This document shows positions 1 to 43,120 of a stretch of 43,120 nt of DNA, piece after piece. The first letter of the stretch is position 1; every line of letters starts with the position of its first letter. The DNA comes from Acetobacteraceae bacterium AT-5844 (GTDB lineage: Bacteria; Pseudomonadota; Alphaproteobacteria; Acetobacterales; Acetobacteraceae), in the NCBI GenBank assembly GCA_000245075.1, contig JH600053.1, forward strand, positions 150,472 through 193,591, read 5' to 3'. The notes beneath the pieces are model-generated. The model did not search any database. It worked only from the letters and a program-made list of their open reading frames with translations, and was not told the DNA's origin. The translations under genes were made by a program, and so were the position numbers.

Positions 1-5
1 CTGCT

Positions 6-815
6 TTAGCGCAGGGCGCGGGCCGGGCGGGCGCCGCTTGGCTGTTCCTCGGCGATGCGGGAACAGGCATTCTGCGCCGCCGCCATCACCTTGGCCGCCA
101 GCTCCGCCCGCGCGGCAGGCAGCACGCGCTTCGCCTCGGTGGCGATGCCGAGGCTGCCGAGCACATCGCCCTCAGGCCCGAAGAGAGGCGCCGCGATGCC
201 CAGCACGCCGGGATGGAACTCGCCTACCGTGATGCAATGACCGGCATCGCGGATGGCGCGCAGCGCGGCGCGAAAGGCGTCCCAGTCGGCGCCCAGCCCG
301 GCGGCGGCAATGGTGGTGCGATGCCGCGCGAACAGCGAGCGCAGCCGGTGCGGCGGCAGATGCGCCAGGATCACCTTGGACACCGCGCCGGCGAAGAGCG
401 GCCGGCGCTGGCCGCGGCTGAAGATGCCTTCCGGCGCGTGGCTGGCCGGCACGTCATCCACGCACATCACCGTGCCGCTGAAGAGCAGGCAGAGCAGCCC
501 ACTGAAGCCGGTTTCCTCCGCCAACCGCCGCATCGGCGGGCCGCCGGCATTCATCACCGGGTCGCAGAGCCGCATGGTGCGGTCCAGCTCGATGATCCGC
601 GGGCCGAGCATCCAGGCACCACCGGCCACCGGTGTCAGCAGTCCCGCCGCCTGCAGCGCCTTGATGTAGCGGTAGCAGGTGGAACGGGAGGCGCCGGAAA
701 AGCGGATCAGATCCTCCGTGGACCAGGCCGGCGCCGCCGTCGTGAAGACCTCGAGCAATGCGAGCATCCGGTCCAGGCTGCTGCCACCACGCATCTCCAT
801 TGAAGAAAATCCCAT
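6..815 (-). CDS. IclR family transcriptional regulator
   Basis: Predicted DNA-binding repressor or activator with the two-part IclR layout: an N-terminal winged helix-turn-helix (about residues 14-75, with recognition helix SRSTCYRYIKAL) and a C-terminal effector-binding domain (about 90-260, with the AVSKVILAHLP and GIAAPLFGPEGDVLGSLGIA segments usual in the family). About 269 residues, normal for IclR. The frame is open to a TTG at 827; I use the ATG at 815, and the ATG at 800 is also possible because it has GGGA about nine bases upstream. It is divergent from the aldolase gene with about 70 bases between them, so it probably controls the 889-4495 operon. The effector is unknown; IclR proteins beside aldolase/hydrolase sets often sense aromatic or dicarboxylic acids (inference). 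Confidence 0.9.
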   Translation of the reverse strand: MGFSSMEMRGGSSLDRMLALLEVFTTAAPAWSTEDLIRFSGASRSTCYRYIKALQAAGLLTPVAGGAWMLGPRIIELDRTMRLCDPVMNAGGPPMRRLAEETGFSGLLCLLFSGTVMCVDDVPASHAPEGIFSRGQRRPLFAGAVSKVILAHLPPHRLRSLFARHRTTIAAAGLGADWDAFRAALRAIRDAGHCITVGEFHPGVLGIAAPLFGPEGDVLGSLGIATEAKRVLPAARAELAAKVMAAAQNACSRIAEEQPSGARPARALR

Positions 816-888
816 TATGCTGGACAACTCGACGTAACGTTTCTAGCCTCGGAGCCGTCACGACCGGGAGCCCAAAGCAGGCACCGGC

Positions 889-1707
889 ATGGAGGAGGAA
901 GCGGCCATCACGACCCAGGATATAGCCGCAAATCCGGCGCAGCGCAGGCTGGCCGATGGCGGCGTTGTTCTTTGCATGGGCATCCGTCAGGGACGGACCG
1001 TGGACATTGCCCAGATGGCCGCCGCCTGCGGCTTCGACTCCCTGTATCTCGACATGGAACACAGCCCGCTGGGCCTGGAGGCCGTCTCGGCGATCTGCAC
1101 GGCGGCCACGGGTTTTGGCATCACGCCGCTGGTGCGCCCGCCGGGCCATGGCGCCGATTGGATCGGTCGCATCCTCGATGGTGGGGCGCAGGGGCTGATC
1201 GTGCCGCATGTGAACTCGGCCGCCGAGGCGGAAGGCATCATGCGCGCCGCGCGCTTCCCGCCGCTCGGCCGGCGTTCCGTGATGGGAGCGGGGCCGGCCA
1301 CCGGCTACCGCGCCATGCCGCTGGGCGAGGTCAACGCGCAGCTCAATGCCAGCACGCTGCTGGTTTGCATGATCGAGACGCCGGAAGGTGTCGCGAACGC
1401 GGATGCCATCGCCGCGGTGCCAGGCGTCGACGTGCTGCTGATCGGCTCCAACGATCTTTGCACCGAGATGGGCATTCCGGGCGAGTTGCGCCACCCGCGC
1501 CTGCGCGAGGCCTATGAGACGGTGGCTGCCGCCTGCGCGCGGCACGGCAAGGTGCTCGGCGTCGGCGGCATTCGTGGCGACGCGGAATTGCAGCGCGACC
1601 TGCTTGGCCTGGGTGCGCGCTTTCTCATCGCCGGCAATGATGTCGGCTATCTGATGGCGGCGGCGCGGGCGGATGTCACGACGCTGCGCAAACTGGTGGG
1701 AGGCTGA
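889..1707 (+). CDS. HpcH/HpaI family aldolase
   Basis: Class II, metal-dependent pyruvate/oxaloacetate aldolase of the HpcH/HpaI family, cytoplasmic, 272 aa. It would cleave a 4-hydroxy-2-oxo acid into pyruvate plus an aldehyde. Seen in the sequence: the base His58 in LDMEHSP, Arg83 in LVRPPG, and the metal ligands Glu163 (MIETPEG) and Asp189 (IGSNDL), all at the expected spacing. First gene after the divergent IclR regulator. Its stop is directly followed by the next gene, so it is probably cotranscribed with 1709-4495. With the LigI-like hydrolase of the same operon it fits the lower part of an aromatic or sugar-acid ring-cleavage route, where a hydroxy-oxo acid is split by retro-aldol reaction. 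The substrate cannot be read from the sequence. Confidence 0.9.
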   Translation: MEEEAAITTQDIAANPAQRRLADGGVVLCMGIRQGRTVDIAQMAAACGFDSLYLDMEHSPLGLEAVSAICTAATGFGITPLVRPPGHGADWIGRILDGGAQGLIVPHVNSAAEAEGIMRAARFPPLGRRSVMGAGPATGYRAMPLGEVNAQLNASTLLVCMIETPEGVANADAIAAVPGVDVLLIGSNDLCTEMGIPGELRHPRLREAYETVAAACARHGKVLGVGGIRGDAELQRDLLGLGARFLIAGNDVGYLMAAARADVTTLRKLVGG

Positions 1708-1708
1708 G

Positions 1709-2650
1709 GTGGCGCGTGGCCGCCTGACGCTGCTCTCGGCCGCCGAGGAGCGCTATTGCGCGCCGCTGCTGGCGGGCTTCGCCGCCGCGCAGCCGGATGT
1801 CCAGGTGGATTTCGTCTTCGGCATCAGCACCACGCTGCATCAACGTTATCTGCAAGAGCACGCAGTGGGCGGCCCAACCGCCGACCTGATTTGGAGCAGC
1901 GCCATGGACCTGCAGATGGCGCTGGTGCTGGAAGGCCATGCGCAGCCGCATGGCGTGGCGCATGACCTGCCCGCCGGCGCCGCCTACCGCGATCTCGCCC
2001 TGGCCACGACGAGTGAGCCGCTGGTGACGCTGATGCGTGCCCCGGCAGCACCAGCCGGCACACCCGCCGAACTCGCGGCGCTGCTGCGGGGCAACGCGGC
2101 GCGCTTCGGAGAGCGCGTGGCCGTGCCGGATATCGAAGCCAATGGCCTTGGCTTCCTCGCCATGCTGCGCTGGAGCCTGGAGGAGCCGGACTTCGGCCTT
2201 TTCCTGCATGCGATGGCCCGTTGCGCGCCGCGTGCGGTGGATTCCGCCGTGGCGCTGCTGAATGCCATGGAGGAGGGTGCGGAACTCGCGCTGCATGTGC
2301 TCGGCGCCTATGCAGCGCGTGCTGTGGCGCGGGATGCGCGCCTCTGCATCGCGCCCTCGGCCGCGCCGGCGCCCGCCGTGGCGCGCGTCGCCTTCATTCC
2401 ACGCCGGGCTGCCAACCCTGAAGCCGCCGCCGCCTTCCTGGCCTTCCTGGTCTCCCCCGCCGGCCAGACGGCCCTGGGCGAGGCCGGCCTCTTTCCCGTG
2501 ACGGCCGCCCCGGCACTGCCGCTCTCGCCGGTCCCGATCGATCAGGGCTTCGAGCGATTGCTCGACCCGCAGGCGCGTGCCGCCCTCCTGGACCGCTGGC
2601 GCCAGGTGCTGGGCCGCACCGCGACAGCCAATGGAAGAACCGCATCATGA
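1709..2650 (+). CDS. ABC-type solute-binding protein, no signal peptide
   Basis: Homologue of iron(III)/thiamine-type extracellular solute-binding proteins: the opening LTLLSAAEERYCAPLLAGF, the FGISTTLHQRYLQE segment and the C-terminal AAAAFLAFLVSPAGQ-ALGEAGLFPV segment are characteristic. About 313 aa from the GTG at 1709, which has GGGAGG at 1698-1703 five bases upstream; an ATG at 1673 is in frame but lies inside the aldolase gene. Neither start gives a hydrophobic export signal: the protein begins almost exactly where mature family members begin. It may therefore be cytoplasmic, or have lost its leader. Its stop overlaps the start of the TctC-like gene by four bases (ATGA). No permease or ATPase gene is next to it. 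Confidence 0.75.
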   Translation: MARGRLTLLSAAEERYCAPLLAGFAAAQPDVQVDFVFGISTTLHQRYLQEHAVGGPTADLIWSSAMDLQMALVLEGHAQPHGVAHDLPAGAAYRDLALATTSEPLVTLMRAPAAPAGTPAELAALLRGNAARFGERVAVPDIEANGLGFLAMLRWSLEEPDFGLFLHAMARCAPRAVDSAVALLNAMEEGAELALHVLGAYAARAVARDARLCIAPSAAPAPAVARVAFIPRRAANPEAAAAFLAFLVSPAGQTALGEAGLFPVTAAPALPLSPVPIDQGFERLLDPQARAALLDRWRQVLGRTATANGRTAS

Positions 2651-3609
2651 ACCGCCGCATGCTGCTGAGCGCGCTCGCACTCGCGCCCCTTGCCGCGCCC
2701 GCCCTGGCGCAACCCTGGCCACCACGGCCGGTGCGCATCGTGGTGCCTTTCGCCCCCGGCTCCTTCACGGATGCCGCCGCGCGGCTCGTCGCGGTGGAGC
2801 TGACGGGGCAGCTGGGCCAGCAGGTCGTGGTCGAGAACCTGACCGGTGCGGGCGGCACGCTGGGTGTCAGCACGGTGGTCCGCGCCGATCCCGACGGCAC
2901 GACGCTGTTGCTGACGGATAATTCCCTCGCCATCTCCCCAGGCCTTTACCGCAAGCTTCCCTACGACCCGCTGAAGGATCTGGCGCAGATCAGCCGCGTC
3001 GCCGATTCGCCTTCCATCCTGCTGGTCCGCCCTGGCCTGGGCGTAAAGACGTTGGAAGAGTTGCTGGACCTCCTGAAGCGCAGACCGGGGGAAATCACTT
3101 TCGGTTCGGGCGGGCAGGGGTCCTCCGCGCATCTCGCGATGGAGCTGATGCTGAATGTCGCGGGCCGCCGAGCCTTGCACGTGCCCTTCCGGGGCGTCGC
3201 CGCCGCTATCGTGGAGGTGATCTCCGGCCGGGTGGACATGGCGATCGCAAGTCTCGCCTCCGGCGTGGCGAATGTGCGCAACGGCGCGCTGGTCGGGCTC
3301 GGCGTCACCGGGGCGCAGCGCAGCTCCCTGCTGCCTGAGGTTCCCACCTTCGCCGAGGCAGGGCTGCCGCGCTACGACATGTCCTATTGGTGGGGCCTTG
3401 CCGCCCCGGCCGCCACGCCGCGCCCCGTCATCGAGCGGCTCAACCAGGAAGTGGTCCGGGCCTGCGGGCAGCGGCGCCTGCAGGATGCCTTCCTGCAACA
3501 GGCCGCCACCGCCGCCACCTCGACGCCAGAGGAGATAACGCGCTTCCTGGACCATGAGATCGGTGTTTGGCGCGAGGTCATCGCGCGCGCCGGCGTCAGC
3601 CTCGAATAG
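2647..3609 (+). CDS. Bug/TctC-family tripartite tricarboxylate transporter receptor
   Basis: Periplasmic binding protein of the Bug (TctC) family, which passes carboxylic acids to a TctA/TctB membrane pair. 320 aa, the usual family length. It begins with a Sec-type signal peptide (MNRRMLLSALALAPLAAPALAQ, cleavage probably after the last Ala), followed by the family hallmark PVRIVVPFAPGSFTDAAAR, the GAGGTLG loop and YKLPYDPLKDL-like region, and the late LLPEVPTFAEAG motif. No TctA or TctB gene is in the window, so it is an orphan receptor, as is common in beta- and alphaproteobacteria rich in Bug proteins. It sits in the IclR-controlled operon and overlaps the preceding gene, so its ligand is probably the growth substrate or an intermediate of this cluster (inference). 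Confidence 0.92.
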   Translation: MNRRMLLSALALAPLAAPALAQPWPPRPVRIVVPFAPGSFTDAAARLVAVELTGQLGQQVVVENLTGAGGTLGVSTVVRADPDGTTLLLTDNSLAISPGLYRKLPYDPLKDLAQISRVADSPSILLVRPGLGVKTLEELLDLLKRRPGEITFGSGGQGSSAHLAMELMLNVAGRRALHVPFRGVAAAIVEVISGRVDMAIASLASGVANVRNGALVGLGVTGAQRSSLLPEVPTFAEAGLPRYDMSYWWGLAAPAATPRPVIERLNQEVVRACGQRRLQDAFLQQAATAATSTPEEITRFLDHEIGVWREVIARAGVSLE

Positions 3610-3622
3610 AAAGGCGGGCCCT

Positions 3623-4495
3623 TTGCACTACGCCCAGGAACCGGTCCCGGCCTTCCGTGCACCGCCGCTGTCCTGCGACGCGCATTTCCACGTCTTCGGG
3701 CCGGCGGAACGCTACCCTCATGCCGCCACCGAGCCACTGCGTTACGCGCCGCCGCTGGCGCCGCTGGCGGACTACATGGCGCTGGCCGCACATCTTGGTA
3801 TCGAACGCTTCGTCTTCGTCCAGCCTAGCGCCTATGGCCGTGACAATCGCTGCATGCTGGACGCCATGCGCGAGACCGGTATCGCGCGCTGCCGTGGCAT
3901 CGTCGATATCGATGACGATGTACCGGAGACGCTGCTGGCGGAGATGCACAGCAGCGGCGTTCGCGGCGTGCGCATCAATGTTTCCCCGGTGAAGCCGCTG
4001 ACGCCGGGTTTTTCAGAAACCATGCTACCGCGCATCCGCCGCATGGATGCGCGTTGCGCAGAGCTGGGCTGGCATCTCGACTTCCTGACGCCGGGCTGGC
4101 TGACGGAGGAATTGCTGCCGGCCCTCGCCGGCCTGCGCTGCTCCTTCAGTCTGGCCCATATGGGCATGTTCCCCGCAGCGCGGGGGCCGCGCCAGCCTGG
4201 CTTCGTCAAGCTTCTGGATTTGCTGCGGCATGGCGATGGGCGGGCCTGGGTGAAGTTCACGGGCACCTATCGCATGGCAACGCCCCCTGACTTCGCCGAT
4301 GCCGCGCCGATGGCCCATGCGCTGCTGGAGGCAGCGCCTAGCCAGATCATCTGGGGCAGCGACTATCCGCACCTTTCCTTCGCCGACAAGGTGGGCTCTG
4401 TGCGGCTCTTCAATCTGCTGGCTGACTGGGCATCAGACGAGACGCTACGGCACAAGATCCTGGTGGATAATCCTGCAACCCTGTTCATGTTCTAA
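3623..4495 (+). CDS. LigI-like amidohydrolase (2-pyrone-4,6-dicarboxylate hydrolase family)
   Basis: TIM-barrel metal-dependent hydrolase of the amidohydrolase superfamily, closest in motif to LigI, which opens the lactone 2-pyrone-4,6-dicarboxylate. Seen: the N-terminal DAHFHVFGP HxH pair, FVQPSAYGRDNRC, the barrel His in LAHMGMF and the acidic residue in WGSDYPHLSF near the C-terminus. About 290 aa from a TTG at 3623, which has AAAGG eight bases upstream. A longer frame from ATG 3554 would run back into the preceding gene and add a non-conserved arginine-rich leader, so I prefer TTG. Last gene of the IclR operon. A lactone or cyclic-ester hydrolase feeding an HpaI-type aldolase is chemically consistent. 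A galactarolactone-type activity is an alternative. Confidence 0.85.
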   Translation: MHYAQEPVPAFRAPPLSCDAHFHVFGPAERYPHAATEPLRYAPPLAPLADYMALAAHLGIERFVFVQPSAYGRDNRCMLDAMRETGIARCRGIVDIDDDVPETLLAEMHSSGVRGVRINVSPVKPLTPGFSETMLPRIRRMDARCAELGWHLDFLTPGWLTEELLPALAGLRCSFSLAHMGMFPAARGPRQPGFVKLLDLLRHGDGRAWVKFTGTYRMATPPDFADAAPMAHALLEAAPSQIIWGSDYPHLSFADKVGSVRLFNLLADWASDETLRHKILVDNPATLFMF

Positions 4496-4696
4496 GCTCA
4501 GGAGGCTTTTGGCATGCCGTCCTATCTCTGGCGCGGGGGTGGGCCAGTACGGAGCGGTTTGAGCGCAGGAGCGGTGGAGGGCCACCGGATATGCGGCGCC
4601 GCACCGGCCGATACCTGAACAACAGAGCCAGAAACTCTCACCGGCCGAGTGGCGGCAGGAGGTTTTCGTTCAGCCGGCTATTCCTTTCTCCTGCCT

Positions 4697-5707
4697 TCAA
4701 TCATCAGCCTTTCGCCGTGTACTTCCCCGTTCCATGATCTCGAAGCCAAGGTCGATATGCTTCGTGGGAAGAACCTCCTGGTTCAACAGTCGTAACAGCA
4801 CTTCGCCCGCCTTTCGCCCCATGCCAGCGCGGTCGACACGCACCGTGGTCAAGGGCGGGTTGACGGCGGAGGCGATCGGAAGATCGTCGAAGCCGGCAAT
4901 ACCCAGCTGTTGCGGAACAATGATGTTGCGGCGCTGGCATTCCAATATGGCGCCCACCGCCATGACATCTGTTGAGGCGAGAACGAGGTCGATAGGGCGG
5001 CCGATCTGCAACATGCGCGTGATGGCATCAGCACCCCCCATGAAGCTGTTCTGGCAGTGAAGAACTGCATCTTGAGTGTCCAGACCAAGCTCCGCGCAGC
5101 CTGCCAGGTAGCCTTGTAGCCGGCCTTCCATGCGGTCGTTCGGTTCCCCGGCGCTGGTCACGACCACGACATGCCGATGCCCACGCGCATGGAGCAGGTG
5201 CGTGAGCTGGCGGGCGGCCTCAAAATTGTCGTATCCGACCGTATAGTCGATGGGGTCGTCCGTCAGATTGGCGCCTTCAACGACCGGAATGCCACTGCGC
5301 GCCAGCAACCGCCTGGTCTCGGGGGAGTGCCAGGTCCCGGTAACGTAGAAGGCATCCGGGCGGCGTGCCAGGAAGGCCTGCACGATCTGCTCCTCGCGTT
5401 CCATCGAGTAGCCGCAATGGCCGATCATCAGCCTGATGCCGTTCTCGTGCAGAATATCGCTGAGGCCTTGCACGACCTCGGCATGCAAGGTGTAGCCCGC
5501 GGCCGGGATCACGGCGCCGATCATGCCAGTCCTGTTCGCGGCCAGTCCGCGCGCTACCAGGTTGGGCATGTAGCCCAGCTCCTTGATGCAGGCGAGCACC
5601 CGCTTCCGCGTTTCGGGAGAGACGTTGCTCGACCCGTTCAGCACACGGGATACGGTTCCCGCACCGACATTGGCGAGCTTCGCCACATCGGCGATTTTGA
5701 CGTTCAT
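4697..5707 (-). CDS. LacI family transcriptional regulator
   Basis: LacI/GalR repressor, 336 aa from the ATG at 5707; the frame is open further upstream but that extension is non-conserved. Residues 3-24 form the helix-turn-helix (KIADVAKLANVGAGTVSRVL), followed by the hinge LGYMPNLVARGLAANRT and a type 1 periplasmic-binding-protein-like effector domain ending in the usual AGFDDLPIASAVNPPLTTVRV segment. It is divergent from the 6015-16401 operon. Between them lies a perfect 14-bp palindrome typical of this family (5825-5838), so it very likely represses that operon until an inducer, probably the imported substrate or an early intermediate, binds. Repression rather than activation is inferred from the operator position just after the promoter. 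Confidence 0.93.
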   Translation of the reverse strand: MNVKIADVAKLANVGAGTVSRVLNGSSNVSPETRKRVLACIKELGYMPNLVARGLAANRTGMIGAVIPAAGYTLHAEVVQGLSDILHENGIRLMIGHCGYSMEREEQIVQAFLARRPDAFYVTGTWHSPETRRLLARSGIPVVEGANLTDDPIDYTVGYDNFEAARQLTHLLHARGHRHVVVVTSAGEPNDRMEGRLQGYLAGCAELGLDTQDAVLHCQNSFMGGADAITRMLQIGRPIDLVLASTDVMAVGAILECQRRNIIVPQQLGIAGFDDLPIASAVNPPLTTVRVDRAGMGRKAGEVLLRLLNQEVLPTKHIDLGFEIMERGSTRRKADD

Positions 5708-5791
5708 CGGCCCTCTCTGCGGTGGCAGCCCACCCTTATCCCTTATGTCAGCCCGGGCCCTCAGCCAAGGGCAGGGGGCAGATATATTGCC

Positions 5792-5821
5792 TTGACAGCC
5801 CCGGGAGACCGAATCTAGACA
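5792..5821 (+). promoter_or_regulatory. Predicted sigma-70 promoter for the LacI-controlled operon
   Basis: A consensus -35 box TTGACA at 5792-5797 is followed, with an 18-base spacer, by TAGACA at 5816-5821 as a weak -10. The downstream LacI-type palindrome starts four bases later, so a bound repressor would cover the transcription start. The -35 match is seen; promoter activity is inferred. The whole gene-free stretch 5708-6014 holds this promoter, the operator and a leader of about 180 bases in which I see no further structure. Confidence 0.55.
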
Positions 5822-5824
5822 ATA

Positions 5825-5838
5825 TGGAAGCGCTTCCA
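5825..5838. promoter_or_regulatory. LacI-family operator TGGAAGCGCTTCCA
   Basis: Perfect 14-bp palindrome with the central CG step that is the hallmark of LacI/GalR-family operators. It lies between the divergent LacI gene (start 5707) and the SDR gene (start 6015), immediately after the predicted -10 box. It is the only such site I noticed in the window, which argues that this regulator serves this one operon and possibly itself. Confidence 0.85.
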
Positions 5839-6014
5839 AATAGTAATGCGATGGCGCGGGAGACGTTCCCAGAGACGAGCAAGTTGCGCGCAACTGCCGG
5901 TCGATGCTCCATGCCTGAAACCAGGCTTTGGCGGGGCCGGCAGCGCTGACTCCAGCCTCTCTTGCACTCTCCCGTTTGCTGCATCGCCTGAGCAGGGTCG
6001 GAGAGTCTCTTTCC

Positions 6015-6770
6015 ATGTCGCATATCGCTTCCGCACAGCCGCTGGCCGGCCAGACCGCAATCGTGACGGGCGGTGCCAAGGGCTTCGGCCTGGGCATCGC
6101 GCGCCGCCTCGCCGAGGCGGGCTGCCGGATTGTGCTTTGGGACCTGGGCTTCCAGGGCTTCGATCCCGCTGAGGCAGGCTTCACGCCGCTATTGCAGCAG
6201 GTTGTGGATGTCTCGGACGCGGAGGCCGTGGAGCTCAGCTTCGCGGAGGCCCTGCGGGCAGCGGGTCAGATTGAGATCCTGGTCAACAACGCCGGCATCA
6301 ATGGCCCCATCAGCTCCACATGGGAGTATCCCCTGGAATCCTGGCGCCAGGTGCTGTCTATCGATCTGGACGGCGTCTTCCATGGCTGCCGTGCCGTGCT
6401 GCCGCATATGCGTGAACGTGGCTATGGGCGCATCGTCAACATCGCCTCCATCGCCGGCAAGGAAGGAAACGCGGGCGGCAGCGCCTATGCGGCGGCCAAA
6501 GGCGGTGTCATCGCCTACAGCAAATCCATCGCGAAGGAGCTGGCTGGCTCTGGCGTGTTGGTGAATTGCGTCGCGCCCGCCATGGCCGAGACCGACCTGC
6601 TGCGTGAGATGACGCCGGAATTCATCGCCACCACCAAGGCGAAGATTCCGATGGGACGCTTCCTGCGCGTCGAGGAAGTCGGGGAGATGGTCGCCTGGAT
6701 CGCCAGCCCGGCTTGCAGCTTTACCACCGGCTTCACCTTCGACCTGACCGGCGGCCGGGCAACCTACTGA
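6015..6770 (+). CDS. SDR family oxidoreductase
   Basis: Classical short-chain dehydrogenase/reductase, 251 aa, cytoplasmic, NAD(P)-dependent oxidation of an alcohol or reduction of a ketone. Seen: the cofactor loop TGGAKGFGLGIA (residues 18-29), the NNAG motif, and the catalytic Ser and YxxxK in NIASIAGKEGNAGGSAYAAAK. The Asp in LWDLGF at the end of beta-2 favours NAD over NADP. The start at 6015 has GGAGAG nine bases upstream; the frame is open to 5928 but lacks conservation. First gene of the LacI-controlled operon, so probably the first catabolic step: oxidation of a hydroxyl on the imported compound (inference). The substrate is unknown. Confidence 0.93.
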   Translation: MSHIASAQPLAGQTAIVTGGAKGFGLGIARRLAEAGCRIVLWDLGFQGFDPAEAGFTPLLQQVVDVSDAEAVELSFAEALRAAGQIEILVNNAGINGPISSTWEYPLESWRQVLSIDLDGVFHGCRAVLPHMRERGYGRIVNIASIAGKEGNAGGSAYAAAKGGVIAYSKSIAKELAGSGVLVNCVAPAMAETDLLREMTPEFIATTKAKIPMGRFLRVEEVGEMVAWIASPACSFTTGFTFDLTGGRATY

Positions 6771-6842
6771 CGAACTGACTGCACAGGCGGCGCCGAACAA
6801 TGGGGGAGAACCCCGCGCGAACCAAGGGGGAGAGGCGTATCC

Positions 6843-8570
6843 ATGAATCCGATGGCATTGAATCAGGTACGTACGGGGTGGCCGTGCATATCGCTTCTCT
6901 CGATCCCGTCGCGTGTCCTGGCGCAGACGGGGTGGCTGGGGTTGTTCTGCATCGTGCTGGTGGCGCTGGTGGCCATGCCGCTCATGGCACTGATGTTGCG
7001 GGGCTTCCTTGGCACGGACTCCGATGGCCGCCTCATGCTCACGCTGGAGGCTTTCCGCATCGTTCTGGCCGAGGGCGGCTATTGGATGGCGATGTGGAAC
7101 ACTTTCGTTGTCTCCATCGGCACCATGCTGGTCGCCACGCTGATGGGTGTCATGCTGGCCTGGTGCCTGGTCCGAACCAATGTGCCGTGGGCCGGATTAC
7201 TGGAACAACTTGCGGCGATGCCGATTTTCATCCCGCCTTTCATCGGCGCCTTCGCCTGGGTTCTGATCGGCGCGCCGCGTATCGGCCTTGCCAACCTCCC
7301 TTTCACCCAGGCCGGCCTCGCGCAGCCCTTCGATATCTACACTTATGCCGGCATCACCTGGACCATGGGCATCTACATCGCGCCCTATGTGATGATGATC
7401 GTTGCCGCGGCACTGCGGAACATGGACCCTAGCCTGGAGGAGGCGGCGCAGGTCAGTGGCCTCAGCCGCCTGCGCACCATGCTGACCGTCACCCTGCCCG
7501 TTGTCGCGCCCTCCATCCTGTCGGGTGCTGTGCTGGCCTTCGTCATCGGCATCGGGTTGTTCGGCACGCCTGTCCTTCTCGGCATGACCAAGGAAATCTA
7601 TTTGGTCACCACGCGCATCTATCTGGAGTTGCAGCAATATCCACCCAGCTACGGCATCGTCGCCGTTCTGGCCCTCTACCTGATGTTGCTGTCCGTGGTG
7701 GCGAACCTGCTTCAGCGCTGGGTACTCCGTGGCCGCTCCTTCGTCACGGTCACGGGAAAGGGCTTCCGCCCGCGCGTCATCAAGCTTGGCTTTTCGCGCT
7801 TTGCCGTGGCGGGCGGCATCTGGCTTTACCTGGTGCTCACTGTCATTGCGCCGGTCGCGGTCATCACGGTCGCCGCTGTTTCGACTTATACGTGGTCCGG
7901 CGTCTTTACCTGGGCCCATCTGGCCTTCCTGTGGGAGTCGCCGGATGTTGCTGCCACGCTCTGGAACAGCGTGCTGATCACCATCATCGCCGCCACGGCG
8001 ACGACGGTGCTGGGCCTTGCCGTTTCCTGGGTTACAACGCGTACGCGCATGATGGGCCGTGGGCTGGTCGAAGACCTTGTGCTGCTGCCGATGTCGGTGC
8101 CCAGCCTGGCCTTCGCGCTCGGCGTCAGCTTCTTCTGGCTGTGGATGCCATGGAGCGTCTACGGCACGGTTTGGATCATCATCATCGGCCTGGTGGGGCG
8201 CTACGTCAGCTATTCCGTGCGCGCCATCACCAGCAGCCTCGTGCAGCTGCATCCGGAGCTGGAGGAAAGTGCGCGGGTCTGCGGCTATGGCTGGTTGCAG
8301 ACGATGCGGCGGATCACGCTGCCGCTCGCCATGCCCGCGATCATCTCAAGCTGGGTCATGGTCTACAGCATCTTCATCTCTGAGCTCTCCATGGTCCTGC
8401 CGCTTTACACGGCGGATACGCGGACGATCTCGATCCTCAGCTTTGACACCTGGGCCGTGGGCCAGTTCCCGCAGGTTGCTTCGCTCTCGCTGCTGCAGCT
8501 CGTCCTGGGTGTGGGCGTCATGTACGCCGTCACGGGCCTGACGCGCCGCCGCAGCCTGGCCGCGGCCTGA
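6843..8570 (+). CDS. ABC transporter permease, fused two-domain (FbpB-like)
   Basis: Inner-membrane permease of 575 aa containing two homologous halves, each with a cluster of about six hydrophobic segments and an EAA cytoplasmic loop: SLEEAAQVSGLSRLRTM in the first half and ELEESARVCGYGWLQTM in the second. This fused form is typical of iron(III)/putrescine-type importers, where one polypeptide replaces a permease dimer. A GGGGGAG ribosome-binding site precedes ATG 6843. It belongs with the ATPase at 8602 and the binding protein at 9716, which together make a complete importer inside the LacI operon. Its place among oxidative enzymes argues for an organic substrate rather than iron. Confidence 0.93.
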   Translation: MNPMALNQVRTGWPCISLLSIPSRVLAQTGWLGLFCIVLVALVAMPLMALMLRGFLGTDSDGRLMLTLEAFRIVLAEGGYWMAMWNTFVVSIGTMLVATLMGVMLAWCLVRTNVPWAGLLEQLAAMPIFIPPFIGAFAWVLIGAPRIGLANLPFTQAGLAQPFDIYTYAGITWTMGIYIAPYVMMIVAAALRNMDPSLEEAAQVSGLSRLRTMLTVTLPVVAPSILSGAVLAFVIGIGLFGTPVLLGMTKEIYLVTTRIYLELQQYPPSYGIVAVLALYLMLLSVVANLLQRWVLRGRSFVTVTGKGFRPRVIKLGFSRFAVAGGIWLYLVLTVIAPVAVITVAAVSTYTWSGVFTWAHLAFLWESPDVAATLWNSVLITIIAATATTVLGLAVSWVTTRTRMMGRGLVEDLVLLPMSVPSLAFALGVSFFWLWMPWSVYGTVWIIIIGLVGRYVSYSVRAITSSLVQLHPELEESARVCGYGWLQTMRRITLPLAMPAIISSWVMVYSIFISELSMVLPLYTADTRTISILSFDTWAVGQFPQVASLSLLQLVLGVGVMYAVTGLTRRRSLAAA

Positions 8571-8601
8571 CGCAACGTACCGGACGGAAAAGGAGAATAT
8601 C

Positions 8602-9672
8602 ATGGGCGTCCGCATCCAGTCGTTGACCAAGGCTTTCGGCGAACTCAGGGCGATTGACGACCTGAGCACCGGATTCCAGACCGGCAAGATCTCCGTCCTG
8701 CTGGGCGCCAGCGGCTGTGGCAAGACCACGACGCTGCGCTGCATCGCGGGGCTGGAGCAGCCGGATAGCGGCGAGATCCTCATCGATGACGAGCCGGTCT
8801 ATGCTTCCGCCCGGCGTATCGATCTGGCGCCGGAGCAGCGCCGCCTGGGCATGGTGTTTCAGTCCTACGCCATCTGGCCGCATTTGACGGTGGCCGAGAA
8901 TGTCGGCCTGCCGCTCAAGGCCCAGAAGGTGGCCAAGGCGGAGATTGAGCGTCGGGTGAAGGACACGCTCGCCATCGTCGGCCTCGCGCAGCATGCGGAT
9001 AAGAGCGCGACGAAGCTGTCCGGCGGGCAGCAACAGCGTGTCTCCATCGCGCGTTGCCTCGTCGGCGATCCACGCCTGATCCTGATGGATGAGCCGCTCA
9101 GCAATCTCGATGCCCGCCTGCGGGTGGAGATGCGGCATGAGATCCGGCAGATCCAGCGGCGCACCGGCGCCACCATCCTGTTCGTCACGCACGATCAGGA
9201 GGAGGCCATGTCGCTGGGGGACGAAATCTTCCTCTTCAACAAGGGGAAGGTGGTGCAGAACGGCGCGCCGGAGGAGCTCTATTTCCGGCCCTCCGTCCGC
9301 TACGTCGCCGAGTTCCTTGGCAAGGCCAATCTCTTTCCCGTTTCGGTGCGGGGGGGCGCGGAGTCCGGGCTGGTCACCGCCCGGCCATCCGGCCAGGTCA
9401 TCGCCCAACTTCCGGGTTCCTCGCAGGCTGCGGGCGAAATGCTCTGCATGGTCCGTCCGGAATCCTGGCGCGTCTCACCGGCTGGCGGCCCCGGGCTGCC
9501 CGGACGCGTGCAGGAGACAACCTTCGTGGGCGACCGGCGCGAGTTGCGCGTGGAAACCCCGATCGGCGAGCAGACGGTGGTGACCGCCGGCTTCGAACGC
9601 TTCGAGGTCGGCGAGGGTCTCTCGCTGACCGTGGCACCCGAACATGCCCACCTGCTCCGGGATGCCGCCTGA
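8602..9672 (+). CDS. ABC transporter ATP-binding protein
   Basis: ATPase subunit, 356 aa, of the CUT1/iron/spermidine type. Walker A GASGCGKTT (35-43), Q-loop FQSYAIWPH (87-95), signature LSGGQQQR (139-146), Walker B RLILMDEPLSNLD (158-170) and H-loop THD (196-198) are all intact. A C-terminal TOBE-type domain (about 245-350) is present, as in importers for sugars, polyamines and iron. Strong ribosome-binding site AAGGAG seven bases before ATG 8602. It energises the fused permease just upstream. Confidence 0.96.
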   Translation: MGVRIQSLTKAFGELRAIDDLSTGFQTGKISVLLGASGCGKTTTLRCIAGLEQPDSGEILIDDEPVYASARRIDLAPEQRRLGMVFQSYAIWPHLTVAENVGLPLKAQKVAKAEIERRVKDTLAIVGLAQHADKSATKLSGGQQQRVSIARCLVGDPRLILMDEPLSNLDARLRVEMRHEIRQIQRRTGATILFVTHDQEEAMSLGDEIFLFNKGKVVQNGAPEELYFRPSVRYVAEFLGKANLFPVSVRGGAESGLVTARPSGQVIAQLPGSSQAAGEMLCMVRPESWRVSPAGGPGLPGRVQETTFVGDRRELRVETPIGEQTVVTAGFERFEVGEGLSLTVAPEHAHLLRDAA

Positions 9673-9715
9673 GCCTGACGATACATCTGCAATCAACATG
9701 ACAGGGAAGACGCTC

Positions 9716-10777
9716 ATGAATCACAAGACGACACGCCGCCGGGCACTGCTTGGCCTCGCCATGGCCGGTGCCACCGTCGCCATGCCCGCCCGGCTGCGCG
9801 CCCAGGCCACCGGTCAGGATCTGGTCGCCGCCGCCGAGAAGGAAGGCCAGTTGGTGGTCTATGGCGACCCCTTCACCGTACCGCTGCTGGTGAAGGCCTT
9901 TGGCGCCCGGTACCCGCGTATTCGCGTGACGTCCGCGACGGGCGATGGCTGGCAGATGTACAACCGCTTCGTCTCCGAGACGCGGTCCGGCCGGCCGTTG
10001 ATGGATGTGATGTACCAGGCCGAGGACACGGTCATCACCGCGCGTAACGCAGGAAGCCTCGCCGATTTCGACATGGCGCGCTCCAGCGACTTCCTGCCGG
10101 CCGCCATCCCGGCGAGCGGTGGCTATGTGCGCGGCAATGCCAACCTCATTCTGTTCGCCTGGAACAAGACCGCCATGGCGAATATTCCTACGCCGAAGGA
10201 TTGGACGGACTTCGCCACCCCGCCCTCTGCCTGGACGGGGCTGATCGCTACCACCAACCCGGCCTCTTCCTCCTCAACTTTCGCCACCATCGCCAGCCTC
10301 TATCAGAAGTTCGGCGTGGAGAAGGGGGGCGAGATCCTGCGCGGCCTGCGTCAGGCGAAGGCGGAGCTGAACCCCGCCATGGGCGTGATGACGACGAAGT
10401 TGCAGACCGGCGAACGGCCGATCAGCTTCTTCAACATCACCACGGCGGTCTCCGGTATCCTGCGGCAGGGCGCGCCGGTCACGCTGACGGTGCCGGAGAG
10501 CGGCGGCGTCGCGCAGTTCAACGCCCTGGGCATCAGCCGCACGGCGCCGCACCCGAATGCCGCGCACCTGTTCACCGAATTCGCCCTCAGCGCGGAGATG
10601 CAATCGGCCTTCGTCGCCGCTGGCGTGCACGGGCTGCGGAAGGACTCCGCGACGCCGGAAGGGATGCCCGCCCTGGCCGGCATGAAGCTGATCGACCTGG
10701 ACCTGCCGCAGGCTCTCAAGGACCGCGATGCGATCCTCGCCTGGTGGTCCAGCAACACCGGCTTCAGCTTCCGCTGA
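9716..10777 (+). CDS. ABC transporter substrate-binding protein (iron(III)-type fold)
   Basis: Periplasmic receptor of the importer, 353 aa. It begins with a signal peptide carrying a run of arginines before the hydrophobic core (TTRRRALLGLAMAGATVA), which could use the Tat or Sec route; cleavage is likely near LRAQ. The mature part opens with DLVAAAEKEGQLVVYG, typical of the FbpA-like binding proteins. I see no adjacent tyrosine pair of the kind that coordinates iron in FbpA, which supports an organic ligand. ATG 9716 has AGGGAAG about seven bases upstream; ATG 9698 is also in frame. It completes the permease-ATPase-receptor set of the LacI operon. Confidence 0.92.
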   Translation: MNHKTTRRRALLGLAMAGATVAMPARLRAQATGQDLVAAAEKEGQLVVYGDPFTVPLLVKAFGARYPRIRVTSATGDGWQMYNRFVSETRSGRPLMDVMYQAEDTVITARNAGSLADFDMARSSDFLPAAIPASGGYVRGNANLILFAWNKTAMANIPTPKDWTDFATPPSAWTGLIATTNPASSSSTFATIASLYQKFGVEKGGEILRGLRQAKAELNPAMGVMTTKLQTGERPISFFNITTAVSGILRQGAPVTLTVPESGGVAQFNALGISRTAPHPNAAHLFTEFALSAEMQSAFVAAGVHGLRKDSATPEGMPALAGMKLIDLDLPQALKDRDAILAWWSSNTGFSFR

Positions 10778-10811
10778 TGTGCCGGTCGGACAGAGCCTGG
10801 CGGGAACTGAC

Positions 10812-11681
10812 ATGATCTGTCCCCCCGAACTGCGGCAGGTTTCAGTGGCCAACCTCACGGTTGGCCGGCTGGAGCCGGTGCGCTTCATCGAGGAGGGCGC
10901 GGCGGCCGGGTTCGGCGCCGTGGGCCTCCTGCTGGCCAGCGCGACGCCACAACCGCTGGAGCACGAGATCGCCGGGCGGCCTGACGTCATGCGCGCCGTC
11001 AAGGCGGCCCTGCGCGAAACCGGCCTGCGCGTCTTCGATGTTGAGGCCTTCGTCCTTTCCCCGGACGCAAGCATCGAAGCCTACCGCCCCTATCTGGAAG
11101 CGGGGGCTGAGCTGGGCGCGACGCATCTTTCCAGCGTCGGCACGCAATGGTTGGGCAATAGCCGCTTCCTCGAACCGAGCGAGCGGATCGATCTGTTCGC
11201 GCGGCTGTGCGAGGAGGCGGAGCGCTTCGGCCTGCATGTCGGGGTGGAGTTCATGCTCTATCGCGACATCCGCACCTGGCGCGATGCGCTGGATCTGGTC
11301 GAGGCCGCCGGCCGTCCGAATGCCGGGCTGATCCTCGACATGCTGCACCTGCATCGCGCGGGCACGCTGCCGGCGGAACTTGCCGCCGTGCCCGCCAACC
11401 GCATCGCCTATGCGCAGATTTGCGATGTGGCCGGGCCGTCGCCGGCGCTCGACGACCTGCCGGTGGAGGCGCGCACCGCGCGCCTGCACCCGGGCGATGG
11501 CGATATCCCGCTGCGTGGCTTCCTGAAGCTTTTGCCAGAGACCACGCCCCTGGTGATCGAGACGCCGGTTCCCGCTGAGGCCGGTCTGCCCACGGCGGAG
11601 CGTCTGCTATCGGCCGCCAGCCATGCGCGCGCTTTTCTTGGTGCCCATCGTGCCACGCCTTCCCTGGAGACTCCGGCATGA
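10812..11681 (+). CDS. Sugar phosphate isomerase/epimerase-like TIM-barrel protein
   Basis: 289 aa member of the xylose-isomerase-like TIM-barrel (AP endonuclease 2) superfamily, which includes sugar epimerases, hydroxypyruvate isomerase, inosose dehydratase and AsbF/QuiC-type 3-dehydroshikimate dehydratases. Candidate metal ligands are Glu in VGVEFMLYRD, Asp and His in LILDMLHLHRAG, the site around YAQICD and the last Glu in PLVIETP. The start ATG 10812 follows GCGGGAA. Its stop overlaps the AroQ-like gene by four bases (ATGA), so the two proteins are probably made together. In this setting, beside an AroQ homologue and an SDR, a dehydroshikimate-dehydratase-like or cyclitol-dehydratase-like role is more likely than sugar-phosphate isomerisation (inference). 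It is a distant paralogue of the protein at 15562. Confidence 0.85.
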   Translation: MICPPELRQVSVANLTVGRLEPVRFIEEGAAAGFGAVGLLLASATPQPLEHEIAGRPDVMRAVKAALRETGLRVFDVEAFVLSPDASIEAYRPYLEAGAELGATHLSSVGTQWLGNSRFLEPSERIDLFARLCEEAERFGLHVGVEFMLYRDIRTWRDALDLVEAAGRPNAGLILDMLHLHRAGTLPAELAAVPANRIAYAQICDVAGPSPALDDLPVEARTARLHPGDGDIPLRGFLKLLPETTPLVIETPVPAEAGLPTAERLLSAASHARAFLGAHRATPSLETPA

Positions 11682-12127
11682 GCAAGCCGATCTACGTTCT
11701 GAATGGCCCCAACCTGAACCTGCTCGGCGAGCGGGAGCCGGAGATCTACGGCTACGATACCCTGGCCGATATCGAGGTACGTTGCGCCGCCCGCGCCGCG
11801 CAGGCGGGCATGACCATCGATTTTCGTCAGACCAATTTCGAAGGCGAGATTGTCGAGGCCGTGCATGAGGCGCGCCGCAAGGCCTGTGGCATCGTCATCA
11901 ATCCCGCCGGCCTCAGCTTCTTCTCGGTGTCGCTGCTCGACGCCCTCAAATCCTTCGCGGGCCCAAAGGTGGAAGTGCATCTGACGAACATTCACCAGCG
12001 GGAACCGCTTTATCACCACTCCCTGATCTCCAAGACGGCGCATGCGGTGATCGCGGGGGCCGGTGCCTTCGGCTATGAGATCGCCATCGATGCCCTGGTC
12101 CACCGGCTCGTGGCCAAGGCCGCCTGA
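11678..12127 (+). CDS. aroQ: Type II 3-dehydroquinate dehydratase homologue with altered substrate site
   Basis: 149 aa, the usual length of type II dehydroquinase, with the opening YVLNGPNLNLLGEREPEIYG. By alignment to the Mycobacterium tuberculosis enzyme (numbered without its Met), the catalytic residues are kept: Asn12, Arg19, Tyr24, Asn75, Asp88 and His101 (VEVHLTNIH). Two residues that hold dehydroquinate are not: His81 is Phe (INPAGLSFFSVS, normally LTHTS) and Arg112 is Tyr (REPLYHHS, normally EFRRHS or EFRHHS). The chemistry of anti-dehydration through an enolate may be kept while the substrate differs. It lies inside a LacI-controlled catabolic operon, overlapping the TIM-barrel gene before it, not in a biosynthetic setting. 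A housekeeping shikimate-pathway role is unlikely; quinate-type catabolism or a new dehydratase is my reading. Confidence 0.85.
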   Translation: MSKPIYVLNGPNLNLLGEREPEIYGYDTLADIEVRCAARAAQAGMTIDFRQTNFEGEIVEAVHEARRKACGIVINPAGLSFFSVSLLDALKSFAGPKVEVHLTNIHQREPLYHHSLISKTAHAVIAGAGAFGYEIAIDALVHRLVAKAA

Positions 12128-12143
12128 GCGAGGAGTGCAGCCG

Positions 12144-13847
12144 GTGTCCGAGGCTTGGGATGATGAGGTCGATCTTCTGGTGATTGGCGCGGGCGTGGCG
12201 GGCATGACCGCCGCACTGGTGGGCGCGCTGGAAGGGTTGCGTGTCCTGCTCTGCGAGAAGACCGATATGGTCGGCGGCATCACCGCCACCTCCGGCGGCA
12301 CCATCTGGGTGCCGGGCAGTTCGCAGAGCGTGCGGGCCGACGTGCCCGATTCCAGCGCCGACGCCGCGCGCTACCTGGCCTCCGTCATCGGCGCGCGCGG
12401 CGGCGAGGCGCAGCGCGCCGCCTTCCTGGAAGCCGGTCCCCTCGCGCTCGATGATCTGGAAGCGCGCACCGATGTCCGCTTCGTGGCGGCGCAGGCGCAT
12501 CCGGATTACCTGGGCAATCACCCTGGCGCGGCTTTCGGTGGCCGCGCGCTGGGCCCGGAACCGTTCGATGGGCGCCTGCTGGGGGCCGATTTCGACCGGG
12601 TGCGCCCGCCGCGCCCGGAATTCCTGGTTCTGGGCGGCATGATGGTGGCGCGCACGGATATCGCCCCGCTGCTGAAGCCCTTTGCCTCCCGCGCCAATCT
12701 GTCGCAGGTCGTGCGGCTGCTGACACGGCAGGCGCGGGATCGTCTGCGCTATCGGCGTGGCACCCGGCTGGTGATGGGCAATGCGCTGGTGGCGCGGCTG
12801 CTGCACAGCCTTCGCCGGCAGGGCGTACCTATCAGGTTCGGCACCGGCCTCGCCGAGCTGGTGCGGCAGGGCGGGCGCGTGGTTGGCGCCGTGCTGGAAG
12901 GCCCGGCCGGCCGTCGGCGCATCCGTGCCCTGCGTGGCGTGATGCTGGCAACGGGTGGTATCGCGTGGAACCCGGTGTTGCGTGAGCAACTCTTCCCCGA
13001 GGCGGCGCGCCCGCTCAGCCTGGCGCCGGAGACGCATACCGGGGATGGTATCGCCACAGGTCTGCGCAGCGGTGCCGCGCTGGACGCGGAGATGGACAGC
13101 CCTGGGCTGTGGATGCCGTGCTCGGTGCTGGAAAGGCCGAACGGCACACGCGCCGTCTGGCCGCATATCCTGCTGGACCGTGCCAAGCCCGGCCTGATCG
13201 CGGTGAACAGCACCGGCCGCCGCTTCGTGAATGAGTCGGATTCCTACCACGATTTCTGCATGGGCATGCTGCGGGCCCAGGAAACCGCGCCGAGCATCCC
13301 GGCCCACCTGATCTGCGACCGCAGTTTCATCCGCGACTACGGCATCGGGCTGGTGCACCAGGGAACCCGGCGGCTGGCGCCCTTCATCGACGCCGGCTAC
13401 CTGATCGAGGCCCCCACGCTGCGGGAGCTGGCCGGCCGCATCGGCGTCCCGCCGGAGGCGCTGGAACAGACCGTCGCCGAGCACAACCGCTTTGCCGAGA
13501 CCGGGGTGGACGAGGCCTTCGGCAAGGGCAGCAGCCCGATGAACCGCTTCAATGGCGACGCCGGGCACGGCCCCAATCCCTGCCTCAGGCCGATCGGGCC
13601 GGGGCCCTTCTATGCCGTGGCCGTCCGACCCGCCGAACTGGCAGGCAGCGCCGGGCTGCGCGCTGATGGGGATGGCCGCGTGCTGGATACCGCGGGGCAG
13701 CCCATCGAGGGGCTCTATGTCGGCGGTAACGATATGGGCTCGATTTTCCGTGGCACTTATCCCGGGCCGGGAACGACGATCGGCCCCGCCATTGTCTTCG
13801 CCTGGCGCACCGCGCGCCACGCCGCCGGCATGACGCCCGCGCTGTGA
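12144..13847 (+). CDS. KstD-like FAD-dependent dehydrogenase 1
   Basis: 567 aa flavoprotein of the fumarate reductase/3-ketosteroid delta-1-dehydrogenase family. The Rossmann motif VIGAGVAGMTAAL (about residues 13-25) and the EKTDMVGGITATSGGTIW segment bind FAD; the C-terminal LYVGGNDMGSIFRGTYPGPG closes the site. The Tyr and the Gly four residues later in TYPGPG match the pair that promotes enolisation in KstD, and Tyr in NESDSYHDF fits the position of its catalytic base (by recall, not alignment). Expected reaction: 1,2-dehydrogenation next to a ketone. GTG 12144 has AGGAG eight bases upstream; ATG 12063 is in frame but lies inside the AroQ-like gene. It is followed by a paralogue. Confidence 0.9.
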   Translation: MSEAWDDEVDLLVIGAGVAGMTAALVGALEGLRVLLCEKTDMVGGITATSGGTIWVPGSSQSVRADVPDSSADAARYLASVIGARGGEAQRAAFLEAGPLALDDLEARTDVRFVAAQAHPDYLGNHPGAAFGGRALGPEPFDGRLLGADFDRVRPPRPEFLVLGGMMVARTDIAPLLKPFASRANLSQVVRLLTRQARDRLRYRRGTRLVMGNALVARLLHSLRRQGVPIRFGTGLAELVRQGGRVVGAVLEGPAGRRRIRALRGVMLATGGIAWNPVLREQLFPEAARPLSLAPETHTGDGIATGLRSGAALDAEMDSPGLWMPCSVLERPNGTRAVWPHILLDRAKPGLIAVNSTGRRFVNESDSYHDFCMGMLRAQETAPSIPAHLICDRSFIRDYGIGLVHQGTRRLAPFIDAGYLIEAPTLRELAGRIGVPPEALEQTVAEHNRFAETGVDEAFGKGSSPMNRFNGDAGHGPNPCLRPIGPGPFYAVAVRPAELAGSAGLRADGDGRVLDTAGQPIEGLYVGGNDMGSIFRGTYPGPGTTIGPAIVFAWRTARHAAGMTPAL

Positions 13848-13864
13848 CGAAGGAGGACGACATC

Positions 13865-15565
13865 ATGCGGCGACGTGTCGAATGCGACCTGCTTGTGGTC
13901 GGCTCTGGCGCGGGCGGGCTATCGGCGGCGGTCACCGCTGCCGCACAAGGCCTGAAGGTGGTGGTGGCGGAGAAGGAGCCGGTGTTCGGCGGCACCACCG
14001 CCTGGTCGGGCGGCTGGATGTGGCTGCCGCGCAACCCGCTGGCGCGCGCCGCTGGCATTCTCGAGGAGATCGACGCGCCGCGCGACTATCTCCGCCACGT
14101 TCTCGGCAATAATTTCAACGCGGCGAAAGTGGAGGCCTTCCTGGAAGCCGCGCCACGCATGGTCGCATTCTTCGAGGACAGGACCGCGCTGCGCTTCGAG
14201 GCCAACAACCGCATCAGCGACACCTATGGCAACATGCCAGGGGCCGGGACCGGCGGCCGCTCGCTGATCGCCGCGCCATACGACGCGCGTGGGCTCGGGC
14301 CCTTGGTCCGCCAGTTGCGGCGGCCCATGCGGGAGACGACCTTCCTGGGCATGACCATCCAGGCCGGGCCGGACCTGGGTGCCTTCATGAACGTCACCCG
14401 CTCACCGCGCGCCTTCGCCCATGTGGCGCGGCGCTTCGGGCGCCATCTGGTGGACCTGGCCCGGCATGGAAGGGGGATGCAACTGCGCAACGGCATCGCC
14501 CTGGTCGGGCGGTTGCTGCGCTCCGCGGCCGATCTCGGCGTCGATCTGCGGACTGGGGCGCCGGCCTTGCGGCTGCTGAATGCCAGTGGCGCCGTCCAGG
14601 GCGCGGTGCTGGGCACGCCGGAGGGGGAGGTGGAGGTGCATGCCCGGCGGGGCGTGGTGCTGGCCGCCGGTGGCTACCCACATGATCTCGCGCGGCGGCG
14701 GGACACCTTCCCGGCGGGCGGCGAGAACTGGACGGTCGCCGTCCCTTCCGCCACAGGCGACGGCCTGCGCCTGGGCGAGGCCGCCGGTGGCACGGTGGAT
14801 GCCACGCTGGCCGCGCCGGGCGCCTGGTGCCCCGTCTCGCTGGTGCCCTTCCCGGATGGCACGACCGGCCGCTTTCCGCACATCATCGAGCGCGGCAAGC
14901 CCGGCATCATCGGCGTGCTGGCGGATGGGCGGCGCTTCTGCAACGAGGGCGACGGCTACCACGACTACGTCGCGGCCATGCTGCGCGCCGTGCCGCCGGG
15001 GCAGGAGGTCGCGTCCTGGCTGGTCTGCACCCGCGCCTTCCAGCGCCGCTACGGGCTGGGAATCGCGCGGCCGGTGCCGCTGCCCGTCGGGCCCTATATC
15101 CGCTCCGGCTACATCAAGACGGGCCGCACCATTGCCGAGCTGGCCCGGAACTGCGGCATCGACCCCGCCGGGCTGGAGCAGACCCTGGCCACCTACAACG
15201 CCCATGCCCGCAAGGGGGAGGACCCTGCCTTTGGCCGTGGCGGCACCCCTTACAACCGCTTGCAGGGCGACCCCACCCATGGTGGCCCCAACCCCTGCGT
15301 GGCGCCGATCGAGCACGGCCCCTTCTACGCGGTGAAGGTGGTGCCCGGCAGTTTCGGCACCTTCGCCGGGCTGAAGACCGATGCTCAGGCCCGCGTGCTG
15401 GATGCGGCTGGCGCGCCTATCCCCGGCCTCTATGCTGCCGGCACCGACATGGCGAGTGTCATGGGCGGCCATTACCCGGCCGGTGGCATCAATCTTGGCC
15501 CCGCCATGACCTTCGGCTTCATCGCCGGCCTGCATGCCGCAGGAGCAGGAGAGATTTCCCCATGA
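13865..15565 (+). CDS. KstD-like FAD-dependent dehydrogenase 2
   Basis: 566 aa, same family and layout as the preceding gene: VVGSGAGGLSAAVTAAAQG at the N-terminus, EKEPVFGGTTAWSGGWMW, NEGDGYHDY, and the C-terminal LYAAGTDMASVMGGHYPAGG with the Tyr/Gly pair kept. The two proteins are clearly related but far from identical, so they look like an old duplication with distinct roles, for example two successive ring desaturations. ATG 13865 is preceded by AGGAGG at 13851-13856, eight bases away; a GTG at 13844 overlapping the previous stop is in frame but has no such site. The stop overlaps ATG 15562 of the next gene (ATGA). Confidence 0.9.
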   Translation: MRRRVECDLLVVGSGAGGLSAAVTAAAQGLKVVVAEKEPVFGGTTAWSGGWMWLPRNPLARAAGILEEIDAPRDYLRHVLGNNFNAAKVEAFLEAAPRMVAFFEDRTALRFEANNRISDTYGNMPGAGTGGRSLIAAPYDARGLGPLVRQLRRPMRETTFLGMTIQAGPDLGAFMNVTRSPRAFAHVARRFGRHLVDLARHGRGMQLRNGIALVGRLLRSAADLGVDLRTGAPALRLLNASGAVQGAVLGTPEGEVEVHARRGVVLAAGGYPHDLARRRDTFPAGGENWTVAVPSATGDGLRLGEAAGGTVDATLAAPGAWCPVSLVPFPDGTTGRFPHIIERGKPGIIGVLADGRRFCNEGDGYHDYVAAMLRAVPPGQEVASWLVCTRAFQRRYGLGIARPVPLPVGPYIRSGYIKTGRTIAELARNCGIDPAGLEQTLATYNAHARKGEDPAFGRGGTPYNRLQGDPTHGGPNPCVAPIEHGPFYAVKVVPGSFGTFAGLKTDAQARVLDAAGAPIPGLYAAGTDMASVMGGHYPAGGINLGPAMTFGFIAGLHAAGAGEISP

Positions 15566-16401
15566 CAGCGCTGTCGCTCGCCCATCTCACCGTGTTGTCC
15601 CTGCCGCCGCCGGAGATGATCCGGCTGGCCGCCCGTGTGGGCTACTCCCATGTCGGCCTGCGCCTGATTGCCGTGACGGAGACCAGCCCCGGCTATCCGC
15701 TGATGGATGACCCGGCGATGCTGCGCGAGACGAAGGCGGCGCTGCGCGACACCGGCATCGGCGTGCTGGATATCGAGTTCGTCCGGATTACCCCGGAGAC
15801 GGATGTGGCGGCGCTGGAGCGGGTGGTCGCGGCGGGGGCAGAACTGGGGGCTCGTCATCTGGTCACCGCCCCCTACGACCCTGACCTGGCGCGGCTGGCG
15901 GACCGCTTTGGCGGTATCTGCGACCTCGCTGGGCGGTACGGCCTGTCACCCGTGCTGGAATTCTTCCCCTGGACCGTGGTGCCCGGGCTGGCGGATGCGG
16001 CGAAGCTTCTGGATGCCGCCGGCCGGGAGAATGCGGGCATCCTGGTCGATGCCCTGCATTTCGATCGTTCGGCCAGCAGCCTCGCGGATCTCAGCCGCCT
16101 GCCAGAGCGCTGGCTGCCCTTTCTGCATCTCTGCGACGCCCCGGCGGCACGGCCGGACACGACGGAGATGTTGTTGCACCAGGCCCGCGCCGAGCGTCTG
16201 CCACCGGGCGAGGGTGGCCTCGACCTGCCAGCCCTGGTCGCGCATATGCCGGCCGGCATTCCCATGGTGCTGGAAGTTCCGATGACGGCGCTGAGCCAGG
16301 AGGCCGGCCCTGAAGAGGTTGCCCGCCGCGCCCTCGCGGGTGCGCAGCGGCTGCTGGAGAGATATCCGGCCGGAGAGAGCCGCAACAGACAAGTAGGGTA
16401 G
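15562..16401 (+). CDS. Second xylose-isomerase-like TIM-barrel protein
   Basis: 279 aa, sugar phosphate isomerase/epimerase superfamily. Segments typical of the family: VGYSHVGLRLI at strand 1, GIGVLDIEFVRI, a candidate metal Glu in SPVLEFFPW, Asp and His in ILVDALHFDRSAS, FLHLCDAP, and the final Glu in PMVLEVPM. The layout matches the protein at 10812 (same PETDVAALERVVAAGAELGARHL-type helix and the same HLCD/ICD site), so the operon carries two divergent members. Last gene of the LacI operon, four-base overlap with the second flavin dehydrogenase. It could be a dehydratase or an isomerase acting on the oxidised ring. Gene 16556 beyond it is on the opposite strand, so the operon ends here; I see no convincing terminator in 16402-16555. 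Confidence 0.85.
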   Translation: MTALSLAHLTVLSLPPPEMIRLAARVGYSHVGLRLIAVTETSPGYPLMDDPAMLRETKAALRDTGIGVLDIEFVRITPETDVAALERVVAAGAELGARHLVTAPYDPDLARLADRFGGICDLAGRYGLSPVLEFFPWTVVPGLADAAKLLDAAGRENAGILVDALHFDRSASSLADLSRLPERWLPFLHLCDAPAARPDTTEMLLHQARAERLPPGEGGLDLPALVAHMPAGIPMVLEVPMTALSQEAGPEEVARRALAGAQRLLERYPAGESRNRQVG

Positions 16402-16555
16402 CGGCTGTCCTGCTGGGCTGGCGCCCTCCTTGGCCTGGCTGCGGGGCAGCCGGACGGTTACTCTGCTGATGGACGGGCTGCGAACATGCCGCCGAGAAAC
16501 GGTGCCAGCGTGCCCGCCTGACAGCGCGACGGGCGACTGAATAGGGCTGGTCCCC

Positions 16556-18049
16556 TCATCCAGCTTTTGGATGCGTCAGCGCTCGCCGTAGCGCGTCCCG
16601 CCAGCCGGCCAGAAGCCGTGTGCGACGCTCCCTGTCATGCCGGGGCTCAAATCGTCGCAGCGCGCCGCCTGTGGCAGCGGCGGCGTCAAGGTTTGGGTAC
16701 AGGCCACTGCCCAGCCCTGCCAGCACCGCGGCGCCCAATGCCGTGGTTTCCAGATAGGCTGGCCGCTCCACCACGGTTTCCAACATATCGGCCAGGAATT
16801 GGCAGAACCAGTCATTCGCCGCCATGCCGCCATCGACGCGGACTGCCATGGGGGCGCCCCCGCCGTCGCTGGTCATGGCCTCGATGAGGTCATGCGTCTG
16901 ATAGGCAACCGATTCCAGCGCCGCACGGGCGATGTGCGCCGCCGTGGCATCCAAGGTCAGGCCGCAGATGAGCCCTCGTGCCTCCGGGTCCCAGTGGGGT
17001 GCGCCCAGGCCGACGAAGCCCGGCACCATGTAGACGCCGTGATGGTCTGGCACGCGCGTTGCCATATCATTCGTCTGAGAGGCATGGGTGATCACACCCA
17101 GCCCGTCGCGCAGCCATTTGATGGCTGCGCCCGCGGTGAAGATGGCGCCCTCCAGGGCATAGGTCGTGCGGCCGCCTAAGCGGTAGCCGATTGTCGTGAG
17201 CATACGGTGTTGCGATTGCAATGCTCGCTCGCCCGTGTTCAGCAGCGCGAAGCATCCGGTGCCGTAGGTGGATTTCACCATGCCAGGGCGGAAACATCCC
17301 TGCCCAACCAGGGCAGCCTGCTGGTCTCCCGCCATACCGCCAATGGGCAATGCGGCGCCGAACAGCTCCGGTTCGGTTTCACCAAAGATGCAGGCACTGT
17401 CGCGGACCTCTGGCAGCAGGGCGGCAGGAATGCCAAACAGTCTCAGCAGGTCTTCATCCCACACGCCGCGATGGATATCGAACAACAGCGTGCGCGCGGC
17501 ATTAGTGGCATCGGTTGCGTGGACGCGGCCACCCGTCAGGCGCCAGAGCAGGAAGCAATCAATGGTGCCAAACAGCAATTCGCCCCGCGCGGCCCGGTCC
17601 CGCGAGCCTTCCACATGGTCGAGGATCCAGGCGAATTTGGTGGCAGAAAAATACGGGTCCAGGAGTAGGCCGGTCCGGTCGCGCACCAGCGCTTCCGCAC
17701 CTTCCTCGCGTAGCCTGGCGCAAACGTCGGCGGTGCGGCGGTCCTGCCAGACGATCGCGCGATGTATCAGCTTTCCTGTCGCCCGCTCCCATACCGCCAC
17801 GGTCTCGCGCTGGTTGGCGATGCCGATGGCGCGCACCGCAACGCCCGCTTGTGAGAGGGCGGCACGGGCGGTGGAGAGGACGTCGCGCCAGATATCCTCG
17901 GCATCCTGCTCGACCCAGCCTTGTGCCGGGTAGTGCTGCGCGAATTCGCGCCGCTCCGTCGCCACAGGCCGTCCCTGGGCATCGAAGACGATAGCGCGGG
18001 TCGAGGTGGTGCCCTGATCTATCGCCAGGATATGCGTCGCGTCAGCCAT
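16556..18049 (-). CDS. glpK: Glycerol kinase
   Basis: 497 aa, full length. Phosphorylates glycerol at O-3 with ATP and so traps it in the cell for glycolysis or lipid synthesis. FGGY-family motifs are complete: phosphate-binding [13 protein letters not shown] (11-23), substrate residues in NQRETVAVW and [42 protein letters not shown] and [12 protein letters not shown]. The start ATG 18049 is the conserved one ([13 protein letters not shown] follows). It stands alone between two catabolic regions: no glpD, glpF or glpR is in the window, and it is convergent with the LacI operon. The 195 bases in front of it presumably hold its promoter, but I see no clear boxes. Confidence 0.97.
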
Positions 18050-18245
18050 GCGTTGGGTTTACCTCTCCTACGCTGTCCGGGAGGATGTCCGGCCACGCAG
18101 GATGGAGGGCGCGCGCGGGGCCTGTCCACCCGGCGCGAGGCGGCACGTGGCTGGGGCTGTAGAACTATACAAATCCGGGCCTATCGTCGTGCCATGCCGG
18201 CAGGCGCAGGCCGGCCTAGTCGCGGCCGGAGGATCGAGCAGTCTC

Positions 18246-19868
18246 TCAGCCGCGTTCGCCGTGACCGCGCATCCACTCCGCGTCAGGGTGCTGGTTGTCC
18301 CAGCAATCCGTAACGCTGCGCGAGAGTTCCTGCTTGCGGATGCGCTGCGTCGGCGTGCGCGGGAAGTCTTCCACGAAGGTGATGTAGCGCGGCAGCTGGA
18401 ACTTCGGCATGCGGCTGCCGCACCAAGCCAACAGCTCGGCGGGTGGCAGCACCGCGCCTTCGGCAGTGCGGATGAACAGCTTGATCTCATCCTCGCCCAG
18501 CTCGCTCGGCACGCCGATCATCGCGACCTCCATGATGGCGGGGTGGTCGATCATCACCCGCTCCACCTCCCAGGCGGAGATGTTGATGCCGCGCCGGCGG
18601 ATGGTGTCCTTGGCCCGGCCGGCGAAGAACAGGTAGCCATCCTCGTCCTGCCGCGCGAGATCACCCGTGCGGAACCAGCCATCCCGCCAGGATGCAGCGT
18701 CCGCTTCAGGATTGTTGAAATAGCCGAGGAAGCCGATGCGTGGATCGGCGAAGCGGAAGCACAGCTCGCCGGTTTCGCCGATGGCGCAGGGCTTGCCCTC
18801 GGCATCCATCACCGCCGCTTCATACCAGGAGATGGGCAGGCCGATGGAGCCGACGCGGCCATCCATGTTCAGCGTGCAGAAGGTGGTCATTTCCGACAGG
18901 CCATAGCCTTCGCGGATGCGGACGGCGAAGCGCTGCTCCACCGCTTCCCACAACTCCGCCGGGCAGCCGCCGCCCCAGGCGACGGACACGCCATGGGTGC
19001 GGTCCTCCGGCTGTTCCGGCTGGCGCAGTAACATGCCCAGTACGCTGCCGAGATAATGCACGCGGTTGGCGCCCATCTCCTTCGCTTGCCGCCAGAGGCG
19101 GGAGGCGCTGAAGCGGTCCACCATGCCCAGGGTCAGTTTCTGCATGACAGCGGCGATGAGCACGGCGACGCCGGCGCCGTGATGCATCGCTTCCCAGAAC
19201 AGGAAGGTTTCGCCGGGCCTGGCCTCCGTCAGGTGCAGCAGCGTGACCGGGCCGGCGCGCAGCACGCGGTCGGATTTCAGCACACCCTTCGGCGCGCCTG
19301 TGGTGCCGGAACTGGGTGTGATGGCGATAATGTCGTCGGCGGCGGGGAAGGGTGGGTTCGTGGCGTCGGCGAAGCCCGTCAGCTCCTCATACCGCCGTCC
19401 TTCGGCTTGCGTCTCACCGCGCCAGAACACGCCATGCGGCACGCGCCCGGGCAGCATCTCGGCCAGCGGCGCGGCATAGGCGGCATCGGCGATCAGCGCA
19501 TGAACCGAGAAGGCATCGAAAGGGTAGGCCAGGGCCGGGCCGATGAGGCTGGTATTTACCGGCACTCGCACCAGCCCGGCCTTGGCCAGCGCGAAGAGGC
19601 TGATGATGTGGTCCGGGTGGCCAGGTAGCATCAGCGCCACACGGTCCCCCGGCTTCAGCCCGCTGGCCAGCAGGGCATTGGCGATGCGGTTCGCCGCCTC
19701 GTTCACCTGCGTGAAAGTCCAGGCCTGGCCATCAAAGGTGCAGAGCACGTGGTCCGGGTCGGAGACCGCGCGGCGTGCCAGCAATTCGGCGATAGTTACG
19801 TCATCCACAGGGGGAAGGGCGACCATACGGTCCTTCGCGTGCGGCGACACAGGCTCAGAAACGGTCAT
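18246..19868 (-). CDS. AMP-dependent acyl-CoA ligase (CaiC-like)
   Basis: 540 aa member of the ANL superfamily that adenylates a carboxylic acid and transfers it to CoA. Seen: P-loop TPSSGTTGAPKGVLKS, the EGYGLSEM motif, hinge region GWFRTGDLARQDEDGYLFF and RRGINISAWEVERV. The motif around the usual catalytic lysine reads PRTPTQRIRKQEL, so the Lys of the common TGK sequence is Arg here; a shift to the next Lys or weak adenylation is possible. ATG 19868 has GGAGA seven bases upstream and the ATG at 19928 adds nothing conserved. Divergence in the first 40 residues from the MatB-like ligase at 22013 indicates a different acid. An AT-rich palindrome (19957-19973) lies in its promoter region. Confidence 0.9.
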   Translation of the reverse strand: MTVSEPVSPHAKDRMVALPPVDDVTIAELLARRAVSDPDHVLCTFDGQAWTFTQVNEAANRIANALLASGLKPGDRVALMLPGHPDHIISLFALAKAGLVRVPVNTSLIGPALAYPFDAFSVHALIADAAYAAPLAEMLPGRVPHGVFWRGETQAEGRRYEELTGFADATNPPFPAADDIIAITPSSGTTGAPKGVLKSDRVLRAGPVTLLHLTEARPGETFLFWEAMHHGAGVAVLIAAVMQKLTLGMVDRFSASRLWRQAKEMGANRVHYLGSVLGMLLRQPEQPEDRTHGVSVAWGGGCPAELWEAVEQRFAVRIREGYGLSEMTTFCTLNMDGRVGSIGLPISWYEAAVMDAEGKPCAIGETGELCFRFADPRIGFLGYFNNPEADAASWRDGWFRTGDLARQDEDGYLFFAGRAKDTIRRRGINISAWEVERVMIDHPAIMEVAMIGVPSELGEDEIKLFIRTAEGAVLPPAELLAWCGSRMPKFQLPRYITFVEDFPRTPTQRIRKQELSRSVTDCWDNQHPDAEWMRGHGERG

Positions 19869-19956
19869 CCAGGCATCTCCCTCGCCGCGGCCGCCGGGAA
19901 GGCGGGCCGCCTCAAGGGCTATTGCCATGCGGGCTTGGGAGTCGCAACGTATTTTA

Positions 19957-19973
19957 ATATCAAATATTGATAT
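19957..19973. promoter_or_regulatory. AT-rich palindrome, candidate regulator site A
   Basis: ATATCAA-ATA-TTGATAT is a perfect inverted repeat with 7-base arms, set in the extended sequence TTTTAATATCAAATATTG. It stands out in very GC-rich DNA and lies about 90 bases upstream of the CoA ligase start (19868). The half site TTAATATCRAA recurs at 26011 and 34176. It sits in the 290-base gap 19869-20158 between the ligase and IclR genes, which otherwise holds no gene. Binding by the neighbouring IclR protein is an inference. Confidence 0.6.
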
Positions 19974-20158
19974 ACGATATATGCCTGCCCAGGCTTGGCC
20001 GAAACGGCGGAAGGGATTTCCCCAGGGCCCAGCTTTTCCGCCAGTTCCAGCTAGGGAGATTCACGATTCGCCAGGTTATGCCAAGGGTGTTTCCCTTCAG
20101 CGCCGAAGACCATTCCTGGTTCGAAAAAGAGAAAGCCCGGAGGATTCCTTTCCGGCCG

Positions 20159-20989
20159 TCACCCGCTGGCTTTCCGTGCCGCCTCCATCACCGCCGGCAC
20201 CAGCACCGCCAGCGCTTCCTTCTTGTCAAAGCGGCTGCGCAGGGTGGACAGGTTGATCGCGCCCACGGGGCGCCGATGCGCGTCGAAAACCGGGGCGGAG
20301 ATAGAGAGGCTGTCCTGGTCGAAAGCCTTGGTGGTCAGTGCGTAGCCCTGCGCGCGGACGCGCTCCAGCAGCTTGTGGACGCCGGCGATATCGTCCGTGC
20401 CGGCCCGCTCGCGCGCCAGGGGCGGGGAGGCGGCGAAGACGCGCTGGGCCACCTCCGGCGGCAGATGCGCCATCAACACCTGGCCGGAAGAAGCGGAAAG
20501 CGCCTCGAACCGCATGCCTGCTGCCAGGGCGACGGCGGTGATATGCGGGCTGGGCAGGTTTTCCACGATGACGATCTCATGCTCCAGCATCTCGACCCAG
20601 GAGGTGCATTCGCGTGTCTCCTGGTTGAGCGCCATCAGCGCGTGCCGCGCCCTGTCCAGTGCCGAGCGGCCGCCGATGAAGCCGCGATAGAGCCGCAATA
20701 CCTTGGGGCCCAGGGTGTAGCGCTTGGTGTCCGCATCGCGGCTGAGATAGTCGAGCTGGTGCAGGGTGTAGATGAAGCGCTGGACGGCGCTGCGGCCGAT
20801 ATCGGTCTGCGCCACGATATCGGTCATGGACAGGGGGTGCCGGGCGGTCTCGAACAGCTCCAACACCGCCATGCCCTTCTCCAGCGAGCCGACGAACAGC
20901 CGGGGGTCCACTTCCGTCTTGCCTGGCTGATCAGGGCCGTTGGCTGGAGTGGCGAGCTTGCGCCGCTTCTTAGGGGTAGAATCACTCAT
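20159..20989 (-). CDS. IclR family transcriptional regulator
   Basis: 276 aa IclR regulator. A basic N-terminal tail (PKKRRKL) precedes the winged helix-turn-helix (about residues 32-95; SLEKGMAVLELFETARHPLSMTDIVAQTDIGRSAVQ in two pieces) and the effector domain with GMRFEALSASSGQVLMAHLP and SLSISAPVFDAHRRPVGAINL. ATG 20989 is used; a GTG at 20992 directly precedes it. It lies between the CoA ligase (18246) and the hydrolase-ligase-crotonase-receptor operon (21066-25918), all on the same strand, 76 bases after the hydrolase gene, so it could be the last gene of that operon. It is the best candidate to bind the AT-rich sites A-C, although none lies directly before its own start. Confidence 0.92.
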   Translation of the reverse strand: MSDSTPKKRRKLATPANGPDQPGKTEVDPRLFVGSLEKGMAVLELFETARHPLSMTDIVAQTDIGRSAVQRFIYTLHQLDYLSRDADTKRYTLGPKVLRLYRGFIGGRSALDRARHALMALNQETRECTSWVEMLEHEIVIVENLPSPHITAVALAAGMRFEALSASSGQVLMAHLPPEVAQRVFAASPPLARERAGTDDIAGVHKLLERVRAQGYALTTKAFDQDSLSISAPVFDAHRRPVGAINLSTLRSRFDKKEALAVLVPAVMEAARKASG

Positions 20990-21065
20990 CACATGGCCTG
21001 CGCTGGTTGCCCGCCAGGGTAGCAGAAAGAGGCCAGGGCCAGAAGCATGGCGGCCAAGGCCACGC

Positions 21066-22016
21066 TTACCCGGCCGGACTGGTCAGCAGAAAGTAGTCCA
21101 GCACGAGCCGCGCGGTATCGGCCAGCACGGCATCCCGCGCCTCCACTGGCAGCGGGGAGCCCTTGACGTAGGCCACCAGCGCTACGGTGCCGCGCTCATT
21201 CGGCAGGGTCAGGAAGCCCAGATCGTTGGCCGTGCCGGTGCCGCTGCCGGTCTTGTGCGCCACGGCGATGCCGGCGGGCAGGCGGGCGCGAATGCGGGTG
21301 GCGCCAGTAGAGGTGCGGGCCATCATGGCCAGGATGGTGTCCCGCGCCGCCGGCTCGATGCCTTCGCCAGCCCAGAGGCGGGCCAATAGCGCCAACATCG
21401 CCCTGGGGGTCGCGTGATCGCGGTTGGGGTGGCCGTAATCGGAATTCGGGTCGCTGGCGCGGCTGCGCGCATTATGTTGGTCAGGCGGCAGGTCGCGCAG
21501 CGCATCGCGCATGGAAACGTCGGACGGTGGCAGCGGAATTTCATGCATGACGCACAAAGCTTCCCGCATCGTGCGCTTCACCTCGATGTCGCGGAGGCCG
21601 ATCGCGTGCATATGCGCCTGCACCGCTGCCGTGCCGCCGGCGACGCGGAACAGCACGTCGGTCGCGCTGTTGTCGCTACGGGTGATGGTGGCTTCAAGCA
21701 GGTTCAGGACGGAAAGCGCGATGCCATCATGCGGAAACTCGCCGCCCAGCGGGCCAAGCGGCGTCATCTCCTCGGGGCGGATGGAGACCATGTCGGTGAG
21801 GGCCAGCCGCCCCTGGCGCGCCAGGTCGAGGATGGTGAGTACCAGCGTCATCTTGATGGTGCTGGCCATGGGGAAGCGGGCTTCGCCTTGCACCGAAAGC
21901 TCGGCGCCCGTGCCGAGATGGCGCGCGGCGATGCCGACCTCGCCCTGGCAATAGGCGGCAATGCGGCGAATCTCCGCCTCGGCATTGGCACGCAGCATAT
22001 CGGGCATGATGGTCAT
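21066..22016 (-). CDS. Serine hydrolase, beta-lactamase fold, cytoplasmic (paralogue 1)
   Basis: 316 aa protein with the three active-site boxes of class A-type penicillin-recognising enzymes: Ser52-Thr-Ile-Lys55, Ser114-Asp-Asn116 and Lys255-Thr-Gly257, at normal spacing. There is no signal peptide (MTIMPDMLRANAEAEI), unlike real beta-lactamases and PBPs, and no clear ExxLN omega-loop motif; Glu152 in TMREALCVMHE is the nearest acid. It therefore probably hydrolyses an amide, lactam or ester inside the cell rather than defending against antibiotics. Its start overlaps the stop of the gene after it in the operon, the MatB-like ligase at 22013, consistent with release of an acid that the ligase activates. 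It is a clear paralogue of 27748-28698 (shared TRSDN-ATDVLFR and MREALCVMHE). Confidence 0.85.
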   Translation of the reverse strand: MTIMPDMLRANAEAEIRRIAAYCQGEVGIAARHLGTGAELSVQGEARFPMASTIKMTLVLTILDLARQGRLALTDMVSIRPEEMTPLGPLGGEFPHDGIALSVLNLLEATITRSDNSATDVLFRVAGGTAAVQAHMHAIGLRDIEVKRTMREALCVMHEIPLPPSDVSMRDALRDLPPDQHNARSRASDPNSDYGHPNRDHATPRAMLALLARLWAGEGIEPAARDTILAMMARTSTGATRIRARLPAGIAVAHKTGSGTGTANDLGFLTLPNERGTVALVAYVKGSPLPVEARDAVLADTARLVLDYFLLTSPAG

Positions 22017-23548
22017 GGCGTCGTTGCGAACAGGTTCTGGAACTGGGCCTTCAGCAGGTTCTTCTGGATCTTGCCGAGGGTATTGCGGGGCATCTCCGCC
22101 ACCATGGCGATGTGCTTGGGCACCTTGTACTTCGCGAGGCCCCGGGTAAGAGCAGCCTGCGCCGCGGTAGCGGAGAACTCGGCGCCAGGGGCAAGCTGCA
22201 CCACGGCCACCACCGCCTCCCCGAAATCGGCGTGCGGGACGCCGATGACGGCGGACTCCACCACCCCCGGCAAGGCGTTGAGGCAGGCTTCCACCTCCTT
22301 CGGATAGACGTTCAGCCCGCCGGTGATGATGAGGTCGACGCCGCGCCCCAATACGCTGAGGTAGCCCGCCTCATCCACCCGGCCGAAATCGCCGGTGATG
22401 AACCAGCCATCGGGACGAAAGGCATCCTGCGTCTTTCCCGGCGCGCGCCAGTAGCCACCAAAGAAGAAGGGCTGCTGCAACTCGATGGAGCCCACCGTAT
22501 TGGGCGGCACCGGCGCGCCTTCCGCATCCACCACGCGTAGCCGCGCGCCGGAGAGCGGCGTGCCGGAGGTATCCGGGCGTCGTGCCGCATCCACTGGCAT
22601 GGAGGTGATAATTAGCGCCTCCGTCATGCCATAGCGGTCGAGCAGCTGATGGCCGGTATGGGCGGCGAAGCTGTCGAACAGATCGCCCCGCATGGGGGCG
22701 GAGCCGGTGAGGAACAGGCGCATCCCCCCGCAAAGATCCCGCGTGAAGCCCGGATGCGACAGCAGCCGTGCGTAGTAGGTCGGCACGCCCGCGAACATGG
22801 TGGCGCCGGGCAAAGCCGCCACCACATCATCCACCTGGAACTTCGGCAGCAGCTTTAGCTGGCCGCCGGCGGCAAGGATGGGCGTGGTGGTGCCGAACAG
22901 CCCGAAGGCCATCGGGTTGGCATGCAGCAGCACGTCGTTCTGAGTAATGTGCCAGCGCTCCGCCAGCGCCAGGGCGTTCCAGATGACGAGGCCATTCGTC
23001 ATGATGGCGCCCTTGGGCTTGCCCGTGGTGCCGGAGGTATAGACAATGGCATTCGGGTCCTCCGCCGTGCCCAGGGCAATCGGCGCCGCATCAGGCTGGG
23101 CCGCGCAGGCATCGGGGAAAGAACCGTGGCCGGCGGCATCAAGGGTCAGCAGATGGCGTGGCCCCGCCGCAGCCCAGGCCTGCAGGCGCGGCGCCAGATC
23201 CGGGCGGCAGACCAGTAGACGCGGCTCGGCATCGGCAAGGATGTAGTCGATCTCCGGCGGCGTCAGGTCAATATGGATCGGTACATAGACGGCACCGATC
23301 CGGCAGGAAGCGAGATACAGCAGGATAGCTTCTGGCGATTTGTCCAGGATGCCGGCGATGCGGTCGCCGGCCGCAATGCCAAGGCCACGCAGCAGGTTGG
23401 CCATGCGCGCAGTGGTGCTGGCGAGTTCCGCATAAGTGACACGGCGGCCGTCGGAGTTTTCGATGAAAAGGCGACTGCCGTTGGCGGGAAAGCGGGCGGC
23501 GAAGGCGGCATAAGCGTTCTGTCGCGCGGCTTCGAACATGGTTTGCAT
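22013..23548 (-). CDS. MatB-like AMP-dependent acyl-CoA ligase
   Basis: 511 aa ANL-family ligase resembling malonyl-CoA synthetase MatB: P-loop YTSGTTGKPKGAIMT, LFLTGSAPMRGDLF, RYGMTEALI, GWFITGDFGRVDEAGYLSVLGRG, ITGGLNVYPKEVEA and a C-terminus MPRNTLGKIQKNLL that matches MatB closely, with the catalytic Lys present. The HALPIFHTHGL stretch of MatB is LHANPMAFGLF here, so malonate specificity is doubtful and another short dicarboxylic or branched acid may be used. ATG 23548 begins one base after the stop of the crotonase gene; the upstream extension to 23653 is non-conserved. It overlaps the hydrolase gene by four bases. Part of the operon receptor-crotonase-ligase-hydrolase. Confidence 0.88.
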   Translation of the reverse strand: MQTMFEAARQNAYAAFAARFPANGSRLFIENSDGRRVTYAELASTTARMANLLRGLGIAAGDRIAGILDKSPEAILLYLASCRIGAVYVPIHIDLTPPEIDYILADAEPRLLVCRPDLAPRLQAWAAAGPRHLLTLDAAGHGSFPDACAAQPDAAPIALGTAEDPNAIVYTSGTTGKPKGAIMTNGLVIWNALALAERWHITQNDVLLHANPMAFGLFGTTTPILAAGGQLKLLPKFQVDDVVAALPGATMFAGVPTYYARLLSHPGFTRDLCGGMRLFLTGSAPMRGDLFDSFAAHTGHQLLDRYGMTEALIITSMPVDAARRPDTSGTPLSGARLRVVDAEGAPVPPNTVGSIELQQPFFFGGYWRAPGKTQDAFRPDGWFITGDFGRVDEAGYLSVLGRGVDLIITGGLNVYPKEVEACLNALPGVVESAVIGVPHADFGEAVVAVVQLAPGAEFSATAAQAALTRGLAKYKVPKHIAMVAEMPRNTLGKIQKNLLKAQFQNLFATTP

Positions 23549-23549
23549 C

Positions 23550-24326
23550 TCAGCGGCCCAGGAAGCAAGGAGCGCGCTTCTCGGCAAATGCGCGGGTGCC
23601 CTCGCGGTAATCCTCGCTAGCATCGGCGCGGCGGGACATCTCCATGACCTCATCGGTCACTTCGGCGATGCGGCCGGCCATAGCGGCATCGCAAGCCAGT
23701 TTGGCGGCGGCGATGGACAGCGGCGCACTGGCCAGCATGGGCTGTGCGAAGGCCGTGGCGGCCGCCAGCGCATTCTCGGCCAATTCTGTCACGAGGCCGC
23801 AGGATTTGGCTTCCCCGGCGTCGATCAACACGCCCGTATAGAGCATGCGCTTGGCCATGGAGATGCCGGCGGCAGAGACTAGCAGTTGCGTGCTGTCCGC
23901 CGGATAGACCAGTCCGAGCTTGGCTGGCGGTACACCGAAGCGCGCCGTGGCATCGGCGATGCGGAAGTCGCAGCGAAGCGCCAATGTGCAGCCGCCGCCG
24001 ACGCATGGCCCGCTGACCGCGGCGATGACCGGCACGCGCGAAGCGGAGACTGCCGTGTAGCAGGTCATGATGTGGTCCCAGTAAGCCTGCCGCGCAGGCG
24101 CATCGTCGCGCACGGCGGCGAAGGCCATAATGTCGTCGCCGGCGCAGAAGGCGCCGCCAGCGCCCGTCAGGATGATGGCACGAAGCGCGGTATCCTCCCG
24201 CAAGCGAACGAAAATCTGGCCTAGGTCGCGCCAGGCTTCCCCGTTCAGGGCGTTGCGCCGGGAGGGGCGGTTGATGGTAACGACCGCCAGCGCGTCGCCG
24301 TGTCGCTGTAGGAGGATATCAGACAT
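23550..24326 (-). CDS. Enoyl-CoA hydratase/isomerase family protein (crotonase)
   Basis: 258 aa crotonase-fold protein. The oxyanion-hole segments are present (AFCAGDDIMAF and SGPCVGGGCTLAL), but both acids of classical enoyl-CoA hydratase look changed: the usual QPEILLG is VPPAKLG and the second Glu position in SLAMEMVLTG is Arg in SMAKRMLYTG. It probably catalyses another crotonase reaction (isomerisation, C-C or thioester cleavage) rather than simple hydration. ATG 24326 has AGGTGAGG upstream; a GTG at 24338 overlapping the receptor gene stop is the alternative start. It lies between the SBP_bac_5 receptor and the MatB-like ligase, in one operon. Confidence 0.88.
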   Translation of the reverse strand: MSDILLQRHGDALAVVTINRPSRRNALNGEAWRDLGQIFVRLREDTALRAIILTGAGGAFCAGDDIMAFAAVRDDAPARQAYWDHIMTCYTAVSASRVPVIAAVSGPCVGGGCTLALRCDFRIADATARFGVPPAKLGLVYPADSTQLLVSAAGISMAKRMLYTGVLIDAGEAKSCGLVTELAENALAAATAFAQPMLASAPLSIAAAKLACDAAMAGRIAEVTDEVMEMSRRADASEDYREGTRAFAEKRAPCFLGR

Positions 24327-24334
24327 GCTCGTCC

Positions 24335-25918
24335 TCACCTGACGCTGTGGACACCCATGGCGAAGCTCAGCTCATCCGCCCGGGCCTCGTAGCGAAGCCC
24401 CTTGCGGACGGCCCAGATGTTCTGAAACTGGTAGATGGGCAGGAAGGCCACATCGCTCAGCGCCATATGCTCCGCCTGGATCAGCAGCCTTTCCCGCGCC
24501 GCGTCGTCCACAGTGGACAGCGCCTTGGCGATCTGCTCATCGAGCGCCGCGTTGGAATAGCGGCTCCAGTTGTAGGTGCCTGCACCCGTCTCGGGATTCA
24601 CCGTCATCAGCAGGTTGCGCAGCAGCAGGCCGGCTTCCATGGACGGGTTGCCAAGACTACCGAAATAGGCCTGGAACTGCCGGCGCGCCCCGCGGGGCGA
24701 GTAGACGGCGAAGGGGATGCCCTCGACCTGCGTTTCCACGCCGATGCGGCTCCACATTTGCGCGATGGCCTGGACAATTTCCACGGCATAGGCGGTGCGA
24801 TCATTGGCGGTGCTGAGGGTGATGCGGAAGCCATTGGGGAAGCCTGCTTCAGCCAGCAGGGCCTTTGCCGCTGCGGGGTCGTATTTCGGTACCGGGATAT
24901 CATTGGCATAGGAGTAGGAACCCGGCGGCAGCCACTGGCCGGTCGCGACACCGGTGCCCATCAGAACGCGTTCGGCGATGGCCTCGCGGTTGATGGCCAT
25001 GGAAAGCGCCTGCCGCACTTTCAGGATGCGCAGCGGGTTGCTGGCCAGAGGCTTGCCTTCACGATCCGTGATCGGTTCCGCCCCTTCGCCTTGCTGGTAA
25101 ATGGGGTTCACATAGGCAACCCTCCCGCCAGGAACAGCGAAGACGGACACCCGCCCATCGCCACGCAGGCGCGGCAGGTCGGAGGCTGAGGGCGCTTCGA
25201 CCATGTCGAGGTCGCCGGCCAGCAGGGTCGCAGTGCGCGCGGCGATGTTGGTGACGATGCGGACCGTCACATTCTCCCATTCCGGCTTCGGTCCCCACCA
25301 GGCATCGTTGCGAGCCAGGACGAGGCGTTCACCCGAGGTGAAGCTGACGAAGCGGTACGGACCAGTGCCGATGCTGGCGCGACCGGCATTGTAATCCGCC
25401 GTGGTGGCGTTGCGGCCGACATGGGCGGAGACGATGGCGATGAAGGACAGGTCGCCCGGCAGGTTCGGAGTCGGCGTGGCCGTCGTCAGCCGTACCTTAT
25501 GCGGGCTGAGGATCTCAATCTTGCTGATCGGGCGCAAAAGGCTCTCAAAGCCGCCCAAATTGTTCGGGACGTTCTTCGCCCGCTCCAATGTGAAGGCGAC
25601 ATCCTCCGCGGTGAAGGGGCGGCCGTCATGCCAGGTCACGCCTTCCCGTAGCGTGAACTCCCAGGTCGTGTCCGAAATCGGGTGCCATTCCGTCGCCAGA
25701 CCCGGCAGTACCCGCCCTTCTGGTGAGCGCTGGGAAAGACGGTCGAAGACGTGGAAGGCAGCCACGTTGTTCGGGGAAGTGTTGTAGAAATGCGGGTCAA
25801 GCGTCGTGATCGGCGCGCCGAGACCCATGCGGAGCGATTGGGCATCCGCGGGCGCGGCCAGGGCGGCAGCAGCCAGCCCAAATGCCGCGATGCAGCCGGT
25901 GAGGAAGCGGGGGAACAT
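24335..25918 (-). CDS. SBP_bac_5 family substrate-binding protein (orphan)
   Basis: 527 aa periplasmic receptor of the dipeptide/nickel/oligopeptide class. Signal peptide residues 1-27 (FLTGCIAAFGLAAAALAAPADA), then the family pattern LRMGLGAPITTLDPHF, VLPGLATEWHPISDTTWEFTLREGVTWHDG and a C-terminal LPIYQFQNIWAVRKGL. The N-terminal Cys in LTGC is too early to be certain as a lipobox. ATG 25918 has GGAGAAAG upstream; ATG 25933 is alternative. No DppBCDF-type permease or ATPase is in the window, so it must share one encoded elsewhere. First gene of an operon continuing to crotonase, ligase and hydrolase; AT-rich site B lies 83 bases upstream, shared with the divergent crotonase gene at 26096. 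Confidence 0.93.
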   Translation of the reverse strand: MFPRFLTGCIAAFGLAAAALAAPADAQSLRMGLGAPITTLDPHFYNTSPNNVAAFHVFDRLSQRSPEGRVLPGLATEWHPISDTTWEFTLREGVTWHDGRPFTAEDVAFTLERAKNVPNNLGGFESLLRPISKIEILSPHKVRLTTATPTPNLPGDLSFIAIVSAHVGRNATTADYNAGRASIGTGPYRFVSFTSGERLVLARNDAWWGPKPEWENVTVRIVTNIAARTATLLAGDLDMVEAPSASDLPRLRGDGRVSVFAVPGGRVAYVNPIYQQGEGAEPITDREGKPLASNPLRILKVRQALSMAINREAIAERVLMGTGVATGQWLPPGSYSYANDIPVPKYDPAAAKALLAEAGFPNGFRITLSTANDRTAYAVEIVQAIAQMWSRIGVETQVEGIPFAVYSPRGARRQFQAYFGSLGNPSMEAGLLLRNLLMTVNPETGAGTYNWSRYSNAALDEQIAKALSTVDDAARERLLIQAEHMALSDVAFLPIYQFQNIWAVRKGLRYEARADELSFAMGVHSVR

Positions 25919-26000
25919 TGCGTCTTTCTCCATCGCTGTCAGTCAGCGTCAGGCGTGAAGCAACTCTCCATGTGCCGGCTTGCGTTTGCCGGATTATTGT

Positions 26001-26023
26001 ATTTCAATCTTTAATATCGAAAT
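26001..26023. promoter_or_regulatory. AT-rich inverted repeat, candidate regulator site B
   Basis: ATTTCAAT-(7)-ATCGAAAT is an inverted repeat with one mismatch and contains the TTAATATCGAAAT half site (26011-26023) also seen at 19955 and 34176. It lies in the intergenic region between the divergent SBP_bac_5 gene (start 25918) and crotonase gene (start 26096) and so could control both. Confidence 0.55.
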
Positions 26024-26095
26024 CATACAGGCCTGCCCCGGTGCGTCAATCACGATCCTTCACCGGAACGTCACTGCCTGGAAATGGAGACGGAC

Positions 26096-26860
26096 ATGCC
26101 GGACGAGGACGCCATCCTGCTCTGTGACTTGGCTGACGGCGTGGCGACACTGACACTCAACCGGCCCGCCGTATTGAATGCCTTGAACAGTGCGCAGCGC
26201 CGCGGCCTGACCGAGGCCTTCCGGCGCCTTAATGCCGATGCGGCCGTGCGCGCCGTCGTGCTGCGTGGCGCTGGCCGAAGTTTCTGCGCCGGGCAGGACC
26301 AGAAGGAGAGCGCCCGCTTCGATGCCGCGGGCGCCGCCAGGCGCATCGACGAATACGCAGCGCTGTATGCGGCGATACGGAGTTTAGGGAAGCCATTGAT
26401 CGCCGCCCTGCATGGCCATGTCGCCGGCGCAGGGCTGCAACTTGCCCTGCTCTGTGACTTGCGCATCGCGGCAGCGGATACACGATGCGGCATGACCGAG
26501 TTCGCCGTCGGCTCCGCCGCTATCATGGGCAGCGCCCTTCTGCTGCCCATCGTTGGCGAGACGGTGATGAAGCGCCTTGTGATGATGGCGGACTTCATTC
26601 CGGCCGGGGAGGCGCTCCGTTGCGGTCTGCTGACCGAGGTTCATCCGGACGCGGAAATGGATAGCCGGATCACGACGCTGGCCGCCGAGGCCGCCACCCG
26701 CGCCCCGCTCGGCGTACGGCTGACCAAAAGCTGGTGGCGCCAGATGAGTCAGCCGCAATTCGACGAGATGGTGGCGCAGGCCCACCGCGCCCATGCGGAG
26801 AATTTTGCCTCGGGTGGGCTTTCTCAGGGGGCGAAGCAGTTTGTTGGAGGATCAGAGTAA
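26096..26860 (+). CDS. Enoyl-CoA hydratase/isomerase family protein (crotonase)
   Basis: 254 aa crotonase, divergent from the receptor operon. Oxyanion-hole segments SFCAGQDQKESARFD and GHVAGAGLQLALL are intact. Of the two catalytic acids of rat enoyl-CoA hydratase, the first is kept (MTEFAVG) while the second position is Arg (MKRLVMM). The FCAGQDQKE and late WWRQM-type segments recall PaaG/1,2-epoxyphenylacetyl-CoA-type isomerases, but that is weak. ATG 26096 has GGAG six bases upstream, so I prefer it to ATG 26084. It is the only plus-strand gene in region 4 and is convergent with the hydrolase gene at 26891, 30 bases away. Confidence 0.88.
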   Translation: MPDEDAILLCDLADGVATLTLNRPAVLNALNSAQRRGLTEAFRRLNADAAVRAVVLRGAGRSFCAGQDQKESARFDAAGAARRIDEYAALYAAIRSLGKPLIAALHGHVAGAGLQLALLCDLRIAAADTRCGMTEFAVGSAAIMGSALLLPIVGETVMKRLVMMADFIPAGEALRCGLLTEVHPDAEMDSRITTLAAEAATRAPLGVRLTKSWWRQMSQPQFDEMVAQAHRAHAENFASGGLSQGAKQFVGGSE

Positions 26861-26890
26861 GGCGGGGGAGAATTCCCTCGGTCTTCCCTT

Positions 26891-27748
26891 TCAGCCAATC
26901 CGGTCCCAGGCCGCGCGGGTGATGCGCGCTAGGGTAAGCGCGGCCGTGCTGAGACCCGGCATCCCGTCTGGCATCGATGCCGGCACATTATGCGTGTAAC
27001 CCGCGATAATGAACAACGGCCGGTCGTCCCGATAGACCAACCCGACATCCATTCTACCGTTCCTGCCGGTGCCAGTCTTGTTGGCAACCTTGGCGCCCTG
27101 GGGCAGAAAGAAGGGAATGCTGCCGCGCAGCATCTGCCAACTCAGAATATCCAGCGCCAGGCGGCACAGCTCTGGCGTCACGCCAAGGCGCGCGGCGGCC
27201 GCGGCGCCGCTGCTGCCTTCCAGGATCAGGCGCATCAACAGCCCCTGGTCATTGGGCGTGGTCTGCGCGACGAAATCGAACTCCGCATCCATCGGCATGT
27301 CGCGGGGCGGAACGACATGGTTGATGGTGGTGTTGACCATGCCGGCGCGTGTGCAGAAATCCTGTAGTTCGGCCACGGTCATGATTTCGCCGAGCAGTCC
27401 GGTGCAGACATTGTCGCTACAGATGATCATCTGCACGATCACGTCCCGCAGCGTCAGCGTAAATCCAGGCGTCATGTAGTTGAGCACGCCGGATGGCACG
27501 CCCTCCATCAGGTGCGGGCCGGCCACCAGCTTCTGGTCCAGGCTCAGGCGGCCTTCATGCACCGCACGCAGCGCCGCCATCATGAAGGCGATTTTGCGCG
27601 TGCTGGCGGAGGGGGTAGGGATATCACCACGCCGGTCGGCCGCCGCGCCGGTGGTCAGATCATGCAGGTGCCAGCTGGTCGTGAAAGGCTGCGCCTGGGT
27701 GATCTCGTCAAGGGCCGAGGCGATCTCGGCGATCGGAGCGGAAGGCAT
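26891..27748 (-). CDS. Serine hydrolase, beta-lactamase fold, cytoplasmic (third member)
   Basis: 285 aa. Active-site boxes Ser49-Thr-Arg-Lys52, Ser111-Asp-Asn113 and Lys224-Thr-Gly226 are present. It begins MPSAPIAEIASALDEI with no export signal. It is more distant from the other two hydrolases than they are from each other, and is nearer in style to general beta-lactamase-like amidases (GFTLTLRDVIVQMIICSDN). Its ATG at 27748 shares one base with the stop of paralogue 2, so the two are translated from one message. Possibly they form different specificities, or a hetero-oligomer, for one substrate family (inference). Last gene of the MmgE-receptor-hydrolase operon. Confidence 0.85.
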   Translation of the reverse strand: MPSAPIAEIASALDEITQAQPFTTSWHLHDLTTGAAADRRGDIPTPSASTRKIAFMMAALRAVHEGRLSLDQKLVAGPHLMEGVPSGVLNYMTPGFTLTLRDVIVQMIICSDNVCTGLLGEIMTVAELQDFCTRAGMVNTTINHVVPPRDMPMDAEFDFVAQTTPNDQGLLMRLILEGSSGAAAAARLGVTPELCRLALDILSWQMLRGSIPFFLPQGAKVANKTGTGRNGRMDVGLVYRDDRPLFIIAGYTHNVPASMPDGMPGLSTAALTLARITRAAWDRIG

Positions 27749-28698
27749 CAGGCGGCCTCCGGCGACGTGATCAGCAGAAAATAATCGTAGATGAGGCGGG
27801 TGATGTCGGCGACTACGACTTCCCGTTCAGCCATGCTGCGTGGAGATGCCTTGACCTGCACCGAAATCGCGAAGGTCCCGCGCCCAACGGGCAAGGTGAT
27901 GAAGCCCACATCCGAGCAGGTACCGGAGCCGGAGCCGGGCTTCGTGCCCCCCACCACACCTTTAGGCAGCCGGGCGCGGATGCGGTTGAAGCTGGGCGTG
28001 CGCTGCATGATGGGCAACAGCAGCTCACGCGTGCGAGCGGAGACGCCATCCAATTGGTACAGGCGCCGCAGCAATTCCAGCATGGCCAGCGGCGTGCAAT
28101 GGTCGCGCACGCTGAGCTGGTAGTCAAAGCCGGGGCCATGGGTGCGCTCGCGTGCGTCCATTACCTCGGGAGGTTGGTCGCGCAGCAGGGTGCGGATGGA
28201 GACATCGGACGGCGGCAGAGACAATTCGTGCATAACGCACAGCGCCTCGCGCATCGACAGGGTGACGTCGAAGTCGTCGATGCCAATGTCCCGCAGCCAT
28301 GCCTGGACGGCGGCGGGGCCGCCCGCCAGGCGGAACAGTACATCCGTCGCCGTGTTGTCGCTACGGGTGATGGTGACCTCGATGAGGTTGATCAGCGATA
28401 GCGCCACGCCGGCATGCACGAACTCGCCACCCAGCGGACCGGAAGAGGTCATTTCCACATCATCGACCTCGATCATGTCGTCGAGGCTCAGCTCGCCTCG
28501 GTCCACCATGGCGAAGATGCAGAGCACCAGGGCCATTTTGATGGAACTGCCGGGCGGGTAGCGGCCATGCTCGCCAAAGCCGATGGCTTCGCCGGTTTCC
28601 ATGTGCAGCGCGGCGACGCCGGTTTCGCCCTCGGCAAAGGCGGCGATACGGGCGATCTCGGCCTTGGCCGAGGCTTGCAAGGCAGGAAGCAATGTCAT
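27748..28698 (-). CDS. Serine hydrolase, beta-lactamase fold, KPG variant (paralogue 2)
   Basis: 316 aa, same length as paralogue 1 at 21066 and similar along the whole chain (for example SDNTATDVLFRLAGGPAAVQAW and SMREALCVMHELSLPPSDVS). Boxes one and two are normal (Ser51-Ser-Ile-Lys54; Ser113-Asp-Asn115), but the third reads Lys253-Pro-Gly255 instead of KTG/KSG, which removes the hydroxyl that normally helps bind the substrate carboxylate. No signal peptide. It lies seven bases after the second SBP_bac_5 gene and shares one base with the third hydrolase. An altered specificity, or a non-catalytic partner role, is possible. Confidence 0.83.
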   Translation of the reverse strand: MTLLPALQASAKAEIARIAAFAEGETGVAALHMETGEAIGFGEHGRYPPGSSIKMALVLCIFAMVDRGELSLDDMIEVDDVEMTSSGPLGGEFVHAGVALSLINLIEVTITRSDNTATDVLFRLAGGPAAVQAWLRDIGIDDFDVTLSMREALCVMHELSLPPSDVSIRTLLRDQPPEVMDARERTHGPGFDYQLSVRDHCTPLAMLELLRRLYQLDGVSARTRELLLPIMQRTPSFNRIRARLPKGVVGGTKPGSGSGTCSDVGFITLPVGRGTFAISVQVKASPRSMAEREVVVADITRLIYDYFLLITSPEAA

Positions 28699-28705
28699 GA
28701 TGATC

Positions 28706-30280
28706 TCAGCCCACCGGCTTCGCCATGAAGGCGCTGGTGCGGCCCATAGGGTTGGCTTCGTACCGGACCTGCGCCTTGCGGCCAGCCCAGCTGTTCACGC
28801 CGTAGAAGAGGGGGATGTGGCCCATATCTTCCATCAGCAGCCTGGAGGCTTCGTCGGTCAGCGCACGGCGCTTGCCGGCATCCATGGTGCGGAGTGCCTG
28901 CTGCATCGCGGCCTCCAGGCGCGGATTGTTATAGTTGAGGCGGTTGGAACTGCCATTGCCGGTCTCCCGGTTGGGGGCCATGGCCAGATAGCGCAAGGCA
29001 ATCAGCGCGAAGGCCCCGTTGAAGGCGTTCATGTAGAGCGAGAAGTCCTTGTTCGCGGCGCGGGTGGCGAACATGGCGTTCGGCATGGTTTCAACCTGCG
29101 TGCGGATGCCGATGCGGGTGAAGGCCTGCGCCACGGCCTGCAGCACTGCGACATCGTTATTGAAGTAGCCCGCCGGGCCATGGATGGTCAGTCGGAAGCC
29201 CTCCGGATAGCCAGCCTGCTCCAGCAGGCGCTTCGCCTCGGTGACGTCGTAGCCCAGCTTTGGCATGCCCTCAGCCCGGTCCGCGGCAGCGGGCCCGACG
29301 AACTGGTCCGGCAACAGCGCCTGTCCCAGCATCAGCCGTTCCACCATCGCGGCGCGGTTGAGGGAGAGGGAAAGCGCCTGGCGGACATGCGCATCGGCCA
29401 GCGGATTGCGCGGCAGCTTCTGGCCATCATTACCGGTGACGAAGGGGCTCTGCGCCCGCGCCGTATCCGGCGTAAGATAGGCCGTCATGAAGGCGGGCGA
29501 GGTGAAGACGGAGAATGATGGTTCCTGCTTCAGGCCCGCGACTTCTTGCACCGCGACGCCGTCGATCAGGTCCACGTCACCACTGCGCAGCGCGGCGATG
29601 CGCGCGCCGGAGTCGCTGACATAGCGGATGGACACGCTCTGCCAATCCGGCGTGCCGCCCCAGAAGGTGTCGTTGCGTTCCAGCTCCAGGCGCTCACCGA
29701 CGCTGTAGCGTTTGACCTTGTAGGCACCGGTGCCGATGGCCAGGCGGCCCGATGTGAAGTCGCGCGTCGCTGCCTCGGCATGCAGGCGGCGGGACAGCAT
29801 GCAGACCTGGCCGAGCTTGTATTCAAATAGCGGATCCGGGCTCTTGAGACGGATGCGCACCGTCGCCGGGTTCACGATGTCCACTGCCTCGATATCGCGG
29901 ATATTCGCCTGGAAGCTGCTGAGGGTCGGTGTCAGCTTCCTCACCCGGTCGAAAGAGAATGGGATATCCTCGGCCTCGAAGGGCGTGCCATCGTGGAACA
30001 GCACGCCCTGGCGCAGCGTCAGCTCCCAGGTGGTATCGTCCAGCGCAGTACAAGCTGTGGCGAGGCCGGGCCGCAGCGCGCTGGTGGCGTCCTGCACGCG
30101 GAGCTGGCTGTAGATTTGCAGCAACGCCTGCGTGCTGGTGAAGCTGTCATGGTAATGCGGGTCGAGCGAAGCGGGCGCGGCGGTCAGCGCCATCGAGAGC
30201 TTGCGCGTACCCGCCGCCGCTGACCAGCGCGGCAGAACCGCCATCGAAGCACCGAGCATCAGAACCGAACGTCTCTGCAT
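28706..30280 (-). CDS. SBP_bac_5 family substrate-binding protein (second orphan)
   Basis: 524 aa receptor of the dipeptide/oligopeptide class. N-terminus MQRRSVLMLGASMAVLPRW is a twin-arginine-like or Sec signal, cleaved near SAAAG. Family segments: ALTAAPASLDPHYHDSF, LRPGLATACTALDDTTWELTLRQGVLFHDG, IGTGAYKVKRYSVGERLELERN and HIPLFYGVNSWAGRKAQV. It is a distant relative of the receptor at 24335. As there, no permease or ATPase gene is nearby. It lies 30 bases after the MmgE/PrpD gene and directly before two hydrolase genes, the same receptor-plus-hydrolase pairing as in the 21066-25918 operon. Confidence 0.93.
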   Translation of the reverse strand: MQRRSVLMLGASMAVLPRWSAAAGTRKLSMALTAAPASLDPHYHDSFTSTQALLQIYSQLRVQDATSALRPGLATACTALDDTTWELTLRQGVLFHDGTPFEAEDIPFSFDRVRKLTPTLSSFQANIRDIEAVDIVNPATVRIRLKSPDPLFEYKLGQVCMLSRRLHAEAATRDFTSGRLAIGTGAYKVKRYSVGERLELERNDTFWGGTPDWQSVSIRYVSDSGARIAALRSGDVDLIDGVAVQEVAGLKQEPSFSVFTSPAFMTAYLTPDTARAQSPFVTGNDGQKLPRNPLADAHVRQALSLSLNRAAMVERLMLGQALLPDQFVGPAAADRAEGMPKLGYDVTEAKRLLEQAGYPEGFRLTIHGPAGYFNNDVAVLQAVAQAFTRIGIRTQVETMPNAMFATRAANKDFSLYMNAFNGAFALIALRYLAMAPNRETGNGSSNRLNYNNPRLEAAMQQALRTMDAGKRRALTDEASRLLMEDMGHIPLFYGVNSWAGRKAQVRYEANPMGRTSAFMAKPVG

Positions 30281-30310
30281 GGCAATCCTCCTGGAGGTCG
30301 CTGGCGGGGT

Positions 30311-31696
30311 TCAGGCGGGTATCAGGGCGTCGAGCCTCGCGAGCGCGGCGGGCAAAGAAGGGCAGGGGCGGGCGGCGGCGATGGCTGCAGCCAGCGGGCG
30401 CAGATCGGGCCGGGATTCGATGGCCATGACGGCGACAATGATGGCCTCGCCCGTATCCGGCTCAACCAGCGCACGGAACTTTCGCAACACGGCCTGCTCG
30501 TCGAAGAAGGCCGAGGGTGGCGGCGCGACATCGCCCGGCCCAGCCGCATAGATGCGGCCATTCGCCCGGGCCTGCACGGCACAGGGCCGCGTGGCGAGGT
30601 CCTCCTCACCTTCGTAGACGCGCAGGGCGATCTTTTCACGCAGGGACCGTGTGACTGGATGCGCGGCCACTTGCGGGGACAGCCAGGCGGCGCTGGGTGG
30701 CAGGTCCAGCAGCAGCATGGCCGCCGCGTGCGGTAAGCTGAACTGGCGGGCGACGAAGGTCGCAGGAGCGATATTGGCGAAGCGGGGCAGGGCAATAGCG
30801 GGCACAACCTCCACCACCATCGCCTCGATATCGGCGGGGGACAGCCCTTCGGCCTCTACAAGACCTTTCAGCGCTGCCATGCCGCCGGAGATCAGCCCGC
30901 AGCACGGCCAGCTCTTGAAACGCGCGGCGGTCAGGTGCCAGGCCGCGCCGAGCTCGGCGATGGCCAGGGATGGGTCGGCATTGGGCGCGCCCAGCATGGC
31001 GAAGAGGCTGTTCGGCCCGGAGAGCAGGCCCTCGACCGGCGTGGAGCCTGCCTGGGCCGAGAGCGCGGCGAACAGCCCGGTCAGGGCGCCCCAGCCCGCA
31101 TCGCAGTACTTGGTGTTGGGCAGATCGATGGCGGCACTCCAGGCGCCGCCGATGGGCAGGGAGGAGTTGCTGCCGGCGAGGTCATAGGCCCGTGCCGTCA
31201 CCGCCGCATCGAGGCCCAGGGCCCGCGCTGTGGTGGCCACGCTGGCATAGGCCACCTGTGTCGCGATGCCCCAGACCGGGGCGAAGACAGGCCGCCCATC
31301 GGGACCGTCGACATAATAGGGGCCGATAGCCTGAGTGATGCGTGCACCGGTCTCGAAGCCGGCGACCAGGGCAGCCAGGGCCGTGGCGCCATCCATTGGC
31401 CGATGCGCCGCCAGGGCCAGCAGCGCGCCCACGGCGCCGCAGCCGAAATGCGCACCGGCATAACCCTCATTGAAATCCATGCAATCGGCGAGGCGCGCAT
31501 GGCTATAGGCATCGCCGGCCTCGGGACCAAGCAGGCCGGCGGCGGCCGCGACGATGGGTGCCATTTCCGTATCGCGGGCGGCAATGATGCAGGCAATGCT
31601 GTCCAGCAGGACATATTTGGCGGCCTGCCGGACATTCTCCGGAACATCCGGCAGCTCCAGCCCTGCCATCGCCTCGGCGAGGATCGCGGTACTCAT
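30311..31696 (-). CDS. MmgE/PrpD family protein
   Basis: 461 aa protein of the MmgE/PrpD family, which includes 2-methylcitrate dehydratase and cis-aconitate decarboxylase. Family segments: the N-terminal helical part with VRQAAKYVLLDSIACIIAARD, the SHARLADCMDFNEGYAGAHFG region holding the usual Asp/His active-site residues, and WHLTAARFKSWPCCGLISGG. Members in catabolic operons often act as dehydratases or epimerases on substituted succinates, for example in iminodisuccinate and citramalate-like pathways, so methylcitrate need not be the substrate; no prpB/prpC is here. ATG 31696 follows AGGAGATGGTGCCGGG. First gene of the operon 31696 to 26891, with AT-rich upstream DNA. Confidence 0.92.
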   Translation of the reverse strand: MSTAILAEAMAGLELPDVPENVRQAAKYVLLDSIACIIAARDTEMAPIVAAAAGLLGPEAGDAYSHARLADCMDFNEGYAGAHFGCGAVGALLALAAHRPMDGATALAALVAGFETGARITQAIGPYYVDGPDGRPVFAPVWGIATQVAYASVATTARALGLDAAVTARAYDLAGSNSSLPIGGAWSAAIDLPNTKYCDAGWGALTGLFAALSAQAGSTPVEGLLSGPNSLFAMLGAPNADPSLAIAELGAAWHLTAARFKSWPCCGLISGGMAALKGLVEAEGLSPADIEAMVVEVVPAIALPRFANIAPATFVARQFSLPHAAAMLLLDLPPSAAWLSPQVAAHPVTRSLREKIALRVYEGEEDLATRPCAVQARANGRIYAAGPGDVAPPPSAFFDEQAVLRKFRALVEPDTGEAIIVAVMAIESRPDLRPLAAAIAAARPCPSLPAALARLDALIPA

Positions 31697-31757
31697 CCCG
31701 GCACCATCTCCTGCATCCCTGTGCGCAGCTTCGGCAGGATTTTTCTGCCGTTTTTAT

Positions 31758-31767
31758 TATTCTATAT
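31758..31767. promoter_or_regulatory. Weak copy of the AT-rich regulator motif, site D
   Basis: On the minus strand this reads ATATAGAATA, nine of ten bases identical to ATATCGAATA of site C. It lies about 60 bases upstream of the MmgE/PrpD start, inside a short AT-rich tract (31741-31768) that may also hold the promoter. The match is short and could be chance. Confidence 0.3.
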
Positions 31768-31779
31768 CTGCGAAGGCCT

Positions 31780-31799
31780 CCTCAGCCGCCGGGCTGAGG
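31780..31799 (-). terminator. Hairpin downstream of the aldehyde dehydrogenase gene
   Basis: CCTCAGCC-GCCG-GGCTGAGG is a perfect 8-bp stem with a 4-base loop, starting about ten bases after the stop of the aldehyde dehydrogenase gene. There is no clean T-run behind it on the minus strand, so it may be a weak intrinsic terminator or an mRNA-stabilising stem. Confidence 0.5.
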
Positions 31800-31810
31800 G
31801 GCTTACGCGC

Positions 31811-33349
31811 TCAGCCGGCGACGTCGAATCGCACGCCCTGCGCCAGCGGCATGCCGCGGCCGTAATTGATGGCGCTGGTCATGCGGCGCATGTAACCCTT
31901 CCAGGCGTCGGAGCCGCTTTCGCGCCCGCCACCCGTTTCCTTCTCGCCGCCAAAGGCACCGCCGATCTCGGCGCCCGAGGGACCCATATTCACATTGGCG
32001 ATGCCGCAATCGGAGCCGGCGGCGGAGAGGAAGCTCTCTGCCTCCCGCAGATCATTCGTGAAAATCGAGGAGGAGAGGCCTTGCGGCACGCCGTTCTGCA
32101 GGGCGATGGCCTCCTCCAGTGTCGCGTATTTCAACACGTAGAGGATAGGCGCGAAGGTTTCGTCCAGCACTGGCCCGGTCTGCCGCGGCATCTCGACCAA
32201 AGCGGGGCGCACATAGAATGCACGGTCGCAGCCCGGTACCGCCATCCGCTCGCCGCCCTGCACCACGCCGCCTGCTGCGCGCGCGGCGGACAGCGCCTTT
32301 TCCATGCTGGCAAAGGCGGCACCATCGATCAGCGGCCCGACCAGCACGTCGCTGCCCAACGGATTGCCAACGGAAACGCCGGCATAGACGCGTTTCAGCC
32401 GGGGAATGAGTGCGTCATAGACGCCCTCATGCACGATCAGCCGCCGCAGGGTGGTGCAGCGTTGCCCAGCCGTGCCCATGGCACCGAAGGCGACGGCGCG
32501 CAGCGTGAGGTCCAGATCCGCCGTCGGCGCCACGATGCTGGCGTTGTTGCCGCCCAGTTCCAGGATGCTGCGGCCGAAGCGGGCGGCCACTCGCTCTCCC
32601 ACCTTGCGCCCCATGGCGGTGGAGCCCGTGGCAGAGACGATGGCGACGCGGCGGTCCTCCACCAGCGCCTCGCCTACTTCGCGTCCGCCCAGCAAGACTT
32701 GCGAGAGTTGTTCTGGAACCTCGCCAAACCGCGCCGCGGCGCGAAGGAACAGTGCTTGCGTGGCCAGGGCGGTCAATGGCGTTTTCTCGGACGGTTTCCA
32801 CAGCACCGGGTTGCCGCAGACGAGCGCCAGCGCGGCGTTCCAGGACCACACGGCGACGGGGAAGTTGAAGGCGGTGATAATGGCCACCGGCCCCATCGGG
32901 TGCCACTGCTCCATCATGCGGTGATCAGACCGCTCGCTGGCGATGACCAGGCCATGGAGCTGGCGGGAGAGACCGACCGCGAAGTCGCAGATGTCGATCA
33001 TCTCCTGCACCTCGCCCTCGCCTTCCGAGAGCACCTTGCCGGCCTCCAGCGTCACCAGCCGGCCGAGCGCGGCCTTGTTGGCCCGCAGTTCCTCGCCCAG
33101 CAGGCGGACCAGCTCGCCACGGCGCGGGGCCGGCACCTGCCTCCATATCTCGAAGGCCGCGGCGGCACGGGCGATGGCGCTTTCGGCTTCCGCCGGCGTG
33201 GTATCGGCGACCTTGGCGATCTCCTCGCCACTGATGGGCGAGCGCACGGCGCGCGTGCCGCCCTGCCAGGCCTGGGGCGCCACGCCGAAGCCGGCCAGCA
33301 GGCGGGCGGCCTCGTCGCGCAGGGAGAGGGCAGTGGTCAGGTCCGGCAT
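31811..33349 (-). CDS. Aldehyde dehydrogenase, ALDH7 type (aminoadipate semialdehyde-like)
   Basis: 512 aa NAD(P)-dependent aldehyde dehydrogenase, oxidising an aldehyde to its acid. Catalytic Cys298 lies in AGQRCTTLRR and Glu264 in LELGGNNASIV; NFPVAVWSWNAALAL and KPSEKTPLTA form the cofactor region. The C-terminal signature NMGPSGAEIGGAFGGEKETG-GGRESGSDAWKGYMRR is that of ALDH7/AmaB, enzymes that oxidise alpha-aminoadipate semialdehyde (in equilibrium with piperideine-6-carboxylate). The aldehyde here is not proven; a semialdehyde with a distal carboxylate is likely. ATG 33349 is five bases after the stop of the crotonase gene, so the two form an operon from site C. The upstream extension to 33463 is non-conserved. 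Confidence 0.93.
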   Translation of the reverse strand: MPDLTTALSLRDEAARLLAGFGVAPQAWQGGTRAVRSPISGEEIAKVADTTPAEAESAIARAAAAFEIWRQVPAPRRGELVRLLGEELRANKAALGRLVTLEAGKVLSEGEGEVQEMIDICDFAVGLSRQLHGLVIASERSDHRMMEQWHPMGPVAIITAFNFPVAVWSWNAALALVCGNPVLWKPSEKTPLTALATQALFLRAAARFGEVPEQLSQVLLGGREVGEALVEDRRVAIVSATGSTAMGRKVGERVAARFGRSILELGGNNASIVAPTADLDLTLRAVAFGAMGTAGQRCTTLRRLIVHEGVYDALIPRLKRVYAGVSVGNPLGSDVLVGPLIDGAAFASMEKALSAARAAGGVVQGGERMAVPGCDRAFYVRPALVEMPRQTGPVLDETFAPILYVLKYATLEEAIALQNGVPQGLSSSIFTNDLREAESFLSAAGSDCGIANVNMGPSGAEIGGAFGGEKETGGGRESGSDAWKGYMRRMTSAINYGRGMPLAQGVRFDVAG

Positions 33350-33354
33350 GGCGC

Positions 33355-34128
33355 TCAGCCGGCCTTCCGGGCGGCGCGCTTGGCCAGGAACTCTTCCATC
33401 ATCCGCGCCGGCTCGCCGGTGGCATAGGCCTCCCGCTGGTTGCGGATGCCGGCGGCGATGCATTCGCGGAAGCCCGCCTCCGTCACCTCGCGGAAGCGGG
33501 CCTTGTTCAGCCGCATGGCGACGGGCGGCTTGGCCGCCAGTTCATTGGCCAGGGCCAGGGCCGCCGGCAGCACCTGGTCCTGCGGCACAAGGCGGGAAAT
33601 CAGGCCGATGGCGTGGCACTCCTGCGCATCCATCATCCGCCCCGTCAGGGTCAGCTCGGTGGTGCGGGCCAGGCCGAGCATTTCCTTCATGATCCAGGGG
33701 CCGGTGACGCTGGCGATGCCGGAATTGATCTCCGGCTGGCCCATCGTCACGCCAGGATGCCCGATGCGGATGTCGCCCAGCAGCGCGACCTGGAAGGCGG
33801 AGCCGGCGGCCACGCCGTTCAGGGCGATCACCAGCGGCTTGGAGAGGGAGCGGAGCCGGTCATAGAGCCGCTCCCACTCGCCCATCCAGTCCTCGGCCCG
33901 GTCGGCGTCGAAGGTCTTGGTCTCGTTCAGGTCCTGGCCGGCGCCGAAGGCGCGCTGGCCCGCGCCCGTCAGCACGATGGCGCCGATGGCCGGGTCAGCC
34001 TCGGCGGCGTCCAGGCGCTCCACCAGCTGGGCGCGCATGGGCGCGTGCCAGGCGTTGAGTACCTCGGGCCGGTTCAGTGTCAGGATGGACGTGCGGCCTT
34101 CGACGCGGACCAGGACGAAGTCGGTCAT
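33355..34128 (-). CDS. Enoyl-CoA hydratase/isomerase
   Basis: 257 aa crotonase and the most enzyme-like of the three in this region: both catalytic acids are present, Glu133 in MGQPEINSG and Glu158 in ARTTELTLTG, along with oxyanion-hole segments AFGAGQDLNE and NGVAAGSAFQVAL. It should hydrate a trans-2-enoyl-CoA to the 3-hydroxyacyl-CoA. ATG 34128 follows AGGGAGAG; the longer frame from 34146 would include that ribosome-binding site. First gene of a two-gene operon with the aldehyde dehydrogenase. AT-rich site C lies about 50 bases upstream. Confidence 0.93.
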   Translation of the reverse strand: MTDFVLVRVEGRTSILTLNRPEVLNAWHAPMRAQLVERLDAAEADPAIGAIVLTGAGQRAFGAGQDLNETKTFDADRAEDWMGEWERLYDRLRSLSKPLVIALNGVAAGSAFQVALLGDIRIGHPGVTMGQPEINSGIASVTGPWIMKEMLGLARTTELTLTGRMMDAQECHAIGLISRLVPQDQVLPAALALANELAAKPPVAMRLNKARFREVTEAGFRECIAAGIRNQREAYATGEPARMMEEFLAKRAARKAG

Positions 34129-34175
34129 GTGCTGCTCTCCCTGCAAGCCATGGGGGCGCCGAGGGCGCGGATCGA

Positions 34176-34203
34176 TTAATATCGAATAGCAATAATTGAT
34201 ATT
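34176..34203. promoter_or_regulatory. AT-rich inverted repeat, candidate regulator site C
   Basis: TTAATATCGAAT at 34176-34187 faces ATTGATATT at 34195-34203, giving AATATC...GATATT arms. The left half site is the same TTAATATCRAAT seen at sites A and B. It is about 50 bases upstream of the crotonase-aldehyde dehydrogenase operon, overlapping the expected promoter position, which fits a repressor or a class II activator. Confidence 0.6.
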
Positions 34204-34511
34204 GGAAAATAGTGGTCCGCGATTCCGCGCTTGTCAACGAGATTGGAAGGGGCACGCCGGGCCCGTCCGGCAGCCGCCCTCGCGCCCATCCAGGCCTTCT
34301 CTCCACCGGAGCCCAGACCGCGGGCCAGGGCTGGCGCGCAACGCCGCCATGCCGTGCGGCGGCTGGCAGCGGATAGCCGGTGGCCCTATCAGGCCGCCTG
34401 CCCAGGCGGAGCAGGCGCCGGGTGCCGGATGGCTTCGGAACCTTCGCCTTTCCCGGCCCACTTCAGGCAGCAGACCAGATTGAGAAACCTCGATTGCATA
34501 TCCAGCGGCGT
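34204..34511. other. Gene-free stretch
   Basis: Between site C and the possible small membrane protein I see no convincing gene: the open frames on both strands give arginine/proline-rich translations typical of GC-rich shadow frames. No repeat or hairpin stands out. Confidence 0.4.
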
Positions 34512-34853
34512 TTGAAAGCTCGCCCCTTCCTGGTGAGCCTCCTGAGCCTGATGCTGCTCGGCCCGGCGGGAGGCGGCCCCGCGACGGCGCGGGCATTCCA
34601 GAGCCAGAACATGGCCGTGACGACGCGGGGCCCGGCCATGGAATTGCCGGCCTGGACAGCGCGCGAGCAGCCCGCCAGCCCTGGCGAAAAAAGCTGCCGC
34701 CAGGGCCGGGACACCGTGACATTCGGTTGGCGGTTGATCGACTACGGCGTTTCCACGCTGAAATACGTTTTCGGCCTGTTCCTCATCATGCTAGGCGGCC
34801 TGTTGGTCGTCATTGGCTGGATGGTGTCGCTGCTCGAACTGGTCTGGTGCTGA
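34512..34853 (+). CDS. Possible small membrane protein, unknown function
   Basis: A frame of about 113 aa from a TTG at 34512. It would begin with a signal-like segment (KARPFLVSLLSLMLLGPAGG, then ATARA) and end with a strongly hydrophobic helix (YVFGLFLIMLGGLLVVIGW) followed by MVSLLELVWC. The two hydrophobic blocks in an otherwise polar chain look more protein-like than shadow translation. The start is uncertain: no good ribosome-binding site is seen, and ATG 34380 is the first in-frame Met but lies in non-conserved DNA. Convergent with the efflux channel gene at 34887. No family recognised; it may be spurious. Confidence 0.4.
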   Translation: MKARPFLVSLLSLMLLGPAGGGPATARAFQSQNMAVTTRGPAMELPAWTAREQPASPGEKSCRQGRDTVTFGWRLIDYGVSTLKYVFGLFLIMLGGLLVVIGWMVSLLELVWC

Positions 34854-34886
34854 CGGCGCCGCCTCCTGGCGGCGCCCGCCACCTCG

Positions 34887-36302
34887 CTACCGCGCGCCGC
34901 CGCCCAGCACCTTGAACAGCGTGACGCGGGCGGAAAGCAGGTCCCGCTGCAAGGTGATCAGCGATTGCTGGGCGCTGTACAGTTCCCGCTGCGAGTCCAG
35001 CACGGTCAGGAAGCTGTCCACGCCGCTGCGGAAGCGGAGCTGCGCCAGCCGGTAGCTGTCCGCATAGGCCTCGGTCAGCGATTGCTGCGCCTGGAGCTGG
35101 TCTCCATAGGTGCCACGCGCTGCCAGCGCGTCGGCGGTCTCGCGGAAGGCGGTCTGGATGGCCTTCTCATAGGTCGCCACCTCGATCCGTTGTTGCAGCT
35201 TGGCGTAGTCCAGATTGGCCTGGTTGGTGCCGCCGCTGAAGATCGGGATGGTGATGCCGGGGCTGAAGGTCCACTGCCCCGAATTCGGCTGGAACAGGCG
35301 GGAGAAGGCGGCCCCCGCCGTACCGTAGCTGCCCGTCAGCGTCACGCTGGGGAAGAACGCCGCCCGCGCCGCGCCAATATCAGCATTGGCCGCCATCAGC
35401 AGGTGTTCCGCCGCCAGCACATCCGGCCGCCGCAGCAGCACGTCGGAGGACAGGCCCGCCGGCACATCCGCCATCATCAGCGCGGGGGAGAGTTCGGCCG
35501 CGCGCGGCAGATCCGCCGGCACCGGCTGGCCCAGCAGCAGCGCCAGCGCGTTCTCATCCTGCGCCACCTGGCGCGTGTACTGGGCCAGGTTGGCCCGTGC
35601 CGTTTCCACCGAGGTCTGCGCCTGCCGCAGCGTCAGCGCCGTGGCGGTGCCGCCGGTCATCGTCGCCTGGGTGAGGCGGAAGGATTCCTGCTGGCTGGCC
35701 AGGGTCTGCTCCGTCAGCCTCAGCAGCGCGCGGTCGGCCAGCAGGGTCAGGTAGGCATCGGCCACCTGCCCGATCAGGCTGATCTGCGCCGCCCGTCGCG
35801 TCTCCTCCTGGGAGAGCATCGCCTCAAAAGCGGAGCGGGTCTGGCTGCGGACCCGGCCGAACAGATCCAGCTCGAAGGCCGTGAAGCCGACCCCCGCGCT
35901 GAAGGTCCGGGAGGTGACGGGGGCGGTGCGGTTGCCGGCCGAGGTCAGGTCCGCCGGGGTCTGGCCATAGGTGGCATCCCCCGTGCCGCCGATGGCGGGG
36001 AACAGGCCGCCGCGTGTGGAGCGGTACTGCGCCTCCGCCGCCGCGACATTCAGCGTGGAGACGCGGAGGTCGCGGTTGTTCTCCAGCGCGATGCCGATCA
36101 GCCGGCGCAGGCCAGGGTCGGTGAAGAACTCCCGCCAGCCGATGGCGTCGGCATCGCGGCCGCTGGCCTGTTGCGCGGCATAGGCGGCTCCGGTGGGCCA
36201 GGCGGCGGGCACGGAGGAGGCGGGGCGGACGTAATCCGGCTCCAGCGAGCAGCCGGCCAGCAGCAGGGCGCCGAGGCTGAGGGAGAGAAGGGAACGGCTC
36301 AT
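34887..36302 (-). CDS. RND efflux outer-membrane channel lipoprotein (NodT/OprM family)
   Basis: 471 aa outer-membrane factor of the tripartite efflux system. Lipoprotein signal with lipobox LLAGC (Cys18), followed by [17 protein letters not shown], typical of OprM/NodT proteins. Two repeated OEP domains (about 60-250 and 270-460) include the [26 protein letters not shown]-type helical hairpin. It forms a trimeric barrel and periplasmic tunnel through which the pump expels substrates. Its start overlaps the pump gene stop by four bases (36299-36302), so it is the last gene of the adaptor-pump-channel operon. Confidence 0.95.
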
Positions 36303-39300
36303 GGACGATGCTCCAGCGCCTGCGGCGGCGTGGCTTCGGCGGCGCGGGCCTCGCTGCGGCGGCGGGTGCGGAACAGCTTCAGCACCAGGATGAAGAAGAG
36401 AGGGACAAAGAACACCGCCAGCACCGTGCCGGCGACGACGCCGCCGATGATGCCGGTGCCGATGGCCGTGCGGCCGCCCGCGCCGGCACCCGTGGCGATG
36501 GCCAGCGGCACCACGCCCAGCACGAAGGCCAGCGATGTCATCAGGATCGGCCGCAGCCGCTCCTTCGCCGCGTGCAGGGCGGAGTCGAGCAGGCTCTCGC
36601 CCGCCTCGAAATGCTCCTTGGCGAATTCGACGATCAGGATGGCGTTCTTGGCGGAAAGGCCGATGGTCGTCAGCAGCCCCACCTGGAAATACACGTCGTT
36701 GGACATGCCGCGCAGCAGCGTGGCCAGCACGGCGCCGAACACGCCGAGCGGCACCACCAGCATGACGGAGACCGGGATGGCCCAGCTTTCATACAAGGCC
36801 GCCAGGCACAGGAAGACGACGATCAGCGAGATAGCATAGAGCGCCATGGCCTGGGAGCCGGAAGCGCGTTCCTCGTAGGACAGGCCGGTCCAGTCGATGC
36901 CGATGCCGGTGGGTAGTTGCGCGGCCAGGCGCTCCATCTCCGCCATGGCGGCGCCGGTGCTGTGGCCGGGCGCGGCATCGCCCAGGATCTCGACCGAGGC
37001 CGTGCCGTTGTAGCGGGAGAGCTTTGGCGGCCCGACTTCCCACTGGGCGGAGGAGAAGGCGCTGAACGGCACCATCTCGCCCGCGCTGTTGCGCACATGC
37101 CACTTGTTGAAATCCTCCGGCGACATGCGGGAGGAAGCGACGCCCTGCATGTAGACGCGCTTCACCCGGCCCCGGTCCAGGAAGTCGTTGACGTAGCTGG
37201 AGCCGAAAGCGGCGGAGAGGGTGTTGGTGATGTCGCTGACGGACAGGCCCAGCGCGCTGGCGCGTTCCCAATCCACGACCAGGTGGTATTGCGGCTCGTC
37301 ATCCAGCGTATTGGGGCGCACGCCGACCAGCACCGGGCTCTGGCTGGCGGCCTGCAACAGCTGGTTGCGCGCGGCGGTCAGCGCCGCATGGCCCAGCCCG
37401 CCCTGGTCGAGCAACTGCATGTCGAAGCCCGTCGCATTGCCGAGTTCCGGCACGGCGGGGGGCGAGAAGGCGAAGATCTGCGCGTCCGGATAGGTCGAGA
37501 AATGGCGCATTAACCGGCCGGCGATGGCGCTGACGGCGCTGGCCGCATCGGTGCGTTCCTCCCAGTCCTTCAGCCGCACGAAGGCCATGGCCGAGGCCTG
37601 GCCGCGCCCGCCAAAGCTGAAGCCGGAGACGGCCATGACGGAGGCGACATTCTCCTTCTCCTCGTTCAGCAGGTATTGGTTGACGGCGTTGACGGCCTGC
37701 TGCGTGCGCTCGGTCGTCGCACCCGGCGGCGCGGTAATCTGCACGAACATCAGCCCCTGATCCTCCGCCGGCAGGAAGGAGGAAGGCAGGCGGGTGTAGA
37801 GCACGCCCATGGCGCCGGCGATGACGGCATAGACCAGCATGAAGCGCAGCGCGCGCCGTGCCATGAAGCCGACGCCGCCGACATAGGCGCGGCTCGTGCG
37901 GTCGAAATTCCGGTTGAACCAGCCGAAGAAGCCGCGCTTCTCGCCATGCTTCGGCCGCTTCAACAACGTGGCGCAGAGGGCGGGGGTAAAGACCAGCGCG
38001 ACGATGACGGAGAGCGTCATGGCGGTGACGATGGTCAGCGAGAACTGCCGGTAGATGACGCCGGAGGAGCCGGCGAAGAAGAACATCGGCAGGAACACGG
38101 CCGAGAGCACCAGGGCAATGCCGACCAGCGCGCCAGAGATCTGGTCCATCGACTTGCGCGTGGCTTCCAGCGGGGAAAGCCCCTCCTGCTCCATCACGCG
38201 CTCGACATTCTCGACCACGACGATGGCGTCATCCACCAGCAGGCCGATGGCCAGCACCATGCCGAACATGGTGAGGGTGTTGATGGAATAGCCGGCGAAG
38301 GAGAGCACGGCGAAGGTGCCGAGCAGCACGACGGGAATGGCCAGGGTGGGCACCAGCGTCGCGCGGAAATTCTGCAGGAAGACGAACATCACCACGAAGA
38401 CGAGGATCATTGCCTCGATCAGCGCCTTCACCACCTCATGGATGGAGATCTGCACGAAGGGCGTGGTGTCGTAGGGATAGACGACCTGCAACGATGACGG
38501 GAAGCTCGGCTGCAACCGCGCGAGCGTCTCGCGCACGGCGGCGGCGGTGGAGACCGCATTGGCACCGCTGGCGAGCTGGATGCCAAGGCCTGCGGTGGGC
38601 TTGCCGTTATACTGGCTGGTGATGCTGAAGCTCTGGCCGTTCAGCTCCACCGTGGCCACGTCGCGCAGGCGCACCTGGGAGCCGTCGGTCTTCACCTTCA
38701 GCAGAATGGCGCCGAACTGTTCCGGCGTGGTGAGGTAGGAGGGGCCGACCAGCGTGGCGGTCAGCCGCTGCCCCGGCACGGCGGGGCGCGCACCCAGCTC
38801 GCCGGAGGCGATCTGCACGTTCTGCGCGGTGATGGCGGCGCTGATGTCGGACGGCATCAGCCCGTAGGCATTCAGCTTGTCCGGGTCGAGCCAGATGCGC
38901 ATCGCGTATTGCGCGCCGAAGAGCTGGTAGTCGCCGACGCCGGTGGTGCGCGTCAGCGGGTCCTGCACCGTGGAGGCGACGAAGTCCGCGATGTCGGAAC
39001 TCGTCATGCTGCCATCGGCGGAGACGAAGCCGACCACCATCAGGAAGTTGTTGCTGGCCTTGGCGACGCGGATGCCGGCGCTGCGCACCGTCTCCGGCAG
39101 GCGGGATTCGGCCAGGGCCAGCTTGTTCTGCACCTGCACCTGGGCGATGTCCGGGTCCGTGCCCTGGGCGAAGGTCAGCTTGATGGTGGCGCTGCCGTCC
39201 CGGTTGCTGTCCGAGCTGAAGTAGAGCAGCCCGTCCAGGCCGGTCATCTGTTGCTCGATCACCTGGACGACGGTGTTCTGCATCGTCTCGGCGGAGGCGC

Positions 39301-39451
39301 CGGAATAGCTCAGCGAGATCTGGATCGCGGGCGGGGCGATGTTGGGATATTGCGCGATCGGCAGGCCGCGCAGGGTGATCAGGCCGATCAGCATGATGCC
39401 GAGGGCGATGACCCAGGCGAAGACCGGGCGGTCGATGAAGAAGCGTGCCAT
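36299..39451 (-). CDS. RND multidrug efflux pump, HAE-1 family (AcrB/MexB-like)
   Basis: 1050 aa inner-membrane proton-driven pump, standard length. It starts with the hallmark [21 protein letters not shown]. Twelve membrane helices in two halves flank two large periplasmic loops. Proton relay residues are present: the Asp pair in [16 protein letters not shown] (helix 4) and the Lys in [15 protein letters not shown] (helix 10). The [11 protein letters not shown] segment precedes the second half, as in AcrB. Substrates are probably amphipathic drugs, solvents or aromatic acids; in a window rich in aromatic-type catabolism, export of toxic intermediates is as plausible as antibiotic resistance. 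Ten bases separate it from the adaptor gene. Confidence 0.97.
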
Positions 39452-39461
39452 GGCGCCGCGC

Positions 39462-40676
39462 TCAGCCGGCCGCCGTGGCGGCCTGGGCGGCCACGCGCTT
39501 GTCGAACTCGGCGGCGGTCATCGCCGTTACCTGTGGTTTCACGCCGTTGCGGACGCGTTGCACGCCCTCGACGATCACCTGATCGCCCGGCTGCAGGCCG
39601 GATTGCACCAGCCACTTGTTGCCGATGGCGGCGCCCGTCCGCAGCACGCGGGTCTGCACCGTGCCATCCTGGGCCACCACCAGCGCCGTTGCCTCGCCGC
39701 GTTGGTTGCGCGTCACGGCTTGTTGCGGCACCAGCAGCGCGTCCTGCGCCTCGCCTTCCTCCAGCCGCGCGCGCACGAACATGCCGGGCATCAGCGTGCC
39801 GTCGGGGTTGGGAAACTCGGCCCGCAGGGTGACGGTGTTAGTATCCGTGCTGACCGTGACCTCGGAGAATTGCAGCTTGCCTGCCAGCGGGTATTCCGAG
39901 CCATCCTCCAGCAGCAGCCGCACCTCGGCATGGTCCGCGTCGCCGCGCTTCAGCTTGCCCGCCGCCATCTCCCGCCGTAGGCGCAGCAGCGTGGTCATGG
40001 GCTGGGTGACATCGACATGGATGGGGTCGAGCTGCGTGACCGTCATCATCGCCGTGGTCTGGTCGGCAGTCACCAACGCGCCCACCGTGACGGCGGACCG
40101 GCTGGTCGCGCCCGGGATGGGGGAGGTGACGCGGGTGTAGTCCAGGTTGATCCTCGCCGTGTCCACGGCGGCCTTGGCGGCGGCGACATCGGCCTCGGCA
40201 CCCTGCCGGGTGGCGACGGCGGTCTCGTAATCCAGGCGGCTGACGGCGTTCTGCGCCACCAGCGGGCGGTAGCGGTTGGCGGTGACGCGCGCCGAGGCCA
40301 GCGTGGCCTGCGCCTTGGCCAGATTGGCCTGCGCGCTGGCCAGCGAGGCCTCATAGGGCGCGGGGTCGATCTGGTAGAGCGCCTGGCCAGCCTGGACCCG
40401 CTCGCCTTCCCGGAACAGGCGCTCGCGCACCACGCCGCTGACCTGCGGGCGTATCTCGGCGGTCTGGAAGGCGGCGGTGCGTCCGGGCAATACTGTCTCC
40501 AGCGTAACGGACTGGGGTTGGAGCGTGACGGCGAGCACGGTGGGCGAGGGTTGGGCGGCGGGCGTCTGCGCCTGCACCTTTTCGTCGCAGCCTGTAAGGA
40601 AGGGGAGCACCGTCAAGGAGCCGGCCGCCAGCAGGCGGCGGCGGGGGAGAGGTGCTTCGTGGCTGAGTCGGGACAT
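39462..40676 (-). CDS. RND efflux periplasmic adaptor (membrane fusion protein)
   Basis: 404 aa adaptor of the AcrA/MexA type. Lipoprotein signal with a twin-arginine-like start ([20 protein letters not shown]), lipid-anchored at Cys30. It has a split lipoyl domain ([28 protein letters not shown], in part), a coiled-coil hairpin (about 105-180; [19 protein letters not shown]), then beta-barrel and membrane-proximal domains ([30 protein letters not shown]). It bridges the pump and the outer-membrane channel. ATG 40676 has AGGT upstream; the frame runs open to 40727 across the operator region, so the longer start is rejected. First gene of the operon, divergent from the TetR gene. Confidence 0.95.
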
Positions 40677-40706
40677 GGTGACCTGGCCTGAGAGATGTTG
40701 ACAAAG

Positions 40707-40726
40707 TGGAAACTTGTGGGTTTCCA
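40707..40726. promoter_or_regulatory. Efflux operator 1, TGGAAAC-N6-GTTTCCA
   Basis: Perfect inverted repeat with 7-base arms and a 6-base spacer, 31 bases upstream of the adaptor start and about 80 upstream of the divergent TetR start. Same core as operator 2, with centres 26 bases apart. Confidence 0.75.
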
Positions 40727-40731
40727 TTGCT

Positions 40732-40753
40732 GCGGAAACTCTCGCGTTTCCGC
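40732..40753. promoter_or_regulatory. Efflux operator 2, GCGGAAAC-N6-GTTTCCGC
   Basis: Perfect inverted repeat with 8-base arms and a 6-base spacer, sharing the GGAAAC-N6-GTTTCC core of operator 1. Two such sites in a 129-base divergent promoter region fit binding by two TetR dimers repressing both directions. Confidence 0.75.
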
Positions 40754-40805
40754 TCTGACGTCAATCTCTTATTGCGGCGCAGCATTGGCTGGAGTGTGAC
40801 AAAGA

Positions 40806-41441
40806 ATGACCACCGCTGAACCCCCGGCCGAGGATACGCCCTGTGCGGCGCCCGCGACGAAGCGGGTGATTCTGGAGCGGGCCCAGGCATCATTCCTGGG
40901 GCATGGCTTCCACGCGACACGGATGGACGTGATCGCGCGCGAGGCGGGCTGCTCGAAGAAGACCATCTACAAGTTCTTCGGCTCGAAAGAGGCGTTGTTC
41001 GGCGAACTCCTGCGCCAGCTACGGCAGGAAATGCTCGACCTCAGCATCGACCCGACGCTGGGGGAGGCCGAGGCGCTGCGGCGCTTTCTCTACGACATGT
41101 CGCGGATCATGCTGCGCGACACATCGCTCGCTCTTACCCGCATCGTGATGAGCGAGGCGGGGAACGAGAGCGTCAGCCAGCAGGGGGCTCTGGACCGCTC
41201 CATCCGGCCGCGGCTGGCGCTGGAATCTTACCTCAACCGCCTGCAGCAGGAGGGGAGATACGATTTCGGCGTGGAAAGCGACGCGGCCCGCATGCTGGTG
41301 GGCATGGCGCTGGGCGCCTTCCACCACGAGACCTTGCTGGGACTGCGCGCGGCGATTCCAGAGGAGGAGTTGCGGCAGCGGATCAGCGCCGCTGTCTCCA
41401 TCTTCCTGCGCGGCGCGCGTGTGGATGCCGGCGGAGCGTGA
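40806..41441 (+). CDS. TetR/AcrR family transcriptional regulator
   Basis: 211 aa TetR-type repressor. Helix-turn-helix about residues 20-66: VILERAQASFLGHGFHATRM, DVIAREAGCSKKTIYKFFGSK and EALFGELL. The C-terminal domain (MLVGMALGAFHHETLLGLR) resembles the AcrR C-terminal type that binds efflux substrates and dimerises. ATG 40806, with GGAG about eleven bases before. It is divergent from the efflux operon with two tandem operators between, so it very likely represses the adaptor-pump-channel genes and itself, releasing on ligand binding. Confidence 0.94.
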   Translation: MTTAEPPAEDTPCAAPATKRVILERAQASFLGHGFHATRMDVIAREAGCSKKTIYKFFGSKEALFGELLRQLRQEMLDLSIDPTLGEAEALRRFLYDMSRIMLRDTSLALTRIVMSEAGNESVSQQGALDRSIRPRLALESYLNRLQQEGRYDFGVESDAARMLVGMALGAFHHETLLGLRAAIPEEELRQRISAAVSIFLRGARVDAGGA

Positions 41442-41719
41442 GTTGCCGCCGTCAGCCGGATGGCAGGCGACGAATCTCTCCGCGCCATGGCGCGCGCTTC
41501 CTCCCGGCGGCGAGTAGATCCGCGATGGGCCTGCTAGAGCGTCGCAACGTCTGGTCTCCCTCGCTGCAGGCCGCTTGGTTGCTGAGGTCGCCGGCCAGCT
41601 CAGACGGCACTGCTCCCTGACCGGCTGGAACATCCATCGCGACGCTGGCGTTCATTCCCGGCGAAGAACCCGCTACTGGCTTGGTCCAGGGAACAAGCTG
41701 AGGGCGGTTCAGGTGATCT

Positions 41720-41762
41720 CCCGTCGATAAGGCTGATCGCCTGATACAGCCTTATCGACGGG
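41720..41762. repeat. Perfect 16-bp inverted repeat in a gene-free stretch
   Basis: CCCGTCGATAAGGCTG at 41720-41735 is exactly complementary to 41747-41762, with an 11-base loop. It lies in the 466-base gap 41442-41907 between the TetR and MarR genes, where I see no other convincing gene. There is no T-run directly after either arm (the plus strand continues CGCTGCCTCCTTTC), so a classical intrinsic terminator is only one option; a small-RNA 3' end, a palindromic repeat element or an operator are others. The rest of the gap shows shadow frames only. Confidence 0.65.
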
Positions 41763-41907
41763 CGCTGCCTCCTTTCTCTTTCATTCAGCAGATGAGGGTT
41801 GGCGCGGATGTCCGCCCCGGCGCTTTGCCGCTTGCGCCAAGATAGTTTGGCATCCTACTATCTGTGAAAGCCGGGCACGCGAAATGCACCGGTCGGAGGG
41901 AGCATTC

Positions 41908-42441
41908 GTGGCCCAGTCATCGCTTTTGTCTCGTGCACGGCGGGCCAAACCTGGCCGCGAGCAGCCGGAAGGCCCAAGGCCCGGGGATGACGGCGCGGTG
42001 AAGCTCGGCCCATTGGCGGAAACGCTCGGCTTTCACCTGCGCCTGGCACAGGAAGCCTCCTTCGCGGCCTTCGCGCGTAAGGTGGGGGATTCGGGGTTGA
42101 GGCCCGGCCACTACGCGGCCCTCACGATCATCCACCAGAATCCGGGCCTGTCGCAAACCGCCCTCGGTGCCGCTGTGCGGCGGGACAAATCTACCCTCAC
42201 GCCCATGGTGGCGGAGCTGGAGCGCCGCGGGCTGATCCGGCGTGATCGCGTGCCGTCGGACCGGCGCAGCTACGCCCTCAGTCTCACCCCGGCTGGTGGG
42301 GAGGCCCTGGCAACTCTCCAAGACCATGCTGCCGCGCACGATCGCGAGTTGGACCTGCTGGTGGGGGCGGATCAGCGCCAGGCTTTTCTCGACGCGCTAC
42401 GCCGCCTGATGGCGGGGCTGGAATGGGATAACGCAGAATGA
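41908..42441 (+). CDS. MarR family transcriptional regulator
   Basis: 177 aa from GTG 41908, which has GGAGGGAG (41895-41902) five bases upstream; ATG 41884 is in frame but poorly placed. A polar N-terminal tail precedes the winged helix-turn-helix: LRPGHYAALTIIHQNPGLSQ, ALGAAVRRDKSTLTPMVAEL (recognition helix) and wing RRGLIRRDRVPSDRRSYALS with the conserved DRR. The stop overlaps the start of the decarboxylase gene by four bases, so the two are cotranscribed. MarR proteins of this type usually respond to aromatic acids or their CoA esters, which fits a benzoylformate decarboxylase partner. Confidence 0.92.
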   Translation: MAQSSLLSRARRAKPGREQPEGPRPGDDGAVKLGPLAETLGFHLRLAQEASFAAFARKVGDSGLRPGHYAALTIIHQNPGLSQTALGAAVRRDKSTLTPMVAELERRGLIRRDRVPSDRRSYALSLTPAGGEALATLQDHAAAHDRELDLLVGADQRQAFLDALRRLMAGLEWDNAE

Positions 42442-43120
42442 GTGGAACAGAGACTGGCCGCATGACCGTGCGAGAGGCGGTGTTTGAGTGGCTGCGCAGC
42501 CAGGGCATGACCACGGTGTTCGGCAATCCCGGTTCCACGGAATTACCCTTCCTGGATCGCTGGCCGGGCGATTTCCGCTACGTGCTCGGCCTGCAGGAGG
42601 CAAGCGTCGTCGGGATGGCCGATGGCTATGCCCGGGCCACCGGGCAATGCGCCTTCGTGAACCTGCATTCGGCCGCGGGCGTGGGCCACGCGCTCGGCAA
42701 TCTTTTCACCGCATACCGCAACGGCGCGCCGATGGTGATCACGGCGGGGCAGCAGGCGCGCGCGCTTCTGCCGAACCTGCCTTTCCTTGGCGCGACGGAA
42801 GCCGCGACCTTTCCCAAACCCTATGTGAAATTCAGTATCGAGCCAGCGCGGGCCGCGGACGTGCCGGCCGCGATCGCGCAGGCCCACCGTATCGCGATGC
42901 AGCGGCCCTACGGCCCGACCTTCGTGTCGATCCCGTCGGATGACTGGGGCGCCGCCTGCCAGCCCGTCGTGGCGCGCGGGTGGTTCCCCGATGCGGCACC
43001 CGACCCGGCGGCGCTGGCGGAGGCCGCGCGCATGATCGCGGCGGCGCGGCGGCCCGTGCTCGTGGTCGGGCCGGAGGTGGACAGCGAGTGCTGCGGGCCG
43101 GATCTGGTGCGGCTGGCGGG
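42438..43120 (+). CDS. mdlC: Benzoylformate decarboxylase (N-terminal part, cut by window end)
   Basis: First 227 residues of a thiamine-diphosphate enzyme that decarboxylates benzoylformate (phenylglyoxylate) to benzaldehyde in the mandelate pathway. Close in sequence to the Pseudomonas putida enzyme: TVFGNPGSTELPFL, YVLGLQEASVVGMADGYA, FVNLHSAAGVGHALGNL and MVITAGQQARALL. The catalytic residues by that alignment are all present: Ser33 (GNPGS), Glu54 (LQEAS) and His77 (NLHSA). This triplet separates it from acetolactate synthase-like relatives. ATG 42438 overlaps the MarR stop; ATG 42462 is alternative. The TPP-binding C-terminal domain lies beyond the window. Related 2-oxo acid decarboxylases cannot be excluded. 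Confidence 0.85.
   Translation, partial: MSGTETGRMTVREAVFEWLRSQGMTTVFGNPGSTELPFLDRWPGDFRYVLGLQEASVVGMADGYARATGQCAFVNLHSAAGVGHALGNLFTAYRNGAPMVITAGQQARALLPNLPFLGATEAATFPKPYVKFSIEPARAADVPAAIAQAHRIAMQRPYGPTFVSIPSDDWGAACQPVVARGWFPDAAPDPAALAEAARMIAAARRPVLVVGPEVDSECCGPDLVRLA

Follow-up and report, generated by a model that had tools for sequence, protein, structure and literature searches.

What does an operon degrade that combines quinate-like and Chc-like enzymes with an importer of its own? This question is raised by a locus of Acetobacteraceae bacterium AT-5844, situated in a stretch of 43,120 nt that was analysed as a whole and is called the window below. An earlier note on this DNA had suggested a LacI-controlled operon for degradation of hydroaromatic compounds or cyclic polyols.

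Operon layout and gene content

Nine co-directional genes and a divergent lacI gene occupy positions 4697-16401 in an operon-like arrangement, as judged by open reading frames and Pfam. All ten frames are intact and each has a significant Pfam match, hence the gene content named in the earlier note is confirmed. The postulated regulator gene (4697..5707, minus strand; Pfam LacI and Peripla_BP_3) exists along with a palindrome, but it lies outside the stretch that the note had assigned to the operon. Its best NCBIfam models are GntR/IdnR gluconate-type repressors, with scores under cut-off.

The palindrome TGGAAGCGCTTCCA (5825..5838), a putative LacI-type operator, is perfect and lies between lacI and the SDR gene. 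With as many as two mismatches allowed it matches once in the window, against 0.17 expected, and no exact copy was found elsewhere in the host genome. It falls inside the spacer of a sigma70-like match at 5816-5844, the sole one of the region, where 0.2 such matches are expected by chance. Adjacent genes share 4 bases at three junctions (TIM1/AroQ 11678-11681, FAD1/FAD2 13844-13847 and FAD2/TIM2 15562-15565), which argues for a single transcript.

The nine genes are all on the plus strand. The first encodes an SDR dehydrogenase (6015..6770; Pfam adh_short_C2), proposed to oxidise a ring hydroxyl, which reaches 174 bits with the ChcB2 model for cis-4-hydroxycyclohexanecarboxylate dehydrogenase (cut-off 350). 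The importer consists of a fused two-domain ABC permease of the iron/2-AEP/putrescine-type family (6843..8570; two BPD_transp_1 stretches in one polypeptide; 174.7 bits with the PhnU2 model, cut-off 593), an ABC ATPase with a TOBE domain (8602..9672; Pfam ABC_tran and TOBE) and a periplasmic binding protein of the FbpA/AfuA-like family (9716..10777; SBP_bac_8/SBP_bac_6). The nearest solved chains of the binding protein are 7f6u, 6wce and 4r72; its top solved relatives are titled iron-binding, and a pyridoxal-phosphate binder ranks lower. The ligand may thus be iron, which the earlier note had named as a finding that would refute its reading.

Two xylose-isomerase-like barrels (AP_endonuc_2) are encoded, TIM1 (10812..11681), a proposed dehydratase or isomerase, and TIM2 (15562..16401). 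TIM1 scores 50 bits with the QuiC model (cut-off 1200) and is thus not counted as QuiC, while its predicted structure (pLDDT 89) has the QuiC-type 5hmq within the top three structural neighbours. Among 15 and 13 aligned barrels, three residues of Glu146, Asp176, Gln202 and Glu250, which we take to be the metal tetrad of QuiC/IolI-class barrels, are invariant and Gln202 is nearly so; TIM2 has His in place of the Gln.

The flavoproteins FAD1 (12135..13847) and FAD2 (13844..15565) are KstD-like desaturases with FAD_binding_2 domains. FAD1 scores 737.5 bits with PRK12843 (cut-off 758) and FAD2 897 bits with PRK06134, over the cut-off of 747. With the ChcC2 model (cut-off 900) they reach 420 and 500 bits, respectively, and with ChcC1 (cut-off 1000) the scores are 302 and 297 bits. 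Judged by alignment, FAD1 keeps all four of the KstD positions Tyr119, Tyr318, Tyr487 and Gly491 and FAD2 three of the four, with Thr at the Tyr119 position; catalytic roles of the four are described in PMC5348764. FAD2 groups with the Gluconacetobacter FAD2 (0.991).

Further, the operon encodes a type II dehydroquinase, AroQ (11678..12127; DHquinase_II 171.7 bits), and its 198.6 bits with NF003806, above the cut-off of 171, point to a dehydroquinate dehydratase gene. The catalytic set Arg19, Tyr24, Asn75, Asp88, Glu99, His101 and Arg108 is kept, and Phe81 and Tyr112 stand in place of His81 and Arg112. The replaced residues contact the C5 hydroxyl of the substrate, according to PMC6011038. In the tree the Phe81/Tyr112 pair is common to a clade of 22 AroQ sequences, and elsewhere these often lie in apparently ordinary dehydrogenase-AroQ-QuiC blocks. 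The C5 hydroxyl is the one taken off in the QuiC reaction. The idea that the pair marks a substrate lacking this hydroxyl was dropped: the replacements noted earlier are real, but since they are clade-wide and include AroQs beside QuiC-like genes, they are no evidence for a new substrate.

The distinctive feature of the operon is instead that this AroQ is coupled with KstD-type desaturases. Besides the window, loci with both AroQ and FAD1 are L071, L073 and, from another family, L135, whose block is AroQ-DABB-FAD1 with neither a dehydrogenase nor a TIM barrel recognised next to these two. The coupling rests on few cases, because L071 and L073 represent one genus and AroQ is found in 0 of the 22 close FAD1 loci described below. 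Among 15 loci of the AroQ clade, 13 have no FAD1/FAD2 match; the others are L135, with FAD1, and L146, with a 44% fragment.

A recurrent cassette around FAD1 relatives

The search with FAD1 gave 18 loci in genome contigs, 17 of them at 58-83% identity. These 17 and five opened plasmid loci (61-63%; from 12 hand-picked records among 153 with a FAD1 match) make up a close set of 22, with flanks of up to 10 kb. The loci are not independent, as several are from Paracoccus, two from Caballeronia and two from Gluconacetobacter. A distant set of ten has FAD1 at 46-57%; L081 (57%, other context) was assigned to it by hand, and L106 scores nothing since its FAD2-type match is just 44%.

In the close set we find a recurrent but shuffled cassette of FAD1, FAD2, TIM barrels, SDR, Gfo/Idh and shikimate-dehydrogenase-like (SDH) proteins, with unrelated importers. 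FAD2 and SDH are each present in 14 of the 22 loci, an epimerase-type oxidoreductase in 13, Gfo/Idh in 12, TIM2-type barrels in 11, QuiC-like genes in five and pca genes in four. With the loci that supplied the query of each family left out for that family, the counts are 13/21 for FAD2, 12/20 for SDH, 11/21 for Gfo/Idh, 9/20 for TIM, 4/21 for QuiC-like and 2/20 for pca, while FAD2, SDH, QuiC and pca are each found in 0/10 distant loci. SDR relatives of 71-76% identity share a locus with FAD1 in L009 and L010 (about 9 kb apart) and in L080 (adjacent). The relatives of the operon enzymes thus co-occur in other genomes across Alpha- and Betaproteobacteria; a lack of such co-occurrence had been named in the earlier note as a refutation, and this did not come about.

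The complete gene order of the window was found in no fetched locus, hence conservation applies to sub-blocks only: AroQ-Gfo-TIM-FAD1 (L073, L071), FAD1 with TIM2 (L008), FAD2 adjoining FAD1 (L026, L078, L079) and SDR/TIM1/FAD1 (L080). The window operon lacks SDH, QuiC and Gfo/Idh, which are frequent members of the cassette in other loci. The cassette SDH-like proteins seem to be without one serine of a motif that we take to be the carboxylate site of shikimate dehydrogenase. In one genome, G006, cassette parts lie on two contig ends, each with a partial Gfo gene, and are probably one locus.

Linkage to protocatechuate metabolism is seen in nine of the 22 close loci, from five genera, which have protocatechuate-pathway, LigAB-like or QuiC-like genes within the locus. 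The models for pcaDC, pcaB, pcaG, pcaH and pcaR are all over cut-off inside the cassette of Gluconacetobacter L012, and L013 is alike. Paracoccus sp. MA has FAD2, SDRs, QuiC-like, FAD1, pcaG, pcaH, pcaC and pcaD within 20 kb, and in Aminobacter L022 the genes of LigB- and LigA-like subunits lie some 1.3 kb away from FAD1. Four of the five cassette QuiC-like proteins match the QuiC model over their whole length at 625-648 bits; the cut-off of 1200 is strict, as full-length QuiC-like proteins, both in relatives and on host contig C112, score 625-781 bits.

At E 1e-150, FAD1 is detected in 10/299 genomes of the family and 5/398 of the phylum, the host included in both, and in 0/7 other genomes of the genus within the family set. 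FAD2 relatives occur in 5/17 genus genomes including the host. Three of the five FAD2 loci fetched (L126-L128, the host second copy and two others) represent a different FAD2-SDR-Liv cassette.

Proposed pathway and alternative readings

From gene content, layout, protein families, kept catalytic residues and linkage to protocatechuate genes, all as read from the sequence, we infer substrate, step order, product and regulator ligand. With a probability of roughly 0.58, the LacI-controlled operon serves uptake of hydroaromatic carboxylic acids related to quinate and shikimate and their aromatisation to protocatechuate, most likely including reduced acids such as dihydroshikimate or 3,4-dihydroxycyclohexanecarboxylate. 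This is the best reading because of the linkage to pca, LigAB-like and QuiC-like genes in relatives together with pcaHG in the host. The host pcaH (C144:94981-95643; 350.9 bits, cut-off 296.4), with a pcaG-like gene behind it, is on the contig of the window, about 55 kb upstream of it. As pcaHG is widespread among soil bacteria, finding it in the host carries little weight.

The ABC importer would take up the acid, and the SDR would oxidise one of its ring hydroxyls, giving a ketone. Dehydroquinate-type ketones would lose their C1 hydroxyl through AroQ, the hydroxyketones formed would be dehydrated or isomerised by the TIM barrels in analogy to QuiC or IolI, and FAD1 and FAD2 would take off hydrogens adjacent to the ring ketone in the manner of KstD and ChcC. 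Rings with too few hydroxyls for dehydrative aromatisation would be aromatised oxidatively via FAD1/FAD2, and protocatechuate would enter the pca pathway. Against this reading stand the lack of SDH, QuiC and Gfo/Idh in the operon and the Chc and QuiC model scores far under cut-off. Ordinary quinate use, moreover, requires no desaturase, so the role proposed here for AroQ along with two desaturases is tentative. Contig C112 of the host carries a separate block of QuiC-like, SDH-like and pcaDC-like genes, so that the host may in addition have a quinate route of the ordinary kind.

More tentatively, we speculate that the operon could be a desaturative branch of quinate use, where the enone from a catabolic-type dehydroquinase is passed to a KstD-type flavoprotein and aromatisation occurs by oxidation, not by loss of the C5 hydroxyl. 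Acids with too few hydroxyls for the classical route, such as dihydroshikimate, 3,4-dihydroxycyclohexanecarboxylate or those of the 5-deoxyquinate type, might then support growth, or the branch might give gallate from dehydroshikimate.

Gallate as the product is also the core of the main rival, which we regard as unlikely: ordinary quinate or shikimate would give 3-dehydroshikimate by oxidation and dehydration, FAD1 (or FAD2) would dehydrogenate this directly to gallate, and a gallate dioxygenase would cleave it. In formula, gallate is 3-dehydroshikimate with two hydrogens fewer, and L135 with its AroQ and FAD1 would be sufficient if dehydroquinate were imported. Plants offer a precedent, gallate being formed from dehydroshikimate according to PMC4892741. 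The host has a gallate dioxygenase gene about 16 kb upstream of lacI (C144:138284-139507; NF009904 548 bits, cut-off 412), with a PobA-like gene and an importer in its vicinity. However, this query matches one of the 22 close loci (L022), which has separate LigB and LigA subunits and a gallate model under cut-off, and LigB-family genes occur in 4/9 FAD1-carrying genomes examined whereas pcaH is over cut-off in 8/9.

It seems rather improbable that the SDR oxidises hydroxycyclohexanecarboxylates and two desaturations then give hydroxybenzoate, AroQ and the TIM barrels merely broadening the range. Such a Chc-like route agrees with the matches of FAD1 and FAD2 to ChcC2 and of the SDR to ChcB2, with PobA near FAD1 in 3/17 genome-contig loci, and with Azospirillum loci where a more distant FAD1 is accompanied by 3-hydroxybenzoate 6-monooxygenase and gentisate dioxygenase. 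Yet the matches to ChcB2 and ChcC reach roughly half of the curated cut-offs at best, no P450 hydroxylase was found by Pfam among the ten operon proteins, and AroQ and the SDH-like neighbours imply rings with more oxygen. A cyclitol or sugar-acid pathway, with LacI, sugar-isomerase-like barrels and importer family reflecting polyol use, is very improbable, as AroQ retains the dehydroquinase catalytic set, the genomic linkage is to pca, QuiC-like and SDH-like genes, and we know of no role for KstD-type desaturases in known cyclitol routes. Of the two substrate classes first suggested, the hydroaromatic one is hence favoured by the combination of enzymes, their co-occurrence and the linkage in nine loci, while the cyclic-polyol option is disfavoured by the pca, QuiC-like and LigAB-like neighbours.

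Relation to known systems and wider meaning

Hydroaromatic acid conversion to protocatechuate would resemble the quinate/shikimate pathway (quinate dehydrogenase, AroQ/QsuC, QuiC) in oxidation, dehydroquinase dehydration, a QuiC-fold barrel and the pca lower pathway. The operon differs in having an SDR alone, no SDH-type quinate/shikimate dehydrogenase and no full-length QuiC, and in adding two KstD-type desaturases, an extra barrel, LacI control and an FbpABC-type importer. The AroQ clade and a catabolic setting are shared with the SDH-TRAP-AroQ(Phe81/Tyr112)-QuiC-like blocks of the host's and other alphaproteobacterial families (L140-L143, L145, L146, L085, L087), which have a TRAP importer and a full-length QuiC-like gene in contrast to the ABC importer and desaturases of the operon.

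The chc cluster of Sinomonas cyclohexanicum aromatises cyclohexanecarboxylate (Yamamoto 2021, cited in PMC9795900). As described in the citing paper, it similarly leads to protocatechuate by a dehydrogenase and two ketone-dependent ring desaturases, and differs by a P450 and 4-hydroxybenzoate where the operon has AroQ and two TIM barrels; the SDR and desaturases of the operon are also far under the Chc equivalog cut-offs. KstD itself (3-ketosteroid delta1-dehydrogenase) is similar in sequence family and catalytic residues, but a steroid substrate is unlikely by context and FAD2 has no Tyr119 counterpart.

In lactic fermentation, quinic acid may become dihydroshikimic acid, as stated in PMC13204703. 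We found no description of aerobic genes for use of reduced hydroaromatic acids in the open-licence literature, and none of the FAD1 cassette in the literature searched. The cassette would make reduced-acid use testable in relatives of Gluconacetobacter, Paracoccus, Rhizobium and Burkholderia. Further, it would hint at what FAD-dependent oxidoreductases, TIM barrel and NIPSNAP proteins with broad annotations do, and would offer a bio-based route from hydroaromatics to protocatechuate or gallate.

Operon layout and promoter region

The window (G000:C144:150472-193591, in a host genome of 5.19 Mb) holds a LacI gene (4697-5707, minus strand) which diverges from a run of nine plus-strand genes (6015-16401). 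The gene families named in the earlier note were confirmed by Pfam and NCBIfam. The TIM1/AroQ, FAD1/FAD2 and FAD2/TIM2 junctions overlap, which argues for a single transcript, and the operon is real. A perfect 14-base palindrome near lacI (5825-5838), the sole exact copy genome-wide, falls within the spacer of the single promoter-like match in the region. With one mismatch three further genome sites were found, against seven for a reversed control pattern, hence the exact copy beside lacI is the one site taken as meaningful.

As read from the sequence, the window also contains three beta-lactamase-like serine hydrolase frames (21069-22016, 26894-28698) among CoA-ligase and enoyl-CoA-hydratase-like genes, and an incomplete frame resembling a benzoylformate-type thiamine-diphosphate decarboxylase (42438-43118).

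Genomic linkage of the FAD1 cassette

Searching with the KstD-like desaturase FAD1 gave 18 loci in genome contigs (Roseomonas, Caballeronia, Paracoccus, Gluconacetobacter, Paraburkholderia, Xinfangfangia, Gemmobacter, Aureimonas, Aminobacter, Nisaea and Burkholderia) and matches in 153 plasmid records, from which 12 regions were examined. The close set comprised 17 genome contigs (58-83% identity) and five plasmids (61-63%), and families were scored per locus by tblastn (E 1e-10, identity limits set by hand). FAD2 and a shikimate-dehydrogenase-like gene (SDH) were each found in 14/22 loci, an epimerase-type oxidoreductase in 13, Gfo/Idh in 12, a TIM2-type barrel and IclR in 11 each, SDR in 10, NIPSNAP in 9, QuiC-like genes in 5 and pca genes in 4. 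These loci are not independent, as some genera are repeated and several queries were drawn from counted loci; without each query's source loci the counts are FAD2 13/21, SDH 12/20, epimerase-type 12/21, Gfo/Idh 11/21, IclR 10/21, TIM 9/20, NIPSNAP 8/21, QuiC-like 4/21 and pca 2/20. The genomic linkage of the enzyme genes is stronger than the earlier note could have known.

No AroQ relative was detected by tblastn in the fetched stretches of the 22 close loci. The ten distant FAD1 loci (46-57%) had TIM in one, Gfo/Idh in two and SDR in three, and none had FAD2, SDH, QuiC-like, pca or AroQ genes. Within the host's family, probably Acetobacteraceae, 18 loci around AroQ were scored, and FAD1, FAD2 and the cassette SDH type were absent from all of them; another shikimate dehydrogenase type occurred in 4, QuiC-like genes in 2 and pca in 1.

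Genes of the protocatechuate pathway, QuiC-like or LigAB-like genes accompany 9/22 close loci (Gluconacetobacter, Paracoccus, Xinfangfangia, Gemmobacter, Aminobacter). One Gluconacetobacter locus (L012) has pcaDC, pcaB, pcaG, pcaH and a PcaR/PcaU-type regulator each above a curated cut-off, enclosed between FAD2/NIPSNAP and a stretch with IclR, FAD1, TIM, Gfo/Idh and FAD2, and a second (L013) is arranged alike. Paracoccus sp. MA (L101) and MKU1 (L017) carry pcaG, pcaH, pcaC and pcaD at most 10 kb from FAD1. In Aminobacter (L022) LigB-like and LigA-like genes lie about 1.3 kb from FAD1, both below equivalog cut-offs, the former above subfamily cut-offs. QuiC-like genes occur in L016, L019, L020, L027 and L101; in the four of these five proteins tested the match covers the full length of the QuiC model at 625-648 bits, below its strict cut-off of 1200.

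Some 55 kb upstream of the window the host has pcaH (above cut-off) with pcaG alongside, and its contig C112 carries a QuiC-like gene (781 bits, with a single TAA reported inside the match) accompanied by pcaDC-like and shikimate-dehydrogenase-like matches. As NCBIfam classes the host LigB gene as a gallate dioxygenase, we considered that FAD1 or FAD2 might instead dehydrogenate 3-dehydroshikimate to gallate. As general chemistry, by formula, dehydroshikimate minus two hydrogens would give gallate, and a ring with one hydroxyl fewer, minus two hydrogens, protocatechuate. Among nine FAD1-carrying genomes eight have pcaH above cut-off and four a LigB-family dioxygenase.

This host gallate dioxygenase is a fused LigB-LigA protein (L136:7285-8508, about 16 kb upstream of lacI on C144); nearby are genes for a Liv-type importer, a PobA-like hydroxylase and an isochorismatase-like hydrolase. 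On host contig C63 a second FAD2-type flavoprotein stands with an SDR and a Liv importer (L126:9340-12897), a set that two further genomes of the genus share (L127, L128); an EthD protein occurs in L126 (Pfam; with a methylmuconolactone-isomerase-like domain) and L128 (by eye).

AroQ clade and neighbourhoods

The window AroQ keeps every catalytic position, with Phe for His81 and Tyr for Arg112, residues described as contacting the C5 hydroxyl (PMC6011038). In a 43-row tree the 22 Phe/Tyr sequences form one clade (support 0.996), and the pair is absent from every row outside it. Within this clade the window AroQ belongs to a nine-member subclade (support 0.965), as do its eight nearest relatives (59-71% identity) among the AroQs of 299 family genomes. 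All six genomes with FAD1 of at least 69% identity are among the nine holding this subclade, though they represent four genera and not six independent cases.

Fifteen Phe/Tyr neighbourhoods (ten picked by similarity to the L135 AroQ, L135 itself and four earlier loci) gave QuiC-like genes in 8 and SDH in 11, often as SDH-TRAP-AroQ-QuiC-like blocks, so the residue change alone is not a sign of a new substrate. We therefore rejected Phe81/Tyr112 as such a mark, and the changed site, the main clue of the earlier note, is weaker than was thought. In L135, from another family and the opposite side of the clade, TRAP genes, AroQ, a DABB-type protein and FAD1 are consecutive, a separate instance of AroQ-FAD1 coupling.

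Some AroQs of the window subclade have a polar-amino-acid-type ABC importer just in front of them or close by (L073:7616-9203, SBP_bac_3 by Pfam; L074, L075 and L076, by eye), with FAD1 in the fetched stretch of L073 only. An M24/Xaa-Pro peptidase-family gene adjoins AroQ/TIM or TIM genes (L070:1470-2660, L105:12392-13555) and could point to an amide-linked substrate. Three proteins of one family, 228-235 aa long (L080:6512-7213, L135:10663-11346, L086:9861-10565; 33-35% mutual identity, no Pfam matches), adjoin FAD1 cassette genes or stand behind Phe/Tyr AroQ-TctC, and perhaps supply an isomerase or tautomerase that the pathway lacks so far.

Proposed pathway

In the pathway we propose, the SDR would oxidise the substrate, AroQ would eliminate the C1 hydroxyl, TIM1 and TIM2 would dehydrate or isomerise, and FAD1 and FAD2 would perform ketone-dependent desaturation. 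The final logic is that of the cyclohexanecarboxylate route, described as a dehydrogenation followed by two consecutive desaturases yielding 4-hydroxybenzoate (PMC9795900). Lactic fermentation is described as possibly turning quinic acid into dihydroshikimic acid (PMC13204703, 2026), and since such products occur in nature we infer that reduced quinate products are the likely substrate class. Support is fairly good for the pathway class, but not for the substrate and the enzyme order. It is plausible that the operon encodes a hydroaromatic pathway extending the quinate and cyclohexanecarboxylate kinds.
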